Positions 1-64,000 of a stretch of 64,000 bases of DNA are shown here, one piece after another. The notes under the pieces were generated by a model. It was given only the letters and a program-made list of their open reading frames with translations, did not search any database and had not been told where the DNA came from. How positions within the stretch are numbered: position 1 is the stretch's first letter; each line of letters opens with the position of its first letter. Both the position numbers and the translations under genes were made by a program. Source of the stretch: a bacterium. GTDB taxonomy: Bacteria > Actinomycetota > Acidimicrobiia > Spongiisociales > Spongiisociaceae. The DNA lies in NCBI GenBank assembly GCA_028820935.1, contig JAPPHZ010000031.1:62001-126000 (forward strand), read 5' to 3'.

Positions 1-1414
1 TCACCAGCACGTGCCCCGCCTCGTCCACCGTGACCTTCACCCCCTCGAACGGACCGAGACCGCTCTTCTCCACGAAAAACCCCATGCCGAGGCCCACCGA
101 CTCGCCATCCGACCGTCTCCGGGCGAGGTCGGCCGTCAACCGCTCGTAGTCCAGGTACTCGAGTGTCCGATCCAGGAGACCCGGGTAGTCACCGGAGTCG
201 TAGGTCAACTCGGTGCCGAGCGCGGTGATCCCCCGCTTGAAGGGCATGCGCTCCGGCAGGACCAGGTTGCGGCGGCGAACCTCGGCCGGGTCGAGACCGA
301 GCCGGTGGGCTATGACGTCGATCAGACGCTCACGGACGAAGGTGCTCTCGTACCGGCCGGGGGCCCGGTAGGTACCGCACGGGGTCTTGTTGCTGAGCAT
401 CACATGGCCACGGCTCCGGTATGCGGGCCAGGCGTACGGCCCCGGGAGCATGGAGGTGGTGAGCTCGGTGACCGTCACCTGATGGGTCCGCAGGTAGGCC
501 CCCTGGTCCACCCAGAACTCGTCGACAACACCCCTGATCCAGCCGTCGGGTTCCACCGCCGCCCTTATCCGGTGGACCTGATCGCGGGAGTGGTTGGCGG
601 CCAGCATGTGCTCCCGGCGATCCTCCACCCAGCGGATGGGGCGCCCCAGGCGGAGGGCGGCCAGGCACACCAGCACGTCCTCCGGATAGAGCTCTCCCCT
701 GATCCCGAACCCTCCTCCCACGTGACCCTCCCGGAGCACGACGGCGGCGAGCGGGAGCCCGAGCATGGAGGCTATGGCCGCCCGGTTGTGGTGGGGTACC
801 TTGGCGGCGCCGAACATCTCCAGCACCGATCTCATCGCGTCGTAGTGAGCCAGCGCTCCCCTGGTCTCCATGGGCACCCCGGAATGCCTCCCCACCGCCA
901 ACTCCATCTCCACGACGACCTGAGCGTCCCCGAACGCCCCCTCGAGATCGCCGTAGGCCTTCTCCACCACCGTCGTCTCGACAGCCCCCGACCCCGCCGC
1001 CACCGGATCCACCACCGGATCGAGTTCCTCAATCTGGGCGAAGACCAGCTCGGCGGCGTCCTCGGCCAGGTAGGGGTCTTCGGCCAGCACGATCCCGACC
1101 GGCTCCCCCACGTAGCGAACGTGGTCGCCGGCGAGGATGGGTTGGCGGAACCGCTCCAAACCCTCCACCCAGGGCATACGGAAGTCGATCGGAGTTACGT
1201 CCCGAACGTCGTCGCCGGTCCAGACCGCCTCCACTCCGTCCATGGCGAGCGCCTCCGAGGTGTCGATCCCCAGCAACCGGCCGCGTGCCACCGGGGAACG
1301 CACCACCCTCATGTGCAGCTGGTCGGGAAGGGACAGGTCGGCGGCGAACCGGGCCTTTCCTGTCAGTAGTGGTCGGTCCTCGATCCGCTTGACCGAGCTA
1401 CCGACATAGCTCAT
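1..1414 (-). CDS. Molybdopterin-binding large subunit of a xanthine/CO-dehydrogenase-type hydroxylase (3' end cut by window)
   Basis: Leftward reading from ATG at 1414, which overlaps the stop of the 2Fe-2S subunit (ATGA). About 471 codons are present and the gene runs off the left edge, so the C-terminal half with the catalytic Glu is not visible. The start (MSYVGSSVKRIEDRPLLTG) is the typical N-terminus of CoxL/XdhA-like subunits. A GGGFGIRGELYPED molybdopterin-contact segment lies near residue 233 and a TYRAPGRYE active-site loop near 350. The loop lacks the AYXCSFR signature of form I CO dehydrogenase, so a CO substrate is not supported. It is much closer in sequence to the divergent copy at 5112-7457 than to its operon neighbour. 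The substrate is unknown, probably an N-heterocycle or aldehyde (inference). Confidence 0.88.
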   Translation of the reverse strand, partial: MSYVGSSVKRIEDRPLLTGKARFAADLSLPDQLHMRVVRSPVARGRLLGIDTSEALAMDGVEAVWTGDDVRDVTPIDFRMPWVEGLERFRQPILAGDHVRYVGEPVGIVLAEDPYLAEDAAELVFAQIEELDPVVDPVAAGSGAVETTVVEKAYGDLEGAFGDAQVVVEMELAVGRHSGVPMETRGALAHYDAMRSVLEMFGAAKVPHHNRAAIASMLGLPLAAVVLREGHVGGGFGIRGELYPEDVLVCLAALRLGRPIRWVEDRREHMLAANHSRDQVHRIRAAVEPDGWIRGVVDEFWVDQGAYLRTHQVTVTELTTSMLPGPYAWPAYRSRGHVMLSNKTPCGTYRAPGRYESTFVRERLIDVIAHRLGLDPAEVRRRNLVLPERMPFKRGITALGTELTYDSGDYPGLLDRTLEYLDYERLTADLARRRSDGESVGLGMGFFVEKSGLGPFEGVKVTVDEAGHVLV

Positions 1415-1893
1415 CCCCGCATGACCTCGGCGGCCTGGCGCACCGACTTCAGTATGTTCTGGTACCCGGTGCAGCGGCACAGGTTGGAGGACAGCACGGC
1501 CCGCAGCTCGTCCTCGTCGGGATCGGGATGCTGTTCCAGGTACCCGGCCGCCAGCATCAGGAAGCCCGGAGTGCAGAAGCCGCACTGGAGCCCGTGGTTG
1601 TCCCAGAAGGCCTGCTGGATCGGATGGAGCCGGTCGCCGTCGGCCAGGTCCTCCACAGTGCGGAGGTCCATGCCCTCGCACTGGACGGCGAACATCAGGC
1701 AGGACCGGACCGGTTGGCCGTCGGCCAGGATCGTGCAGGCGCCGCACACGCCGTGCTCGCACCCCAGGTGGGTTCCAGTGAGGCCACAATCGTCCCGCAG
1801 GGTGTCTGCCAGGGTGCGCCGGGGCTCCACCCGGACCCGGTAGGACCGGCCGTTGACCGCGAGGGTGACTTCGACCTTGGTTCGCTCGCTCAT
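1411..1893 (-). CDS. 2Fe-2S small subunit of the molybdenum hydroxylase (CoxS/XdhC-type)
   Basis: 160 residues, the usual length for this family. It carries two iron-sulfur centres that pass electrons from the molybdenum site to FAD. The plant-type ferredoxin cluster is seen as CEHGVCGAC with a later Cys (about residues 44-65). The C-terminal [2Fe-2S]-binding helical domain is seen as CGFCTPG and CRCTGYQ (about 102-142). The start ATG at 1893 overlaps the stop of the upstream large subunit (ATGA) and its own stop overlaps the next large subunit, so translation is probably coupled across the operon. Together with the FAD and large subunits this makes a complete L-M-S enzyme. Confidence 0.93.
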   Translation of the reverse strand: MSERTKVEVTLAVNGRSYRVRVEPRRTLADTLRDDCGLTGTHLGCEHGVCGACTILADGQPVRSCLMFAVQCEGMDLRTVEDLADGDRLHPIQQAFWDNHGLQCGFCTPGFLMLAAGYLEQHPDPDEDELRAVLSSNLCRCTGYQNILKSVRQAAEVMRG

Positions 1894-4208
1894 GCGGGAA
1901 TCCTCTCGCTCTCGCTTACCAGCCTACGCAGCCGGGAGGGGGTTGCAGGCACCTCGGCGATCTCGACCCCGAGGGGCAACAGCGCATCGGCGACCGCGTT
2001 GATGACGGCGGCCGGGGCGCCGATCGTGCCCCCCTCTCCCAGGCCCTTGGCGCCGGTGATGGTGGCTTCGGAGATGGTCTCGAGGTGGTGGACCTCGATA
2101 GTGGGAACCTCGGCCAGGGTGGGAGGCAAGAAGTCCATGAGCGAGGTGGTGAGGATGTTGCCCTCCCCGTCGTAGCGGATCTCCTCGTACAGCGCGCCGG
2201 CGATCCCCTGGGTGACCCCACCGTGGAGTTGCCCGTCCACGATCATCGGGTTGATGAGGCGCCCCGCGTCCTCCACCACCACGAACCGGTCCACGCGCAC
2301 CCCACCCGTCTCCGGATCCACCTCCACAGTGGCCACATGGCAGGCATTGGAGAAGGTCCCGGCCGGATCGTAGGTGGCCGTCGCCGTGAGGCCAGGGGCC
2401 ATTCCGGCGGCCAGGCGGTGGCTGGAGTGGTAGGCGAGGCGGGCCAGCTCCGCCACCTCGATCCCGGCGTCCGTACCCGCCACGGTCGCCCGGCCTGCCC
2501 GGATGATGATGTCCTCCGGCGCCGCCTCCAACTCCGCGGATGCGATGGCGGCCAGCTTGGCCGCCAGCCGGTCGGACGCCAGGCGGGCCGCTCCCCCGGC
2601 GATGACCAGGGACCGGCTGGCGAACGTACCCCAGCCGTACGGCGTGCGGTCGGTGTCGCCGTGAACGATCCGGACCCGAGCCGGCTCGACACCCAGTCGG
2701 TCCCCGATCAGCTGGGCGAGGGTGGTCTCCAAGCCCTGGCCGTGGGGTGAGGCCCCCACCCGGGCCTCCACGTTGCCGGACGGGTCCATGGCCAGGTCCA
2801 CGGTCTCGTATCCGGGCGTCACGTCCATGCTCCGGGCGGCGAAGGCCGAGGTCCCGTAGCCGGTGCGCTCGGAGAACACGGAGAAACCGACCCCTAGATA
2901 GCGGCCCTCGGACCGGGCTGCCGCCTGGCGGCCGCGGAAGTCCTCCAGGCCGATCTCCTCGACTGCCCGGTCCAGGGACTCCACGTAGGAGCCCTCGTCG
3001 TAGACCAGGCCGGTGGCCGAGGCGTAGGGGAACTCCGTTATCAGGTTGCGGCGCCTGATCTCGGCCGGGTCGATGCCGAAGCGGACAGCCGCCAGATCCA
3101 TGAGGCGCTCCATGGCCAGGGTGATCACGGGTCTCGACACCCCACGGTAGGGCGCCATCGGGCAGGTGTTGGTGGTGACGCCCCGGGACCGGACCCGGTA
3201 GGTACGGAAGTCGTAGGGCCCTGGGAACTCGGCCAGCGCCATCAGCGGCTCCACCCCGCAGGTGACCGGGTAGCAGGAGTAGGCGCCGATGTTGCACAGC
3301 AGGTCGGCATCCACCGCCAGCAGCCGGGCGTCCGCGTCGAAGGCGCCGCGTACCCGGTAGTGGTGGTCGCGGCTGTGGAAGGACGACATCAGATTCTCGC
3401 GCCGATCCTCCACCCACGACACCGTGGCCCGGAGCCGTCTCGCCACCCAGGCCGTCACCACGTCCTCCGGGGCCAGGCAGAACTTCTGCCCGAATGCTCC
3501 TCCCACATCCGGAACCACCACCCTGAGGTCGGACTCGGGCATGCCGAGCAGGTCGGCTAGGACGGTACGGACCACGTGAGGCGACTGGACGGAAGCGGTA
3601 AAGGTGGTCCGCCCCGAACGGGGGTCGTAGGCGGCAATCGAGCCTCGAGCCTCCAGAGGGAGGGCGTTCTGGCGCCGGGACCGCAGATCGAAGTCCACCA
3701 CTACCGCCGCGCCGGAGAAGACCTCGTCCACCCGCTCGGTCTCGAAGCGGGCGTCTACCACCACGTTGTCCTCCACGTGGTCGTGAACGGCCGGAGCGCC
3801 GGGGCGGAGGGCTTCGGGGGCGTTGATCACGCAATCCTCGGACTCGATGTCCACGAAGACCTTCTCGGCGGAATCCTCCGCCTCCTCGGGCGTGGCCGCC
3901 ACCACTACCGCGACGGGCTCACCCACGAATCGGACCTTGCCGGAAGCCAGCACCGGCTGCTCGATGGGGTGGAAGTCCGGCCGGTGGAGCAACGGCCGGA
4001 TGGGACGCACCTCCCTCAGGTCCTCGGCGGTGAAGGCGGTGATCCCTTTAGGCGCCTCGATGGAAACGATCCGGCCGTGGGCGACCGGGCTACGGACGAA
4101 CCTCAGGAAGGAGGCATCCCGGGTGAGGTCGGCCACGAACCGGCCGTCGCCGGTGAGTAGGGGTGGGTCCTCGAAGCGCGGGAGTGGCTGCCCGATCCAC
4201 GGGATCAC
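1890..4208 (-). CDS. Molybdopterin-binding large subunit of a xanthine/CO-dehydrogenase-type hydroxylase
   Basis: 772 residues, full length. The N-terminal a/b hammerhead domain opens with IPWIGQPLPRFEDPPLLTGD. Molybdopterin contacts include GGAFGQKF near residue 235. The active-site loop reads PYRGVSRP near 354, again not the CO-dehydrogenase AYXCSFR. The conserved catalytic Glu lies in KGLGEGGTIG near 724. The start is GTG at 4208, overlapping the stop of the FAD subunit (GTGA). With the FAD gene upstream and the 2Fe-2S gene downstream it forms the core operon. This copy differs clearly from the other two large subunits here, especially in the loop, so it probably has its own substrate. Confidence 0.92.
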   Translation of the reverse strand: MIPWIGQPLPRFEDPPLLTGDGRFVADLTRDASFLRFVRSPVAHGRIVSIEAPKGITAFTAEDLREVRPIRPLLHRPDFHPIEQPVLASGKVRFVGEPVAVVVAATPEEAEDSAEKVFVDIESEDCVINAPEALRPGAPAVHDHVEDNVVVDARFETERVDEVFSGAAVVVDFDLRSRRQNALPLEARGSIAAYDPRSGRTTFTASVQSPHVVRTVLADLLGMPESDLRVVVPDVGGAFGQKFCLAPEDVVTAWVARRLRATVSWVEDRRENLMSSFHSRDHHYRVRGAFDADARLLAVDADLLCNIGAYSCYPVTCGVEPLMALAEFPGPYDFRTYRVRSRGVTTNTCPMAPYRGVSRPVITLAMERLMDLAAVRFGIDPAEIRRRNLITEFPYASATGLVYDEGSYVESLDRAVEEIGLEDFRGRQAAARSEGRYLGVGFSVFSERTGYGTSAFAARSMDVTPGYETVDLAMDPSGNVEARVGASPHGQGLETTLAQLIGDRLGVEPARVRIVHGDTDRTPYGWGTFASRSLVIAGGAARLASDRLAAKLAAIASAELEAAPEDIIIRAGRATVAGTDAGIEVAELARLAYHSSHRLAAGMAPGLTATATYDPAGTFSNACHVATVEVDPETGGVRVDRFVVVEDAGRLINPMIVDGQLHGGVTQGIAGALYEEIRYDGEGNILTTSLMDFLPPTLAEVPTIEVHHLETISEATITGAKGLGEGGTIGAPAAVINAVADALLPLGVEIAEVPATPSRLRRLVSESERIPA

Positions 4209-5062
4209 GCGGCGATCGCCTGCTCAAGGGCTCGTCGGGTCAGGGCGCGCACCAGGTCCCGCCGGTAGCCGGCGGACCCGTGGATGTCGCCGACGGCGTC
4301 GATCTCGAGAGCGGCGATCTCGGCGGCGGCGCGGAATGACTCCTCGGTGGCGGGTTGGCCCTCCAGCGCCTGCTCCGCCTCGCCGGCTCGGAGTGGGCGA
4401 TCGCTCACCCCACCGAGCGCGATGCGGGCGTTCCCGACCCGCCCGTCATCGGACTCGAACGCGACCGCGGCCATGGCCAGGGCGAAGTCACCCGCTCGGC
4501 GGCTGAACTGCTGGAACCCGATCCGGGTGCGCGGCGAGAGCCTGGGCAGGCGAGCCTCCACCAGGAGCTCCTCGGGTTCGAGAGCAGTGGTGAATACCGT
4601 CTGGAAGAAGCCGGCGGCAGGGATGTCGCGGCCACCGGACGGACTCCTGGTTGACAGTTCGGCATCGAGCAGCAGGGCGATCACGCACCACTCGGCGGCG
4701 GGGTCGGCATGGGCCAGGCTGCCCCCGAACGTGCCCCTGATCCTGATCGGCAGGTGGCCGACGTGGTGAGCGGCCATGGTCAGGAGGCGGCCGGTGGGGC
4801 CTTCCGTGACCGGTCGCTCGAAGGTCACGTGGCGGACCATCGCTCCGATCCGGAGGGTGTCGCCGTCCTCCTCGAGATAGTCGAGTTCGTGCAGCGGGTT
4901 GATGTCGACCAGGACCGCAGGGCGGGCCAGGCGGAAGTTCATGGCCGGCACCAGGCTCTGGCCGCCTGCCAGGATCTTGGCCTCGTAGCCGTACTCGCCG
5001 AGGTGGGCTACCGCCTCGACCACGGATCGGGCCTGGTGGTAGTCGAACGGAGCAGGCTTCAT
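4205..5062 (-). CDS. FAD-binding medium subunit of the molybdenum hydroxylase (CoxM-type)
   Basis: 285 residues from ATG at 5062 (MKPAPFDYHQA). This start matches the family N-terminus better than an upstream in-frame ATG at 5092. The subunit takes electrons from the 2Fe-2S centres and passes them to an acceptor through FAD. FAD-binding signatures are AGGQSLVPAMNFRL near residue 35-50 and TFGGSLAHADPAAE near 110. The C-terminal CO_deh_flav_C region is also present. It is the first gene of the leftward operon and is divergent from the large subunit at 5112 across about 50 bp, which must hold both promoters. Confidence 0.92.
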   Translation of the reverse strand: MKPAPFDYHQARSVVEAVAHLGEYGYEAKILAGGQSLVPAMNFRLARPAVLVDINPLHELDYLEEDGDTLRIGAMVRHVTFERPVTEGPTGRLLTMAAHHVGHLPIRIRGTFGGSLAHADPAAEWCVIALLLDAELSTRSPSGGRDIPAAGFFQTVFTTALEPEELLVEARLPRLSPRTRIGFQQFSRRAGDFALAMAAVAFESDDGRVGNARIALGGVSDRPLRAGEAEQALEGQPATEESFRAAAEIAALEIDAVGDIHGSAGYRRDLVRALTRRALEQAIAA

Positions 5063-5111
5063 GAGGGCCGGAGTGTAGTATCCGGGCGCCAACCCGAGGC
5101 CTTACCGACCC

Positions 5112-7457
5112 ATGACCCCACAGCAGCGGCCGGCGCCTGTCGGTGGTATCGGAAGCTCCATCCGGCGCCATGAGGACCCTCCGCTGCTGGCCGGCAGGGC
5201 CCGCTACGTAGCCGATGTCCGGCTTCCGGGCATGCTCACGATGGTGGTGGTCAGGGCGCCCGTCGCCCACGGCACGATACGGAGCATCGACTGCCTCGAA
5301 GCCCGCCGGCTGCCGGGAGTGGAGGCGGTATTCACCGCGGAAGAAGTGAACGAGTCGCTCGGAGGCATACCCAGCATCCCGCCCCGGGTCTCGTTCGACG
5401 ACACCGTGATCCCCTACCTCCAGCCGATCATCGCCCACGACCGCGTGCGCTTCGTCGGCGAGCCGATGGCGGTGGTGGTGGCCGGTGATCGGTACGTGGC
5501 GGAGGACGCCGCCGATCTGGTTTTCGCCGACATCGACACCTGCCCACCGATGTTGGACGCAGGCGCCGAGGACCGGCCAGGCCGGCGCCTGTTCGAGCCG
5601 GAGAACCTGGTGACCACCCTCGAAGCCCGCTTCGGCGACGCAGGACGGGCGTTCGCGGAGGCGGAGGTGGTGGTCGAAGCCGAGCTTGCCACCGGCCGCC
5701 ACAGCGGAGTGCCGATGGAGACGCGGGGCATAGTGGTCGAGTTCGACCCGTCCGGCGAACGGCTCACCGTCCATGGCGCGACCAAGGTGCCGCACTGGAA
5801 CCTGGCCACCACCACCGCTCTCCTGGGCATGCCTCCCGGCCGTCTACGCATGCGCGAGACGGCGGTGGGGGGAGGCTTCGGAGTGCGCGGCGAGTTGTAT
5901 CCGGAGGATGTGCTGGCGGTATGGGCGGCCGACCGGCTGGGCCGATCCGTGGCTTGGATCGAGGACCGCAGGGAACACCTCCTAACGGCAAACCACTCCC
6001 GCGAGCAGTTCCATCGGGCGCGCATCGCGGGTGACCGGGAGGGCCGGATCTCCGCCATCGCATCGGACTTCGACATGGATATGGGCGCCTACGCCCGCAC
6101 CCACAGCATCCGGGTGGCCGACCTGACCCTGTCGATGATCCCCGGTCCTTACGACCTGGAGGCGTACCGGGGAACGGCCCGGTGCGTGGTCACGAACAAG
6201 ACCCCCACCGGCACCTACCGGGCTCCCGGCAGGTTCGAATCCAGCTTCGTGCGGGAGCGGCTCATCGACCTGTACGCCGCCGAGATCGGCATGGACCCGG
6301 TCGAGGTGCGGCGCCGCAACCTGATCAAACCCGATCGGATCCCCTATTCCCGCCCGCTTTCGTCAACCGGCGAGCCGATGCTTTTCAGCGACGGCGACTT
6401 CCCGAGCATCCTCGACCGGCTGGTCGGCTCGTTCGACTGGAAGGGGCTCGAGCAGCGCCGGGAGGCGGGCGAGCAGGTCGGGGTCGGTGTGGCGATGTTC
6501 ATGGAGAAGTCGGGCTTGGGTCCGTGGGAGACCGGCGCCGTCGAGGTCGATCCCGACGGTCTGGTCCGGGTCCGGTCGGGATGCTCCTCGGTCGGCCAGG
6601 GCATCCGCACTGTGCTGGCTCAGATCGTGGCCGATCGGCTCCAGCTCGATCACGCCCGGGTACGGGTGGAACTACTCGACACGGACCGGACGCCCTACGG
6701 GATCGGAAGCTACGCCAGCCGGTCGACGGTCACCGCCGGGAGCGCCCTGGTGCAGGCCGCCGACGAAGTGGTGCGGATCACCAAGCAGGTTGCGGCCGTG
6801 GACTTCGAGGTGGACGCAAGCGACCTGGACTACCGGAACGGCTCCGTCTTCGTATCCGGATCGCCCGAGTTCAGCCTGTCCATCTTCGAGGCCGCCGCCC
6901 GGCTCCATCCTGTGACGGCCCGCAAGTACGGAAGGTCCGAGCCCGGCCTGGCCGTGGACTCGGTGTTCGAGGCGGAGCGTGTGGTCTACCCGTGCGGCGC
7001 CAACCTGGCCGTGGTCCGGGTGGATGGGGAGACGGGCGAGGTGGCGGTCGAGCAGTTGATCCTGTACTACGACATCGGGAGGGCGATCAACCCGATGCTG
7101 GTGGCGGGACAGATGGAGGGAGGCGCTATCCAGGCGGTAGGGGGCACGCTGTACGAGCAGTTCGCCTACGACGGAGACGGCAACCCCTTGTGCGGATCGT
7201 TCATGGACTACCTGTTGCCCACCCTCGCCGAGACGCCGACCATGACCGCCCTCATCGGCGAGCAGGATCCGACCGCCACCAACCCTCTCGGTATCAAAGG
7301 AGCAGGCGAGGGAGGCGTCCCTGGAGTGGCCGCGGCCATCGCCACCGCGATAGAGCATGCCCTGGGCCGGCCCGGCCTCGCCAGCCGGCTACCCCTAACC
7401 CCCGAGAGAGTGCTCGCGCCCCAACCGTCGGACCACGGGCAGAGCGGCCACCGCTGA
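5112..7457 (+). CDS. Third molybdopterin-binding large subunit, divergent from the cox/xdh-like operon
   Basis: 781 residues, full length. The N-terminus has the SSIRRHEDPPLLAG motif, then VGGGFGVRGELYPED near residue 252, the active-site loop TGTYRAPGRFE near 366 and the catalytic Glu in IKGAGEGGVPG near 731. It has no FAD or 2Fe-2S partner of its own on this strand and must borrow those encoded by the opposite operon, if it makes an active enzyme. Motif by motif it is very like the partial copy at 1-1414, so these two probably arose by duplication. None of the three large subunits has the CO-specific loop. Confidence 0.92.
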   Translation: MTPQQRPAPVGGIGSSIRRHEDPPLLAGRARYVADVRLPGMLTMVVVRAPVAHGTIRSIDCLEARRLPGVEAVFTAEEVNESLGGIPSIPPRVSFDDTVIPYLQPIIAHDRVRFVGEPMAVVVAGDRYVAEDAADLVFADIDTCPPMLDAGAEDRPGRRLFEPENLVTTLEARFGDAGRAFAEAEVVVEAELATGRHSGVPMETRGIVVEFDPSGERLTVHGATKVPHWNLATTTALLGMPPGRLRMRETAVGGGFGVRGELYPEDVLAVWAADRLGRSVAWIEDRREHLLTANHSREQFHRARIAGDREGRISAIASDFDMDMGAYARTHSIRVADLTLSMIPGPYDLEAYRGTARCVVTNKTPTGTYRAPGRFESSFVRERLIDLYAAEIGMDPVEVRRRNLIKPDRIPYSRPLSSTGEPMLFSDGDFPSILDRLVGSFDWKGLEQRREAGEQVGVGVAMFMEKSGLGPWETGAVEVDPDGLVRVRSGCSSVGQGIRTVLAQIVADRLQLDHARVRVELLDTDRTPYGIGSYASRSTVTAGSALVQAADEVVRITKQVAAVDFEVDASDLDYRNGSVFVSGSPEFSLSIFEAAARLHPVTARKYGRSEPGLAVDSVFEAERVVYPCGANLAVVRVDGETGEVAVEQLILYYDIGRAINPMLVAGQMEGGAIQAVGGTLYEQFAYDGDGNPLCGSFMDYLLPTLAETPTMTALIGEQDPTATNPLGIKGAGEGGVPGVAAAIATAIEHALGRPGLASRLPLTPERVLAPQPSDHGQSGHR

Positions 7458-7489
7458 CCGCCACGACGCAACCGGCCGGATTCCCGCGC

Positions 7490-7909
7490 CTATTCCTTCC
7501 CGGCCGATCTCCAGAGACCGGCGCCCACGGTCCCGAGCACCAGCGGGTTGAGCACCGCAACCAGATACCAGGCGACGTTGTCGGCTTGGCTGAGGGACTC
7601 GCCATCGGCCAGGTTCAGCAACCTGAACCACAGGGCGAAGAACAATATGGCGAGGGCGAGCGCGCAGTAGAACCCGGCCTGAGCCGCGAGGTACCGGCCT
7701 GCGGCGGCGTCGCGGGCGCCCGTCTTGCGAGTCCACACCACAGCCACCGAGACAAGGATGCCCGCGGCGGTGAGATAGTTCAGGATCCGGTACACGTCGC
7801 CCGGAGGGAGCACGTCGGAATAGAACGTGTGGAAGACGACCTGAACGGTGTAGATGATCGCGTACCCGAACAGCGCTCCGCCTACGGGCTTCCTGAGTGC
7901 GTCGGGCAT
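7490..7909 (-). CDS. Small integral membrane protein of unknown function
   Basis: 139 residues from ATG at 7909 (MPDALRKPV). An upstream in-frame ATG at 8029 exists, but AAGGAGGGACGG lies directly before 7909, so the shorter form is chosen. Four hydrophobic segments are seen at about residues 10-30, 40-62, 78-100 and 112-133, with basic loops consistent with a four-helix membrane protein. I do not recognise the family. It starts 26 bp downstream of the glutamine-synthetase-like gene's stop on the same strand and may be the last gene of that operon, converging on the large subunit at 5112-7457. Confidence 0.72.
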   Translation of the reverse strand: MPDALRKPVGGALFGYAIIYTVQVVFHTFYSDVLPPGDVYRILNYLTAAGILVSVAVVWTRKTGARDAAAGRYLAAQAGFYCALALAILFFALWFRLLNLADGESLSQADNVAWYLVAVLNPLVLGTVGAGLWRSAGKE

Positions 7910-7934
7910 CCGTCCCTCCTTGGAGTCGCGGCGG

Positions 7935-9227
7935 TTATACAGCCCTGGTGTAGCGTTCCCGCTCCCAGTCGCTGACGCTCTCCTGCCAGGCGCGTAGCTC
8001 CCACGCCCGCGAGATGGCGAAGTAGTCACTGAACTCCGCGCCTATGGCCTCCTGCAAGGCCGTATCTGCCCGGAAGGCCCTCAGGGCACTTTCCAGCGAG
8101 TTGGGCAGGGGCGGCAGGTCCGCCCGCTCGGAGACATCCCGGGTTTCGGGGGCCGGGGGGGACGCACCGTCCCTGATCCCGATCATCGCCGAAGCCAGCA
8201 GGGCCGCCAGTGCCAGGTAGGGGTTGGCGTCAGCGCCGGGACGGCGGCACTCGAGCCGGGAACGGGCCAGGCGGTTGCCCCGGATGGCCCGCACCGAAGT
8301 GGAGCGGTTCTCGTAACCCCAGCTCACGTTCACCGGCGCGAAGTAGCCGGGAACCAGCCGCTTGTAGGAGTTCACCGTGGGGTTCACCAGGAGGGAGGCG
8401 GCCGGAAGATGGTCGAGGATGCCCCCAATGGCCGACATGCACGTCGCGGGAAACTCACCTTCCGCAGTGGGGGCGAAGGCGTTGTGCTCGCCTTGCCAGA
8501 ACGAGAGGTGGATGTGGCCGCTCGAACCCTCCTCGAGCGGCATGGTCTTGGCCAGGAAGCTGGCGGTGAGGCCCAGGGAGGCCGCCACCTCTTTGACGGC
8601 GAACTTGAGCAGGGCGGCGTCGTCGGCGGCCCGGAGCCCCCGCCGGGCGGATATGTTCAACTCGAGCAGGCCCGGACCGGCCTCGGTGTGGACCGCTTCG
8701 AGGTTCACGCCAAGACCCTCGAGGGCCGGGACCAGCACCTCGAGCAGCCGGTCGAAACGGCCGATCTCCCCGAGGCTGTAGCTGATGCCTGAAGAAAGCG
8801 GATCACCGGCGCTGTCGAAGATTCTCACCTCGTACTCGAAACCCGCCATCACCTCGTAGCCCATGTCCGCCAGGTCCGCCAACACATCCCGCAGCACCTC
8901 ACGTGAGGCCAACCGGCATCTCGACCCGTCCGGCCAGCTCGGATCGGCCAGGCATATCCCCCAGCCCGGCCTCCATGCCAGCGGCCGGAGGGTGTCGGGA
9001 TCCGGCTGCAGCAGGAGATCGGGCGCGCCGGTGTTGATCCCGTACTCCCGGTAGTCGGCGATCGGCATGTCGACCGGGTCCAGACCCAGCCACAGGTCGG
9101 TCATCACCGTGCCCTTGTCCACCGCCGACCGGAAGGCGCCGGGCCGGAAGGCCTTGCCCCGGACGGAGCCGTGGACATCCGGCATACCCAGGAGGACGAA
9201 GCCGTCGTCGGAAGGATTCCAGGTCAT
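7935..9227 (-). CDS. Glutamine-synthetase-family ligase (gamma-glutamylamide / glutamylpolyamine synthetase-like)
   Basis: 430 residues from ATG at 9227, with GGAGGAACGAC before it and an ATGA overlap with the upstream aminotransferase stop. Glutamine-synthetase metal and ATP motifs are present: GFEYEV, GPGLLELN, GSSGHIHLS, NSYKRLVPG, ENRSTSVR and ECRRPGADANPYLA. The family joins glutamate to ammonia or to a primary amine using ATP. The short PuuA-like form and its neighbours (two aminotransferases, an amidotransferase domain and an aldehyde dehydrogenase) point to amine or polyamine gamma-glutamylation rather than ammonia assimilation; this is inference. A second, different family member lies at 61291-62655. 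Confidence 0.88.
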   Translation of the reverse strand: MTWNPSDDGFVLLGMPDVHGSVRGKAFRPGAFRSAVDKGTVMTDLWLGLDPVDMPIADYREYGINTGAPDLLLQPDPDTLRPLAWRPGWGICLADPSWPDGSRCRLASREVLRDVLADLADMGYEVMAGFEYEVRIFDSAGDPLSSGISYSLGEIGRFDRLLEVLVPALEGLGVNLEAVHTEAGPGLLELNISARRGLRAADDAALLKFAVKEVAASLGLTASFLAKTMPLEEGSSGHIHLSFWQGEHNAFAPTAEGEFPATCMSAIGGILDHLPAASLLVNPTVNSYKRLVPGYFAPVNVSWGYENRSTSVRAIRGNRLARSRLECRRPGADANPYLALAALLASAMIGIRDGASPPAPETRDVSERADLPPLPNSLESALRAFRADTALQEAIGAEFSDYFAISRAWELRAWQESVSDWERERYTRAV

Positions 9228-10606
9228 GTCGTTCCTCCGTTCGCCAAGCGGTCCGTGACCGTCCGGTCCACCTCCCCCACCACCCGGGCGAACCGTTCGA
9301 TCATCTCGGCCAGTTCCTCGTCCGTACTCGGGAGGGCCGGGGCGAAGACCGTCTGATCCCCGGCATAGCCATCGGCGTTGGGGTGGGTGGACATCACGAG
9401 CAGGTCGTTCTCCAAGGCACAGGCGTCGATCAGCTCCGCGATCCCCAGCGAGTCGGGCGGTATGGAGACGCCATCCCGCGGATCCACGTACTCGACACCC
9501 AGGAGGAACCCGCGGCCCCGGACCTCCCCCACGATCGCATAACCCTCGAGCGCCGCCCGAAGCCGGTCGAGAAGGGCCGGCCCTCGCTCCGCGGCCAGCC
9601 CGGCCAAGTTGTGCCGCTCCAGGTAGTCGAGCACTGCGAGTCCGACCGCGCAGCTCAGGGGCGCTCCGTCCCAGGTATGGCCCAGGTCGAACTCCTTCGA
9701 GCCACTCGCCAACACTTCGTATACGGGTTGGCGGCACATGGTGGCCGCCAGCGGCATATAGCCCCCGCCCAGCATCTTGCCGATGGTCACGATGTCGGGA
9801 GTGATCGGTAGATTCTGGTAGGCGAACCAGCCTCCCGTACGCCCCATACCGGTGACCACCTCGTCGAAGCAGACCAGGAAGCCGTACCGGTCCCGCCGCT
9901 CCGCCAGCCCCTCCCAGAAACGGTCCGGGGGCGAGTAGCCCGGTAGGGACGCCCCGCTGACCGGCTCGCAGAAGAAGGCGGAGACGTTCTCGGGGCCTGC
10001 TTGCTCGATCGCCTCGTCGAGGGCGTCTAGCGCGGCACCTCCCGTCGGGTCGAACCTCGGGGTAGACGGAGGGATATGGAGATGCTCGGACAGGTAGGGA
10101 TCCAACGGCGCCCGGAAGGTGGGGCGGCCGGTGAGCGACACCGTAGCCATTGTGCCGCCGTGGTAGGCCTGGGCCGGGGAGATGGCCCGCCACCGCGTGC
10201 CCTCCCCGCGATCCACGTGATACTGGCGGGCCAGCCGGAGAGCGGTCTCGTTGGCCTCGGAGCCGCCGCTCAGGAAACGGACCTTGGCCATCTCGGGGGC
10301 GATCTCCACCAGGCGAGCCGCCAGCCGCTCCTGGGGCCCGTTGGTGAAGTGGTGGGCGTAGTAGTAGGCAATATCGCCCATGGCGGTCTGGGCGGCGTCT
10401 GCTACTTCCCCCACCCCGTGACCGAGACCGGCCGTCATCGCGCCGCCCGAGCAGGCGTCGAGGATGCTCCTGCCGCCGATGGTGTACAGCCACACGCCCT
10501 CGCCCCGGTCGATACTCGGATACACCCGGTCGAGGTACTTGTGGAAGACGCTGGTGGAGGCGGCGTCGATGGTCAACTGGTCAATGCCCCCGGCCGATCC
10601 GGTCAT
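9224..10606 (-). CDS. Class III PLP-dependent aminotransferase
   Basis: 460 residues, ATG at 10606 overlapping the stop of the upstream fused gene, with CCGGAGGGG as ribosome site. PLP-fold motifs are GGSEANETA, AYHGGTMA, the Asp of FDEVVTGMGRTG and the Schiff-base Lys in TIGKMLGGGYMPL. The family moves amino groups from omega-amines or amino acids (GABA, putrescine, beta-alanine type) to a keto acid. It lies between a paralogous aminotransferase-amidotransferase fusion and a glutamine-synthetase-like ligase in an overlapping operon. It is about as long as typical omega-aminotransferases. The amino donor cannot be read from the sequence. Confidence 0.9.
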   Translation of the reverse strand: MTGSAGGIDQLTIDAASTSVFHKYLDRVYPSIDRGEGVWLYTIGGRSILDACSGGAMTAGLGHGVGEVADAAQTAMGDIAYYYAHHFTNGPQERLAARLVEIAPEMAKVRFLSGGSEANETALRLARQYHVDRGEGTRWRAISPAQAYHGGTMATVSLTGRPTFRAPLDPYLSEHLHIPPSTPRFDPTGGAALDALDEAIEQAGPENVSAFFCEPVSGASLPGYSPPDRFWEGLAERRDRYGFLVCFDEVVTGMGRTGGWFAYQNLPITPDIVTIGKMLGGGYMPLAATMCRQPVYEVLASGSKEFDLGHTWDGAPLSCAVGLAVLDYLERHNLAGLAAERGPALLDRLRAALEGYAIVGEVRGRGFLLGVEYVDPRDGVSIPPDSLGIAELIDACALENDLLVMSTHPNADGYAGDQTVFAPALPSTDEELAEMIERFARVVGEVDRTVTDRLANGGTT

Positions 10607-12690
10607 GATCGGTCCCCTCCGGGTCCTGGCAGGGCCAGGCCGGCTATGTCCTCGGCGTAGCGCTCCAGCAACTGCGCCGCGACGGCTCTCGCTCTGGGCT
10701 CAATCCGCCGGGTCTCCTCCAGCAGGGCGTCGGGATCGACCCCCTCGTCGTCGAGCTCATGGCGGTAGGCCTCGACCCAGCCGTCCATGATCTCGTTGGT
10801 GACCTCCGGATGGAACTGCACCCCGAGGCTGCGTCCCACCACGAACGCCTGCGGGCCGGCTTCACTGTCAGCGATGAGCTCGCCTCCGGGCGGAACCGAG
10901 AAGGTGTCGAAGTGCCATTGGAACCAGGGTCCGGGAGGCACCAGGTCCTCGTTGGCGCTTCGTACCGGCAACCAGCCGACCTCGGACAACTCCCCCCGGT
11001 AGGAGTCGCCCCCTAGGACTCGCGCCAGCAACTGGCCGCCGAAACACAGGCCCAGGATCGGGACGTCGGCACCTTGAGCCTCCACCAGCAGGTCCTTCTC
11101 CCGGTCGATCCAGGGAATCGAGTCGTCGAAAGCCGCCAACTCTGAGCCGAGAGAGACGATGAGGTCGTAGCGGGTGGGATCGACGCAGCGGTCCTCGAGG
11201 TCGATGCGGTAGATCTCCACGACGGCGCCCTGGTCCTCCAACCACTCATGGACGAACCCGGCCGGTGTCGGATCCTCGTGCTGGACGATCAGGACGCGAA
11301 GTCCCGCGGACGGAACGCCTCCAGCGGACAGACTCGGGCCGAGCTCGTCCCTCACCTCTGCGGCGACCTCCCCGACCGCGGCGGCCATCCGATCCACCAT
11401 CTCCCCGAGATCGCCGTCCGGGGTCGGGAAGGGCGGCGCGAACAGATGCTGGTCGCCTGCGAACCCGTCCCGGGTGGGCATGGTGCCCAGGACCAGGAGA
11501 CCGTGACGGGCCGCGGCCCGCTCGATCCGCCCCGCCACGCCCAGTTCGGGGGGAAGGAAGGACCGGCCGTCCCGAGGATCCACGTAGTCGATCCCGAGCA
11601 GGTAGCCCCGCCCCCTGACCTCCCCCACGAGATCGTTGCCCGAGAGGGCTTCCTCCAGTTCCCGGCGGAGAGACGGACCCCGCGTCGCCACGTGGTCGAC
11701 CCAGCCTTCGGACTCGAGGATTCCGAGCACCGCCAGACCCACCGCGCACGGCAGCGGCGAGCCGTCCCAGGTATGACCCAGCGAGAAGGATCGCACCGCG
11801 GAGGCGATCGCCTCGTACACGGGATTGCGATAGAGGACGGCCCCGATGGCGGTGTAACCGGCCCCCAAACCCTTGGCGGTAGCGATCACATCGGGGACGA
11901 TGGGGAGGTCGTTGGCCGCGAACCAGTTACCGGTCCGGCCGATCCCCGTCACGACCTCGTCGAAGCAGATCAGGAAGCCGTGGCGCTCCCTGCGCTCCGC
12001 CAGCCCCTCCCAGAACCGGGCCGGGGGCGAGTAGGCGGGCAGCGAGGCGGCGCTCACCGGCTCGCAGAAGAAGGCGGAAACGTTCTCGGGACCGACCTGC
12101 TCGAGCGCCTCGTCCAGCGCATCGAGAGCCTGCTGCCCGGTCGCGTCGAAACGGGCTGTTGAGGGCGGAATGTGGCGGTGACGGGTGAGGTAGGGGCCGA
12201 AGGCGCCCTGCAATCCGGGCCTCCCGGTGAGGGCGAGGGTCTGCATGGTGGGACCGTGATAGGCCTGGGCGGGCGAGATGATCTGCCAGCGCTGCGGCTC
12301 ACCGCGGGCGACGTGGTACATGCGGGCGGCCCGTATGGCGGCCTCGTTGGCCTCGGAGCCTCCTGTTACGAACCGCGCCCTAGTGAACCCCGGCGGCGCC
12401 ACGTCCACCAGCTTCGCGGCCAGCAACTCCTGCCATGGATTGGTCAGGTGGTTGTTGTCCAGGTATCCGACCCGGCGGGATTGCTCCCAGACCAGATCGA
12501 TGAGGTCGCGGCGGCCGTGGCCCAGGGTGGCCGCCATGGAACCACCACTCATGGCGTCCAGGTAGCGCTTGCCGGTGGAGTCCTCCACGCGGGCGCCGTC
12601 CCCGGCCACGATGATCCGATACGGCCTGGCCAGCTCGAGTTGGAGCACGGCCCCGGCCCCCGGCGCTACGAACGGTGCTCTCGACTGCAA
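10603..12690 (-). CDS. Fusion of class III aminotransferase with C-terminal class I glutamine amidotransferase
   Basis: A fused two-domain protein of about 695 residues. The aminotransferase part (about 1-450) shows GGSEANEAA, AYHGPTMQ, FDEVVTGIGRTG and the PLP Lys in ATAKGLGAGYTAIG. The GATase1 part (about 460-650) shows the nucleophile Cys in LGLCFGGQLLA and the His-Glu pair in VQFHPEVT, so it probably releases ammonia from a glutamine-like amide or hydrolyses a gamma-glutamyl bond. I chose a TTG start at 12690: GGAGG lies 4 bp upstream and the length before the fold matches paralogs. An ATG at 12813 and a GTG at 12648 are alternatives. The stop overlaps the next gene by ATGA. The fusion is unusual. 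Confidence 0.87.
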   Translation of the reverse strand: MQSRAPFVAPGAGAVLQLELARPYRIIVAGDGARVEDSTGKRYLDAMSGGSMAATLGHGRRDLIDLVWEQSRRVGYLDNNHLTNPWQELLAAKLVDVAPPGFTRARFVTGGSEANEAAIRAARMYHVARGEPQRWQIISPAQAYHGPTMQTLALTGRPGLQGAFGPYLTRHRHIPPSTARFDATGQQALDALDEALEQVGPENVSAFFCEPVSAASLPAYSPPARFWEGLAERRERHGFLICFDEVVTGIGRTGNWFAANDLPIVPDVIATAKGLGAGYTAIGAVLYRNPVYEAIASAVRSFSLGHTWDGSPLPCAVGLAVLGILESEGWVDHVATRGPSLRRELEEALSGNDLVGEVRGRGYLLGIDYVDPRDGRSFLPPELGVAGRIERAAARHGLLVLGTMPTRDGFAGDQHLFAPPFPTPDGDLGEMVDRMAAAVGEVAAEVRDELGPSLSAGGVPSAGLRVLIVQHEDPTPAGFVHEWLEDQGAVVEIYRIDLEDRCVDPTRYDLIVSLGSELAAFDDSIPWIDREKDLLVEAQGADVPILGLCFGGQLLARVLGGDSYRGELSEVGWLPVRSANEDLVPPGPWFQWHFDTFSVPPGGELIADSEAGPQAFVVGRSLGVQFHPEVTNEIMDGWVEAYRHELDDEGVDPDALLEETRRIEPRARAVAAQLLERYAEDIAGLALPGPGGDRS

Positions 12691-12882
12691 TCGACCTCCA
12701 ATCGGTCCTCGCCGGCGTGCGGGCGGTCCCCTGTACTCTTGGAACGGAAGTGGCGCGCCCGCCGGAACGCTGCCTGTGGCCCGCCGGCAGGATACCAACC
12801 GCCGACGGCCCACCGGGTGTCATCCCGGCCCGGTGTCGCGGTTACCACCGCAAGCAACCAGCCTATGAGATTGGAGTGAGGG

Positions 12883-14256
12883 ATGGATCCGGTCGCAGAT
12901 TCCATCGAGATCATCGACCCGTCGACCGAACAGGTCATCACCCGGCTTCCCGCTGCGGGGGTGGAACACGCAGACCGGGCCGTCGCCAGGGCTAAGGCAG
13001 CCTTCGCAACATGGCGTAACGTCACGGCCGGCGACCGGGCCACCATCTTGCGACGCGTCGGCGCAGCCGTAGAGGAGCAGGCGGTGTCGCTGGCGCAACT
13101 GGAGTCGCGCAACGTGGGAAAGCCGATCAGCGATGCCTTGGGAGAGGTGGGAATGGTGGCGGCCACCTTCGCCTACTACGCCGGATCGCCCGAACGCCTG
13201 ACCGGAAAGACGATCCCCGTGCCCGGCGGCGTGAACATGACCTTCAAGGAACCGATGGGCGTGGTCGGCCTGATCACGCCATGGAACTTCCCTCTCGCCA
13301 TCGCCTCCTGGGGGGTGGCGCCCGCCCTGGCAGCCGGCAACACGGTGGTTCTCAAGCCGGCGCAACTGACACCGCTGACGGCCATCGAACTCGAACGCAT
13401 CGCGCTGGAGGCAGGCATGCCGGAAGGCGTGTTCCAGGTGCTGGCCGGGCCGGGAAGGCTGGTGGGCGAGCGTCTCGTCGAGCACCCGGACGTGGCCAAG
13501 ATCGGCTTTACGGGCTCGACCGAAGTCGGCAAACGGATCAGCGCCCGCGCCTCGGAGACGATCAAGCGGGTGACGCTCGAACTCGGTGGGAAGTCGGCCA
13601 ATATCGTGTTCGCCGACGCCGATCTCGAGCAGGCGGCCGCCGCCGCTCCCGGCGCGGTATTCGGCAATGCCGGCCAGGACTGTTGCGCGCGATCCCGGAT
13701 CCTGGTGGAACGCAGCGCCATGGACGACTTCCTCGGCCTGTTCTCCGCCAACGTTGCCGCCATGCAGGTGGGCGATCCCATGGACGAGGCCACCGAGATG
13801 GGACCCCTGATCACGGCGGAACACCGATCCAAGGTGGCCTCGTTCCTGGACGATGACACCACCGTGGTGGCCCGCGGGACCGCCCCCGACGGTCCCGGAT
13901 TCTGGTTCGCGCCCACCGTCGTGACTCCGAACTCGCCCGGCGCCCGCGCGGTCACCGAGGAGATCTTCGGCCCCATCGCCTGCGTCCTGCCGTTCGACGG
14001 CGAGGAAGAGGCCATCTCCATCGCTAACGACACCGTCTACGGCCTGTCCGGATCGATCTGGACGGAGAACGGCGCCAGAGCGCTCCGGGTCGCCCGGGCG
14101 CTGGAGGCCGGCACCGTGTCGGTCAACTCCAACTGGTCGGTGCGGGTCGCCACACCCTACGGCGGCTTCAAGCAATCGGGCATCGGCCGGGCTCTCGGCC
14201 CCGACGCTCTCGACTACTACACCGAGCTCAAGAACGTCTACATGGCAACGGGCTGA
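12883..14256 (+). CDS. NAD(P)-dependent aldehyde dehydrogenase
   Basis: 457 residues, GGAGTGAGGG before ATG at 12883. The Rossmann and catalytic motifs are TPWNFPLA, KPAQLTPLTA, GFTGSTEVG, the general-base Glu in LELGGKSANIV (about 234) and the catalytic Cys in GNAGQDCCARSR (about 267-268). The C-terminal PYGGFKQSG motif is present. It is divergent from the aminotransferase/amidotransferase/ligase operon across about 190 bp. The natural role would be to oxidise the aminoaldehyde or gamma-glutamyl-aldehyde made there (PuuC-like); this is inference from context. The double Cys at the active site is normal for this family. Confidence 0.92.
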   Translation: MDPVADSIEIIDPSTEQVITRLPAAGVEHADRAVARAKAAFATWRNVTAGDRATILRRVGAAVEEQAVSLAQLESRNVGKPISDALGEVGMVAATFAYYAGSPERLTGKTIPVPGGVNMTFKEPMGVVGLITPWNFPLAIASWGVAPALAAGNTVVLKPAQLTPLTAIELERIALEAGMPEGVFQVLAGPGRLVGERLVEHPDVAKIGFTGSTEVGKRISARASETIKRVTLELGGKSANIVFADADLEQAAAAAPGAVFGNAGQDCCARSRILVERSAMDDFLGLFSANVAAMQVGDPMDEATEMGPLITAEHRSKVASFLDDDTTVVARGTAPDGPGFWFAPTVVTPNSPGARAVTEEIFGPIACVLPFDGEEEAISIANDTVYGLSGSIWTENGARALRVARALEAGTVSVNSNWSVRVATPYGGFKQSGIGRALGPDALDYYTELKNVYMATG

Positions 14257-14334
14257 ACAGCGGCGAGCCTCGGTCGGCGCAGCAGTCGTGGGGCCGCCTA
14301 GGACCCGCCGTCCTCTCACTACGCTGTCGGCGAT

Positions 14335-15626
14335 ATGAGGTTCGAGTTCGAATCCGGCAAGGACTCTTCTACGTTACGCGCCATATTCGAGTTCGACGAA
14401 CAATACGCCGGAGAGCGTCAAGAAGGATGGGGCCAGCCGATCACCTATTCGGGGCAAGAGATCACCTTCGACTACGGCGTGCGATCCATTCACCCGGACC
14501 TGTTGGGTCTTCTCTGCTTGATGATCTTCTATCCGTTCTCTATCCGTTCATAGGGCAACGAGTGATCTTCCCTAGCCCGGTGTCGCCAAGACTCGAGAAG
14601 GCGTTCAGAAGAGTCCCGTTCAAGCGTCAGTTCCGGTTCGACAATGTCGATCGTGGACTAGGAAAGTATGAAGGTTCGCGAATGGTTCTCTCGTTCGGAG
14701 GGGGGATAGATTCCAGCGCCGTCCGCAAGATGTTTCCCGAAGCATTTGTCGTACACGAAGCTCATATAAGGGACGGCCAAGTCGTTCCCTCCCATGCCCA
14801 TGACGTGGTCCGGCACCTCGGTCCTGACCGGGGCCGGGTGGTGACTACGAACCAACGGTACGTCTCACATCCGGGCGGATGGCACGGGTGGACTTGCGCG
14901 TTTGCCACGTCCCTGCTGATGGCAACGGACTACCGGTTCGGGATCATCCTGATGGGGTCGAACCTCGGGGGCACCCTCCTTCGCAACGGGATTCGTTACT
15001 ACAACCGGTTCAAAGCCAGAAAGTGGCACGGACCAACCGGGAACTTCTGGCAATCGGCATTCGACGACATCGGAATACCCGTCTTCTCACCCGTATCCGG
15101 TGCGAGCGAGTACCTCACGATGGCACTATCCCTCGACCTTGTCCGTTCGGGAAGAGTGGTCTACTGCATGGAGCGGGACGGCGGGGCTTGCCACCGGTGC
15201 ACCAAGTGCATGCGAAGGGATGTGATTCGTACTCTGGTCGATGAAGGACACCGCGCCGACTGGGAACCGTACGACCGCAAGGACATACATGAGTTCCTTG
15301 AGCGCGAGCCCCTGTACGAGGCCTACATCTTCTCCTTTGCCCGCGATCGTGTGAAGACCCTGCCACCCTTCATGACATCCAGACTCGGGGGCATTCCATC
15401 GATCGAACTGGACTGGCCCATGAGGATCCATCCAGGCACGTTCCGCTTCTGTGACAAGGCTTGGAGACCGATGATCCGCAAGAGAGTTCTCGGACACGCG
15501 GAACCGATGACACGAAGGCATGTGTCGGAGATGAAGAAGTGGGACGTGATGCGGCCTCAGCCGTCGCGCCGTCCCTGGATGGGCCTCGGACTTCCTGGCT
15601 CCAACCGTTCCCGGCCAGGAAGCTGA
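14335..15626 (+). pseudogene. QueC-like PP-loop ATPase gene broken by an 11-bp tandem duplication
   Basis: Two overlapping frames (14335-14553 and the frame ending at 15626) join into one roughly 425-residue protein if one copy of an 11-bp repeat at 14528-14549 is removed; the join then reads LLCLMIFYPFIGQRVIFP. The PP-loop ATP-binding motif LSFGGGIDSSAV lies just after the join. A C-terminal zinc-type cluster YCMERDGGACHRCTKCMRR resembles the Cys motif of 7-cyano-7-deazaguanine synthase (QueC), but the rest does not look like standard QueC. The product would adenylate a substrate; which one is unknown. As sequenced the gene is frameshifted; slip-strand variation or an assembly error are alternatives. 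It converges on hyuB. Confidence 0.75.
14528..14549 (+). repeat. Exact 11-bp tandem duplication causing a frameshift
   Basis: The unit TCTATCCGTTC occurs twice head to tail (14528-14538 and 14539-14549). Because 11 is not a multiple of 3 the second copy throws the PP-loop gene out of frame and brings a TAG stop at 14551-14553. Confidence 0.95.
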
Positions 15627-15700
15627 ACGCCGGGACCAACCAGAGGGAGACGCCAGGGTCCCACACCGTACAGCTGGTCGCCGACCCTACCGGTAACGAG

Positions 15701-17440
15701 TTACCCGGCGTGGCGGAGTTTTCGGGTCGCTTCCAGGTCGAGGCGGTAGTCGGCGGGTAGACGTACCAGTTGGCCGTCCTCGCCCAGGTACTCGACCACC
15801 ACGCCGTAGTCACGCCTCGCCGCCTCCACGGAGACGTAACCCTCGATAACGTCCCATAGGACAGCCTCGGGGTCCCGGGTGAACGGATCTCCGTAACCGC
15901 CGCCGCCCGGCAGGTTGAGCTGGACCCGGCTGGCGGGGTCGAGCACCAGCAGGCGTTTCGGTTGGGCCTCCTTGGCGCCGTCGATCCGGAACTCGCCGGC
16001 CGCTCCGTACCCTCCTCCCAGCAGCCCCTCGGGCGGGTAGGAGATGCGATCGACCATGCCCGACACGGTCCATGGCTCGTCGGTGACACAGCTCATCTCG
16101 GTCCACTGGCCCAGCCCGCCTCTGAACTTGCCGGCTCCGCCGGAGTCGGTGCGTAGTTCCCGCCGGTGCTGGACCATGGACGTGAGGGTCTCCACGGACT
16201 CGGCCAGCACCCCCGCCACCCCGCTGGGGAAGCCTGTCGTGTTGAGGCCGTCCTTGGACGCCCGCGCCCCGGCACCGCCGCACTGGAAAAGGCTGAAGGT
16301 GAACCGGTCGTCCGACCGCCGGGGCCTCCCCCGCCAGATCGAGATCCAGATCGGGTCGGAGCCGGGCGCCATGAGCCGGTCGGGCAGGGCCTCCGCCAGC
16401 GCCCCGAACACGACACCGGGCAGGAAATGGCCGATGATGTGCCGGGAGGCCACCGCAGCCGGTTCCAGGCAGTTGAGGATCGACCCGGGAGGGGCCGAGA
16501 CGTGCACCGGACGGAAGGCGCCGTCGTTGTGGGGGACATCGGGGCTGATGGCCGCCTTCATCGCGAACGACGCGTAGGCGTGGGTGTAGTTGAAGACCAC
16601 GTTGATTCCCCGGACGCTCTCCGGCGACGAGCCGGCGAAATCGATGAGGATGTCCTCGTCCTCGATGGTCACCTTCGCCTTGATCAGGATCGGCTCCTCG
16701 AAGCCGTCGCTCCAGGTCTCGTGCTCGTGGACGCCGTTGGGAATCTCCCGAATGGCGCTACGCATGGCCTCTTCCGAGCGGGTGATGATCTCGTGGGAGA
16801 GGGGATCGATCGAGTCGAGATCGAACTCGTCCATGAAGCTGAGCAGCGCCCTGGCGCCGACGTCATTGCAGGAGGTCTGGGCATACAGATCGCCCACCGT
16901 CTCGTCAGGGGTGCGGACGTTGGCACGGACGATGGAGATCAGATCCTGGTTGATGGCGCCCCGGTCGTACAGCTTCATGATGGGGATGCGCAGACCCTCC
17001 TCGTACACCTCCCGGGCCTCGGCCGAGAGTATCCGCCCGCCGATGTCGGCCGCGTGGCAGGTGTTGGCGAAGTAGGCAACCTCGATGCCGTTCTTGAAGA
17101 CCGGCGTCAACACCGTTATGTCATTGATCTGGCCGGCGGTCATCCAGGGATCGTTGGTGAGCAACACGTCGCCGGGGCTCAGGCTGCCCGGGGGGTACTC
17201 CTTCAGGAAGTGGCGCACGCCGGTGGCCATGGCGTTGATGTGCCCGGGGGTCCCGGTGACCGACTGGGCCATCATCCAACCGTTGGTGTCGAAGACCCCG
17301 CAGGCCAGGTCCTGGGTCTCTCGCACGATGGTGCTGAACGCCGTTCGCTGCAAGGCCACCTGCTGCTCGTTGACGACCGAAAGCACCCGGCTCCAGAGCA
17401 CCTCGATGAGGACCGGATCCAGACCCGTCCGAGTGGTCAT
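15701..17440 (-). CDS. hyuB: Hydantoinase B / 5-oxoprolinase beta-type subunit
   Basis: 579 residues, ATG at 17440 overlapping the hyuA stop (ATGA). The protein has the standard HyuB start (DPVLIEVLWSRVLSVVNEQQ) and conserved blocks such as GHINAMATG, LTNDPWMTAGQINDITV, ANTCHAADIGG and, near the C-terminus, GGGGYGDPF. With HyuA it performs ATP-dependent opening of cyclic amides such as hydantoins or 5-oxoproline in the cytoplasm. The two genes form a compact operon, divergent from an ABC importer that could supply the substrate. The stop is followed by a convergent broken PP-loop gene about 75 bp away. Substrate specificity cannot be read from the sequence. Confidence 0.93.
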   Translation of the reverse strand: MTTRTGLDPVLIEVLWSRVLSVVNEQQVALQRTAFSTIVRETQDLACGVFDTNGWMMAQSVTGTPGHINAMATGVRHFLKEYPPGSLSPGDVLLTNDPWMTAGQINDITVLTPVFKNGIEVAYFANTCHAADIGGRILSAEAREVYEEGLRIPIMKLYDRGAINQDLISIVRANVRTPDETVGDLYAQTSCNDVGARALLSFMDEFDLDSIDPLSHEIITRSEEAMRSAIREIPNGVHEHETWSDGFEEPILIKAKVTIEDEDILIDFAGSSPESVRGINVVFNYTHAYASFAMKAAISPDVPHNDGAFRPVHVSAPPGSILNCLEPAAVASRHIIGHFLPGVVFGALAEALPDRLMAPGSDPIWISIWRGRPRRSDDRFTFSLFQCGGAGARASKDGLNTTGFPSGVAGVLAESVETLTSMVQHRRELRTDSGGAGKFRGGLGQWTEMSCVTDEPWTVSGMVDRISYPPEGLLGGGYGAAGEFRIDGAKEAQPKRLLVLDPASRVQLNLPGGGGYGDPFTRDPEAVLWDVIEGYVSVEAARRDYGVVVEYLGEDGQLVRLPADYRLDLEATRKLRHAG

Positions 17441-19539
17441 GCTGCCCCTCCCAGCGAGACGACGATGTTGAACCTGTCGTCCACGCGCACCAGGCCACCC
17501 GGCCCGATGATGGCGGTGGACTCCCGCTCCTCGATGATCGCCGGCCCGGCCATGGTCGAGCCGGGACCCAGCCGGTAGCGGTCGTAGACCGGCGTGGTCA
17601 CGAATCCCCCCACCGACGGGAAGAAGGCAGGCCGCTCACCCTTGCGGGCCGACTCCGCATCGCCGGTCACGTCGCCCCTGGCCGTCTCGACAGGCATGGG
17701 CCGTGGTCCCCGGCTCACCACCCGCCAGGTGAGGGCCTCGAGCCCGACCGGAGGCCCCTCCCGGCCGTAAAGGCTCTGGTAGACCCGGTCGAACTCCTCG
17801 TACATCGTTCGGCGCTGGCGGACCGTCAGCGTCCCGTCGGGGACCGGAACCCGTATCTCGTGGCCCTGGCCCACATAGCGAATGTCAGCGGTCCTCGTGT
17901 GAGTGATCTCGTCGGGTCCGGCGCCCGACTCGACCAGAAGGTCGGTTCCTTCCCGCTCCATTTCCTCGAAGATGCCGTTCACCGCACCCCAATCCAGCTC
18001 GTCGAGCCTCCCGTAGTAGGACCGCACGAAGTCGAACGCCAGCGGAGCCACCAGGAGCCCCATCGCGCTGGTGACGCCGGCGCCGTACGGCAGCACCAAC
18101 TCGGTGCTGCCCAACAACTCGGCTACGCCGTAGCCATGGACGGGTCCGGCGCCTCCGAAGGCGACCACCGGCAGGGCTCTAGGGTTCTTCCCCCGCTCCA
18201 CGACGTGGACCCGGGCGGCGTTGGCCATGGCCTCGTTGACGACCTGGTGAACCCCCCAGGCGGCCTCGGGCACCGACATCCCCAGCCGATCGCCGATTCT
18301 TCGGGCGATGGAGGCCTCCGCAGCGGCCACGTCCAGCCTCATGGCGCCCCCCAGGAAGTAATCGGGGTCCAGGTAGCCGAGAACGAGATCGGCGTCCGTG
18401 ACCGTGGGGGAGTTCCCGCCCAGGGCGTAACAGACCGGTCCGGGATCGGCGCCGGCCGAGTCGGGACCCACTTTGAGCAGCCCCAGGGAGTCGACCCTGG
18501 CAATGGACCCCCCGCCCGCGCCGATCTCGATCATCTCTATGACCGGAACCTTCACCGGGAGACCGGAGCCCTTCTTGAAGCGATAGCGGCGGTCCACCTC
18601 GAAATCGTGGGTGACGAGCGGCTCGCCCCCGTCCACCACGCTGAGCTTGGCGGTGGTACCCCCCATGTCGAAGGACAGCAGCGAGTCGCGGCCCATGGCC
18701 GTCCCTACCGCCGCCGCCGCCAGTGCTCCGGCGGCCGGACCCGACTCCAGGAGACGGATCGGGAACCGGACGCAGGTGTCGAGGGTTGCCACACCGCCGC
18801 TGGAGAGCATCACGAACAACTGCCCCTCGAAACCCATTCTCTCCAGGCGGCTGCGGAGACCATGCAGATAGTCCTCGACCAGAGGCTGGACGTATACGTT
18901 GGCGATGGTCGTGGACGCTCGCTCGAACTCGCCTATCTCGGGAACGACCTCCGAGGAAAGGGAGACCCGCATTCCCGGGGCCTCTCCACTGACCACATCG
19001 CGAGTTCGTTCCTCCGAATCGGGATTGGTGAAGGAGTGGAGGAAGCAGATCGCCACCGCCTCCACGCCGGCGCCGGCCAACTCACGGACCAGGCGCGTCA
19101 CGTAGTCCTTGCCGAGTTCGACGGCCTGCGTCCCGTCGGTCAGGGTTCGCTCCGGGACGTCGAAGCGGAGATGGCGCGGTACGAGCGGGCGGGGATGCTC
19201 CAGGTTCAGGTCGTACAGCTCGTAGCGATGCTCGCGGCCGATCTCTATGGAATCCCTGAACCCCGAAGTAGTGAGCAGAGCCGTCCGTGCCCCCTTGCGT
19301 TCGATGATGGCATTGGTGACCAGGGTGGTTCCGTGGACCAGATGGCGGACCGACGCCCCGGTATAGCCCGAACGATCGAGCGTCCGTTCCAGCACCTCCT
19401 CGACCCCTAGTGACGGATCGGGAGTGGTGAGCACCTTGCCGATCTCGACCTGGCCGGATTGGCCGACCATCATGAGGTCGGTGAAGGTGCCGCCGATGTC
19501 GACACCTATCCGCAACTCGTTACCTGCTGATCCGACCAT
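17437..19539 (-). CDS. hyuA: Hydantoinase A / 5-oxoprolinase alpha-type ATPase subunit
   Basis: 700 residues from ATG at 19539. The N-terminal ASKHA-type nucleotide-binding motif GVDIGGTFTDLMMV is intact, followed by LVHGTTLVTNAIIERKGA, DMGGTTAKLSVVDGG, the GAGGGSIA loop and the family motif AFGGAGPVHGYGVAE. It couples ATP hydrolysis to ring opening of a five-membered cyclic amide together with HyuB. The ribosome site is weak (AAGGCG). The upstream region to 19756 is AT-rich relative to its surroundings and shared with the divergent binding-protein gene, suggesting co-regulation. Confidence 0.93.
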   Translation of the reverse strand: MVGSAGNELRIGVDIGGTFTDLMMVGQSGQVEIGKVLTTPDPSLGVEEVLERTLDRSGYTGASVRHLVHGTTLVTNAIIERKGARTALLTTSGFRDSIEIGREHRYELYDLNLEHPRPLVPRHLRFDVPERTLTDGTQAVELGKDYVTRLVRELAGAGVEAVAICFLHSFTNPDSEERTRDVVSGEAPGMRVSLSSEVVPEIGEFERASTTIANVYVQPLVEDYLHGLRSRLERMGFEGQLFVMLSSGGVATLDTCVRFPIRLLESGPAAGALAAAAVGTAMGRDSLLSFDMGGTTAKLSVVDGGEPLVTHDFEVDRRYRFKKGSGLPVKVPVIEMIEIGAGGGSIARVDSLGLLKVGPDSAGADPGPVCYALGGNSPTVTDADLVLGYLDPDYFLGGAMRLDVAAAEASIARRIGDRLGMSVPEAAWGVHQVVNEAMANAARVHVVERGKNPRALPVVAFGGAGPVHGYGVAELLGSTELVLPYGAGVTSAMGLLVAPLAFDFVRSYYGRLDELDWGAVNGIFEEMEREGTDLLVESGAGPDEITHTRTADIRYVGQGHEIRVPVPDGTLTVRQRRTMYEEFDRVYQSLYGREGPPVGLEALTWRVVSRGPRPMPVETARGDVTGDAESARKGERPAFFPSVGGFVTTPVYDRYRLGPGSTMAGPAIIEERESTAIIGPGGLVRVDDRFNIVVSLGGAA

Positions 19540-19573
19540 ATGAACGCCTTGAGAAGACTCAGATTCGATGAGT

Positions 19574-19592
19574 TACCATATTAATAATGGTA
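19574..19592. promoter_or_regulatory. Palindromic operator candidate in the hyuA / ABC-importer divergent promoter region
   Basis: TACCAT and ATGGTA form 6-bp arms around a 7-bp AT-only spacer. The region 19560-19690 is clearly more AT-rich than the flanking genes. A second, looser inverted pair (TATTGG near 19592 and CCAATA near 19652) follows. The position between two divergent operons suits a GntR- or TetR-type repressor site, but no regulator gene is adjacent. Confidence 0.45.
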
Positions 19593-19756
19593 TTGGCGAT
19601 AAATAGATCCGTAACCCGGTAGTTCAAACGCGAACCAACTGTTTTGCTTAACCAATACATATAAACACTAGAAAGCAGAACGGGATAAGTTGCCGACTGA
19701 CATCTCCACCTATTATATTCTGCCGGACGTGGCATCCCAAGCGGGAGGAGTTGGTT

Positions 19757-21487
19757 GTGCCCAAATCAATGGACCGAAGAGAGTTTCTGAGGCGTAGCGG
19801 TCTCATGATCGGGGTGGGCGCCGTTGCTCCGACCGTTCTGGCAGCATGCGGAGGGGACGACACTCCGGCCACCACCGCAGCCCCGGCCACCACCGCAGCC
19901 CCGGCCACCACGGCAGCCGCAGCCCCCGCCACCACGGAGGCGGCCATGGCGGAGGAGACCACCACCACGGCAATGATGGCCGATGCTCCGGCGGAGTTCG
20001 AGAGCATCACGCTCGCGCAGGTGGGCGGGTGGATCTCGCTCGACAACAACCGGACCACCGCCGGCGCCCTCGCCTCGGGCCAGCACAACTTCGAGGGTTT
20101 GTTGATCAAGCTTCCCGACCGGTCGTTGATTCCGGGCCTGGCGGCCGAGATGCCCCAGCAGGTCGACAGCACCACCTATAGCGTGAAGGTAAGGACGGAC
20201 CGGACGTTCACCGACGGCTCGCCGATCAAGGCCTCCGACATCGCGTACGGATTCGACCGCCTGGCGCCCGAGAGGGAGTTGGGGTCGCCCTTCACGGCAT
20301 ACATCTCGTTCATCGAGTCGGTCGAGGTCGTCGCCGACGACGAGCTCCGGTTCAACCTCACCCAGCCGATCCCCGAGGACGTCCTGTTCCAGCGGATCTC
20401 CGGCATCAATGCCTATCCCGAAGCGGTAGTGGAGGCGATGGGCGGCATGGACTACTCGTTCGCGCCGACGCCTTCTTCGGGTTCGATGATGGTCGACGGC
20501 CCGTTCGACACCGAGATCAACACGTTCAAGCGGTACGACGGATACGAGGGTCCCCAACCCCTGGCGGCCAAGGACATCACCTATCTGGTCATTCCTGAAC
20601 TTTCGGGCCGGATCGCCCAGGCCGAGGCCGGTCAGGTGCAGATCCTGGACGGCGTGTCGCCGCAGCTCTACCGGGCTATCGAAGACTCGCCGAACCTCAA
20701 TCTCGGCGTTGCTCGGGAGACCACCTTCCTGGAGATGATCTTCTTCAACACCACCAAGCCCCCCTTCGACAACCAGCTGGTGCGCCAGGCAGTGATGTAC
20801 TCCATCGACGCGCCGCAGTTGATCGAGATCGGCTTGGCAGGCGAAGGTCGGATCGCCCGCTCGCCGCTCCCTCCAGAGAGCGACCGGTACCGGGAACCGC
20901 AGATGCAGTACAACTACGACCCTGAGAAGTCGAAGGCATTGCTCAGGGAGGCCGGATACGACCCGGACAATGCGCCGGTGCAATTCCAGCTCGGTGTTGT
21001 CGAGTGGGCGTACGTCTACCCGCAGGCGCCCCTGCTCGCCCAGACGATGCAGCTGGGCGGTTTCGACCCGCTGCTCTTGGTGGACTCGATCGACGCCCGC
21101 TGGGTGTCCGACATCATGCGGCCCGAGGGCGGCGGCCCCGCCCGGTACGACGCCTGGGTGGCCACCATCGGTTTCGAGGTGTTCACCTACGACCCGGACA
21201 ACCTGTTCCGCGGCTGGTGGGGTGGCTGGGCGGAGAACGCCAGCTTCGCCACGGAAAACGTGCCGTCGACGCTGAACGACCTGCTCGACCAGGCGCTGGA
21301 GGAACCGGACTTCGACAAGCAGAACGACCTGTACGCGGCGGCCAACGAGATACTCGTTACCGAGGCCGGTGCGGTTCCGATCCTGTTCCAGCCCATAGCC
21401 CACGCCTGGCACAAGTCGGTAGCCGGCTACCAGATGCCTCAGACGCTGGGCATGACGATGTTCGGCGTCCATCCGTCCGGCGAATAG
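19757..21487 (+). CDS. ABC transporter substrate-binding lipoprotein, solute-binding family 5
   Basis: About 576 residues. The GTG at 19757 is chosen because GGGAGGAG ends 6 bp upstream; a TTG at 19751 is in frame but too near the ribosome site. The N-terminus has a twin-arginine motif (RREFLRRSG) and a lipobox LAAC, so the protein is probably Tat-exported and lipid-anchored. A Thr/Ala/Pro-rich stalk follows (about 36-75), encoded by nearly exact 18-bp repeats, then the peptide/nickel-type binding fold. It is the first gene of a complete five-gene importer and is divergent from hyuA. The ligand is unknown; a hydantoin-like or short peptide compound would fit the context (inference). Confidence 0.9.
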   Translation: MPKSMDRREFLRRSGLMIGVGAVAPTVLAACGGDDTPATTAAPATTAAPATTAAAAPATTEAAMAEETTTTAMMADAPAEFESITLAQVGGWISLDNNRTTAGALASGQHNFEGLLIKLPDRSLIPGLAAEMPQQVDSTTYSVKVRTDRTFTDGSPIKASDIAYGFDRLAPERELGSPFTAYISFIESVEVVADDELRFNLTQPIPEDVLFQRISGINAYPEAVVEAMGGMDYSFAPTPSSGSMMVDGPFDTEINTFKRYDGYEGPQPLAAKDITYLVIPELSGRIAQAEAGQVQILDGVSPQLYRAIEDSPNLNLGVARETTFLEMIFFNTTKPPFDNQLVRQAVMYSIDAPQLIEIGLAGEGRIARSPLPPESDRYREPQMQYNYDPEKSKALLREAGYDPDNAPVQFQLGVVEWAYVYPQAPLLAQTMQLGGFDPLLLVDSIDARWVSDIMRPEGGGPARYDAWVATIGFEVFTYDPDNLFRGWWGGWAENASFATENVPSTLNDLLDQALEEPDFDKQNDLYAAANEILVTEAGAVPILFQPIAHAWHKSVAGYQMPQTLGMTMFGVHPSGE

Positions 21488-21560
21488 CCGGCCGGCTCGG
21501 CAGATCAAGTAGCAACCGAGCCGATATCGGGTTGGTATCGGTAAAGGCCGGTAGGGCCTG

Positions 21561-22529
21561 ATGGGAGCCGTGGGCAGGCTCGTACTGCAACGTCTCCTCC
21601 AAGCCCTACCGGTCATCCTCGGCATCACGTTCTACGTGTTCGTGATGCTGGAGTTCTCTCCGGTCGACGCTCGCTACGCAGGCCTGGGGCTGTACGCCAG
21701 CGACGAGGCCCGCGAGCAACTCGCCGAGGAATTCGGGCTCAACGATCCGGTACTCATCCGCTACGGGCGGTACGTCGGAGACCTTTCCAGCGGCGACTTC
21801 GGCCTGAGCATCTATGGCGACCGGCCCGTCTTGACCATCCTCGGCGAGGGCATCGGCATTTCGCTATCGGTGGCGGCGATTTCGTTGTTCCTCGCCACCC
21901 TGATCGCTTTCGTACTGGGGGTGAGCTCCGCCTATTTCGCGGGCAGCTGGTGGGACTCCACAGTCAGGGCGGTGACGCTGGGGGTACTCTCGATGCCGAT
22001 CTTCTGGCTGGCTCTGCTATTGATTCTGACATTCGCCCTGGCGAACCCCATAGGGTTCACGTGGTTCCCCGCCGGAAGTTGGGTACCCTTCGCCGAGGAC
22101 AAGATCGGATGGCTGAGGTCCCTGACCCTCCCCTCATTGTCGATAGCCCTTCCCGTGGGCGGATTCCTGACCCGCGTGGTGCGTTCTTCGGCGCTGGACG
22201 AGTTGGAGAAGGACTACGTACGTACGGCACGCGGGATAGGACTGCGGGACCGGGCGATCGTCCGCAAGAACGTTCTTCGCAACGCCCTGGTGGCCCCGTT
22301 GACCGTGCTTGGATTGCAGGCCGGCTACATCCTGGGCGGCGTGGTGCTGGTCGAGAGGGTCTTCAACCTCCGCGGCCTGGGCTGGAAGATGATCGACTCA
22401 GCCACAACCGGCGACTTCAACATCGTCACCGGGATCGCGATGGTCGGCGCGTTGATGTTCGTCCTCTCCAACCTGGCCGCCGACGTGGCGTTCATCATCT
22501 TCAAGCCGAGCGCCCGCGAGAATTCGTGA
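21561..22529 (+). CDS. ABC importer permease, DppB/OppB-type
   Basis: 322 residues with about six hydrophobic helices. The N-terminal membrane segment (LQRLLQALPVILGITFYVFV) is typical of DppB. The binding-protein-dependent transport loop is seen as DYVRTARGIGLRDRAIVRKN, the EAA-like contact with the ATPases. The first periplasmic region contains LNDPVLIRYGRYVGDLSSGDFG, a hallmark of this subfamily. It is the second gene of the importer operon and is followed directly by the second permease. Confidence 0.93.
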   Translation: MGAVGRLVLQRLLQALPVILGITFYVFVMLEFSPVDARYAGLGLYASDEAREQLAEEFGLNDPVLIRYGRYVGDLSSGDFGLSIYGDRPVLTILGEGIGISLSVAAISLFLATLIAFVLGVSSAYFAGSWWDSTVRAVTLGVLSMPIFWLALLLILTFALANPIGFTWFPAGSWVPFAEDKIGWLRSLTLPSLSIALPVGGFLTRVVRSSALDELEKDYVRTARGIGLRDRAIVRKNVLRNALVAPLTVLGLQAGYILGGVVLVERVFNLRGLGWKMIDSATTGDFNIVTGIAMVGALMFVLSNLAADVAFIIFKPSARENS

Positions 22530-22530
22530 C

Positions 22531-23478
22531 GTGACCGAAGCACGCGACCCCAGCCCCGAACACCAGCCACGGATCAGGTTCGGCCCCAAGTCGGTCGAGG
22601 CTGCGATGAAGGCTGCTCCCGCCGGTCCGTTGAAGATGGGGAGGCTGCCATTCCGGGCCAAGCTCGGGTTGGCATGGGTCGTGTTCGTCATACTCGTGGC
22701 GATATTCGCCCACTGGCTGTCTCCGTACGATCCCTACATGGTGGGGCTGACCTCTCCTAACACCGGGCCCGACTGGCCGGATCACATCTTCGGCTCCGAC
22801 GAGATCGCTCGGGACATCCTCTCGAGGGTGATCCATGGGTCAAGGATGTCGGCTCTCGTGGCCGTCCTGACCCCCGTGCTGGCCCTCATCCTGGGAGGAA
22901 CGATGGGGATGGTGGCCGCCTCCACATCCCGGAGTCGAAAACTCAGGTGGATCAACGACGTGCTGATGCGCCTGGTGGACATACAGTTCGCGTTCCCGGC
23001 TGTCGTGCTGGCGGTAGTGGTGTCGTCGGCATTCGGTCAGTCATTCCGGACCCTGCTGCTGGTCCTGACCGTCGTCTACACCCCGATCATGGCCCGCTAC
23101 ATCCGCGCCGCGGTCCTCGACCAGCTGTCCGAGGACTACGTCGCCGCCCTCAAGGCCATGGGGAGTTCCCAACTCCGCATCCTGCTGCGGCACGTGTCCC
23201 TGAACATCGCCACGCCGCTGCTGGTGTTCTTCACCCTGGTGGCGGCGGATGCGGTCATCCTGGAAGCCTCCATCAGTTTCCTCGGAGCCGGTCTTCCTCC
23301 CCCCGCTCCCACCTGGGGGAATCTCGTTTACGGCGGCTCCCAGTACCTGATTGCAGGCACCTGGTGGTACACGACCTTCCCCGGTCTTGCCATCTTCCTC
23401 ACGGTGCTGGCACTCAATACGGTGGCGGAGAGCATGGCGGACCGCCTCGGCGGTAGACGGCACCTGCTGGGGCAGTGA
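22531..23478 (+). CDS. ABC importer permease, DppC/OppC-type
   Basis: 315 residues from GTG at 22531, directly after the DppB-like stop. It has the N-terminal OppC leader helix (AKLGLAWVVFVILVAIFAHW), a GSDEIARDILSRVIHGSR segment typical of DppC, and the EAA-type loop DYVAALKAMGSSQLRILLRH. Five to six membrane helices are visible. It pairs with the upstream permease to form the channel. Its stop overlaps the start of the first ATPase, so coupled translation is likely. Confidence 0.93.
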   Translation: MTEARDPSPEHQPRIRFGPKSVEAAMKAAPAGPLKMGRLPFRAKLGLAWVVFVILVAIFAHWLSPYDPYMVGLTSPNTGPDWPDHIFGSDEIARDILSRVIHGSRMSALVAVLTPVLALILGGTMGMVAASTSRSRKLRWINDVLMRLVDIQFAFPAVVLAVVVSSAFGQSFRTLLLVLTVVYTPIMARYIRAAVLDQLSEDYVAALKAMGSSQLRILLRHVSLNIATPLLVFFTLVAADAVILEASISFLGAGLPPPAPTWGNLVYGGSQYLIAGTWWYTTFPGLAIFLTVLALNTVAESMADRLGGRRHLLGQ

Positions 23479-24473
23479 TGAACGCAGCGGCGGGTGATCC
23501 GATCCTGGAGGTCGAGGACCTCAGCATCCATATCCGGCATGCCTACGGGAACACACCGGTCGTATCGGGGGTGTCGTTCTCGGTGCTGGAGGGCGAGAAC
23601 CTGGGAATCGTGGGCGAGTCCGGGTGCGGCAAGACGCTGACCGGTCTGTCCGTCATCGGGCTGCTACCGCGTCTGGTAGAGGCCACGGGTTCCATCCGTT
23701 GGAAGGGCCAGGACGTGCTCCGGTTGTCTCCCACGGAGCGCCGCAATCTGATGGGCCGGGAGATAGGCATGGTGTACCAGGACCCGCTGATGAGCCTGAA
23801 CCCCGGGATGACGGTCAGGGCGCAACTGCGGCAGGCGCTCCGGCTTGACAGTGACCACAGGGGTGAGCGCATGTACGAGTTGCTGGAACTGGTCCACCTG
23901 CCCAACCCCAAGGCCATAGCCGCTGCCTACCCGTTCCAGTTATCCGGCGGGCAGCGCCAGCGAGTGCTGATCGCCATGGCGCTCGCCCGGCGACCCTCCA
24001 TCCTGATCGGCGACGAGCCCACCACCGCCCTGGACGAGACCGTCCAGGCCCAGATCGTCGAGCTGTTGAGATCGCTGCAGGCCGAGTTGTCGTTCACGAC
24101 CATCCTCATCACCCACAACCTGGCCCTGGTGAAGGAACTGTGCGAGCGCACCATGGTCATGTACGCCGGACAGTTGGTCGAGGTGGCGCACACCGAGGAG
24201 CTGGTCCGCGACCCCCGGCACCCGTACGCGGCGGGGCTGCTGGGTTCGATCGTCAGCCTGGAGGGGAGAGAGCGGCCCGCCCGTTCGATCGACGGGGTCG
24301 TTCCGAGTCCCCTCGAGTTCTCTGCCGGGTGCCGGTTCGTCGAGCGATGCATCAACGCCGGCGACCCGTGCACCGAGACTCCCCCACCCCTGGAGTCCGC
24401 CGGCGACCGCCACGACCTGGCCTGCTACTTCCCGGTCGGAGGAACCGAGGCTACCGACGGAGCCGCCGGATGA
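23475..24473 (+). CDS. ABC importer ATPase, DppD/OppD-type
   Basis: 332 residues; GTG at 23475 overlaps the permease stop, with ATG at 23478 as an equally good start. Walker A GESGCGKTLTG, signature LSGGQRQRVLIAMAL and Walker B ILIGDEPTTALD are intact. The C-terminal oligopeptide-transporter extension with spaced cysteines (CRFVERC, then C at the end of the domain) is present; in related proteins this binds an iron-sulfur cluster. It provides half of the ATPase pair. Confidence 0.95.
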   Translation: MMNAAAGDPILEVEDLSIHIRHAYGNTPVVSGVSFSVLEGENLGIVGESGCGKTLTGLSVIGLLPRLVEATGSIRWKGQDVLRLSPTERRNLMGREIGMVYQDPLMSLNPGMTVRAQLRQALRLDSDHRGERMYELLELVHLPNPKAIAAAYPFQLSGGQRQRVLIAMALARRPSILIGDEPTTALDETVQAQIVELLRSLQAELSFTTILITHNLALVKELCERTMVMYAGQLVEVAHTEELVRDPRHPYAAGLLGSIVSLEGRERPARSIDGVVPSPLEFSAGCRFVERCINAGDPCTETPPPLESAGDRHDLACYFPVGGTEATDGAAG

Positions 24474-25486
24474 CATCCGGACCCGCTCCCACCGTCACCG
24501 CCCCTGCCGGCCGGGAGGGCGCGACCACCGGCCCCGACGTCCTGCTCCGGCTGGAGAATCTCGTCCACCACTACCGGGCTCCTCGACGGCAGAAGGTCCA
24601 CGCGGTGGAGGATCTCTCGCTGACGGTGGCCCCCGGCGAGGCTCTGGGATTGGTAGGCGAGTCGGGATGCGGCAAGTCCACGGTGGCCCGCTGCGTGGTC
24701 GGGCTGATCCGACCCACCGGAGGGCGGATCATCTACGACGGAACCGATGTCTGGGCCCAGCCGACCAGATGGCGCCGCCGCCACTTCGCTCGCCAGGTTG
24801 CGATCGTCTTCCAGGATCCGACTTCGAGCCTCAACCCCCGTCTGAAGGTAAGGGACACTCTGGCCGACCCGCTGATCATCCACGGAGTCGGCGACAAGGC
24901 AGCACGGAACGCCCGTGTGCAGGAGCTACTCGACATGGTGCACCTTCCACGGGACGCGGCGGACAAGCTCCCCTCCGAGTTGTCGGGAGGCCAGCGCCAG
25001 CGCGTGGCGATCGCCCGTGCCCTTTCGCTGAACCCCTCCCTGCTGGTGGCCGACGAGCCGACTTCGGCCCTCGACGTCAGCGTCCAGAACCAGATCCTCA
25101 ATCTGCTGGCGGAACTGCGCGATGCCCTCAACCTCTCGGTGATCCTGATCAGCCACAACATCCAGGCGGTCTCCTGGCTGGTCGACCGCGTGGCGGTGAT
25201 GTACCTGGGCCGCAAGGTCGAGGAAGGCCCGGTCGCCGAGGTGAGGGACCACCGGCTCCATCCGTACACGCGGGCCCTACTCTCGGCCAGCCCGATGATC
25301 ACGAAGAGCAGCGAGCGGATCATCCTGGAAGGCACCCTCCCGAACCCCCGGCACCCTCCGAGCGGATGCCCTTTCCGGACCCGGTGCTGGAAGGCAGACG
25401 AGGTCTGCTCGGGCGAGTTCCCTCCCGCCGACATCCCGGTCGAGGGCCACGAGGTGCACTGTTACTTCCCCGAAGATCCCGTGTAG
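24470..25486 (+). CDS. ABC importer ATPase, DppF/OppF-type
   Basis: 338 residues from ATG at 24470, overlapping the previous stop (ATGA). Walker A GESGCGKSTVARC, signature LSGGQRQRVAIARAL and Walker B LLVADEPTSALD are intact. The C-terminal extension CPFRTRC with later Cys residues matches OppF-type proteins. With the preceding ATPase it completes the importer. The next gene, an MDR dehydrogenase, begins 15 bp on and is probably co-transcribed. Confidence 0.94.
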   Translation: MTSGPAPTVTAPAGREGATTGPDVLLRLENLVHHYRAPRRQKVHAVEDLSLTVAPGEALGLVGESGCGKSTVARCVVGLIRPTGGRIIYDGTDVWAQPTRWRRRHFARQVAIVFQDPTSSLNPRLKVRDTLADPLIIHGVGDKAARNARVQELLDMVHLPRDAADKLPSELSGGQRQRVAIARALSLNPSLLVADEPTSALDVSVQNQILNLLAELRDALNLSVILISHNIQAVSWLVDRVAVMYLGRKVEEGPVAEVRDHRLHPYTRALLSASPMITKSSERIILEGTLPNPRHPPSGCPFRTRCWKADEVCSGEFPPADIPVEGHEVHCYFPEDPV

Positions 25487-25501
25487 AGGAGGGGTAGGGA
25501 G

Positions 25502-26590
25502 ATGGAGGTAGACCGACCGCTTATCGTGGCGCCCTGCCGGTTCGATTGGGTCCCCGTCACGATTCCCGACAATGTGGAACCCGGCAAGGTCCGGATCCGC
25601 ACCCTGGTCAGCCTGATCAGCCCGGGTACCGAGCTACGGCTCTACCGCGGGGAGCCCATGGTCGAGGAGGTGTGGGACAGCTTTGCCGACATCGATGCGG
25701 CCACGACCGAGGGTATGGGGGTGATACCCGAGTACCGCATCACCGGCCGCAACCAGCCCTCGGGCGCCAAGTACCCGGTCAACTGCGGGTACAACCTCGT
25801 CGGCGAGGTGGTCGAGGTCGGCGAGGGGGTACGTTCGCTGGCCGAGGGCGACCGGGTCTTCGCCCTGGCCAGGCACCAGCCCATCTTCGACGCCCGGGAG
25901 TGGCAAGCCGTCAAGGTGCCGGACGGCGTTCCGACCGAAGTCGGACCGTTCGCCTACCTTCCGACGCTCGGGCTGCATGCCCTCCGCCGGGGCGGTTTCA
26001 TTCCGGGCCTCAACGTGGCGGTGATCGGTCTCGGCTTGATCGGCTTCGGCGCCGCGCTGGTGGCCGACGCCATCGGCGCCTACCTGACCTGTCTCGAGAT
26101 CAGCCCGGACCGACGCCGCCGGGCGGCGGCCGCGCTACCCAAAGCGCTGGTCCTCGACCCCACCGAGGACGGCTTCGAGGACGCGTTGATGGAGCGCTTC
26201 CAGCCATTCGGAATCGACGTGGTGGTCGAGGCGGCAGTCGGCCCGGCCCCACTCGACCTGGGCATGCGTATCCTCGACGACCAGGGCCGCATGGTGGCCA
26301 TCGCCCTGCACCCCGAGGATGTGGGACCCCTCCTCTCGGCCGACTTCTACAACAAGCAGGCCTCGATCCTCGGTACCAGCAACGCTCCCTACGAGGACCC
26401 GTCACGGCGTCTCACCCGCTTCACATGCGCTGCCAACATCGAGTTCCTGCTCGAGCTCCACTCGAAGGGAAGGCTCCCCCTGGAAGCCATGCACACCGAC
26501 ACCTATCCCGCCGCGGAGATAGATGCCGCATACGCCGACCTCGACGCCGCCGAGCGCGACATGATCGGCGTCCTACTCGACTGGCGCTGA
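25502..26590 (+). CDS. Medium-chain dehydrogenase/reductase without structural zinc motif
   Basis: 362 residues; AGGAGGGGTAGGGAG precedes ATG at 25502. It has the MDR N-terminal GroES-like fold (SPGTELRLYRGEP, YNLVGEVVEVGEGV) and a nucleotide-binding VIGLGLIGFGAA motif near residue 175. The four-Cys structural-zinc lobe of classic alcohol dehydrogenases is absent. The likely role is NAD(P)-dependent oxidation or reduction of a product of the imported compound; this is inference from its position at the end of the importer operon. The closest well-known types are bacteriochlorophyllide-dehydrogenase-like or threonine-dehydrogenase-like MDRs. Confidence 0.85.
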   Translation: MEVDRPLIVAPCRFDWVPVTIPDNVEPGKVRIRTLVSLISPGTELRLYRGEPMVEEVWDSFADIDAATTEGMGVIPEYRITGRNQPSGAKYPVNCGYNLVGEVVEVGEGVRSLAEGDRVFALARHQPIFDAREWQAVKVPDGVPTEVGPFAYLPTLGLHALRRGGFIPGLNVAVIGLGLIGFGAALVADAIGAYLTCLEISPDRRRRAAAALPKALVLDPTEDGFEDALMERFQPFGIDVVVEAAVGPAPLDLGMRILDDQGRMVAIALHPEDVGPLLSADFYNKQASILGTSNAPYEDPSRRLTRFTCAANIEFLLELHSKGRLPLEAMHTDTYPAAEIDAAYADLDAAERDMIGVLLDWR

Positions 26591-26649
26591 TTGCCGGCCC
26601 GCTCTCCGAGCCGGAAAGCGATGAGGGACTATGGGAGGAGGCAATAATC

Positions 26650-26925
26650 GTGAACCACGAAATGAGTGCGGAAGAACGCGAGATTCTCGACCGCTTCGAG
26701 CGAGGTGAGTTGCGCTCCGCCCCCGGCGCTGAACGCGAAGTCGAGATAGCGCGTCAGGCGGCTCGCAATACGTTCAACAAGACCAAGCGCGTGAACCTGC
26801 GGGTTACCGAACGCGACTTCAATCTTGCTCACACCCGGGCCAGGGAAGAAGGGATGCCCTATCAGACACTGTTGTCCAGTGTGATCCACAAATACTTGTC
26901 CGGCAGGCTGATCGAGAGGAGATAG
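26650..26925 (+). CDS. CopG/BrnA-like antitoxin-type protein without a visible toxin
   Basis: 91 residues from GTG at 26650, preceded by GGGAGGAGG with about 8 bp spacing; ATG at 26662 is an alternative. The C-terminal half (KRVNLRVTERDFNLAHTRA, then GMPYQTLLSSVIHKYLSGRL) is the ribbon-helix-helix signature of antitoxins of the CopG/BrnA group. Such proteins usually bind their own operator and a BrnT/HigB-type partner. No toxin ORF is adjacent: the gene upstream is a dehydrogenase and the one downstream is on the opposite strand and does not resemble a toxin. It may be an orphan regulator or the remnant of a broken module. Confidence 0.75.
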   Translation: MNHEMSAEEREILDRFERGELRSAPGAEREVEIARQAARNTFNKTKRVNLRVTERDFNLAHTRAREEGMPYQTLLSSVIHKYLSGRLIERR

Positions 26926-27032
26926 GCGTTCTCGGCCCGGCAAGCGCCTATTGACCGATCGAATAGATGATCTGTATCCGCGTCCCGGCTATGGCGCCTG
27001 CGCTCTTGTACCCGGGATGGTGTCTACCAGCC

Positions 27033-27356
27033 TCATGCGTTCAGTAGCTTGGGGACCACTCCGCTCTTGGACGTGATCATCGTCAGGTCGATGATCTTCA
27101 TGAGGCCTGCCAGGGCCGCCTCCTTGGGCATCGGAGAGGAAGTCACCCGATCCAGCGTGGCCCATTGCCAGTAGTTGTGGGTGCCGTTCGTCCCGATGGC
27201 AAGGAAGAGAACCGGATCGGAACCTGCCGGGGACATCATCACCCGGCAAGGAAGGTCCGGCCTGAGCTTGGTCTCGAGTGTGGTCGGCGTGGGCCTCGCC
27301 CAAGCGAACCGTGAGTCGGCGGCTATCTCATCGAGCCAGTCTGCTCCATCCTCCAT
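27033..27356 (-). CDS. Hypothetical protein, 107 residues
   Basis: A leftward ORF from ATG at 27356 with a protein-like composition and no low-complexity stretch: MEDGADWLDEIAADSRFAW at the start, a central hydrophobic strand (PVLFLAIG) and MKIIDLTMITSKSG near the end. No family is recognised. No clear ribosome site is seen before ATG. It lies between the antitoxin-like gene and the phosphotriesterase-like gene. It could be a partner of the antitoxin, but it is antiparallel to it, which is not usual for such pairs. Confidence 0.45.
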   Translation of the reverse strand: MEDGADWLDEIAADSRFAWARPTPTTLETKLRPDLPCRVMMSPAGSDPVLFLAIGTNGTHNYWQWATLDRVTSSPMPKEAALAGLMKIIDLTMITSKSGVVPKLLNA

Positions 27357-27400
27357 GGTCTAGAGCGTACCGCCGCATCCCGGCCATCGGCTCGTGAGAG

Positions 27401-28420
27401 TCAGGAGTCCGCCCAGGCGAGCAGCCGGCGGGGCGTGTCGATCATCCAGATGTCCAACAACTCCGGGTCGATACCCATCTGGTCCATCAATCCCGGAACG
27501 ATCGTGGGGATGTAGGCGTATCCGTAACCCCCGTGGGAGGTGAACTGGACCCTGGTGCAGACGTCGTGGCTGATGAGCACGCGATCGGCATAGCCTCTAT
27601 CCGACCAGTCGGCCAGCACCGCCAGCCGCTGCGGGTCGGTCGGGCAGTGAATGTAGTGATCGACCGGTAGCCACACCGAGCCGAAGAAGTCGAACTCCAC
27701 GCTGATGCCCCGGTCCATCGCCCGCTCGTGCCGGGTGAGATCGCGGATGTCGAAGTCCATGTGGCAGAAGGCGGTCTTCTCGTAGATCGGCTCATACTCG
27801 TCGAAGACGGCCAGCGCATCGTCGACGACCGGAACGTTCATCAGGTGCACCCATAGAGGCGCGCCCGTAGCACGCTGAGCCAGGACTGCCGCCTCCAGAA
27901 CCTTCAGCTCGGCGGCACGAACCGGCTCGAAGAGCCCGATCTCCCCGATCACCCCCGTACGGATACCGGTGTCGCCGATCCCTTCCGTCAACTCGCGGAT
28001 CATCAGCTCGGCCAGTTCCTCCCTGGATGCCCCGAGGGCCCACGGGCGCTGGTGGTGGGCAAGGTACTGGCCCGTTCCCGAAATCACGTTGACGCCGGTG
28101 AACTCGGACACCTCGACCATCCTCTCGGGGTTCCTCCCGATGGGCTCGGTGGTCAACTCGACCAGCGTGTCGATGCCGGCATCGGCTGCCTTCTTCAACT
28201 CCATCGCCTGCCCGCAGCTGCTGTCGAGATGGATGTTGTTGGCGTTCGTCATCAGGTCGGAGCGGATCTCACCCAGCCGGTCGATAGTGATGGGCCGGTA
28301 TGCCTCCTCGCCGCTGGCCGGATAGGCATAGGTCATCGTGGCGAAGAGATGCTCGTGGGGAAGCGTACGACCGATCCGGTCGGCCGGGACGAGGCCGGTA
28401 ACCGTAACCGCGTTCTTCAT
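27401..28420 (-). CDS. Phosphotriesterase-family metal-dependent hydrolase
   Basis: 339 residues, AGGAGGTTCAACC before ATG at 28420. Binuclear-metal signature elements are PHEH near residue 21-24, GEIG (a Glu in the place of the usual carboxylated bridging Lys, as in Php-like proteins), WVHLMN, CHMDF and SHDVC. Family members hydrolyse lactones or phosphotriesters; the Glu variant is usually not a strong phosphotriesterase, so lactonase or amidohydrolase activity is more likely. It lies 55 bp downstream of an SDR on the same strand, so an SDR plus lactonase pair is plausible. Confidence 0.88.
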   Translation of the reverse strand: MKNAVTVTGLVPADRIGRTLPHEHLFATMTYAYPASGEEAYRPITIDRLGEIRSDLMTNANNIHLDSSCGQAMELKKAADAGIDTLVELTTEPIGRNPERMVEVSEFTGVNVISGTGQYLAHHQRPWALGASREELAELMIRELTEGIGDTGIRTGVIGEIGLFEPVRAAELKVLEAAVLAQRATGAPLWVHLMNVPVVDDALAVFDEYEPIYEKTAFCHMDFDIRDLTRHERAMDRGISVEFDFFGSVWLPVDHYIHCPTDPQRLAVLADWSDRGYADRVLISHDVCTRVQFTSHGGYGYAYIPTIVPGLMDQMGIDPELLDIWMIDTPRRLLAWADS

Positions 28421-28475
28421 GGTTGAACCTCCTGATGTGGATCGGCTTTCCGATGACCGGCGCCGGCCGCCTCTG

Positions 28476-29240
28476 TCACACCTCCGGCCTTACGGCTCCG
28501 TTGACACCGCTCAGGCCTCCGTCCAGAGCCAGCACCGCCCCGGTCATGAACCCCGACGCGTCCGAGCACAGGTAGCTGACCAGGTGCGCCACCTCCTCGG
28601 GCGTTCCGGCCCGGCCGGCGGGCAGGACCTCGAAGTAGGCCGGATCGGGCGGCGTACCGAGCATCGGAGTGTCTATGGCCCCCGGAGCGATCGTGTTGAC
28701 GGTGATCCCGTAGGGCCCCAACTCGGCGGCCAGTGCCCGGCCAAGTCCTTCGATGGCCGCCTTGCCCGCGCAGTAGGCGGCGTGGCCGGCTATGGCGGCG
28801 CCGGCGCCTATGGAAGACCACAGGACGATCCGCCCCCCGCGGCCTTCCTCGATCATCTGGCTGGTTGCGGCGCTCGCGCAGTGGACGACCCCCATCAGGT
28901 TCACGTCGAAGATCCTGGCGGTCTCCTCGGGATCGCGGAGGTGGGAGAAAACCCCCGGCGGGTAGATCGCCGCGGCGGCGGCCAGCACGTAGGCTCGGCC
29001 CAGGTCGGCCTCGATCTCGGCGAATGCCGTCGCCACGGCTTCCGCATCGGACACGTCCACCTGGAGTCCGCGGCAACGGGCTCCCGTAGCCGATACCTCG
29101 TCCACGAGACTCTCGAGTCCTGCGGCGTCGACATCGAGCGCGGCCACCAGGGCGCCCTCACCGGCCAGCTGCAGGGACGTGGCGCGGCCCTGACCCGATG
29201 CGGCGCCGGTGACGACCGCTACCCGGCCGGAAACTCCCAT
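28476..29240 (-). CDS. Short-chain dehydrogenase/reductase
   Basis: 254 residues from ATG at 29240, with GGAAGGAGAG in front; a longer in-frame start at 29489 lacks a ribosome site and is not used. The Rossmann glycine motif TGAASGQG, the dinucleotide loop (LAAAAAIYPPG), the catalytic Ser (SSIGAGAA) and YCAGK (Tyr-Lys) and the C-terminal GGLSG are visible. It is a classical SDR, probably NAD(P)-dependent oxidation of a hydroxyl group. It is probably in operon with the downstream phosphotriesterase-like gene. Divergent from the TIGR04255-like gene across about 150 bp. Confidence 0.92.
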   Translation of the reverse strand: MGVSGRVAVVTGAASGQGRATSLQLAGEGALVAALDVDAAGLESLVDEVSATGARCRGLQVDVSDAEAVATAFAEIEADLGRAYVLAAAAAIYPPGVFSHLRDPEETARIFDVNLMGVVHCASAATSQMIEEGRGGRIVLWSSIGAGAAIAGHAAYCAGKAAIEGLGRALAAELGPYGITVNTIAPGAIDTPMLGTPPDPAYFEVLPAGRAGTPEEVAHLVSYLCSDASGFMTGAVLALDGGLSGVNGAVRPEV

Positions 29241-29394
29241 GGTCGCTCTCCTTCCGGCGGTCTGCCCGAGGACGGCACTGGTGGACCGCCCGACACACCG
29301 CCAGCCTAACCCTGGTGCACAACGGTGCGGGGCTGCGGGCAGTGGTTGAGAAAGGGTCACTGGTATCCTCCCCGGAGCACCGATCAACAACACC

Positions 29395-30231
29395 GTGGGA
29401 GTACGCGTGCCCGTAGATTTCGACAGATCGTCCACCACCGCGCTGGTCGAGGTTGCGCTGAGCGTGGGATTCGAGGAATTCCACCGCATGCTCCGTTACG
29501 AACTGGACGATCTGTGGGACCAGAAGTACGCCGAGCAGTTCCCCACCGACGAGGAGAAGGCCCCCCACAAACCGTTTATCGAGGACCCGGACGGTGGGTT
29601 GGCCGCTCTACCGTCCGCCAGCCCGATAACGAACATCCGCCGGTGGTTCAGCAGTGAGGACGGGAGCGGGTTGGTACAGGTCCAGCGCAACTGGTTCGCC
29701 CGCAACTGGCGAGCGACCCTCGAGAGCACCAGCAACGGAGCGGTCACCCCCTATCCGGGTTATGCCTCGGTGCGCTCGGATTTCGCCGAGTCACTGCAAG
29801 GCCTCGTCGACTTCGTGACAGACACCGACCTGGGCGAGTTCAAGCCGCTCCAGTGCGAGATCTCCTACCGCTTCCAGCTGCGGGCGGAGGGACTCTGGGA
29901 CGGTCCGGGCGGGCTGGACCGGGTGGTACGAATGTTCTCCGCAAACCAGGGCTCGTATCTACCTGATCTCGAGGCGATGCGGATCATCACCCAGTACCCC
30001 ATGTCAGACGGGACCGGGAAGCGGCAGGGGCGGTTGTACGCCAGGATCGAGACCGGCGCCGGAGAGGACGGATCGGACTTCCTGATCCTGACGATCTTCG
30101 CCCGCGGGACACCGGATGGCCATCGCTCCGAGGACGTGTACGCCTTCCAGGACGAGGGGCAGCGGTGGATCGTGAACGGATTGCGTGAGTTCCTGACGCC
30201 GGAGGCTCTGGACTGGTACAACCTGGGTTGA
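29395..30231 (+). CDS. TIGR04255-like protein of unknown function
   Basis: 278 residues from GTG at 29395 (GTG at 29407 is the alternative). The segment LVQVQRNWFARNW followed by TPYPGYASVRSDFAESL matches the pattern I know from the sporadically distributed TIGR04255 family: a strand ending in QVQxxxFxxNW, then YPxY and a conserved Phe. No catalytic or membrane motif is visible, and the biochemical role of the family is not known to me. It has its own promoter region and lies upstream of a dimethylformamidase-like gene by about 80 bp. Confidence 0.65.
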   Translation: MGVRVPVDFDRSSTTALVEVALSVGFEEFHRMLRYELDDLWDQKYAEQFPTDEEKAPHKPFIEDPDGGLAALPSASPITNIRRWFSSEDGSGLVQVQRNWFARNWRATLESTSNGAVTPYPGYASVRSDFAESLQGLVDFVTDTDLGEFKPLQCEISYRFQLRAEGLWDGPGGLDRVVRMFSANQGSYLPDLEAMRIITQYPMSDGTGKRQGRLYARIETGAGEDGSDFLILTIFARGTPDGHRSEDVYAFQDEGQRWIVNGLREFLTPEALDWYNLG

Positions 30232-30312
30232 GGCATCCCGGACCCGAGATTCTGGTCTGCGTCCCGAGCTACGTCCTATCCTGGTCCTGACCATGGTTCA
30301 GGAGGTTGACAA

Positions 30313-32568
30313 GTGGAGATCGTAGGTTATGCGGACAGGCTGAGGGCCCAGCCCGGTGAGATGGTGAGCTTCAAGGTCAGTTGCAAGGCACAGACCTTCC
30401 GGGCCCAGTTGGTCCGTGTGAACCACGGCGACGACAACCCTGACGGACCGGGATCCAAGATCGACGACCTCGACTCACCCGCCAACGGTGAGTACCCGGG
30501 GAGGATTCAGGAACTCCACCCCGGCTCTTTCGTCGCAGTGCCCGACGATCCCCGGCTCCATTTGGACGGGAGCTTCACCATCCAGGCATGGATTTACCCG
30601 ACCACCGTAGGCAAGGGTCGGCAAGGGTTGGTCACCAAATGGGACTGCAACACGGACACCGGCTACGGGCTGTTCGTGGACGGGGAGGGCGCGTTGTCCC
30701 TCCGGATCGGTGACGGCGAGACCGTCGATGAGGTCAGCACCGGCGTGGCCATGCGGGATGCCAAGTGGTACTTCGCCGCCGGTGTCTACGACGCGGATGA
30801 TGGTTCGATGCGTGTCTACCAGACGCCCCTCGACCAATGGCCACTGCAGGACACCGCGGCGGAGGCCGGAGCAGCGGCCGCGGGTGGGCCGGGACGGACC
30901 GGCGCCGGCCTGATCATCGGCGGTTGTAGCCGTGGTCCGGAGAACGTCCCGGGCACGGTCGGCGGCCTCTACAACGGCAAGATCGACAACCCGACCATCA
31001 TCGGGCGGGCGCTCGGACCGGACGAGATCGCCGCCCTCAGGGAGGACCGTTCCTCCGTGGCGGGGGATCCGGACCTGGTAGGCGCATGGGACTTCGGACG
31101 GGACTTCTCGACCGCCACCGTCACCGACGGTTCCCCCAACGGACTGCACGGAGAGGCCCTCAACATGCCGGGCCGGGCGGTCACCGGTCACAACTGGGCC
31201 GGCCGGAACATGGACTTCAAGCACGCCCCCGAGGAGTACGCGGCTATCCGTTTCAACGACGACGACCTGGACGACGCACGCTGGGAGACGGACTTCGAGT
31301 ACGTCGTACCCGAGGACCTGAGAAGCGCCATGTACGCCTTCCGGCTCACCACCGACGACGCCGAGGACTACATCCCGTTCGCGGTACGGCCCAGGACCGG
31401 CGAACCCACCGCCAAGATCGCGTTCCTGCTCGGGACCTACACCTTCCTGGCCTACGCCAACGAGCACCTGGCCAACAACCCCGTGCTCATCGAGTACCTG
31501 GAGGGTAAGGGGATGGAGGTGGAGTTCCCGCTCCTCCCCCACGAGCACTACATGGTCGACAACAAGCTGGGCGGGCTCTACGACCTGCACACCGACGGGA
31601 GTGGCATCTGCTACTCGTCGAGCCGCAAGCCCATCGTCAACTTCCGGCCCAACAACAAGCAGCGGACGGTCGGCGCCGGTCTGGGCGCGCCGGTCCTGCT
31701 GTCCGCCGACCTCCACCAGATGGACTGGATGGAGAGCCAGGGATTCGAGTTCGACCTGATCACTGACGAGGACATCCACTTCGATGGGTTGGACCTGCTG
31801 TCCGGATACAACGTGGTGATGTCCGACGCCCACCCCGAGTACTGGACGGAGGACATGCTCATCGCCCTTGAGGCCTACCTCAACGCCGGGGGGCGATTCA
31901 TGTACCTGGGCGGCAACGGCCTCTACTGGATCACGTCGGTCGATCCCGAGCGGCCCCACGTCATCGAGGTGCGCCGCTGGAACGGAACCGGGTCGTGGCG
32001 GACCGACTTCGCGGAGAGCCACCACAGCACCACCGGGGAGCCGGGCGGCCTGTGGAGGTTCCGCGGCTGGGCGCCGCAACGCCTGGTGGGCGTGGGAATG
32101 ACCGCCCAGGGCGGTTCCGGAACCAACTCGGCCTACCGGCGCCTCCCGGATAGCCTCGATCCGAGGGCTGCCTTCATCTTCGAGGGGATCGGTGACGATG
32201 AGGTGATAGGCGACTTCGACACCCTAAACCTGGGATGGGGGGCGGCCGGCTACGAGATGGACCGGGCCGATCCAGCTCTCGGAACGCCCGATCACGCCCT
32301 GGTGGTGGCCACGGCGACGGACTTCGACGACAGCTTCCATCACGTAGTGGAGGAGGTCATGCACATGAACTCCGAGCAGACCGGCACCACCAACGATCAG
32401 GTGCGGGCGGACATGGTGCTCTTCGAGTATCCCAACGGCGGGGCCGTCTTCACCACCGGTTCGATCGCCTGGAGCGCCTGCCTCTCCCACAACGACTACG
32501 ACAACAACGTGTCGCGGATCACCGCCAACGTGTTGCGGAAGTTCGCCTCCGACGACCCCCTTCCCTGA
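30313..32568 (+). CDS. N,N-dimethylformamidase large-subunit-like protein with LamG-type domain
   Basis: 751 residues from GTG at 30313, with AGGAGG at 30299-30304. The N-terminal concanavalin/LamG-like domain (about 60-240) contains DGSFTIQAWIYPTT and TGYGLFVDGEGALSLRIGDG. The C-terminal amidase fold contains a MSDAHPEYWTEDM segment near residue 510, where the family places His and iron-binding Glu residues, and YLGGNGLYW near 535. Known dimethylformamidase cleaves the C-N bond of DMF with a mononuclear iron and also has a small subunit. No small-subunit gene is seen nearby. The substrate may be another N-alkylated amide. Confidence 0.83.
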   Translation: MEIVGYADRLRAQPGEMVSFKVSCKAQTFRAQLVRVNHGDDNPDGPGSKIDDLDSPANGEYPGRIQELHPGSFVAVPDDPRLHLDGSFTIQAWIYPTTVGKGRQGLVTKWDCNTDTGYGLFVDGEGALSLRIGDGETVDEVSTGVAMRDAKWYFAAGVYDADDGSMRVYQTPLDQWPLQDTAAEAGAAAAGGPGRTGAGLIIGGCSRGPENVPGTVGGLYNGKIDNPTIIGRALGPDEIAALREDRSSVAGDPDLVGAWDFGRDFSTATVTDGSPNGLHGEALNMPGRAVTGHNWAGRNMDFKHAPEEYAAIRFNDDDLDDARWETDFEYVVPEDLRSAMYAFRLTTDDAEDYIPFAVRPRTGEPTAKIAFLLGTYTFLAYANEHLANNPVLIEYLEGKGMEVEFPLLPHEHYMVDNKLGGLYDLHTDGSGICYSSSRKPIVNFRPNNKQRTVGAGLGAPVLLSADLHQMDWMESQGFEFDLITDEDIHFDGLDLLSGYNVVMSDAHPEYWTEDMLIALEAYLNAGGRFMYLGGNGLYWITSVDPERPHVIEVRRWNGTGSWRTDFAESHHSTTGEPGGLWRFRGWAPQRLVGVGMTAQGGSGTNSAYRRLPDSLDPRAAFIFEGIGDDEVIGDFDTLNLGWGAAGYEMDRADPALGTPDHALVVATATDFDDSFHHVVEEVMHMNSEQTGTTNDQVRADMVLFEYPNGGAVFTTGSIAWSACLSHNDYDNNVSRITANVLRKFASDDPLP

Positions 32569-32693
32569 ACGCAGCCGGGTCGCATGACCGGCAGCCCCTC
32601 GACGAAGCGGCCTGCCATCGCTCGGTTCAGTAACTCGCAGCGGGGCGCTTCGTTCTCGGGGAATCTCAGCTCCTTCGACGTAAGCTGATCCCC

Positions 32694-32745
32694 ATGGATA
32701 GTCCCCGCCGGTTCAAGTCCGGAGACCGCGACGGCGGGGAGCACT
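32694..32745 (+). repeat. 52-bp hairpin repeat, copy 1
   Basis: Matches copy 2 (33121-33172) at 45 of 52 positions with no gaps. CCCCGCC and GGCGGGG arms about 20 bp apart allow a stem-loop; the loop contains GTTCAAGTCC. Confidence 0.85.
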
Positions 32746-32757
32746 GGGCGACACCCA

Positions 32758-33084
32758 TCAGACACAGCTGCCAGGCTTGAAGGAGGACCAACATCCGCCG
32801 ACGCGATCCCAGCCCGATCCACGTTCTAGCCGGCCAATCGTGTAACGAATGACAGGCCATTCATGTAAGAAACGGGGAGCCAGTCGTGTACTCGGTGACC
32901 GGTTCAGGGTCGGGGTCGTGTTCCACACCGGTGAGTGGACCACCCAACCCGAAGACCGCATTCTGGCGATACCGATCGACCGCCTCTGGACAACGGATAG
33001 CGGCGCCCGGGCTTGATGGAATACTTCGCGAGCGGCCATGTAGACATTCTGATAGTCCACGAACAGGACTACCCGATCAGCCAT
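32758..33084 (-). pseudogene. NYN-domain (PIN-like nuclease) gene fragment
   Basis: Reading from ATG at 33084, the first about 28 residues (MADRVVLFVDYQNVYMAARE then VFHQARAP) match the start of actinobacterial NYN-domain proteins, including the metal-binding Asp of the FVDYQN motif. After about 33001 the reading frame continues but no longer resembles the domain, and the other two frames on this strand soon hit stops, so the gene looks truncated or scrambled. Copy 2 of the 52-bp repeat lies directly upstream of its start and copy 1 near its end. Confidence 0.45.
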
Positions 33085-33120
33085 CTGTCGGTACTTCGAT
33101 CTCTCGAGAATTGTTCACTC

Positions 33121-33172
33121 ATAGATAATCCCCGCCAGTTCAAGTCCGAAGACCGGGACGGCGGGGAGTATT
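33121..33172 (+). repeat. 52-bp hairpin repeat, copy 2
   Basis: Direct repeat of 32694-32745 with 7 substitutions; the CCCCGCC / GGCGGGG arms are unchanged in both copies while several substitutions lie in the loop or flanks, which suggests the stem matters. Confidence 0.85.
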
Positions 33173-33330
33173 AACCGCAATGTATCACATCCTATGACAT
33201 CTATCAACCCGTACGCGGTTCGCGTGAGGCTACAGATCAGTGCTAGGACGCTCGCGGAGCAGGTGAAGGGCGCAGCCGCCGGTTCGACGGGAGCCGGCAG
33301 CCGTCGGGGCTTTGGTGTAGCTTGCAGGCT

Positions 33331-35355
33331 ATGACTACCTGGCTTGAAGAACGACCCGGCCCGGCCCGGACCCGGGCCAACGTTCGTATCCCGATGCGGG
33401 ACGGTGTCGAGTTATCCGCCGACCTGTTCTATCCGGAGTCGGACGATCCCGCCCCGGTGATCATCAAGTACTACCCGTACCGTAAGGACGACCTGCTGCG
33501 CGCCCTGACCGTGGAACGCGCCAACTACTACGCCGCCCATGGCTACATCACCACCCTGCTCGATGTGCGGGGAACCGGCGCCTCGGCCGGAGTTTGCGAC
33601 CGGATGCTCCGCCTGCAGGAGTGGGAGGACGGCTACGACGCGGTGGAGTGGTTGGCTGCCCAGCCGTGGTGCACCGGGGCGGTAGGGATGACCGGGGTCT
33701 CGTACGGCGGGTACTCGTCCCTGCTCACCGCCGCCCAGGCGCCGCCCAGCCTCAAGGCCATCGCCCCCATCTACGCCGGATGGGACCTCTACGAGAACAG
33801 CCATCCGGGAGGGATGTGGCAGACCTCCATCTGGACGGGCGCATACAACGCCATGATGACCGCCCTGTCAGGGGCGCCTCCCGCGCCCGATACGGAAGGC
33901 GCGTGGCTGGAGATCTGGGACGAGCACCTCGCCGCCAACCAGCCCTGGCTCGAGTCCTGGATCCGCAATCCGGTGGACGGTCCGGTGTGGCACGAAGGCT
34001 CGGTCCGCTACGGGCTCGAGAACATCCGGGCAGCCACCTTCATCTTCGGCGGGTGGCATGACATCTTCGTCTCCGACCCGTTCTACATGTACATGGGCCT
34101 GAGCCCGGACCTACCCAAGAAGCTGATGATGGGTCCCTACCTCCACATAGCCCCCAACATCGGGACGCCTGGAGAACGGTTCGACCACCTTCACGAGATC
34201 GTGCGCTGGTTCGACCAGCACCTCAAGGGGGAAGACACCGGCATTGCGGACGAACCTCCCGTCAGCCTCTGGGTGCGTGGTTATGACCGCCCCCAGGCTC
34301 GCCGGGAAGCGGCCGGCGGCTACTGGCGTTCGGAGGCAGCGTGGCCGCTCGCCCGGGCCACGGACGAGGCCCTCCACCTCCGGCCCGACGGGCGGTTGAA
34401 CGGCGTCCCGCTGTCGGAAGGCGAGGAGGACCGCGTCTCATATACCTACGACCCGGCTGTGGGCATCTCGACCATGGGTCTGATAACGGGGCTCGGCGCC
34501 GACGTCGGCCTCCCCATCGACCAGCGTCGTGATGCCGCGGGGTCCGTGGTCTTCCTCGGGGAGCCACTCGAGGAGAGCTGCGAGGTGACCGGCTTCCCCG
34601 CGGCCACCCTCTTCGTATCCTCGACCGCCGAGATCACCGCCTTCTCCGTGAAGCTGATCGACGTACATCCCGACGGTCCCTGGGCGCTGGTGTCCAGGGC
34701 CATCAAGAACGCCACCCAACGAAACTCCAGGACCGACCCCGAGCCGCTCGTGCCGAACGAGGTCACCGAGGTCACCATCGAACTGGAGGCTGTGTCCTAC
34801 ACGTTCGAGGCAGGCCACCGGATCGGCGTCATGATCTCCAGTTCGGACTTCCCGCTGGTCTGGCCCCTGCCGCAGAACGCCGTCAACACCATCCACATGG
34901 ACACCGACCACCCCTCCAGGATCAGCCTCCCGGTGGTGAGCCGTCCCGACTCCGGCCTCCCCCCTCCTGACTACCGACCGGCCCATCCCCCGCCCGATCC
35001 GCTGGGGACCGCCGAGCCGACGCGATGGGACCTGGTGGAGGACCTCGCGGGTACCGAGGTGAGCGTGGTGATCTCGATGGGGGGCGACTCCACCAACGAC
35101 AACGGCGCACGGATCCATACCCACACGGACTTCAAGGTCACCACCGACCGGTCCGACCCGGCCAACTCGAGTGTCGAGGCCGCATTCCGCTTCGATGTCG
35201 ACCACGGGACTTCCCGAACCGAGGTCAGAAGCTCTACCCGCGTGGTGGGGAACCCCGACTCCTACCACGCAGTCACGGCGTCAGAGGTCCGAACCGACGG
35301 CAAACCCCACTTCTCCCGCACCTGGCACACCTCGGTCCCGAGAGGTTTTCTGTGA
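33331..35355 (+). CDS. CocE/NonD-family alpha/beta hydrolase (X-Pro dipeptidyl-peptidase-like)
   Basis: 674 residues from ATG at 33331; a TTG three codons upstream is less likely. The S15-type alpha/beta hydrolase domain shows VRGTGAS, the nucleophile motif GVSYGGYSS near residue 130, and GPYLHIAPN for the catalytic His. The C-terminal jelly-roll X-Pro domain is recognised by YTFEAGHRIGVMISSSDFP. Family members cleave esters or amides (cocaine esterase, cephalosporin acylase, X-Pro dipeptidases). No signal peptide is visible, so it acts in the cytoplasm. Next to a dimethylformamidase-like gene it strengthens the amide-degradation theme. Confidence 0.9.
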   Translation: MTTWLEERPGPARTRANVRIPMRDGVELSADLFYPESDDPAPVIIKYYPYRKDDLLRALTVERANYYAAHGYITTLLDVRGTGASAGVCDRMLRLQEWEDGYDAVEWLAAQPWCTGAVGMTGVSYGGYSSLLTAAQAPPSLKAIAPIYAGWDLYENSHPGGMWQTSIWTGAYNAMMTALSGAPPAPDTEGAWLEIWDEHLAANQPWLESWIRNPVDGPVWHEGSVRYGLENIRAATFIFGGWHDIFVSDPFYMYMGLSPDLPKKLMMGPYLHIAPNIGTPGERFDHLHEIVRWFDQHLKGEDTGIADEPPVSLWVRGYDRPQARREAAGGYWRSEAAWPLARATDEALHLRPDGRLNGVPLSEGEEDRVSYTYDPAVGISTMGLITGLGADVGLPIDQRRDAAGSVVFLGEPLEESCEVTGFPAATLFVSSTAEITAFSVKLIDVHPDGPWALVSRAIKNATQRNSRTDPEPLVPNEVTEVTIELEAVSYTFEAGHRIGVMISSSDFPLVWPLPQNAVNTIHMDTDHPSRISLPVVSRPDSGLPPPDYRPAHPPPDPLGTAEPTRWDLVEDLAGTEVSVVISMGGDSTNDNGARIHTHTDFKVTTDRSDPANSSVEAAFRFDVDHGTSRTEVRSSTRVVGNPDSYHAVTASEVRTDGKPHFSRTWHTSVPRGFL

Positions 35356-35385
35356 TCGCGTAGCGGACGTACGCGGGGCCGAACG

Positions 35386-37884
35386 ATGCGCGGAACCACC
35401 CACTACAAGTTCCACAAGACGGCGGTCTTCCTGTTCGTCGCGGCCGCCGTGATGTTCGCGTCTTCGTCTGGGGCATCGGCTCAGTCCGATGAGTCCGAGA
35501 AGCCGGCCCGGCCGGTGAATATTCGTGTCGTCAGGCAGACAGACGGATCGGTGACCTTGGCCTGGGATGTGCCCTCGGGCCGGCCGAAAGCTGATGGCTA
35601 CACGGTCGTCTACCGCCCTTCGGCTGCGGAGGCAGGCGCCCAACCAGCAGAAACACGATGGTGGTCGTACCAGCACGAGAGCCAAGTGGGTCCGGACAAC
35701 CGGCAGGCGCGGGTGCGAGACCTGACCAACGGGGTCTGGTATGAGCTGACCGTCATCGCGCAATACGGTGACGATCAATGGGAATGGTCCGAGGATTCCG
35801 TACTGGCGCGGCCGGGTGAGGCGGCACCTGAGGTACGGCCGCCACCTAGGCCCTCCACAACGACGGTGAGCGCGGAAGAACCCGGCTCGGTGACTGTGGA
35901 GTGGGCACCCCCCGTCGATGATGGCGGCGCTCCGGTAAACGGCTACGAGGTCTGGTACCTACTCGAAAAGGATCGCTCGACTCAGACCTACGAGGAAGCC
36001 GAAGAGGTGCTGTGGACCAGGGCAGGGAACGGCCTGGGTCCGGACGCACGTGGATACCGGATCACGGGCCTCGTCGACTACCAGCGGTACAGCGTGATAG
36101 TCGCGGCGGTCAACGACGCCGGTCGCGGGTTGTTCGGTACCGCATGGGGAACCGCCAACGGTGATGACCATGACCCGTTGGGTCTGATCGCAGATCACCG
36201 GTTCGCCCGGTCGTACACACTCGGCGCCGACACCTGGGAAGTGTGGGTGTGCGACGTTGCGGACGGCGACCTGCCGGTCGATGCGGCGGATGCCGCCACG
36301 CTTCTGAACCGGGAGATAACCCCGTACTTCGCCTGGCTGTCCGGTGGCCGGTACCGACCTGAGTTCGTAGTCGGCGGCGTTGTTGAGGCCGACCCCACTC
36401 ACGAATCACCACGCGCCAGTGATTACGAGTGCGAGGACCGGGTGGCGGAAGTCTCCGAAGGCGGTGCGCAGGGAGCGGTGATCGTTCTCGACAAGGAGGA
36501 GGCTGTCAGCTCCGGAGGGGTTGGGCGGCAGAACAGTTCCCATGTCGATGGCACGTGGACCGTGTCGGCCGGAGCCTTCCCCGACAACAGCCGTTCCGTT
36601 CAGCTGACGGCGGAAACTGTGTTGCCCGTCTCGGCTTACTGCTCCGACTGCACTTACCCAGACGACATCCGCCTGGATGTCGTGGCCCATGAGGTGGGCC
36701 ACGCGCTGGGCTGGCCCCACTCGTTCGGCGGCAACCGGCCAGAGACCAGTGAAGCGCTGCTCGAGATCGACATAGATATCGATGAGTACGACAACCCCAT
36801 GGACATGATCAGTGGCAGCCCGCACGGTTGGGAGCTACGAAGGCACGGGCTGGTGGCCGGCACCATCGCGGTCAACAGGTACGCGGCCGGTTGGATCGAC
36901 CCCGACGATGTGGCTGTCCACGACGGTGGAATCGCCAGTTACGTTCTGGCGCCGATCGGCATCTCCGGCACACAGATGCTGGTGCTACCGACCGGCAACC
37001 CCGGGGAATTCATCTCAATGGGTGCTCGTGTGGCCTCGGGCTATGACGCCGGCATTCCAGCCTCGGGGGTGGAGGCCTACCGGGTCGACCAGCGCGCCTC
37101 TGCCTGCAGCCCCGAATCTCCACCGGCGAATCCGGATCGGCTCACATGCACCGGCCTTGGCCGGCGAACCCAGCAGGTCCCGCCGCCCCCGGACAATGAT
37201 CAAGAGATCGAGGACCTGACCGACCACGTATACGGTCCGGGTGATCAGCTGACTGTCGAAGGATTCAGGGTCGAGGTCACCGAAAGGGTCGGCGACCGGT
37301 TCCGCGTGTGGGTCGGCAACCCTTATGTCGGGACGTTCGCGGATGACGAGAACAACAGACACGAGGAGAACATCGAGTTCCTCGCCAACCGGGGCATCAC
37401 CAGCGGTTGCAATCGCGAGCTGAAACTGTACTGCCCCGACCGGCCGGTCACGCGAGCCCAGATGGCCACGTTGCTGATACTCGCTCTAGGCGAACCGGTC
37501 GCCTCAACATCGGGACCGTCGCGCTTCACGGACGTTCCAGACGACTCGTGGTACAGGCCCTACGTGGAACGCTTGGCCGAACTCGAGATCAGCGTCGGCT
37601 ACCCAGACGGGACGTTCCGGCCGGAGGAACACGTGACGCGAGCCCACATAGCTTTGTTCCTTACCAGCGCCTTCGACGGACTGACTCCGGTGGAAACACC
37701 CACCGGAGTCTTCGACGACGTGCCCGCGGAGTCGTACTACGCCGCTGCGGTGGAGGCAATCCCGGCCGCCGGCGTTACCCAGGGTTGCAACAAGACACCG
37801 GGCCGCAACTACTGCCCGGAGGAACCCGTACGCCGCGACGAACTCGCCTCGTTCCTAGCTCATGCCCTCCCGGCCTCCAGCTGA
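35386..37884 (+). CDS. Secreted metzincin-type metalloprotease with two FN3 and three SLH domains
   Basis: 832 residues from ATG at 35386. Order: Sec signal peptide ending near ASAQS (about 1-32); two fibronectin-III domains (about 38-130 and 145-245, the second with the PPVDDGGAPVNGYEVWY pattern); a protease region (about 260-600) with the zinc motif HEVGHALGWPH near residue 435, fitting HExxHxxGxxH of metzincins; then three SLH repeats (about 640-832) with FADDENNRHEENIEFLANRG, FTDVPDDSWYRPYVERLA and FDDVPAESYYAAAVEAI. The SLH repeats should attach it to the cell wall. It is therefore a surface-bound protease. Substrate unknown. Confidence 0.88.
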   Translation: MRGTTHYKFHKTAVFLFVAAAVMFASSSGASAQSDESEKPARPVNIRVVRQTDGSVTLAWDVPSGRPKADGYTVVYRPSAAEAGAQPAETRWWSYQHESQVGPDNRQARVRDLTNGVWYELTVIAQYGDDQWEWSEDSVLARPGEAAPEVRPPPRPSTTTVSAEEPGSVTVEWAPPVDDGGAPVNGYEVWYLLEKDRSTQTYEEAEEVLWTRAGNGLGPDARGYRITGLVDYQRYSVIVAAVNDAGRGLFGTAWGTANGDDHDPLGLIADHRFARSYTLGADTWEVWVCDVADGDLPVDAADAATLLNREITPYFAWLSGGRYRPEFVVGGVVEADPTHESPRASDYECEDRVAEVSEGGAQGAVIVLDKEEAVSSGGVGRQNSSHVDGTWTVSAGAFPDNSRSVQLTAETVLPVSAYCSDCTYPDDIRLDVVAHEVGHALGWPHSFGGNRPETSEALLEIDIDIDEYDNPMDMISGSPHGWELRRHGLVAGTIAVNRYAAGWIDPDDVAVHDGGIASYVLAPIGISGTQMLVLPTGNPGEFISMGARVASGYDAGIPASGVEAYRVDQRASACSPESPPANPDRLTCTGLGRRTQQVPPPPDNDQEIEDLTDHVYGPGDQLTVEGFRVEVTERVGDRFRVWVGNPYVGTFADDENNRHEENIEFLANRGITSGCNRELKLYCPDRPVTRAQMATLLILALGEPVASTSGPSRFTDVPDDSWYRPYVERLAELEISVGYPDGTFRPEEHVTRAHIALFLTSAFDGLTPVETPTGVFDDVPAESYYAAAVEAIPAAGVTQGCNKTPGRNYCPEEPVRRDELASFLAHALPASS

Positions 37885-38054
37885 TCGAGGCCTGACACTC
37901 GTCCGTTCCGAGAGGTTGCCGGTACGAAGCGACGCTTCTCGCCGTAACTGTCGGATGGGCGCCGGATCGAGAGTCGCTTCGTCAGGCCGGCCGACAGAAG
38001 AAGCCGGCCGCGCGGCGGATAACCTGGACGGTTGATCGACCACAGCGAGGCTAG

Positions 38055-39296
38055 ATGCCATTGGACCGCTTGTCAGACGTACTCGACAGCCATGTATCCC
38101 GGCTCGAGCAGCAGGGGACTGCCAAGGGGCGGGAAACGGTCGTTCGGGGGGTGATCCGGCCCGTAGGAGAGCGCGGTCCGCGTTTCCTGCTTGAAGGTGA
38201 GGGAGATCGCCAGTTCATCCGGATGAACTCGAACTCCTACCTGGGGTTAGGGCTGCATCCGGCCGTGATCCGGGCAGGAGAGGACGCCGCGCTCGGTGCC
38301 GGAGCAGGTCCGGGAGCGGTCCGGTTCATCATCGGCACCCACGCGGCCCATGTCGAGTTGGAGCGCAGCCTGGCCGATTTTCACGGCCGCGAAGAAGGGA
38401 TGATCTACTCGTCGGCATACAACGCGGTGGTGGGCGCCCTGGTCGCCCTCATCGATCCGTCCACAGCGGTGATCTCGGACGAGCTCAACCACAACTCCAT
38501 CATCAACGCCATCCGCCTCTCCCGGCCCGCCGGCAAGTCGGTATACCCGCACCTCGACCTGGCGGAGCTCGACCGGTTACTGGAGGAGGCCCGCGGCCGG
38601 GCCCGTCGCGCCGTCGTCGTCACCGACGGGATCTTTTCCATGCGGGGTGACCATGCGCCGCTGGACCGGATCATGGAGATCGCACGCCGCCACGACGACA
38701 GCTTCCCCGAGAACGTCGTGGTAGTGGTGGACGATTCCCACGGTGTAGGAGCATTCGGGCGCACGGGACGGGGAACCGAGGAGTACACGGGCGCCCCGCC
38801 CGCTGACGTGCTCATCGGCACGCTCGGAAAGGCGTTCGGAGTGAACGGGGGGTACGTGGTGTCGCGCCGCCCGGTGATCCGGTTCCTCCGCGAGGCCTCC
38901 CCGCTCTACATCTACTCGAACCCGATCACCGCCGGCGAGGCTGCCGCGGCGACAGAGGCACTGCGCATCCTGCAGAGTGCCGAGGGGGAGGCCTTGCTGG
39001 CCCGCCTGCGCCGCCTCACCCACCGGCTCGAGTCCGGGCTCCGGTCGCTCGGGTACGAGGTCATCCCCGGGGAACATCCCATCGTGCCCCTGATGTTGCG
39101 GGACACGGGCGAGACCCGGCGCCTCGTAGCGGCCCTGTACGACGCCGGCATCCTCGCAACGGGCCTCGCCTACCCCGTAGTGCCCAGGGGTGACGAGGAG
39201 ATCCGCCTTCAGGTCAACGCCGACCACACCGAGGCGGACATCCGCCAGGTCGTGTCAGCACTCGCCGACGCGCGGCGACGCCAATCCGGCGACTGA
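38055..39296 (+). CDS. Alpha-oxoamine synthase family PLP enzyme (2-amino-3-ketobutyrate CoA ligase-like)
   Basis: 413 residues from ATG at 38055. Fold type I PLP motifs are NSNSYLGL, the DELNHNSIINA block, DDSHGVGAFG and the Schiff-base Lys in IGTLGKAFGVNGG. This is the glycine C-acetyltransferase / 8-amino-7-oxononanoate synthase group; the closest match by motif is KBL, which forms glycine from 2-amino-3-ketobutyrate and CoA. No threonine dehydrogenase or biotin gene is adjacent, so AONS activity or another amino acid plus acyl-CoA condensation cannot be excluded. It stands alone between two secreted-protein genes. Confidence 0.88.
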   Translation: MPLDRLSDVLDSHVSRLEQQGTAKGRETVVRGVIRPVGERGPRFLLEGEGDRQFIRMNSNSYLGLGLHPAVIRAGEDAALGAGAGPGAVRFIIGTHAAHVELERSLADFHGREEGMIYSSAYNAVVGALVALIDPSTAVISDELNHNSIINAIRLSRPAGKSVYPHLDLAELDRLLEEARGRARRAVVVTDGIFSMRGDHAPLDRIMEIARRHDDSFPENVVVVVDDSHGVGAFGRTGRGTEEYTGAPPADVLIGTLGKAFGVNGGYVVSRRPVIRFLREASPLYIYSNPITAGEAAAATEALRILQSAEGEALLARLRRLTHRLESGLRSLGYEVIPGEHPIVPLMLRDTGETRRLVAALYDAGILATGLAYPVVPRGDEEIRLQVNADHTEADIRQVVSALADARRRQSGD

Positions 39297-39545
39297 GCGC
39301 ATCGCAAGGCCTGAGGTCTCAACCGGTCAGGGCAGGGATCCGGGTGGTTGGGGCAATGGACCCGACCGGTTCTGCCAGGCGGTCCATCAGGTCTTTGTTC
39401 CATCGTGGCATATCACACGCTCCGGCCGTCCATCACGACGAAAGTCCGCAGCGATCGGGACCCGGCCGACGTCGGTTTCAGCCGGGGTTCCAGCCCCTGC
39501 GCACAATCGTGAATCGTCGACGTCGCTCTGCGGCGCCGCTCCGGG

Positions 39546-42500
39546 CTAGTTCGTCGGGGTGCCGGTGCCGATGGTGGCCCAGGTGCTGGTGCCATGGGCG
39601 GTGTGGGTGCGGACCTGGACGGTGTATTGGGTGCTGTTGGTGAGCCCCCCGAGGGTGTGGGTGGTGGTGCGGCCGTCGACGGTGGCGGTGACCCAGTCGC
39701 TGTCGTTGGTGCTCGACGACGGGCGGCGGCGGATGCTGTAGGCGTGCACCGCGGCGCCGCCGGTGTCGGCGGGCGCGTTCCAGGCGACGGCGAGGGTGGT
39801 GTCGCCGGCGGTGATCGGCGTCGAGCCGGGGGTGGGCGCGCCGGGCGCGGTGAGCGCGGCGGTGCTGGGGGTGGCGGCGCACATGACCGAGAGGTCGCTG
39901 CTGCACGATCCGGTGGTCATGCCCTCGAACTCACGGAGAACACCGTCGAGTATCGACCGGGCGCGGGCGCGTACGCGAATCTCGTATTGGTTGCCGTTGG
40001 TGATGCCGCTGGTGATGTCGAGGGTGCGGGTAGCGGCGCTCTGCCAGGCGGACTTGGTCCACGCAGAGGTGCCCGTCTGGCGGTGCCAGACCTGCCAGCC
40101 GCTGAGCGTGTTGCCGGGCTTGCCCAGCGCGGGGCCGCCTCCCGCATTTGGTGTGGGCGTCGACCAGCCGACGGAGATCTTGGCGTTGCCCGCCGACACC
40201 GCGATCTGGGGCGCTTGGGGGCCGCCGATGTGGGTGAAGAAGTCCCAGGTGGTCGCCGTCTCGCTGCCGGCTGTGGCGGTGACCCGGATCACCAGCTCGT
40301 TCTCGTAGCGGGGGCGGACGAATGTCCACTTGTCCAGCGTCGGGTGGTTGTCGTCGGTGGCCAGCACCAGGAAGTGGTTCACCGTGTCGTCCTCAGTGGC
40401 CCGATCGCGGTTGTAGCCGTTAGTGCTGACCAGCGTTCCCCTGGGGCAGTTGACCCTGGATTTGGCTTCGTTGGCGGCGGTGCCCGCCCGCAGGTCGCAC
40501 TCGCCGGCTCCTGGTTTGTTGAATTGGGCCGTCATGAAGATGCGCACGTCGGCGGGCTCGAACGCGATAAACGGCGTGCCGCTGATGAACCAGGCTCTGA
40601 GCCCTGCGGTTGGGGCGGTTGGGATGGTGATGCGTTGGCTGGCGGTCCAGTCGCTGTGGCTGTCGGTGTTGCGGGCGCGGATGCGCACCCAGTAGTCGCC
40701 TTGGGTGAGGCCGGTTTGGGTGTGGCTGGTCTGGTCGGCGGTTTTGGCGACGCGGGTCCACGATCCGGTGCCGACGACGGAGTATTCGATGTCGTAGCCG
40801 GTGATGCGGCATGAGCCGCCTGTGGGGGCGGTCCAGTTGCGGGTGAACTGGCCGGCCTGTTGGCTGCCGCCGGTGTCGGCGGGCGGGTTGGGGGTGTCGC
40901 ACAGGGTGGTGGCGGTGAGGCGTTCGCCGAAGCCGTGCCAGTGGGTGGCGTTGTTGCGGTCGGCGGCGTCGTTGCGGGTGGACACCAGGAACTCGTAGGC
41001 GGTGCTGTGGTCGAGCCCGCGCAAGGTCCAGCCGCGCGCCGAGGCGTGGGGGATGGTCGCGGTGGCCCAGGCGTGGGTGCCCTGCTCGCGCCACGCCACG
41101 GTGTAGCCGTTGGTGCTGGCGGTGGGGTGGCCTCGGCCGTCGGGCGCGTCCCAGGCGAGCTCGACGCGGTCGCCGCTGGGTGTGGTGGTGATGTCCTTGG
41201 GCGGCTCGTGGCCGCCGACGTGGCCGCTGAGCCGCGGCGAGACGGCGGTGACGGTCGATGCGTCGGGGCCGCCCGTGGCCCAGATGTCCAGGCGCGCTCC
41301 CCAGCGGGGCGTGCGGTCGGCGGCGGAGTTGACCCAGTACTCGACATCGGCGTAGGTGGCAGCGTCCGACCGCGAGCTGATCAGGGTGCCGGCGGGGCAG
41401 TTGCGGGTGCGGGAGCGCACTGTGGCGGCGCTGTCGTAGGACGCGAACCGGCAGACCACGAAAGCCGGCCGGTTGTTGTCACTGCGCATGAAGATGACCG
41501 GGGTGCTGGGGGTGCCGTCGGCGTCCTTGGCAAAGATGCGCGGCGTGCTGCTGAACCACACCCGCAGCGGCCCGGCGGCCGCGGCGCAGCCGGCGTGGTC
41601 CGCCGCGTGGGCGGTGACGGCGATGTTGGCGCCGGTGGTGCGGCCCAGCACGGTGATGGTGCCCTGGGTCTGTGCGTTGTGGGTGACGGTGATCACCCAG
41701 TTGCCGCCCGACGCCGCGCCGGTGTGGGTGGTGGCGGTGGTGCCCATGCACAGCCGGATCGGTTCGTTGTCGGCGTAGCCGCCGATGGTGTCGTGGTCGA
41801 AATCAACAGCGAACAGGTAGGTGTCGGTGCCGTTGCCGCCTGTGAGGGTGTCGGCGCCGCGTCCGCCGAGGAGGGTGTCGTCGCCGTCCTGGCCGGACAG
41901 GGTGTCGTTGCCGGCGCCGCCGACGAGGGTGTCGGTGCCGGGGCCGCCCCACAGGACGTCGTTGCCGCCGCCGCCGGCCAGGGTGTCGTTGCCGGCGCCG
42001 CCGAGCAGGTTGTCGTTGCCGACGCCGCCCAGCAGGGTGTCGGCCCCGAGGCCGCCGTTGAGGGTGTCGTTGCCGCCGCCGCCGCCGAGGTGGTTGGCGG
42101 CGTTGTCGCCGGTGAGGCGGTCGTTGTGGGCTGATCCCACGATCCGCTCGATGCTCGTGTAGGTGTCGCCCGCGGCGTTGCCCGTGTTGTCGCCGGGCGA
42201 CGACAGGTCGACGGTGACCCCGTGTTCCACCTGCACTTCCACCTGCATGCCTTGGACTGTGCGGGTCTCGGTGACGGTCCTCACTGCGGCGGTCGCGTAC
42301 GACGCGGTGTCGGTGCCGTCGCCGCCGTCGAGGACGTCCTTGCCGGCGCCGCCGATGAGGACGTCGTCGCCGCCCAAACCGGCGATGCGCTTGTCGACCC
42401 AGGCGAATTGGCCGTCGCCCAGCGTGTCGGCCAGCGACGTGCCGAACACAGCGAACGCGGTCACCTCGGGGCTGTAACTGCTGGCGTTGCCGGTGCTGGA

Positions 42501-44471
42501 CTTCTTGGCGCGCAGCTGGAACGTGTACAACGTGCCGGCGGAGAGGCCGGTCACCGTCGCTGTGGTCCTCCCGCTGCTGGTGGTCGGGCTCGGCACCGCG
42601 GTCCAGTCCTGCTGGGTGCTGGCGGTGGCGCTGCGCCCGAACCACCGGTACTCATGCGACACCGCGCTGTCGCCCTCGTTCCAGCTCAAGGCGACCTGGC
42701 CGTCGCCCGGGACCGCGGCGAAGCCCGTCACCGACAGCTTGTCGGTCACCACCGCCGCGCTTCTGACGCCCTTGTCGGTGAGGGTGAACGGCGAGCCGCT
42801 GTTGCCCGCCAGCCACAGCTCCTCCAAACAGTTCAACGGCGAGAACACATTGTTGGGCAGGCCCGCGGCGGTGATCTGGTTGTTCTGGAGGTTCAAGCGC
42901 CGCAACCCGAACCGGTTGAATTCGGCGTGATCGTCCGGGTGAAGGAGGGGATTCGCCTCCTTCTGGTCGTCGGTCGCGTCCGAGGTGCAGGCGTCGACGC
43001 CCAAACCCCGGAACACGTTCGTGTCCAACGCGGTCAAGCTGTTGTCGGCGATCGACAGGAACTGCAGCTTCGACAGGCCGCTGAACACGTCCGCGGGCAA
43101 AGACGTGATGGCGTTGCCGCCCACCGCGAGCTCCTCCAGCGCCCCCAGGCCGTTGAACACGCCGGCGGGCAGCGTGGTCAGAGCGTTGTCCTCGAGCTTC
43201 AGCCAGCGCAGACTCGACATGCCGGCGAACACGTCTGCGTGCAGCAAGGCGAACGTGTTGCCCGACAGGTCCAGCGACAAGATGCTGCCCGCTGTGTCGC
43301 CCAGGCCCAGATCGGCCGCAAGCAAGGTCCTGAAGGTGCCGCCGTCGAGGCCGGTCTTGGACACCAGCAGCGTCTCGAGGCTCGGCAGCTGGCTGCCCAT
43401 CATCTGGGGCAGGGCCCGCAGCTGCCGGTTGTTGGACAGGTCCAGCTTGCGCAGCTCGACCAGGCCGTCGAAGTCGTCGCCCGACAACGCACGCACACGC
43501 GACTCGGACAGGTCCAGCGCCGCCACCCCGGCGAGGTCGTCGTCGCCGATGTCGCCGCACGCCAGACCGGTCGCCGCGACCAGCGCGTCGCGCACCTGCG
43601 GGGTGCGGTCGCACACCGAGACGCTCGCCGCCGGCTCCGGCTCGGGGGCGTCCCAGGCGGTGTGCCAGGTGGTGGCCAGCGACGCCGACAACCCGTCGGG
43701 GTCGGTGGCGGTGACGGTGATCGTGGTGGCCAGCGGGTTGGGCGGCATCGGCGACAGCGCCCCCCAGTCGTCGTCGCCGTCGACCCGCACGAACAGCAGC
43801 GCGCGGTCCGCTGCGACATGCACCACCTCCACCAACTCGGCGCGGCCGCCCGTCACCGCGGCGGTGAACGTCAGCGGGTCGCCGTCGGGGTCGGAGAAGA
43901 TCCCGTCGAAGAACCGGTGCACCAGCGTGCCCCGCGGCGCGTTGCCCGCCTCCACGAAGAAGCCGTACCGCGCCGCGCCCTCATCCACCACCGGCGCCCG
44001 ATTAGCAGGCTCCGGCTCCAGTGTCGGCTCCGGCTCCAGTGTCGGCTCGGGCGTCGGCTCCAGATCGGGCGTCGGCTCAGGCTCGGCGGTGAACCGCTTG
44101 GCCGCAGGCCGCCCGCAGCCCGCGTCGTTGCAGGCCTGCACCCGCACCACCCACTCGCCGATGCCGTCCACCGCGATGACGGCATCGCTCGAGGCGGTGC
44201 GCACCCCCTCGTTCAGCTTCTGGCCCGGGGCGAACGCCCGCCAGCGCACCCGGTAGGAGTCGGCGCCCGCCACGTCGTTCCAGTCCACGGATACGCCCAG
44301 CGAGCCGGCCTGGGTGGAGACCGACAACCCGGTGGGCTTGGCCGGGGGTTCAGCCCCGCCGTCGTCCGCGGCGCCCACCGAGCCGGTCCCGGACAGGACC
44401 ACGGACAGGACGGCGGCCAGGACCAGGGCCAGACCTCTCCTCTTCAGTTCATGGCGCAGCATGGGGAACAT
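39546..44471 (-). CDS. Giant secreted mosaic protein: FN3, cadherin-like, leucine-rich and RTX calcium-binding repeats
   Basis: About 1641 residues; ATG at 44471 has GGAGG 6 bp upstream (GTG at 44474 is also in frame). Order: Sec signal peptide ([19 protein letters not shown]); FN3 (about 37-130); Glu/Pro/Thr linker; cadherin-like domain (about 165-275, [12 protein letters not shown]); leucine-rich repeats (about 300-575, such as [13 protein letters not shown] and [19 protein letters not shown]); FN3; an RTX block (about 680-890) with at least ten GGxGxDxL nonapeptides such as [15 protein letters not shown]; then further FN3-like domains to the C-terminus. No sortase, SLH or membrane anchor is seen. 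RTX repeats normally bind calcium. Its first about 280 residues duplicate the protein at 45078-47588. Confidence 0.88.
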
Positions 44472-44760
44472 CACATACCTCCGAGAGCGGATTCACCGAA
44501 GACATCTCGTGCTACTACCGGAGCCCCCCAACTCTGTATTGAGGGTGGCTCCGGAGGTGTAGGTGGGGCGGGCCGGGAACCGGCCATCCGGGCTGGGGTT
44601 ACCGGCCGGTCGGGCCGGTAGCGCGGCGGATGTGTCGAACAGCCTGCGGTGACGCCCACGGCGTACAGCGCATCGATGGTGTCCTCATGCACGAGGAGGG
44701 GCAGCCGGTAGGCCGGCCAGATGTATCTCGAGCCCGGGTTTGCTTCGCGGGCTCCTAGAG

Positions 44761-44794
44761 GGGGGGGAGAGAGAGAGAGAGAGAGAGAGAGAGA
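44761..44794. repeat. Poly(G)7-(GA)14 microsatellite in leader of copy A
   Basis: Seven G (44761-44767) run into fourteen GA units (44767-44794). It lies about 300 bp upstream of the start codon of the giant mosaic protein and downstream of a promoter-like pair, thus probably in the transcribed leader. Confidence 0.93.
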
Positions 44795-44846
44795 CGGCTC
44801 GCGCGTTACATGATCGTGGCCTCTCGACCCGTACCTCGAAGCGTGT

Positions 44847-44877
44847 ATCATAAGTGAAGATATTAACACAGCCTCAA
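44847..44877 (-). promoter_or_regulatory. Sigma70-like promoter candidate of cassette copy A
   Basis: On the minus strand TTGAGG (44872-44877) is followed after 19 bp by TATGAT (44847-44852). The same boxes and spacing occur in copy B. The spacer is 2 bp longer than ideal, so this is a candidate only. Confidence 0.35.
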
Positions 44878-45077
44878 ACACAGAATATCTGGAAATACAC
44901 ACGCATTGACCCGGCCAAAGCCCTGCATCACAAACGACTGCTCCGCCCGGAGCCTGTTTGCGGATCTTGCTGCCGGGACTTGTCGGTCGTTCGTCCTGAG
45001 GCTCGCTGTCGTGGACCGTCGTCGACTGGGGGAGCGAACAGCGATCCGGAAGCCGAGTCAGCGAGGCGCGTTCGGCG

Positions 45078-47588
45078 TCAATCGGCTTCTGTCGCGTGGC
45101 ATCTGTTGGCGAACTCCGCAGGGTCGGTTATCGCCAGCGTGTTGGTGACCGACTGGTCCGCGAAACCATCCACCTCCCCGCCCGCGAAATTCTTGAGCGG
45201 GTTGGCGGTCGGCTTGGCGTATGTCACGGTGTAGTTGGCGAGGCAGCCCGATATGGGCCCGTTCAGGTACAGGTACACCCTCGGGCCCTGGATCACGGCA
45301 TAGTCCACAGACGCCGGTATGTCGCCGCCGGATTCTGTCGGATTTCCGCCGCTATCCGTCTTGAGCACGACATCGGAGTACCGGAGCCGGAAGGCCGTCC
45401 TGTCGGGCACCGACCTCGGATCGAGAATCCCGTCGAACGTCAGCTCCACCCGGGCCGCGTAGGCCCCTAGCCACGTCGGGGCAGTCGAGGTGTTCGTCGG
45501 CGATTCGGTGGCGGTGGCGGTGTCCGCAGTCAGGCCTTGTTCAGCTTCGTCGAATGCCTCATTGCCGGCCTCGTCCTGGATCGGATTGGTCCCCCCCGTG
45601 TATGCGAACGCGGGGTTCGCGGCGGCATCGGGGATCGCGTTGGCCAAGGTCAGAATGACGAGCGGCCCCTCGATCTCGACTCCGGTGACCGCCGGGCCGG
45701 TGGTAGGTGCGAAGTCCTCATCGTAGTAAGTCATCGTGAAATCGCGAGCCGCGGGAACCGAGTTGGAGTCCAGCGTCTCGGAGTAGGTCAGGTAGACCTT
45801 GTCGCTCATGAAGGTGCCGAAGATCACCCATGGATTGGTCTCGTCCACTGTAGAGGCCGAATCGATGTCGAGGTCCGCTACCTCGTTGCCGGCGGTGTCC
45901 TGCAACCGGTTGGTCTCCACGTCCGGCTGCGTGTACCACACCCGGGCGACTATGTCGGTCACCCCTAAGCCGCCATCCAGCATGACCGTGACATCTGGCC
46001 CCAGCAGGGTCACGCCCCCATCCTTGCCGGTGAGAATGCGGGATGTGTCGTCCAGTCCGAGGACCCACACCTCGAACGCGCTCCCCGGCGGCACGCGACC
46101 ACTGTTGAGGTTCTCGTTGAAAGTCATCCTCATCCAGCTCTCATTCCAGGAGCCGGGCGCCGACACAATCGCCCTGACAAAATCGGGAGGGGTGACGTCT
46201 GACTGCCCGGTCACCAAGTCCTCTGACTGCCCGGTCACCAACTCCTCCGCCCAACCCCGGACGACGGTCCTCCGCCCAACCCCGGACGACGGTGCGCGGC
46301 TGCGGGGTGCCTCCGCGGCGGGCTCGGCCCACGTGATGGTGATCGGGTCAGACGTGGCCGACACTCCGGCACCGTAGGACACCTTTACTCGGAACGCCTG
46401 GGACTCGGCGATGCCAGTGGCGTAGGAGAAGCTCGGTCCCGCCCCCCACGCATACCAGGAGCCGCCGAAGTCCATCTCCCAGCTGTAGGAAGGGCCGCCT
46501 TCTTCGGGAGCGTTGGACACGTCGGCGATCAGCGTCACCGGCTCACCCACCGGAAGCTCAAGGGAGCTTGCCGCGACCGAAGCCCGCAACTGCGGGCGCT
46601 GGTTGCTGGGCGAATTCCGCATCACATCCGCAGTCGGCGTCTGCATCTGAAGCAGGGCCCGCAGCAGCACGGGCGCCTGCACCGGCTCGGGCTCGGGGGC
46701 GTCCCAGGCGGTGTGCCAGGTGGTGGCCAGCGACGCCGACAGGCCGTCGGGGTCGGTGGCGGTGAGGGTGACGGTGGTGACCAGCGGGTTGGGCGGCATC
46801 GGCGACAGCGCCGCCCAGTCGTCGTCGCCGTCGACGCGCACGAACAGCAGCGAGCGGTCGGCGGCGACCTGCACTGCGTCCACCAGATCGGCGCGGCCGG
46901 CGGCGACCGCGGCGGTGAAGGTGAGCGGGTCGCCGTCAGGATCGGAGAACACCCCATCGAAGAACCGATGCACCAGCGTGCCCCGCGGCGCGTTGCCCGC
47001 ATCCACCAAAAAGCCGTACCGCGCCGCGCCCTCATCCACCACCGGCGCCCGATTAGCAGGCTCCGGCTCCGGCTCCGGCTCCAGTGTCGGCTCGGGCGTT
47101 GGCTCAGGAGTTGGCTCCGGCTCCAGTGTCGGCTCGGGCGTTGGCTCAGGAGTTGGCTCGGGGGCCGGCGTTGGCTCAGGAGTTGGCTCTGGGGCCGGCT
47201 CGGCGGTGAATCGCTTGGCCACAGGCCGCCCGCAGCCCACGTCGTTGCAGGCCTGCACCCGCACCACCCACTCGCCGAAGCCGTCCACCGCGATGACGGC
47301 GTCACTCGAGGCAGTGCGCACCCCCTCGTTCAGCTTCTGGCCCGAGGCGAACGCCCGCCAGCGCACCCAGTAGGAGTCGGCGCCCGCCACTTCGTTCCAG
47401 TCCACCGACACGCCCAGCGAGCCGGGCTGGGTGGAGACCGACAACCCGGTGGGCTTGGCCGGGGGTTCAGCCCCGCCGTCGTCCGCGGCGCCCACCGAGC
47501 CGGCCCCGGACAGGACCACGGACAGGACGGCGGCCAGGACCAAGGCCAGACCTCTCCTCTTCGGTACGGGGTGCGGCATGACGGACAT
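45078..47588 (-). CDS. Secreted mosaic protein: FN3, cadherin-like, Ig-like and SwmB-type repeats
   Basis: About 836 residues; ATG at 47588 (GTG at 47591 in frame). Order: signal peptide ([19 protein letters not shown]), FN3 (about 37-130), a long Pro/Glu/Thr linker of PEPTPEPT units, cadherin-like domain (about 190-300), an Ig/PKD-like domain ([13 protein letters not shown] near 380), a short repeat-encoded stretch ([16 protein letters not shown]), then about three SwmB-like repeats (such as [20 protein letters not shown] and [20 protein letters not shown]). The N-terminal third is nearly the same as the 39546-44471 protein; the rest is unrelated. SwmB repeats are known from surface proteins of motile cyanobacteria. 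No C-terminal anchor is seen. Confidence 0.86.
46198..46245. repeat. 24-bp tandem repeat (two copies, in frame)
   Basis: TCTGACTGCCCGGTCACCAA plus 4 bp occurs twice with one mismatch (46198-46221, 46222-46245). It encodes the duplicated LVTGQSED motif of the SwmB-type mosaic protein. Confidence 0.92.
46243..46292. repeat. 25-bp exact tandem repeat (two copies, out of frame)
   Basis: A 25-bp unit beginning TCCTCCGCCCAACCCCGGAC is repeated exactly at 46243-46267 and 46268-46292. As 25 is not a multiple of 3, the two copies are read in different frames (as SSGVGRR and VVRGWAEE), yet the gene stays open. Confidence 0.93.
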
Positions 47589-47833
47589 CACACACCCCCG
47601 AGAGCGGATTCACCGAAGACATCTCGTGCTCCCTCCGGAGCCCCACGCCTCTGTGTCAACGGGGGCTTCGGAGGTGCGGGTGGGGCGGGCTGGTAGCGCA
47701 GAGGATGTGTCGAACAGCCTGCCGTGGCGCCCACGGCGTACAGCGCGCCGATGGTGTCCTCATGCACGCGAGGAGGCTGCCGGTAGGCCGGCCAGGTGTA
47801 TTGGAGCCCGGGTCTGCTTAGCCGGCTCCTACA

Positions 47834-47873
47834 GGGGGGGGGGGGAGAGAGAGAGAGAGAGAGACACACACAC
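47834..47873. repeat. Poly(G)12-(GA)10-(CA)4 microsatellite in leader of copy B
   Basis: Twelve G (47834-47845), ten GA units (47845-47864) and about four CA units. It stands in the same place as the copy A tract but with different lengths, about 260 bp upstream of the start codon. Confidence 0.93.
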
Positions 47874-47922
47874 CTCGCGCGCTACGTGATCGTGGCCTCC
47901 CGACCCGCATCTCGAAGCGTGA

Positions 47923-47953
47923 ATCATAAGTGAAGACATTAACACAGCCTCAA
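47923..47953 (-). promoter_or_regulatory. Sigma70-like promoter candidate of cassette copy B
   Basis: TTGAGG (47948-47953) and TATGAT (47923-47928) on the minus strand, 19 bp apart, identical boxes to copy A. Confidence 0.35.
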
Positions 47954-48051
47954 CCACAGAATAACTGGAAATACACACTCATTGACTCGGCCAAAGCCCT
48001 GCATCTCGGGTGGTTCGGGTACGGCCGGCGGCTTCGTAGAATCCGTGGTCA

Positions 48052-49353
48052 ATGGATGCCGCCGACCAACCGTCACCTACGCACAGCAGCGGGGAGGGCG
48101 ACGACCGAGCACACCCTCGAACACGGGATCGCGGGCTTTATGGCTTCCGGATAGCGCTGGGTTCGGCACTGCTGGCTGCCGCTGCCCCAACTACCGCCCT
48201 ATGGCTGGCGGGCGCCTTCGATCGGGAGATCGTACGAGTTACCGAGATCGTCGAGGTGAGGGAGGTCGTTCAGAGCCCGGCCCCGCAGGACACTCCGGCT
48301 CAACCCGACCCAACCACCGCTTCGAGCAGCCCGGCCCCTCTCGCTGATGGCGAGCCGTCGCCATCGGAGGCTGCCACCACTTCGGTTCCTTCCGGACCGG
48401 AGTCTCCGCCATCCAGCACGACGGTTCCTGTGTTCGCACCCGCCGACCTGGTCGCCGTCGTGGCCTCCCGGGCCATTCCCTCGATCGTGACCGTCCACAA
48501 CCTCGACGAGGAACTCAGCCGTGCCGGTTCGGGAAGCGGGGTGGTGATCAGTTCCGATGGCTTCATCATCACCAACCACCATGTGATCGAGGACGCCGAC
48601 ACGCTGAAGGTGATCATGTCGGACGGCCTGTCCTATCCGGCGGAGTTGGTCGGCTCCGACCCCCTCATGGATATCGCCGTGCTGAAGGTCGAGGCCGGCG
48701 ACCTCCCGTACATACGATTCGGCTCGATGGAAGGCCTGCGGACCGGCGAGCCTGCCATTGCGGTGGGCAATCCCCTGGGACTCGACGGCGGCCCATCCGT
48801 GACCGCCGGGGTGATCTCTGCTTTCGACCGGAGTCTGGTGACCAACCCCCTCACCGGCGCCAGCCTGTACGGACTGCTGCAAACCGACGCTCCCATAACC
48901 CGGGGATCGAGCGGCGGCGCCCTCCTGGATGTCCATGGTCTCCTGCTCGGCATCACCACCGCCATCGGGCTGAGCGACGTGGGCGCCGAGGGTCTGGGGT
49001 TCGCCGTTCCCATCAACCTGGTCGAGCAAATCGTCCAAGACCTCATGTCTGAGGGCGAGGTCCGGCACGCCTTCCTGGGAGTCAGAGGCAGTTCGGCGTT
49101 CAGCGAACTGGCGGACGGCGTGGAGTCGCCGCTCGGGGTCGAGATAAGCATCCTGGAGGAGTCCGCCATCGGAGATGCCGGCGCAGAGGATGGCGACGTG
49201 ATCGTGGCGCTGGACGGTGTAGCCGTGAGATCCATGCCCCAGCTGGTCGCCAGGCTACGAAGCTACCGGGCCGATGACCTGGTAACCGTGACCCTGCAGC
49301 GAGGCGACGAGACTATCGACATAGACCTGACACTGGGTCGGTTCCCATCATGA
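48052..49353 (+). CDS. HtrA/DegP-like membrane-anchored serine protease with PDZ domain
   Basis: 433 residues from ATG at 48052. A single membrane segment (about 33-53) follows a short cytoplasmic tail, then a Pro/Ser/Thr-rich stalk (70-125), a trypsin-like domain (130-330) and one PDZ domain (335-425). The triad is visible: His in TNHHVIED (about 175), Asp in DPLMDIAVL (about 206) and Ser in TRGSSGGALLD (about 287; the family more often has GNSGG). It acts outside the membrane in protein quality control or processing. It is divergent from the SwmB-type mosaic gene and could process or control the exported mosaic proteins (inference). Confidence 0.9.
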   Translation: MDAADQPSPTHSSGEGDDRAHPRTRDRGLYGFRIALGSALLAAAAPTTALWLAGAFDREIVRVTEIVEVREVVQSPAPQDTPAQPDPTTASSSPAPLADGEPSPSEAATTSVPSGPESPPSSTTVPVFAPADLVAVVASRAIPSIVTVHNLDEELSRAGSGSGVVISSDGFIITNHHVIEDADTLKVIMSDGLSYPAELVGSDPLMDIAVLKVEAGDLPYIRFGSMEGLRTGEPAIAVGNPLGLDGGPSVTAGVISAFDRSLVTNPLTGASLYGLLQTDAPITRGSSGGALLDVHGLLLGITTAIGLSDVGAEGLGFAVPINLVEQIVQDLMSEGEVRHAFLGVRGSSAFSELADGVESPLGVEISILEESAIGDAGAEDGDVIVALDGVAVRSMPQLVARLRSYRADDLVTVTLQRGDETIDIDLTLGRFPS

Positions 49354-49448
49354 TGTTCGCCGTGACAGGCTGAGGCGCGAACGGCAGAGCCCATTCACCC
49401 GCCAAGAACCCCCGAGGTCTCCGTTGGAGAGTTGCGGATTCCCCCGGG

Positions 49449-50603
49449 TTACCAGTTGTCGTATGCGTCGACGGGCCAGATATCGACCAGGGTGTCACCG
49501 CTCACCACGTGGAAGTAGCGGTACAGGACGATCGTCTGGTAGCAGTGGGAGGCCAGTATCTCCACGACATCGCCGACCTCGAGCCGGTCCTGGCCGGGAT
49601 TAGCGAACCGGATCCTGCCCATGTCGTCACCGGCCATCTCGTAGACGGACCCGGGCGGGGCGCCGCGCAGGATCGCCGGGTTCTCGATGCCGAAGATCAC
49701 GTCCACTTCCTTGATGCCGGCATCCGTCATGACGAACTCGGGCTGGCAGTTGCTGATGACGACGGTCCGTACGAACAGGGCCGGCCCGAAGGGGCTGGGC
49801 TCGTCGAGCCGCTGGACGACGTTGTAGTAGTTGGTGTCCATGAGCACGTACGTACCGGCCTGGATCTCGGTGAAGACATCCAACTCGTGGTCGAATGCAT
49901 GGCTCCCGGTACCGCCCCCGGACACGATCTCGGGTTCCAGGCCCTCGGCCCGGAGCCGTTCGACCGCCAAGACCACCGGTTCCACCACCTCCAGTCCCCT
50001 GGCGCGGCGGGCCTCGTAGTCGGTGGTGTTCATGTGACCGCCGGTGTAGCCCTGCACCCCGGCATACTCGAGGCCGTCGGTGTCCACTATGAGACGGGCC
50101 AGTGCCACCGCCGCATCCTCACCGACCACCCCGGTGCGGTAGCTCCCCGTCTCGAGGTCGACCAGCACCCTGATCGGCCGGCCCGAACGGCGGGCGGCCT
50201 CACCCAACTGGACGACGTTGGCGGCGTGGTCGGCGCACACGATCAACCCTTCGGCGCGAGCGTTGACCTCGGCGAGCCGGTCCAGCTTGGGAGCGGTGAC
50301 CACGGCGGTGAACAGCATCACATCGCTGAATCCGGCGTCCACCATGACCTCCACCTCGGCCAGCGTGGCGCAGCAAGGTCCGCGCCCTCCCGCTTCCACC
50401 TGGCGGCGGGTGATCTCGATCGACTTGTGGATCTTGGCGACCGGCCGTACCTCGTAGCCGTGCGTCGCGGCATGCTCGGCCATCGAGGCGATGTTGGCGT
50501 CCATGACGTCCACGTCGATCACCAGTGAGGGAGTACCCAGTTGGTGGCGCGAACCTGCAACTCCGATGAGGGTCTCGTTGGGTCCTCGGGCGCCTGTAAC
50601 CAC
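49449..50603 (-). CDS. D-threonine aldolase / beta-hydroxyaspartate aldolase-like PLP enzyme (DSD family)
   Basis: 384 residues from GTG at 50603 with AGGAG 6 bp in front. The N-terminal alanine-racemase-fold barrel has the PLP Lys in RPVAKIHKSIEI near residue 55-60 and SGGGTGSHAF for phosphate binding. The C-terminal D-serine-dehydratase-like domain carries the metal-binding His-Cys pair in LASHCYQT near 355. The family cleaves beta-hydroxy-D-amino acids (D-threonine, beta-hydroxyaspartate to glycine and glyoxylate) or dehydrates D-serine. Divergent from a threonine-synthase-like gene; converges on htrA. Confidence 0.88.
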   Translation of the reverse strand: MVTGARGPNETLIGVAGSRHQLGTPSLVIDVDVMDANIASMAEHAATHGYEVRPVAKIHKSIEITRRQVEAGGRGPCCATLAEVEVMVDAGFSDVMLFTAVVTAPKLDRLAEVNARAEGLIVCADHAANVVQLGEAARRSGRPIRVLVDLETGSYRTGVVGEDAAVALARLIVDTDGLEYAGVQGYTGGHMNTTDYEARRARGLEVVEPVVLAVERLRAEGLEPEIVSGGGTGSHAFDHELDVFTEIQAGTYVLMDTNYYNVVQRLDEPSPFGPALFVRTVVISNCQPEFVMTDAGIKEVDVIFGIENPAILRGAPPGSVYEMAGDDMGRIRFANPGQDRLEVGDVVEILASHCYQTIVLYRYFHVVSGDTLVDIWPVDAYDNW

Positions 50604-50728
50604 CCTTTACTCCTTTCGATGAATCGTTGGCGAGTATAGGGAGAGCGGGTTCGGGCCGGCCCGGCCGGGCCGTCATGCCGCCGTTCCCGGAACCGTTATC
50701 CTCCCGTCGGACGAGCCTAGGGGTAGGG

Positions 50729-51967
50729 ATGTTCGCCGAAGGGTTGCGATGCGTTGGATGCCACCTGGAGACGGATCTGGGTGGTCACTTCTTCGGATGC
50801 CGGGACTGCGGCGGCGCCCTGGAGACGGTCTACGACGAGGCCCGGGTGGCGTCCGCGGTCTCCTATCGCGACTGGAGGGACCGGGCCGACCGGTCGTTAT
50901 GGCGATACCGGGAGTTGCTCCCGGTAAGTGACGAGTCAGCGGTGATATCCCTGGGCGAGGGCCGCACGCCGCTGGTCCGCCTTCCCCGATCCGAAGCCAA
51001 CCCGGTCGCCGACCTATGGATCCAGAACGAGACGGTGAACCCCACCTACTCGTTCAAGGACCGCTTCCACTCGGTGGCACAGTCGATGGCTCGCCAACTC
51101 GGATACCGCCGTGTGGCCTGTTCCACCACGGGGAACCACGGCATGAGCGCGGCCGCCTACGCGGCCCGGGGCGGCCTGCGATGCGTGATCCTGGTCGATC
51201 CCAGGGCACCGGAGGTGCAGCGCCGGTGGATGAGGCTGTTCGGCGCCACCGTGATCGTGGAAATGGATCGCCGGCCACCGCTCGAGAGCTTCGTGCGCGA
51301 CCACGGCTGGTATCCCTCCACCTACATGACGCCCACCCCGGTGGCCACGCCCTACGGCATGGAGGGTTACAAGACCATGGCATACGACGCGGTGCTGGCG
51401 CTCGGGCGCGTCCCGGATCACTACATCGTGCCCATCGCGGCAGGCGATGGCCTGTACGGACCTTGGAAGGCGTTCGGGGAGATGGCCCGGTTGGGATGGA
51501 CCGATTCGATCCCGAAGGTGCACGGCGTCCAGCCGACCGGGGCGAACCCGATCGTTCGCGCCTTCCGCGACGGTTCGGATACCGTCCCCTACATAGAGGA
51601 TCCGCAGACGATCGCCCTGTCGATCGGCGACCCGACCGGCGGATCCATGACCCTTCAGGCGATCCGGAAGTCAGGAGGGCAGGCGATCGACCTGACGGAT
51701 TCCGAGATGGTGGCCGCCACCCTTCATGCGGCTACGGCGGGCTTGAGCCCGGAACCCTCCTCGGCGGCTTCGCTGGCAGGAGCCTGGGCACTGGCGAGGG
51801 ACGGGACTATCCGGGAAGGGGAAACGGTGGTTTGCCTGTTCACCGGCGCCGGTCCCAAGTGGCCCGAGACCACCGAGCTCCTGATGGAGGGAGACGAGAT
51901 CGTGAGCCCGGACCGCGCCTGGTTGGAGCGTCTCGCGAGGGACCCGGAGTCGGTGGGGGTCTCTTGA
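50729..51967 (+). CDS. Threonine-synthase-like fold type II PLP enzyme with N-terminal zinc ribbon
   Basis: 412 residues from ATG at 50729; upstream in-frame starts precede the conserved region and lack support. The N-terminus has a zinc ribbon CVGC and CRDC (about 6-25). The PLP Lys lies in TYSFKDRF near residue 110 and a STTGNHGMSAAAYAA phosphate/substrate loop near 133. The family makes threonine from phosphohomoserine, but many homologs act in degradation of other beta-substituted amino acids (for example diaminopropionate-ammonia-lyase-like or cysteate-type). The genes that follow (FAD oxidase, MDR) hint at a catabolic role. Confidence 0.87.
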   Translation: MFAEGLRCVGCHLETDLGGHFFGCRDCGGALETVYDEARVASAVSYRDWRDRADRSLWRYRELLPVSDESAVISLGEGRTPLVRLPRSEANPVADLWIQNETVNPTYSFKDRFHSVAQSMARQLGYRRVACSTTGNHGMSAAAYAARGGLRCVILVDPRAPEVQRRWMRLFGATVIVEMDRRPPLESFVRDHGWYPSTYMTPTPVATPYGMEGYKTMAYDAVLALGRVPDHYIVPIAAGDGLYGPWKAFGEMARLGWTDSIPKVHGVQPTGANPIVRAFRDGSDTVPYIEDPQTIALSIGDPTGGSMTLQAIRKSGGQAIDLTDSEMVAATLHAATAGLSPEPSSAASLAGAWALARDGTIREGETVVCLFTGAGPKWPETTELLMEGDEIVSPDRAWLERLARDPESVGVS

Positions 51968-52020
51968 TCGCGACCGCATCCCCTCCCTTCCGGGCCGGCG
52001 CGCCGCGCTGACCTACGCCG

Positions 52021-53196
52021 ATGCGATACGACGCAGTGGTCATCGGCGCCGGATTACCCGGCCTGCTCGCGGCATGGAAGCTGGCGGAGGGCGGGTTCAG
52101 GGTGGCGGTACTGGAGCGCGGCACCATCGCCTCGGAGTCCAGCGCCCTGGCGGCTGGCCATATCCCCCAGGAGTCGACCTCGCCCGCCAACCTGGCCGTC
52201 CTACTGAGGACTCGAGCCATCATCGACGAGTTGGACCGGGTCACAGGCGGGATGGTTCGGTTCCACGTGGTGGGCGGGTTGCAGATGGCCACCAGCGAGG
52301 ACGGGGCAAGGGCCTTGCGGGCCAGGATGGATCTGGCGGACCGGCTGGGGGTGGCCGGCGAGTACCTCGAGCCTGACATGATCGCCTCGCGCTGGCCGAA
52401 CCTGCGGACGGATGACCTGGCAGCCGGTTACTACACCGGGACCGACGGGTTCGTGTTCTCCCAGACCCTGAGCGTGACCCTGGCGGGCATGGCCAGGAAC
52501 GCGGGTGCGGAGATCTGGGAGGGTTGCGCCGTAGACCGGCTGACCGTCGACAGCAGCCGCGTGTCGGGCGTGGTTACCTCCGGCCACCATGTCGTAGCGC
52601 CGAGGGTTCTGGTGGCTGCCGGGGCCTGGTCGGCGCCGTTGCTGGCCCGGAGCAGCATCTTCCTGCCCACCGAGAGCTTCGTCCTGCAAGCGATAATCGT
52701 GGTCGGCGACCATGGCGGCCTCCGTTTCATGTCCGAGTTCGAGGCCGGGCACTACGTGATGCCTCGCTCCCCTGCGACCCTGCTCCTGGGCCTCCCTCCG
52801 TCCGAGATAGGCGTCGACGCGGATCGATTCTCTCGCCACCCCGATCCGGCGACCGCGGCCGAGTGGCTGGGACTCCTCCGGAGGCGGGTTCCGGCCCTCC
52901 GGGAGGCCAGGGTGGCGGGCGGCTGGGCCGGCGTGCTGGTCGCCACACCGGACGCCTGGCCCCTGGTCGGACGCTTCGGCCCCGAGGGGCTGTTCGTGGC
53001 GACCGGGTACGGGGGCGGCGGTGTACAGCGAGTGGCGACGGCGGAGGCGGTCGCCCAGCTGATGCTTGAAGAGGAGCCCTTCTACGACATCCGCGCCCAG
53101 GAGGCGCTGCGGTTCGACGGTTATGACGGCACCCCGTTCGAGTTCCGGGAAGGCCCGTTCTACTACTCGGAGTCCTCGCAGGAACAGTTGTGGTAA
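52021..53196 (+). CDS. FAD-dependent amino acid oxidase/dehydrogenase (DAO family)
   Basis: 391 residues from ATG at 52021. The Rossmann GAGLPGLLAAWKL motif at 10-22 and the acidic end of beta-2 (VLERG) bind FAD; a second FAD motif lies at the C-terminus (FVATGYGGGGVQRV near 326). Family members oxidise glycine, sarcosine, D-amino acids or hydroxyproline-type substrates. It sits 53 bp after the threonine-synthase-like gene and 37 bp before an MDR reductase, so the three are probably one operon. Substrate not determined. Confidence 0.9.
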   Translation: MRYDAVVIGAGLPGLLAAWKLAEGGFRVAVLERGTIASESSALAAGHIPQESTSPANLAVLLRTRAIIDELDRVTGGMVRFHVVGGLQMATSEDGARALRARMDLADRLGVAGEYLEPDMIASRWPNLRTDDLAAGYYTGTDGFVFSQTLSVTLAGMARNAGAEIWEGCAVDRLTVDSSRVSGVVTSGHHVVAPRVLVAAGAWSAPLLARSSIFLPTESFVLQAIIVVGDHGGLRFMSEFEAGHYVMPRSPATLLLGLPPSEIGVDADRFSRHPDPATAAEWLGLLRRRVPALREARVAGGWAGVLVATPDAWPLVGRFGPEGLFVATGYGGGGVQRVATAEAVAQLMLEEEPFYDIRAQEALRFDGYDGTPFEFREGPFYYSESSQEQLW

Positions 53197-53233
53197 ATCA
53201 CTCCCGCTGCGCCTCCATAGGCTGATCGTCGGC

Positions 53234-54358
53234 ATGAGCGACGTTGAACGCGACGCGGCGGGCCGGCCATCCGGACGTGCGACCATGAGGGCGGCCCTGC
53301 TCCTGGGAGTGGGCGGGCCGGAGATGCTGGAGGTGCGGGACGATGTCCCCGTTCCGGAGGTCGGCCCCGGCGAGGTGCTGGTGCGGGTTGCTGCCTGCGG
53401 TGTGAACAACACCGACATCAACACCCGGGTGGGTTGGTACAGCCGCTCCGTCACCACCGCCACCACCGGTTCCGCCCACAGGGAGGCCAGCGCCCACGAC
53501 GCCGGTTGGAGCCGGGGAGGATTGACGTTCCCGCGGATCCAGGGGGCTGATGTCGTGGGCACGGTGACCGAAGTCGGAAGCGGCGTCTCCGAGGGTCTGA
53601 TCGGGCGGCGGGTCCTAGTCGATCCGTGGCTGCGCGGGAGCCGCCACTCCGGAGACTCGCTATCGGTCGGTTATCTGGGAAGCGAACGCGACGGCGGGTT
53701 CGCCGAGTACTGCTTGGTGCCGAGCGAGAACGTCCACCCGGTTTCCAGTGACCTCTCCGATGTGGAGTTAGCCACGTTCGCGTGCTCGTGGTCCACAGCC
53801 GAGCACATGTTGCAAAGGGTCAGGCTGAGGAGCGGCGAGACGATAGCCGTACCGGGCGCCTCCGGCGGGGTGGGCAGCGCTTTGGTACAGCTGGCCAAGC
53901 TACGCGGAGCCCGGGTGGTCGCCATCACAAGCGCGGCCAAGCTCGACGATGTGGCCGCCCTCCGCGCGGACGGGGTGGTGACCCGGCAGGCCAACCGAGT
54001 GCCTGAAGCGGCCATGGAGGCCAACGGAGGCCCCTTCCACGCGGTGGCCGACGTGGTGGGCGGTCCCGACTTCGGAGGATGGCTGGAGGCATTGCGGAGA
54101 GGGGGCCACTACGTGACCTCCGGGGCGATTGCAGGGCCGATGGTGGAACTCGACCTGCGGACTCTGTACCTCAAAGACCTGACGCTGCACGGCGCAACCG
54201 TTTACGAGCCGCAGGTGTTCTCGGATCTGGTCAGCCACATCGAGAGCGGGCGGGTACGTCCGGTCGTCGGCGGCGTGTTCCGGCTGGAGGACATTCATGC
54301 CGCCCAGGAAGCATTCATGGCCAAGCGTCACACCGGCAGCCTCGTCATCAGGATCTGA
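53234..54358 (+). CDS. Zinc-independent MDR (quinone-oxidoreductase-type) dehydrogenase
   Basis: 374 residues from ATG at 53234; an internal ATG at 53285 (MRAALLLG) matches the family start and may be the true one. GroES-like domain motifs are VPVPEVGPGEVLVRV and GADVVGTVTEVGSG; the NADP loop is GASGGVGSALVQLAK near 220-235. No structural or catalytic zinc residues of the classic type are clear. Quinone-reductase-like MDRs reduce enones or quinones with NAD(P)H. Last gene of the operon starting at 50729. Confidence 0.88.
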   Translation: MSDVERDAAGRPSGRATMRAALLLGVGGPEMLEVRDDVPVPEVGPGEVLVRVAACGVNNTDINTRVGWYSRSVTTATTGSAHREASAHDAGWSRGGLTFPRIQGADVVGTVTEVGSGVSEGLIGRRVLVDPWLRGSRHSGDSLSVGYLGSERDGGFAEYCLVPSENVHPVSSDLSDVELATFACSWSTAEHMLQRVRLRSGETIAVPGASGGVGSALVQLAKLRGARVVAITSAAKLDDVAALRADGVVTRQANRVPEAAMEANGGPFHAVADVVGGPDFGGWLEALRRGGHYVTSGAIAGPMVELDLRTLYLKDLTLHGATVYEPQVFSDLVSHIESGRVRPVVGGVFRLEDIHAAQEAFMAKRHTGSLVIRI

Positions 54359-54914
54359 GCCTTCCCGACCCGACGCACTGACGGATCCGTCGATCGCAGG
54401 ATGGATGTCCCGGTGACCAAGCCCACCACGACCGCCTTCGGCGGGACCGATCTCGGGACCCTGTTGCAACTCCATCGGAGGAGTGGGCAGCCTCCCCACC
54501 GACCAGCCCGGCGATGTGCAATCACTCGCGATTGATGCCTCCGTGACGGGTGTTACCGATGCGCCGCCCGCAGGCTCTTGAGGTCCGCTTCATCGGTCCG
54601 CTCCGGCCGAGGGACGGCGCTGTCATGGGCGGAGTGGACGCGCCACCAGACAAAGGGGTTGAAAGCGTCACAACCCCGACGCATACTGATAACAGTCACA
54701 AGCACCACCGGTCGTTGCTATCGACGTCGAAGGACCGGTACTGGGATCAATCCGAGCCAACCCTGCCCGGGGATAGCGGGACGCGCTCGGACCGAAGGAG
54801 GTGGTGGCTGGGGGATGGGCCCGCCGGGAGGGGTGCGTTCCCGCGATTTTCGCGTTCTCGACGGGTCTCAATTCAGAAGACGCCGGGCCGTGCCGCCCCT
54901 GTCCGTTGTGGCCC
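54359..54914. other. Region of about 560 bp without a recognised gene
   Basis: Frames here give only low-quality ORFs rich in Arg/Pro. It has a GGGGTTG / CAACCCC hairpin at 54655-54677 and, overlapping it, a TTGAAA - 17 bp - CATACT promoter-like pair (54659-54687) reading rightward. Downstream sequence to 54915 is GC-rich and can form several stems, so a non-coding transcript is possible but unproved. Confidence 0.5.
54655..54687 (+). promoter_or_regulatory. Hairpin overlapping a sigma70-like promoter candidate
   Basis: GGGGTTG and CAACCCC can pair across a 9-base loop; TTGAAA within this loop region is 17 bp from CATACT. No coding gene follows rightward within 200 bp. Confidence 0.3.
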
Positions 54915-55703
54915 CTAGGGCAACACGTATTCCCGGTAGCGGCTTATCTCCTCGAATCCCAGGGAATCGAGCACCGGCACCAGGGCCGGTGGGCTCAGGA
55001 CCGCGGCCAGGTCGGCGCCGTCCTCGAACCCGGACCGGACTGTGGCGTCGACCACCGAGGTGGCCAGCCCCCGGCCGCGGTATTCCGGCTTCGTGCAAAC
55101 CCATCCGATCAGAGCGGTGCCGTCCACGAGTGTTGCCAGGGCGCAGGCTGCCGCGCTGCCGTCCTCGTACGCGACCACTGCCGACCTGTGGGGGCCGGTC
55201 AGGGCCTGCACCCGCCTGAGGATCCGATCGACCAGCGGCCTGGTTTCGGTTTCGGGGCCGAGCGACGAGGCCACCACGCCACAGAAGTCGAGCATCCCGG
55301 TGGGGTTCTCGACCGGTCGCAGTTCCACCTCTTCGGGAAGCGCCGTGCGGGGAGGCGGCGCCGATGTGACCATCGCCGACAACTCTGCCGCCATCGCCTT
55401 CCCGTTCCGCTCGACCTCGGCCCACAGCCCGCGGTCGTCCGATCGCGCCAGGAGCGTGTAACCGTGCTTGCGAGCGGCGAAGAAGCGAGCCGTGATGCCC
55501 AATGCCTCGCGAGGGGACATCACCCGGGAAACCCGCATCACGCCATTGGCATAGGCGGGTGAGGCCTGCGGGAGCGGACTCGCCCACGACACCACGCCGT
55601 TCGCCTCCCAGATCTCCCCGCCGCAGCTGCGGACGGTCTCCCGGTAGGCCTCGGCCAGCGCCGAATCGAACCGGTCCAGCATGTTGCGGTCCGTCACGTC
55701 CAT
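54915..55703 (-). CDS. GNAT-family acetyltransferase
   Basis: 262 residues from ATG at 55703. The C-terminal half has the acetyl-CoA-binding GNAT fold: WVCTKPEYRGRGLATSVVD (the R/Q-x-x-G-x-G/A loop, here RGRGLA) near residue 215, ending with LDSLGFEEISRYREYVLP. The N-terminal half resembles the divergent N-terminal region of GNAT pairs but lacks a clear motif. It may acetylate small amines or peptides. It is on the same strand as the MFS gene, about 115 bp downstream of it. Confidence 0.82.
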   Translation of the reverse strand: MDVTDRNMLDRFDSALAEAYRETVRSCGGEIWEANGVVSWASPLPQASPAYANGVMRVSRVMSPREALGITARFFAARKHGYTLLARSDDRGLWAEVERNGKAMAAELSAMVTSAPPPRTALPEEVELRPVENPTGMLDFCGVVASSLGPETETRPLVDRILRRVQALTGPHRSAVVAYEDGSAAACALATLVDGTALIGWVCTKPEYRGRGLATSVVDATVRSGFEDGADLAAVLSPPALVPVLDSLGFEEISRYREYVLP

Positions 55704-55818
55704 CGACTCTTTCGCGCCAGCTCGGCCATCCGCTCGATGGTATCGGGGTCCATGGTGTGCGGCCGGTTGGGGTCCGGGATGGCCGAAGCGCGCGAACCTG
55801 GCCGGAGAGTGGCCACTG

Positions 55819-56970
55819 TCAGAAGACGTTTTTCCAGCTGTCCCGCTTCGCCAGCACCGCCAACGGTGTGATCGCCAGCACCGCGGCCGCCCCGCAGAAC
55901 AGGACGGGAGGACCGGCCGCGGCGTATATGGGAGGCCCGACGAGCGCCCCGAAGGAAGCCAGCACCAGACCGCAGGACTCGATGAGGCCCTGGGCCTCGG
56001 CGGCCTGACCCCGGGGAGCCACCTTGGCCACGGCCGCCTGGCCGGGCGGCGTCACGAAGGACCAGGAACTCGAGTGCAGGGCACCCACCAGCAGCAATGT
56101 GGGTATTCCCGTCACGAACCCGAAGGCGACAATGAGCGGGAGCTCGACCGCGGCGCCTATGAGGGCCAACCGGATCGGGTTGATGCGGTCCGATAGCCGG
56201 CCGCTGACAGGGGTGACGAAGACGCTCGGCAGCGCCACCGCCAGGAACCCGAGCCCGATCGCCACCGGCCCGGCGCCCAGATCGGTCATGTAACGGGCCC
56301 ACAGGGCGTCGAGCATGCCGATCATCAGCCAGGGCGAGGCGGCCAGGAACAGGCCGGGGGCGAGGCCCGGGATCATGGCCAGCCGCCGACGATTCAGCCG
56401 CACGGTGGAGCGCCCGTACTCGCCGGGCCTGACCGTCACCAGGAGCGGGAGCAGCAGCACCTCCACCAACGCCGGGAAGAGGAAGGGAAGACCCCGGTGC
56501 AGCTCGTGGAGGAAACCGGCCAAGGGAGGACCGAGGAGAAACCCGATCGTCAGCGTCATGGTCAGCGAGGCGAGCGCCTTGCCCTGCCGGTCCGGATCCC
56601 AGCTCAGCATCAACCGGCGAGCCGCGACCACGCAGACCCCCTCGGCGAAACCGAGCAGCGCCCGGGCGGCCACCCAGTGCCAAAGCGCCGAGGCGACCAC
56701 CATCCACAACAGGGCCAGAGCTGCCAAGACTCCCCCGACGGTGATCATCCGCCGTTCCCAACCCCGGTCGGCGAACGACGCCAGCCACAGATGGGCAACC
56801 AGGGTGGACGCGAACGATGTGCCGGCGATCAGCCCCAGAGACCAGGTGGGAAACCCGAACCTGTCCTGTATCTCGGCCAGCAGGGAGATGATCACCCCGA
56901 TCCCCATAGCCTGGGCGCCGATGAAGACGAGCAGCACCAGCCTCGGTAGCCGGTGGGGATCGGGGCGCAT
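55819..56970 (-). CDS. Major facilitator superfamily transporter
   Basis: 383 residues from ATG at 56970, slightly shorter than usual but with about twelve hydrophobic helices. MFS loop motifs are seen: SFADRGWERRMITVGG (A-like motif between helices 2 and 3) and SGRLSDRINPIRLALIG in the second half. It exports or imports a small solute using a proton gradient; the substrate is unknown. It is transcribed leftward, divergent from the PhyH dioxygenase gene across about 145 bp, and may be linked to it. Confidence 0.9.
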   Translation of the reverse strand: MRPDPHRLPRLVLLVFIGAQAMGIGVIISLLAEIQDRFGFPTWSLGLIAGTSFASTLVAHLWLASFADRGWERRMITVGGVLAALALLWMVVASALWHWVAARALLGFAEGVCVVAARRLMLSWDPDRQGKALASLTMTLTIGFLLGPPLAGFLHELHRGLPFLFPALVEVLLLPLLVTVRPGEYGRSTVRLNRRRLAMIPGLAPGLFLAASPWLMIGMLDALWARYMTDLGAGPVAIGLGFLAVALPSVFVTPVSGRLSDRINPIRLALIGAAVELPLIVAFGFVTGIPTLLLVGALHSSSWSFVTPPGQAAVAKVAPRGQAAEAQGLIESCGLVLASFGALVGPPIYAAAGPPVLFCGAAAVLAITPLAVLAKRDSWKNVF

Positions 56971-57115
56971 TGGGCCAGGCTAGACCACCAGCCTCGATGC
57001 GGCCCTGCCGCAGGCGCACCCCGCACCCCGATCGCCAACCGTGAGCGGCGTGGACGTACCGTCGAGTGCCCGTTGATAGAGTTGCGAACGGCAGGCGAGG
57101 AGGAACTCGAGGAGC

Positions 57116-57916
57116 ATGAAAGCACTAACCGTGGAGCAGATCGGCGCTTGGGAGCGCAACGGGTTCCTGAAGGTCGAGAACTTCGTGGACGCCGACGAGC
57201 TCGCCAACATCCGGAGGATCATGGAGGGCCTCGTCGAACAGGACCCGCCCCACGAGAACACGCTCGTCGATATCGACCCCGTGCTAGCCGATCGGATTGA
57301 CATTCCCAGGACGGAGAAGTTCCGCGCCCTGATGCATGCCGCCCACGCCAGCCGCGAGCTCCTCGAGACCTACACATTGCGACCCAGGACGCTCGACGTG
57401 GTGGAGGACCTGATCGGCCCGGACATCGTCTACTACACCGACCAGACCTTTCTCAAGCCTCCCGGCGGGAGCGGCGCCCCTGCCCACCAGGACAACGGCT
57501 ACTGGGATGTCTTCTGGTCCGGAAAGGGCAAGCTCTCGGTGTGGTTGGCGCTCGACGACTCCACATTGGAACGAGGATGCACCCAGTTCGTTCCCGGCAG
57601 CCACCGCGAAGTCCTGCAACACGACCGGGACTTCAGCAAGGATGCCCTGTTCGGTGGGGCGGTCCCGGACCTGGACCCCGACCAACTCGAGTTCGAGCCG
57701 GTGGAACTGAAGGCCGGCGACGCGTGCATCCACCACTGCGAGATCATCCACAGGAGCGGACCGAACGTGTCCGACCACTCGCGACGCGGGCTCGTGACGA
57801 TCTACTTCAGCGGGCGTTGCACCTACACCGACCAGGCGTCCGAGTGGTTTCCGCACCGCATGATCCCGGCGCGCGGCCACGTGTATCCCGGATGCGTAGG
57901 CTGGTACGAAAACTAG
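57116..57916 (+). CDS. Phytanoyl-CoA dioxygenase (PhyH) family Fe(II)/2-oxoglutarate oxygenase
   Basis: 266 residues; GGCGAGGAGG and AGGAGC precede ATG at 57116. The iron triad is seen as HQDN (HxD, about residue 123-125) and the distal His in CEIIHRSGPN (about 212), with the 2-oxoglutarate-binding Arg in SRRGLVTIYF. Family members hydroxylate diverse small metabolites (acyl-CoA, ectoine, halogenated or aminated compounds). The stop codon is the first unit of a heptamer repeat. Divergent from an MFS gene, convergent with the aspartate-dehydrogenase-like gene. Confidence 0.92.
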   Translation: MKALTVEQIGAWERNGFLKVENFVDADELANIRRIMEGLVEQDPPHENTLVDIDPVLADRIDIPRTEKFRALMHAAHASRELLETYTLRPRTLDVVEDLIGPDIVYYTDQTFLKPPGGSGAPAHQDNGYWDVFWSGKGKLSVWLALDDSTLERGCTQFVPGSHREVLQHDRDFSKDALFGGAVPDLDPDQLEFEPVELKAGDACIHHCEIIHRSGPNVSDHSRRGLVTIYFSGRCTYTDQASEWFPHRMIPARGHVYPGCVGWYEN

Positions 57917-57968
57917 TTGCTAGTTGCTAGTTGCTAGTTGCTAGTTGCTAGTTGCTAGTTGCTAGTTG
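57913..57968 (+). repeat. Eight perfect tandem copies of a 7-bp unit at the stop codon of the PhyH gene
   Basis: CTAGTTG is repeated eight times without error (57913-57968). The TAG stop of the dioxygenase lies inside the first copy. A heptamer contains TAG in one frame per unit and slippage would change all three frames downstream but not the stop itself. Confidence 0.97.
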
Positions 57969-58011
57969 ATTACGGTAATACTTGACAACTAACTGGCCAC
58001 CGGCCATTGAA

Positions 58012-58812
58012 TCAGCAGATCTGTAGGCCTGTCCCCGGACTCTTGGCGCTTACCACGCTGCCCAGGGCGGATATCAGGGTGAATATCCCGCTCACCCCTT
58101 TCATCGGACTGACCCGCCTGATCGTCAGATCGGCGGCCTCGCCGCGGGCGATGATCTCGATGTCGGAGGTGTGGGAGTCCGTCACCGCTATCAGTACCGA
58201 CCGGGTGCGGTCGAACCCGATCCCTCCCAGGGCCAGCGCGGCGTGGGCGTTGACGTTGCGAGGGAACAGCGGGCAGATACCTCTGGTGGGACCGTCGTAG
58301 ATCACCGTGTCCTCCGTGATTTCCGCACCGGTCAGGGTCGGATGCTCGCTGAAGTCGATGCTGGACGGACTCTTGCGCATCACCATCGTGACCTCGTCCC
58401 ACTGGTCCCGCCCCTCCGCGAGGGCCTCCAACCCCACCACCGCACCGTGGGGGATGTAGAGCCGGGTGCCGTGGGCTTCGGCAGTCTCCAGTAGCGTGCC
58501 CTCCAACGCCGCATCCGCAAGGGCGGTGAGGGACAGGGGCATGTAGTCGGTCTGGCGGAGGAACGCGGCGCCGTGGGCCCTCGTGACCGATGCGTGCGCC
58601 AACTCGACCACCAGATCGGGCTCGTGCCGGGCGAAGTCCCCGAGATCCTCCAGAACCAGTTCGGAGGGCAGGTGGGCCACCTTCTCCGGACTGCGGTTAT
58701 GGACGAACGCCACCTCGAGTCCCAGTTCGGGTCGGGTACTGATCTGCTCGTACACGTAGGAACCGATCAGGCCGTGGCCGACGATGCCGATGCGGGGCCG
58801 CGCGAGGCTCAT
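58012..58812 (-). CDS. Aspartate-dehydrogenase-like (NadX) oxidoreductase
   Basis: 266 residues from ATG at 58812. The N-terminal Rossmann motif GIVGHGLIGSYV and the C-terminal DUF108-type domain (PRNVNAHAALALGGIGFD) mark it as an L-aspartate dehydrogenase family member: reversible NAD(P)-dependent conversion between aspartate and iminosuccinate/oxaloacetate, or a related dicarboxylic amino acid. It is 21 bp downstream of a threonine-dehydratase-like gene and with the class III aminotransferase forms a three-gene leftward operon. Its role may be to reduce an imino product of the dehydratase (inference). Confidence 0.87.
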   Translation of the reverse strand: MSLARPRIGIVGHGLIGSYVYEQISTRPELGLEVAFVHNRSPEKVAHLPSELVLEDLGDFARHEPDLVVELAHASVTRAHGAAFLRQTDYMPLSLTALADAALEGTLLETAEAHGTRLYIPHGAVVGLEALAEGRDQWDEVTMVMRKSPSSIDFSEHPTLTGAEITEDTVIYDGPTRGICPLFPRNVNAHAALALGGIGFDRTRSVLIAVTDSHTSDIEIIARGEAADLTIRRVSPMKGVSGIFTLISALGSVVSAKSPGTGLQIC

Positions 58813-58833
58813 AACTGACGTCCCGGTACCCGT

Positions 58834-59808
58834 TCAGCCCCCGGCGGTCCCGGCCAGGATCATGTCGAGGACCGAGGGTTGGATGTTGCCGCCCGACGCG
58901 ATCGCAACGGTGACCCGGCTGTTGTCGACCTGCCCGTCGAGGAAGGCCGCCGCGGCGGTGGCCCCGCCGGGCTCAGCCAGGGTCTTGGTGCGGAACAGGA
59001 TCGTCCTCACGGACTCGGCGATGGCCTCCTCGCTCACCAGCAGGATGTCATCGAGGTACCTCTGGAGGTAACGGAAGGGCAGTTCCCCCGGCCGCCGGCC
59101 CGACAGGGCGTCCGCCATCGAGTGCCAGTTCTCGATGGTCCGCACCTCCCCCGCCTGCCAGGACAGGTAGGCGGCGTTGCCGCCCTCCGGCTGGACACCG
59201 AGGACCTCCACGTCCGGGCGGTTCTCCTTGATCGCCACCGCGATGCCCGCGGCCAGCCCCCCACTCGAGATGGGTATCAGGACGGTCTCGACATCGGGAA
59301 CCTGTTCGAGGATTTCCAGGCCGATCCCGGAGTGGCCGATCGGCACTTCCGGATGCTCGAACGAGTGCAACGCGAGCATCCCCTGCTCCTCAGCCACGCG
59401 CTCCACGGTGGGGTCGCGGTCGGCGAATGTGGGGCAGATGACCACTTGGGCTCCGTAGTCCCTGGTGGACTGCACCTTCACGTCAGCCGTGTAGCCGGGC
59501 ATGACGATGGCGACCGGTGACCCGACCACCGGTCCGGCGTAGGCGAAGGCCTGGGCGAAGTTCCCGGACGAGGACATGACGATCCCCCTCCGGCGGCCCT
59601 CGTCGTCGAACGAGCGGAGGATGTGGAAGGCGGCGCGGGCCTTGTACGACCCGGTGACCTGCAGGTGCTCGGCCTTGAGGAAGAGACGCTCCCGGCCCAC
59701 TTCGGCGGAGGATCGGGCCACCGGGAGGATGGGTGTGACCCGCACGGGCGGCGCCATCCGCTCGTAGGCGTCCACGACCTTGTCGAGGGTGACCTCACCA
59801 CCGGACAT
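58834..59808 (-). CDS. Threonine dehydratase-like / hydroxyaspartate-dehydratase-like PLP enzyme
   Basis: 324 residues; ATG at 59808 overlaps the upstream aminotransferase end by 14 bp. PLP-binding Lys in GSYKARAA near residue 50, SSSGNFAQA as the phosphate loop and SSGGLAAG near 180. The length lacks the C-terminal ACT domains of biosynthetic IlvA, so it is of the catabolic or serine-racemase/hydroxyaspartate-dehydratase or EutB type. Context with aspartate dehydrogenase and aminotransferase favours a role in hydroxy-amino-acid breakdown. Confidence 0.88.
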   Translation of the reverse strand: MSGGEVTLDKVVDAYERMAPPVRVTPILPVARSSAEVGRERLFLKAEHLQVTGSYKARAAFHILRSFDDEGRRRGIVMSSSGNFAQAFAYAGPVVGSPVAIVMPGYTADVKVQSTRDYGAQVVICPTFADRDPTVERVAEEQGMLALHSFEHPEVPIGHSGIGLEILEQVPDVETVLIPISSGGLAAGIAVAIKENRPDVEVLGVQPEGGNAAYLSWQAGEVRTIENWHSMADALSGRRPGELPFRYLQRYLDDILLVSEEAIAESVRTILFRTKTLAEPGGATAAAAFLDGQVDNSRVTVAIASGGNIQPSVLDMILAGTAGG

Positions 59809-61141
59809 GCTGTTCCTCCAGAACCTGGCGAAGCACCGAGACCCCCTGCTCCAGGTCCGACTCTCCGATGGTCAGCGCCGGGAAGAACACGGTGCAGTCC
59901 CCCACCAGGGCGCTCTGCGAGCCGAGCGTGTTCAGCACCACCCCGCGCTCGTACATGGCGGCTGTCACGGATGCGGCCACGTCTGACTCCGGGGGGAACT
60001 TCTCACGGCTGTCGCGTGACCGCACGTACTCGACCATCTGCATGAGGCCGATGCCGCGGATCTCGCCCACGAACGGCAGGTCGTCCAGTTCGTCTACGAG
60101 CAACGAGCGGAGGAACTCCCCCCGCTTGGCGGCCTGCTCCACCAGGCCTTCCCGCACGATGGCATCGAGCACCGCCACACCCACCGCGCAGGAGATGGGG
60201 GCACCGCTGAAGGTGTGGACCTCGGCCATGCGCCGGCTGTTGACCGCTATCTCCTCGACGATCTCGGTCCGGACGAGGGTCGCTCCGAGGGGCACGTAAC
60301 CGCCGCTCAGCCCCTTAGCCAGGTTGCAGAGATCGGCCACCACCCCGAAGTGATCCATGGCCAGGAACTCGCCGGTGCGACCGGCGCCGGTCACGATCTC
60401 ATCCGTGATGAGCAGGACCCCGTGACGATCGCAGATCTCGCGCACTCTCGGCCAGTACGAGGCGGGAGGCACGGCCATGCCTGCCGAGGGGGAGACCGGC
60501 TCGACCATCACGGCCGATACCGTATGGGGGCCGGTCGCTTCGATCGCGGAGTCCACCGCCGCTGCGGCACGCTCCGCGAGCGTCTCCCCCTCCAGCCCGG
60601 CGAAGGGTCCCCGGAAGTTGACCGGCGCGGTCACCTTCACGGTGTGCATGAGGTGCGGATCGTAGGCCCGGTTCACATCCCAGCGGCCCGTCATCGACAG
60701 CGCCCCGACCGTGGCCCCGTGATAGCTCGGCGAGAGGGCGATGATCTTGGTCCGCTCCCAGTCCCCGCGGGCCAGGTGGTACTGGCGCGCTATGCGGATG
60801 GACAGCTCGTTGGCCTCCGACCCGCCGGAGGTGAACATGACCTTGCCCACCCCTTCCGGAGCCAGATCGGTGAGGTGGGCCGCCAGCAGTTCCTGCTGGT
60901 CGTTGGTGACCCGGGAGTTGTGGACGAAGGACAGGGTGCGCGCCTGGGCCGCCATCGCCTCGGCTATCTCCGGCCGGCCCTGCCCTATCCCCGCGGTGGC
61001 CGAGATGCCGCTGGACAGGTCCAGATACTGCTTGCCGGAGGAATCCCACAGCTGGAACCCGGAGGCGCGGACCATCGTCGGGTAATCGTCGTCAGGAACG
61101 CGGTAGAAAACCGCCGACTCGCGGGGATGTGATGTCACCAC
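59795..61141 (-). CDS. Class III aminotransferase
   Basis: 448 residues from GTG at 61141. Motifs: GGSEANELS, the SPSYHGATVG block, ITDEIVTGAGRTGEF and the PLP Lys in NLAKGLSGGYVPLG. It is a paralog of the two aminotransferases at 9-12 kb but not closely the same. Its first codons face the glutamine-synthetase-like gene across about 150 bp. Substrate could be diaminobutyrate, a beta-amino acid or glyoxylate partner; unknown. Confidence 0.9.
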   Translation of the reverse strand: MVTSHPRESAVFYRVPDDDYPTMVRASGFQLWDSSGKQYLDLSSGISATAGIGQGRPEIAEAMAAQARTLSFVHNSRVTNDQQELLAAHLTDLAPEGVGKVMFTSGGSEANELSIRIARQYHLARGDWERTKIIALSPSYHGATVGALSMTGRWDVNRAYDPHLMHTVKVTAPVNFRGPFAGLEGETLAERAAAAVDSAIEATGPHTVSAVMVEPVSPSAGMAVPPASYWPRVREICDRHGVLLITDEIVTGAGRTGEFLAMDHFGVVADLCNLAKGLSGGYVPLGATLVRTEIVEEIAVNSRRMAEVHTFSGAPISCAVGVAVLDAIVREGLVEQAAKRGEFLRSLLVDELDDLPFVGEIRGIGLMQMVEYVRSRDSREKFPPESDVAASVTAAMYERGVVLNTLGSQSALVGDCTVFFPALTIGESDLEQGVSVLRQVLEEQHVRW

Positions 61142-61290
61142 CGGCGACTATACCCGCTCGCACTGTGCGCGGGCCATGGCCGCGGGTGCAGCCTGTGACC
61201 GGCCGATGCCCGACCACTTATAATCGGCGGCACACGACCAAAGGCCTCCGCCATACCTTGAGCGAGGGGCCGGCCGAGGAGGTTCGGAAG

Positions 61291-62655
61291 GTGTCCGGGT
61301 TCGACCAAATCTTCGACGACTGGGAGTCACAGGGAATCAAGCGGGTGCGGTTCGAACTGCCCGACCTGCACGGGACTTCCCGCACCAAGGTCGTCCCCCT
61401 CAAGGCCGCCCGCAGCTTTGCGCGCAAGGGCCTGAACATGTACGGGGGTACCGCGGTACTCGACACCCGCTCGGATGTCGTGCCCGGCAGCCTGTACAAC
61501 GAGGAGGTGGGGTACGGGGACCAGCTCCTGTTCCCCGACCCATCCACAGCCGCGATCGTGCCGTGGGCCTCCGATACCGCCCGGCTGATCTGCGATGCGC
61601 AGTGGTACGACGGCCAGACCCTGGAGGCCACTCCGCGGGCCGTCTACCGGCGGGTGCTCGAGAAGGCCGCCGATATGGGATTCGAGCCGATGACCGGATG
61701 CGAGTTCGAGTTCTACCTGCTCGACGGCGAGACCCACGAGCGCCTGTTCGAGGGCTACCACATCTTCAACGTGGTCCGTAACGAGTGGGTACCGACCATC
61801 AACCGGATCGTGGACCTGATGCCCGGGGTGGGTATCGACATCATCACCTCCAACTGCGAGTACGCCGGGTCGCAATGGGAGATCAACTTCACCCCCGGCC
61901 GGGGCATCAACGGTCCCGACCGGGCATTCACGTTCAAGAACGGCGTCAAGCAGATCGCCTACCAGGACGGCTACCTGGCCACCTTCATGACCAAGCCGTG
62001 GGCCGGGCACTCCGGGAACGGATGCCATATCCACATGTCGCTGGTGGACAAGGACACCGGGCAGAACGTCATGGCCGACGAGTCCCACCCCCAGGGTCTC
62101 AGCGAGGTGGGCCTCCGGTTCACGGCCGGGCTGATCACCCACGCCAACGCCATCGACGCCCTCCTGGCCCCCACTATCAACTGCCGCCGCCGGCGCCGCA
62201 CCCACACCTTCAGCCCCACCAACATCTCCTGGGGACTGGAGGATCGGTCGGCTCTGCTGCGCGTGAAGGCGGCCGGTCCTGACGCGACCCGGATCGAGAC
62301 CCGCTCCCCCAGCGCCTTGATGAACCCCTACCTGGCCAGCGCCGCCATCCTGGCCGCCGGCCTGGACGGGATCGAGAAGGGATTGGAGCCCCCGGCGCCT
62401 TCCCGCCAGGGTGTGCCGGCGGAGGAGGACGAGTCGCTCGAGAAGCTCCCCGCCACCCTCGGCGAGGCGCTGGACCACTTCGAGGCCAGCGATGCCACCA
62501 CCGGATTCTTCGGCCAGGAGTTCAAGGACGCGTTCCTGGCGGTGCGCCGCTACGAACTGGGCCGGTACGCCGCCGAGGAGGACGAGGACCCGGATTCGCA
62601 GCGCACGGACGAGATCAGCGGCTGGGAGACCAACGAGTACCTCGAACTGTATTAG
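61291..62655 (+). CDS. Glutamine-synthetase-family ligase
   Basis: 454 residues from GTG at 61291, with GAGGAGG 8 bp upstream; earlier in-frame starts are not supported. The N-terminal beta-grasp (VRFELPDLHGTSRTKVV) and catalytic motifs CEFEFYLL, GSQWEINF, GNGCHIHMSL, INCRRRRRTHTFSPT and IETRSPSALMNPYLA are intact. It is a GlnA-type-III-like or gamma-glutamyl-amine ligase rather than the main GlnA, by size and context. It is divergent from the class III aminotransferase, mirroring the ligase-aminotransferase pair at 8-12 kb. Confidence 0.88.
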   Translation: MSGFDQIFDDWESQGIKRVRFELPDLHGTSRTKVVPLKAARSFARKGLNMYGGTAVLDTRSDVVPGSLYNEEVGYGDQLLFPDPSTAAIVPWASDTARLICDAQWYDGQTLEATPRAVYRRVLEKAADMGFEPMTGCEFEFYLLDGETHERLFEGYHIFNVVRNEWVPTINRIVDLMPGVGIDIITSNCEYAGSQWEINFTPGRGINGPDRAFTFKNGVKQIAYQDGYLATFMTKPWAGHSGNGCHIHMSLVDKDTGQNVMADESHPQGLSEVGLRFTAGLITHANAIDALLAPTINCRRRRRTHTFSPTNISWGLEDRSALLRVKAAGPDATRIETRSPSALMNPYLASAAILAAGLDGIEKGLEPPAPSRQGVPAEEDESLEKLPATLGEALDHFEASDATTGFFGQEFKDAFLAVRRYELGRYAAEEDEDPDSQRTDEISGWETNEYLELY

Positions 62656-62695
62656 TCGGTTGGCAGTTGCCTGGGCCGACCACACTGACCGCCGG

Positions 62696-63130
62696 CTAGC
62701 GGTCTTCGAGGATGGCCTTTAGGCGCTGCAGGTCGGTGCGGAGTTCGCGCTCCATCGAGGTTCGCCGGCTGGGGGTGAGCAAGCCCATCAGACCGGCTGC
62801 ATCAACTTCCACCTCCAACTCAACGACGGTGGCGCCCATGCCGAACCTCTGCAGCATGTAGCGGTCCCGGCCGCCCCGAACCCCCGAGGTGTACTCCCTG
62901 CACAGCCGCGCTTGCGGCTCGAACTCCACTACCTCCCAGCGTACGTCCACGTCCCGGCCCATGAACCTGATCAGGCTCCTACCGGTTGCCCCGATCGCAG
63001 ACACTCCCGATTCGTCAGGCACGGCGCGAAGGATGCTTGTGCGCCACAACGGCTCGTTCGTAGGGGAGGCGAGGTAGTCGAACACGATGTCCGGATCGCG
63101 GTTGATGAACACCTTCCTGGTGACGCGCAA
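62696..63130 (-). CDS. SRPBCC / polyketide-cyclase-like lipid-binding-fold protein
   Basis: 144 residues from ATG at 63130. The pattern VFINRDPDIVFDYLASPTNEPLWR near the start and VRWEVVEFEPQARL in the middle fit the SRPBCC (START-like) fold that binds small hydrophobic ligands. No catalytic residues are evident. It lies between the glutamine-synthetase-like gene and the divergent amidohydrolase. Function unknown. Confidence 0.78.
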   Translation of the reverse strand: MRVTRKVFINRDPDIVFDYLASPTNEPLWRTSILRAVPDESGVSAIGATGRSLIRFMGRDVDVRWEVVEFEPQARLCREYTSGVRGGRDRYMLQRFGMGATVVELEVEVDAAGLMGLLTPSRRTSMERELRTDLQRLKAILEDR

Positions 63131-63192
63131 TCGAAGCCCTTCGTCACAAACTCCGGGTCACCTAGCCTATCGTGCGGTTAGCGGAGGACCAT

Positions 63193-64000
63193 GTGACAAC
63201 CGATTCGATACGCATTGAAGCCGAGCTGCTGATCCCGGGACAGGGCGATCCCGTATCCGACGGGTGCGTGGTGATCGATGGTGACACGATTACCTACGCG
63301 GGCGGATCAGCGGATGCGCCCGACACTCCGGGCGGTGTGACCTATCAAGTGCCGGTGGTGATGCCGGGGATGTGGGACTGCCACTCCCATTTCTTCGGGA
63401 CGGAGGCGGCCGATCTCACCCAGCTGGCCACCACTCCCCTGCCGATGCTGTCGGTCCGGGCGGCCCGGGATGCCCGCACCCTGTTGATGGCCGGCTTCAC
63501 GAGCACCCGCGAGATGGGCGGGCTCGGCGTCCACCTCGGCCGGCTGGTCGACGAGGGAACGCTGGTCGGGCCGAACATCTACGGCGCGGGAGCGGCCCTC
63601 GGTCCCACCGCGGGACACAGCGACATCCACTGGATGCCGGAGTCCTGGCGGGACGACCTGGCCGCGTCGGGCGTGGGTTGGGTGGCCGTGTGCGACGGAG
63701 TCGAGGAATGTATCAAGGCCGTCCGCCGCCAGATCCGGGTGGGCGCCAAAGTCATCAAGATCAACGCCACGGGCGGCACGATGAGCCACTTCGACCACCC
63801 CGACCACCGGCAGTTCAACGACAAGGAGCTGCGGGCCATCGTCGAGGAAGCGGCCATGGCCGAGATGGCGGTCGGGGCCCATTGCCACGGGCTGGCGGGC
63901 GTGGCTGCGGCGGCCCGGGCCGGCGTGACCACCATCGAGCACTGCAGCACCCTGGACCAGGAGACCGCCGAGTTGATGCTGGAGATGGGGACCATGGCCG
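63193..64000 (+). CDS. Metal-dependent amidohydrolase (imidazolonepropionase / prolidase-like), cut by window end
   Basis: About 269 codons are visible from GTG at 63193, with GGAGG 5 bp in front. Motifs of the amidohydrolase superfamily are present: the HxH metal pair in DCHSHFFG, the carboxylated-Lys candidate in KVIKINATGG, GAHCHG and TTIEHC. The C-terminal Asp is beyond the edge. Family members cleave cyclic amides, imidazolones or Xaa-Pro and related bonds, which fits the nitrogen-scavenging character of the window. Confidence 0.88.
   Translation, partial: MTTDSIRIEAELLIPGQGDPVSDGCVVIDGDTITYAGGSADAPDTPGGVTYQVPVVMPGMWDCHSHFFGTEAADLTQLATTPLPMLSVRAARDARTLLMAGFTSTREMGGLGVHLGRLVDEGTLVGPNIYGAGAALGPTAGHSDIHWMPESWRDDLAASGVGWVAVCDGVEECIKAVRRQIRVGAKVIKINATGGTMSHFDHPDHRQFNDKELRAIVEEAAMAEMAVGAHCHGLAGVAAAARAGVTTIEHCSTLDQETAELMLEMGTMA

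Follow-up and report, generated by a model that had tools for sequence, protein, structure and literature searches.

Why should one bacterial gene encode both an aminotransferase and a glutamine amidotransferase (GATase), and what might the two halves achieve together? The question is raised by a locus in a 64,000-nucleotide stretch of an Acidimicrobiia contig, hereafter the window. A reading made from the sequence alone had proposed that a single protein joins a complete class III aminotransferase (AT1) to a complete class I GATase (GAT). Pfam matches bear this out: Aminotran_3 (PF00202) covers residues 25–436 of the fused protein with 241.7 bits (cut-off 30.5; profile positions 11–400 of 403) and GATase (PF00117) covers residues 528–633 with 36.9 bits (cut-off 22.8), all three motifs (AKGLGAGY, LCFGGQ and FHPEVT) being present. 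The linker of about 14–15 residues is Gly/Ser/Pro-rich in most homologues and variable in sequence. The suspected TTG start also holds. GGAGG lies 4–5 nt 5′ of it, TTG-CAG or GTG-CAG occupies the equivalent position in nine homologues, and in several of these the frame closes a few codons further 5′, which excludes a GTG at 12813 as the conserved start. A promoter and terminator scan gave none, with no sigma-70-type promoter match in the divergent intergenic region. Coordinates are collected in Table 1.

Table 1. Features of the fused cassette, in window coordinates.
Feature	Coordinates	Strand	Remarks
GS-like γ-glutamyl ligase, 430 aa	7935..9227	(-)	Lacks FDGSS; start overlaps AT2 stop, ATGA
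AT2, class III aminotransferase, AT1 paralogue	9224..10606	(-)	57% identical to AT1; start overlaps fusion stop, ATGA
Fused AT1-GAT protein	10603..12690	(-)	695 aa, TTG start; AT ~1–448, linker ~449–463, GATase ~464–690
GATase domain	10606..11307	(-)	Invariant triad, domain model, structure match
AT1 aminotransferase domain	11304..12690	(-)	Residue alignment and structure match
Divergent intergenic region	12691..12882	(.)	RBS GGAGG of the fusion at left edge
Aldehyde dehydrogenase, divergent	12883..14256	(+)	Orthologues 59–73% identical, equivalent position in several unfused cassettes

AT1 combines the PF00202 profile with the PLP lysine and partner aspartate of a class III aminotransferase: Lys273, Asp244 and Tyr144-His145 are invariant in 41 orthologues, and Thr307 is present in 40 of the 41. 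The GATase domain pairs the PF00117 profile with the Cys-His-Glu triad of a class I GATase, Cys549, His627 and Glu629 (C87, H165 and E167 in domain numbering) being invariant in 46 sequences, and it also carries a GPWFQWHFD motif. The catalytic residues on which the sequence-only reading relied are thus kept, with no loss in alignments of 41–46 orthologues. Pairwise comparisons gave dN/dS of 0.06–0.19 in both domains, with the linker less constrained; both halves are therefore kept as protein under purifying selection.

The type of GATase was judged from structure. Modelled alone, the domain reached a pLDDT of 95 and was closest to MsGATase (7d54; Z 34.0, rmsd 1.6, 224 aligned), then to DnfC (8khs, Z 32.1), a Methylobacillus GATase (30.0), TM1158 (1o1y, 29.9) and the Arabidopsis γ-glutamyl peptidase GGP1 (23.9). 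GATase parts of synthases gave Z of 21 and less, and SpuA (7d4r), which is of the PuuD type, was a distant match at 17.9. The domain thus belongs with the stand-alone γ-glutamyl amide hydrolases (MsGATase, DnfC, TM1158, GGP1) and not with PuuD. That the hydrolase is not PuuD-like had been surmised at the outset, and Peptidase_C26 (PF07722) indeed falls below its cut-off (19.9 versus 20.5 bits). Alignment to these stand-alone type 1 enzymes extends over nearly the full domain length, and the PGPWFQWHFD and FHPEV motifs are common to MsGATase and the window's domain; unlike the latter, none of the four is fused to an aminotransferase. Among them, DnfC acts as a hydrolase on both glutamine and γ-glutamyl hydroxamate (PMC11440038). 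The locus connects this stand-alone class I GATase type, often without an assigned role, with a ligase–transaminase cassette, for which γ-glutamyl amide hydrolysis offers a concrete test.

The neighbours proposed for the fusion, a second class III aminotransferase and a GS-like ligase behind it and an aldehyde dehydrogenase facing it, are all in place. Since ATGA overlaps link the fusion to AT2 and AT2 to the ligase, the three very probably belong to a single operon. The FDGSS motif holds the ammonium-site Asp of true glutamine synthetase. None of the 30 cassette ligases has it in the aligned region, where an LGLDPVD-like sequence stands instead, and the window's ligase scores only 229.5 bits against the GlnA cut-off of 429 and 217.7 against the 650 of the PuuA equivalog (NF045547); by sequence it is best described as a GS-superfamily relative. 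None of the four genes has an NCBIfam equivalog match that reaches the cut-off. Directly after the ligase, a small hydrophobic ORF (7490–7909; ATG at 7909, GGAGG upstream) is possibly a membrane protein of the operon; the longer frame, 7490–8029, has no Pfam match. At the right end of the window (54915–62655) lies a separate group with a class III aminotransferase (59795–61141), a PALP/threonine-dehydratase-like gene (58834–59808), an aspartate-dehydrogenase-like gene (58012–58812), a PhyH dioxygenase, an MFS transporter and a GNAT protein, faced by a second GS-like ligase (61129–62655); we take this group to resemble ectoine-type catabolism.

Outside the host family the gene order AT1-GAT-AT2-GS-like ligase recurs with AT1 and GAT as separate genes. 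Among the unfused cassettes (L040–L072), the full set of four genes is present on about 28 contigs, the other loci being truncated by contig ends; their hosts belong to Actinomycetota, Chloroflexota/Dormibacterota and, in one case, the Gammaproteobacteria (Arenicellales). Several lineages have the divergent aldehyde dehydrogenase, further GS-like ligases are often present, and some cassettes adjoin a Peptidase_C26 (PuuD-type) hydrolase, an amino acid permease, or GntR/FCD or PucR-type regulators. One or two extra divergent GS-like ligases, about 30% identical, stand beside the cassette ligase in L044, L052, L043, L070 and others. In the Chloroflexi-labelled loci L047, L057 and L061–L069 the cassette adjoins an FGGY sugar kinase, a DeoC-type aldolase, an alcohol dehydrogenase and RpiR/GntR regulators, a context unlike that in Acidimicrobiia. 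A plasmid search returned GATases of <50% identity only, none of them within an aminotransferase cassette in the four regions read; on a Streptomyces plasmid, and in a Rhodococcus plasmid cluster that includes catechol 1,2-dioxygenase, a GS-like ligase and a related GATase lie close together.

The best reading of the locus is an amine-catabolism operon working by γ-glutamylation, with transaminases substituting for the PuuB oxidase and the hydrolase tethered to one of them. The E. coli Puu pathway employs the ligase PuuA, the oxidase PuuB, the aldehyde dehydrogenase PuuC, the hydrolase PuuD and the aminotransferase PuuE (PMC9397018). In the proposed route the GS-like ligase would cap the amine with glutamate, one class III transaminase would convert the free amino end to an aldehyde in place of PuuB, and the aldehyde dehydrogenase would oxidise the aldehyde to the acid. 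The GATase domain would next hydrolyse the γ-glutamyl amide through its Cys-His-Glu triad, yielding glutamate and an omega-amino acid that the other transaminase would deaminate. The fusion would most simply fix hydrolase and transaminase at a 1:1 ratio and in proximity. Should its two domains catalyse successive steps, AT1 would take the PuuE-like position directly after hydrolysis. We infer the reactions, the substrate and the assignment of each transaminase to its step. The gene neighbourhood upholds the γ-glutamyl-type context first suggested, and the GS-like and GATase neighbours, together with published clusters of a γ-glutamyl ligase and a GAT-like protein (see below), support a γ-glutamylation amine pathway; as no gene matches an equivalog, its substrate is left unfixed. 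We put at about 65% the probability that this is a lineage-specific fusion within a conserved catabolic cassette that degrades a primary amine or diamine via γ-glutamylation.

The surroundings of the fused cassette bear on the substrate. It is flanked by molybdenum hydroxylases, caprolactamase/hydantoinase-like genes and a peptide-type ABC transporter, with no dedicated polyamine transporter directly beside it, and these genes could point to another substrate, such as other amines or omega-amino acids. The sugar-kinase, aldolase and alcohol dehydrogenase neighbours of some unfused cassettes likewise count against the amine reading. The genes at 15701–19539 encode a two-subunit hydantoinase/oxoprolinase-type enzyme whose best named match is caprolactamase alpha/beta (521 and 243 bits, cut-offs 1000), and the pair stays adjacent to the fused cassette in relatives. 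Between it and the aldehyde dehydrogenase, a DUF6395 protein (14427–15626), encoded in a stretch of lower G+C (0.617), occurs in five relatives and is absent from that place in others of the family; it is perhaps an insertion. The cassette might be biosynthetic or serve a non-polyamine compound, for instance an omega-amino acid derived from a lactam, γ-glutamylation merely protecting an intermediate. The caprolactamase-like subunits favour this, being found also in an unfused Acidimicrobiia cassette (L055). The other unfused cassettes, however, have no HydA/HydB nearby; the extra GS-like ligases are common there, some have the PuuD-type hydrolase or amino acid permease, and we regard such a role as rather unlikely.

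The pair of aminotransferases admits another explanation. In structure the AT1 model comes nearest to omega- and putrescine transaminases such as 6hx9 (Z 43.7, rmsd 2.2, 375 aligned residues). In the tree AT1 and AT2 form separate groups (SH-aLRT 97 and 92), which argues that their duplication predates the spread of the cassette. Class III aminotransferases build their active sites at dimer interfaces, and two old, adjacent paralogues of this identity could be the subunits of a heterodimeric transaminase acting in one step, with the fusion merely tethering the hydrolase to the complex. Neither, however, stands out as a merely structural subunit, since the PLP lysine, the partner Asp and the YH and GHTW motifs persist in both, and the two transaminations of the pathway account for two enzymes as they stand. 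A heterodimer is therefore unlikely.

Whether the fusion passes anything between its sites is a further question, the sequence-only reading having suggested a γ-glutamyl intermediate or ammonia. With a pTM of 0.61 and a linker of low confidence, the model of all 695 residues defines neither a domain interface nor a channel. Channelling of the γ-glutamyl intermediate is no more than a possibility. The fuller proposal, an undescribed γ-glutamylation pathway that uses two paralogous transaminases instead of the oxidase and whose fused enzyme also hands the γ-glutamyl intermediate or the freed omega-amino acid straight from one of its hydrolase and transaminase sites to the other, we consider improbable as a whole. 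Ammonia fares worse. GATases are frequently fused to their synthases, and with its complete triad and PF00117 fold the domain might hydrolyse glutamine and deliver ammonia to the aminotransferase domain or a partner, as synthase-type GATases do. Yet class III aminotransferases are supplied by an amino donor via PMP and have no chemical need of free ammonia, the nearest structures are stand-alone enzymes (Z 34–23, against 21 and less for the synthase type), and GAT is a separate gene in cassettes outside one family. Ammonia channelling is thus very unlikely.

How widespread is the fusion? Its frame is single and uninterrupted in the window, and the gene is free of stops in 10 of the 15 genomes of the GTDB family, spanning three of its four genera; the other nine fused genomes carry versions 78–97% identical to the window's gene. 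Nine fused loci (L031–L039), probably mostly the same assemblies as these ten, were left out of the count. A domain search in other genomes, proposed at the outset as a check, found no further AT1-GAT fusion outside the family at E <= 1e-100 in the sampled genomes of the class (395), the phylum (396), a Chloroflexota group (301) and the gammaproteobacterial order (109). Several candidates were discarded: L136, flagged automatically as fused, is AT2 following a separate GAT; L111, L112 and L114–L120 are windows beside fusions already counted; and in G451 and G608 the matches span both domains but a TAG lies in between. Although most sequences found come from draft or metagenome assemblies, a missed stop, frameshift or other assembly or annotation artefact has practically no chance of explaining an identical, stop-free fusion in ten genomes of three genera in which synonymous changes predominate on both sides of the linker, and the fusion is genuine, as first supposed.

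The unfused cassettes suggest how it arose. The TGA that ends AT1 runs into the start codon of GAT in almost every one, as ATGA or GTGA, with GTGA in L113/L055, the nearest unfused locus within the same order; in one unfused genus AT1 and GAT abut in frame (...TAG ATG...). Fused GAT sequences form one branch (SH-aLRT 95) nested among unfused GATs, and fused AT1 sequences likewise form one branch (SH-aLRT 100). Together with the lack of other fusions in the sampled genomes, this points most plausibly to one event, confined to this lineage, that joined two genes whose translation was coupled beforehand. The fusion can be accounted for as coupled genes becoming one, an unremarkable merger of enzymes already working side by side. 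It provides a natural series within a conserved operon, from ATGA-overlapping through in-frame abutting genes to one fused gene, and the cassette hints at a γ-glutamyl amine pathway that does without an oxidase. The fusion's host family consists mostly of uncultured Acidimicrobiia, and the cassette spans several phyla of mostly uncultured bacteria.

No published report of a class III aminotransferase–GATase fusion was found in a literature search that covered few subscription journals. Related systems keep the genes separate. In Pseudomonas spuABC, GATase, GS-like and aminotransferase genes adjoin. This Spu/Pau γ-glutamylpolyamine route, with the hydrolase SpuA, GS-like ligases and the aminotransferase SpuC, recalls the cassette in that the Pseudomonas putrescine transaminase 6hx9 is among the nearest structures to AT1; its enzymes are, however, separate proteins, and SpuA (7d4r) resembles the fused GAT domain only distantly in structure. 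The clusters for aniline (AtdA1-AtdA2) and 1-naphthylamine (NpaA1-NpaA2) contain a γ-glutamyl ligase and a GAT-like protein (PMC11335346), and the Streptomyces ethanolamine cluster has GlnA4, the aldehyde dehydrogenase orf3 and the GATase orf5 (PMC6529630). All pair a GS-like γ-glutamyl ligase with a GAT-like protein as the cassette does, AtdA2 being likened by its published description, but they rely on dioxygenase or dehydrogenase chemistry in place of transaminases. For the E. coli Puu pathway the same kinds of reaction are expected, with ligase, aldehyde dehydrogenase, γ-glutamyl hydrolase and class III aminotransferase clustered as in the window. The genes at 7935–14256 nevertheless comprise only the GS-like ligase, AT2, AT1-GAT and the aldehyde dehydrogenase. 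Two paralogous aminotransferases thus stand where Puu has the FAD oxidase PuuB, and the hydrolase is a PF00117 GATase, not a Peptidase_C26 enzyme, fused to one of them.

What the first reader, a model, noticed from the sequence alone, without database searches (positions are those of the whole stretch)
32694..33172. Pair of 52-bp hairpin repeats flanking a broken NYN gene
Two direct copies (45/52 identical) with perfectly kept CCCCGCC/GGCGGGG stems sit 375 bp apart around a NYN-domain fragment. Substitutions avoid the stem, which hints at a structural RNA or DNA hairpin. The arrangement could be a small mobile or duplicated unit, a remnant of a repeated family such as a REP-like element, or a regulatory leader copied with the gene.
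Basis: seen in the sequence. Interest (0 to 1): 0.52.

Follow-up and report, generated by a model that had tools for sequence, protein, structure and literature searches.

The report
Small hairpin RNA paired with NYN nuclease
The two repeats are relics of a short hairpin-RNA gene that, across many bacteria and plasmids, sits beside genes for a predicted RNA-cutting enzyme, and some bacterial viruses carry the RNA without the enzyme; it looks like an undescribed RNA-enzyme pair.

Summary
The repeat is real: 45/52 identical, 375 bp apart, and it is more than a local duplication. Read on the minus strand, each copy is a hairpin with a 7-bp stem CCCCGCC/GGCGGGG, a bulged U and a variable inner stem. 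NYN-nuclease relatives found by protein alone nearly always have it beside them: 12/12 in named genomes, 29/37 in Acidimicrobiia and wider phylum genomes at E<=0.05, 6/10 on plasmids. Covariation is strong: 9 of 13 pairs change on both sides, 0/500 shuffles. In 42 linked copies a -10 box lies 12-14 nt upstream in 33 and a U-tract follows in all 42, so the unit is a promoter, a ~45-nt hairpin and its own terminator. Five of 42 lie on the strand opposite the NYN gene, so it is not only an mRNA leader. Some phage contigs and Gordonia phages carry the RNA but no NYN. The window holds two such RNAs with a 32-codon NYN relic and a decayed ATPase gene. Rfam has no match. My best reading is an RNase with a small RNA partner, organised like a type III toxin-antitoxin; the antitoxin role is inferred, not shown.

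The parts
32695..32748 (-). hairpin RNA copy 1 (relic; no -10 box at the usual place, one inner-stem pair broken)
   Evidence: covariance model R1 match G000:C31:94695-94748:-, 61.7 bits; this copy was one of the rows R1 was built from; repeat; sequence
33122..33175 (-). hairpin RNA copy 2, full structure
   Evidence: R1 match G000:C31:95122-95175:-, 75.7 bits, E 5.2e-21 (the identical G008 copy was a row of R1); fold z -4.81 on plus strand and -2.49 on minus strand
33179..33184 (-). putative -10 box (TACATT on the minus strand), 12 nt upstream of the stem of copy 2
   Evidence: sequence; same position as the -10 boxes of 33 of 42 linked copies (L124 is the identical stretch in G008)
32989..33084 (-). 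first 32 codons of a NYN-domain gene, the rest lost
   Evidence: NYN HMM match hmm1-32, E 2.9e-11 (L097 1368-1463); 92% DNA identity to congener G008 over 33029-34654, which includes the start of its longer NYN gene
32890..33004 (+). relic of the 3' end of an AAA/DUF4143 ATPase gene
   Evidence: 88% identity to L013 2822-2936; complete gene in G005 is DUF4143 E 1e-39, PADLOC PDC-S01 E 2.6e-131
32791..32890 (+). relic of the upstream region of the ATPase gene, with three short CCAnTCrTGTA repeats
   Evidence: 75% identity to L013 1534-1635; repeats seen in the sequence
30313..32568 (+). left flanking gene (N,N-dimethylformamidase beta-like C-terminal domain), intact, marks the site
   Evidence: Pfam DMFA2_C E 9.9e-85
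33322..35355 (+). right flanking gene (CocE-type hydrolase, name from reading the sequence, not from a search), intact, marks the site
   Evidence: ORF of 677 aa; conserved in L014

Best explanation
The repeats are two copies of a small-RNA gene (promoter, ~45-nt hairpin with a conserved 7-bp stem and bulged U, U-tract terminator) that belongs with a NYN-domain RNase gene; in this genome the RNase and a neighbouring ATPase have decayed. Shown by computation: the RNA-NYN linkage, the covarying hairpin, the -10 box and U-tract, and that the RNA can be encoded on either strand relative to NYN. Inferred: the RNA is made in excess, most transcripts stop at the hairpin, and the hairpin binds and restrains the NYN RNase (an RNA-antitoxin-like partner), while read-through supplies a little RNase mRNA; when the balance is upset the RNase is freed and cuts cellular or phage RNA.
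For: Linkage from the protein side: 12/12 NYN relatives in named genomes, 29 of 37 NYN genes in class/phylum genomes at E<=0.05, with 18 of 18 full-length ones at E<=1e-50 carrying the hairpin if L150 (model E 0.71, stem visible) is counted, 6 of 10 plasmid loci. Structure: 9/13 pairs with both sides changed, 44 cells, 0/500 shuffles, slid controls far lower. Gene anatomy: -10 box 12-14 nt from the stem in 33/42 (expected 0.18 per position), >=4 U in 8 nt in 42/42, U before the 3' arm in 38/42. Opposite-strand cases: L165, L166, L168, L169 upstream and L142 just past the 3' end. RNA without NYN is common (12 of 30 loci, the weakest of them, L121 and L123, perhaps chance; 5 of the 12 at sites where a relative has NYN), while full-length close NYN without RNA was not seen. 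NYN is often broken: 10 of 18 loci. Architecture matches type III toxin-antitoxins: one promoter and a Rho-independent terminator before the toxin (PMC5086642, passages); and AbiF-RCd22, which acts in cis and trans (PMC12373285, abstract and section 7).
Against: No RNase activity, toxicity, RNA expression or RNA-protein binding was tested. The RNA is a single hairpin, not tandem pseudoknots as in known type III antitoxins. 37 of 42 copies lie just upstream in sense, which a cis attenuator also explains. Solo RNAs may simply be relics. Distant NYN genes L154, L155, L159, L171, L172, L173 and plasmid loci L175, L176, L182, L183 show no model match. In family f1 no clearly intact NYN was found (G010 is open but lacks a usual start codon at the expected place), yet the hairpin persists, so it may also serve something else there.
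Confidence: 0.5

Rival explanations
1. Cis-only control: the hairpin is an attenuator or cleavage site in the 5' leader of the NYN mRNA, through which the RNase (or RNA polymerase pausing) limits its own expression; it has no role in trans.
For: 37 of 42 copies are in sense just upstream of NYN with a U-tract; RNA-binding autoregulation of RNases is common (recalled).
Against: Four divergent copies, two of them (L166, L168) with -10-like boxes noted by eye and all followed by U-tracts, and one copy past the 3' end; the RNA persists where NYN is lost or broken; phage copies without NYN.
Confidence: 0.25
2. The RNA is a cofactor, guide or processed substrate that makes the NYN protein active as a ribonucleoprotein, as suspected for DUF3800 proteins and their RNAs.
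For: Conserved stem and bulge next to an enzyme of nuclease fold; DUF3800 is reported as associated with putative ncRNAs (PMC10910872, passages).
Against: Loop and inner stem vary in sequence and length, so no guide segment is visible; the terminator shape is typical of an expression brake.
Confidence: 0.15
3. Ordinary intrinsic terminators or a REP-like repeat that happen to lie here.
For: A CCCCGCC/GGCGGGG stem with a U-tract is a common terminator form (recalled).
Against: Linkage to NYN found from the protein side, promoter placed 12-14 nt before the stem, oriented bulged U in 38/42, compensatory stem changes, only two copies in the genome, and altered stem patterns in viral contigs mostly lack the U-tract and all lack the flank.
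Confidence: 0.07

Closest known systems
Type III toxin-antitoxin systems (ToxIN, CptIN, TenpIN)
   Same: Small RNA before an RNase gene, one promoter, Rho-independent terminator between them (PMC5086642, passages); phages with RNA look-alikes are known there (pseudo-ToxI).
   Different: The protein is a NYN domain, not a ToxN-type toxin; the RNA is one hairpin that is itself the terminator, not tandem pseudoknots; it can lie on the opposite strand; neutralisation untested.
AbiF with its RNA RCd22 (Rfam abiF RNA, RF03085)
   Same: Short RNA with terminator upstream of an RNase-type abortive-infection protein, read-through makes the mRNA, RNA acts in cis and trans (PMC12373285, abstract and section 7).
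   Different: AbiF is of the Abi_2/AbiD/F family, not NYN; abiF RNA did not match here.
DUF3800 and its RNA motifs (Weinberg 2017, recalled; not held)
   Same: Hairpin RNAs beside a nuclease-fold protein.
   Different: Different protein fold; no Rfam match.
NYN-domain RNases: MARF1, VPA0982 (2qip), LabA-like
   Same: Pfam NYN E 3.4e-10 to 9.5e-9; model matches 2qip E 6.2e-6 and MARF1 E 4.1e-4; acidic residues invariant.
   Different: No RNA partner is on record for these in the searches made here.
PADLOC HEC-09 and PDC-S01
   Same: The NYN protein matches HEC-09 weakly (E 2.2e-8 to 3.9e-5) and the neighbouring ATPase matches PDC-S01 (E 2.6e-131).
   Different: Both are candidate defence families only (meaning of the labels recalled); neither entry shown mentions an RNA.

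Membership tests
Type III toxin-antitoxin | Protein is an endoribonuclease | not testable with these tools
   NYN domain and fold support it; activity not measured
Type III toxin-antitoxin | RNA gene before the protein gene under one promoter | tested here: met
   37 of 42 in sense upstream; -10 box in 33 of 42; 5 of 42 are exceptions
Type III toxin-antitoxin | Rho-independent terminator between RNA and toxin | tested here: met
   hairpin plus >=4 U in 8 nt in 42/42; here the hairpin is the terminator
Type III toxin-antitoxin | Tandem RNA repeats | tested here: not met
   single hairpin in almost all loci; two only in G000, G011 and L196
Type III toxin-antitoxin | Pseudoknot fold | not tested
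   a plain hairpin accounts for the covariation; pseudoknots were not modelled
Type III toxin-antitoxin | RNA neutralises the toxin | not testable with these tools
   needs experiment
abiF / DUF3800 RNAs (Rfam) | Match to the Rfam model at its gathering score | tested here: not met
   no such match
REP-like or mobile repeat | Many dispersed copies in the genome | tested here: not met
   two copies, one locus
NYN domain proteins (PF01936) | Pfam gathering score | tested here: met
   36.3-41.1 bits against 24.2 for 3 relatives; the window's own 108-aa ORF gives no match

The most novel reading that the evidence does not exclude
The NYN-RNA pair is an RNA-controlled anti-phage toxin system of a new type, and phages answer it by carrying the RNA alone as a decoy antitoxin: the hairpin sits between terminase and portal genes in L193/L195 and L189, next to a terminase small-subunit gene in L187, and in the cultured Gordonia phages Squiddly and Birdsong, with no relative of the NYN query in 50,697 phage records.
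Probability: 0.22. Interest if true: 0.92.

Novelty: new variant of a known kind. Interest (0 to 1): 0.74.

Why it matters
NYN domains are widespread predicted RNases whose bacterial roles are mostly unknown. A conserved, covarying small RNA tied to one NYN branch gives a direct handle: it names the RNA partner, makes an activity test simple, and occurs on plasmids and in phages of cultured actinobacteria, so toxin, antitoxin and counter-defence roles can be tested at once.

Tried and rejected
REP-like/mobile repeat: rejected, two copies only. tRNA-like reading of GGTTCAAGTCC on the plus strand: dropped, because the RNA is on the other strand and Rfam gives nothing for the window. Cassette-exchange or attachment-site idea from comparing G005, G008 and the window: dropped once the hairpin was found beside NYN at unrelated sites. 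The first 16-mer searches found mostly chance hits. The covariation test on the first 13 sequences was not decisive (62/500 shuffles reach the paired percentage, 20/500 the covariation score); it became decisive with 36 (rows were taken at model-hit coordinates, so the ends lean to the model). R1 was trained on 13 sequences from 12 genomes; without training genomes the counts are 23 of 31 NYN genes and 7 of 7 named-genome loci, with two of those seven (L127, L130) seemingly the same as L161 and L160. The 42 copies are only those with a hit; two of them are weak (L170 E 0.48, L150 E 0.71) and NYN genes without a hit are left out of that count. Six pattern scans of viral contigs: one true pattern (13 contigs; 3 contigs look like chance), three altered controls (14 contigs), one family variant that gave 3 chance-like contigs, and the first core pattern. 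T-rich tail 8/13 vs 2/14 (P 0.018), ANTNNT flank 7/13 vs 0/14 (P 0.0019); with duplicate contigs merged P 0.017 and 0.0026; the flank test was chosen after seeing the hits, and its counts were made by eye. No RNA match near the portal gene of Streptomyces phages GiJojo and BRock, nor in the Apricot stretch. A Dietzia hairpin query found no phage by blastn, and the Squiddly hairpin found only Squiddly. NYN relatives: none in viral contigs or phages. Papers: no text linking NYN with a hairpin RNA was seen in the listings; NYN occurs 0 times in PMC11109978 and PMC8632094.

Full report
OBSERVATION. The window has two direct 52-bp copies, 45/52 identical and 375 bp apart, with unchanged stem 7-mers. 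Chance is excluded for the repeat (44/49 against at most 33/49 in 200 shuffles) but not for the 'stem is spared' hint (P 0.094). The own genome (3.30 Mb, 51 contigs) shows no further copy.

LOCUS. The repeats lie between two intact genes, a DMFA2_C-type gene and a CocE-type hydrolase. Congeners show what stood there. G008 has a longer NYN gene on the minus strand with the hairpin just upstream, frameshifted only near its C-terminus. G005 has an AAA/DUF4143 ATPase with half a hairpin. The window is a mosaic of both in decayed form: hairpin 1, ATPase relics, 32 NYN codons, hairpin 2. G007 keeps a hairpin with no NYN, and G011 has two hairpins 133 bp apart.

THE HAIRPIN BELONGS TO NYN GENES. Searching by DNA brought hairpins in other families of the order; two of them stand before complete NYN genes at other sites (G042, G134). 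I then searched from the protein side. All 12 NYN relatives found in named genomes (Acidimicrobiia, Thermoleophilia, Kitasatospora, two Dehalococcoidia, and bins labelled Acidobacteria, Actinobacteria, Actinomycetes and bacterium) have a model match just upstream. In 395 class and 396 phylum genomes, 37 NYN genes were found and 29 have a match at E<=0.05 in 128 kb searched; two more are weak and six have none. On plasmids 6 of 10 fetched loci have it: Clavibacter, Pseudonocardia, Dietzia, Miniimonas, Rhodococcus, Rothia. From the RNA side, 42 of 395 class genomes have a model hit at E<=0.01. Of the 30 loci kept from that search 18 hold NYN or a NYN remnant. Of the other 12, L103 and L117 are at the window's own site and L106, L109 and L118 seem to be at the site of G093 by shared neighbours (read by eye); L108, L112, L113, L116, L119, L121 and L123 have no NYN nearby.

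STRUCTURE. On 36 linked copies (35 distinct), 9 of 13 tested pairs change on both sides, 44 cells in all, against 0/500 shuffles; sliding the partner by 1-3 columns gives at most 15 cells. The outer stem appears as CCCCGCC/GGCGGGG, CCCCACC/GGUGGGG, CCUCGCC/GGCGAGG, CCCUACC/GGUAGGG, CCCUGCC/GGCAGGG, CCACGCC/GGCGUGG and CCCCGUC/GACGGGG. A U stands just before the 3' arm in 38 of 42.

IT IS ITS OWN GENE. In 42 linked copies a TANNNT box lies 12-14 nt before the stem in 33 (0.18 expected per position), and at least 4 of the 8 nt after the stem are U in all 42. So the transcript should start a few bases before the hairpin and can stop right after it. In L165, L166, L168 and L169 the unit lies upstream of NYN on the opposite strand, facing the end of the neighbouring gene in L165, L166 and L169, while the related L167 has it in sense; in L142 it lies just past the NYN 3' end, on the other strand. 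This rules out a purely in-cis leader for these cases.

THE PROTEIN. NYN (PF01936) above the gathering score in 3 relatives; invariant D11, N14, D113, D119, D147 and D149 in nine full-length rows. The model (pLDDT 86.6) is closest to 2qip and MARF1 NYN. RNase activity is inferred from the family. Ten of 18 class loci have split or truncated NYN, which fits a dispensable or costly gene; assembly errors were not excluded. Between congeners the hairpin is kept better than the NYN relic or spacer (G008-G006 0.89, 0.77 and 0.38; G002-G003 0.96, 0.23 and 0.76; G006-G002 0.80, 0.62 and 0.52). The flanking genes in the same pairs give 0.87-0.93, so the hairpin is kept about as well as coding DNA, except in the last pair, where it is lower.

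PHAGES. Pattern CCCCGCCGT N9-20 ACTGGCGGGG hits 13 IMG/VR contigs, none with NYN in the DNA held. Eight have the U-rich tail and seven the family's 5' flank, against 2 and 0 of 14 control hits. In L189, L193 and the near-identical L195 the hairpin lies between terminase and portal genes (L195 by its matching gene layout, not scanned), and in L187 near a terminase small subunit gene. L187's region is shared with Gordonia phages: Squiddly carries the same hairpin (E 3.4e-9) and Birdsong one with another loop (E 1.2e-4), in 83 kb searched. Squiddly's lies within a 183-nt annotated hypothetical gene. Some contigs (L191, L196, L185) may be host DNA; no Pfam family was found in the few genes scanned there. 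No phage record holds a relative of the NYN protein L129. A decoy RNA is one reading; a phage terminator of like shape is another.

MECHANISM AND NOVELTY. Shown: linkage, structure, promoter and terminator layout, freedom of strand. Inferred: the RNA restrains the NYN RNase as a partner, as in type III toxin-antitoxins and AbiF-RCd22 (PMC5086642, passages; PMC12373285, abstract and section 7). Rfam has no model for it and the paper searches named in Tried and rejected found no description. It fails one tested type III feature (tandem repeats), so I call it like type III, not a member.

Noticed in passing
window 32830-32890; L013 1577-1637: Three short repeats (CCAATCGTGTAA, CCATTCATGTAA, CCAGTCGTGTAC) about 30 bp apart upstream of the AAA/DUF4143 ATPase gene, kept in the relic; perhaps an operator.
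   Followed up: no
L013 1674-2948: Complete AAA/DUF4143 gene at the same site in congener G005; PADLOC calls it PDC-S01, a candidate defence family, so the site may be a small hotspot.
   Followed up: partly
L112, L113, L116, L119 (about 1501-1555): Hairpins of the family (32-40 bits) with no NYN gene within about 1.5 kb; L113 and L116 are nearly identical but in different contexts.
   Followed up: partly
L170, L171 upstream of NYN: More distant NYN genes have a different hairpin (CCCCGG stem) followed by a U-run; possibly sister RNA families.
   Followed up: no
L176 upstream of 1489: A Mycolicibacterium plasmid NYN gene has no family hairpin but a long palindrome (GACATCCCGG ... CCGGGATGTC) in its place.
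   Followed up: no
L196 3165-3208 and 3500-3551: Two family hairpins in tandem on a viral-labelled contig without NYN.
   Followed up: no
window 32698-32735, plus strand: The plus strand of the hairpin contains GGTTCAAGTCC, which resembles a tRNA T-arm; taken as coincidence.
   Followed up: partly
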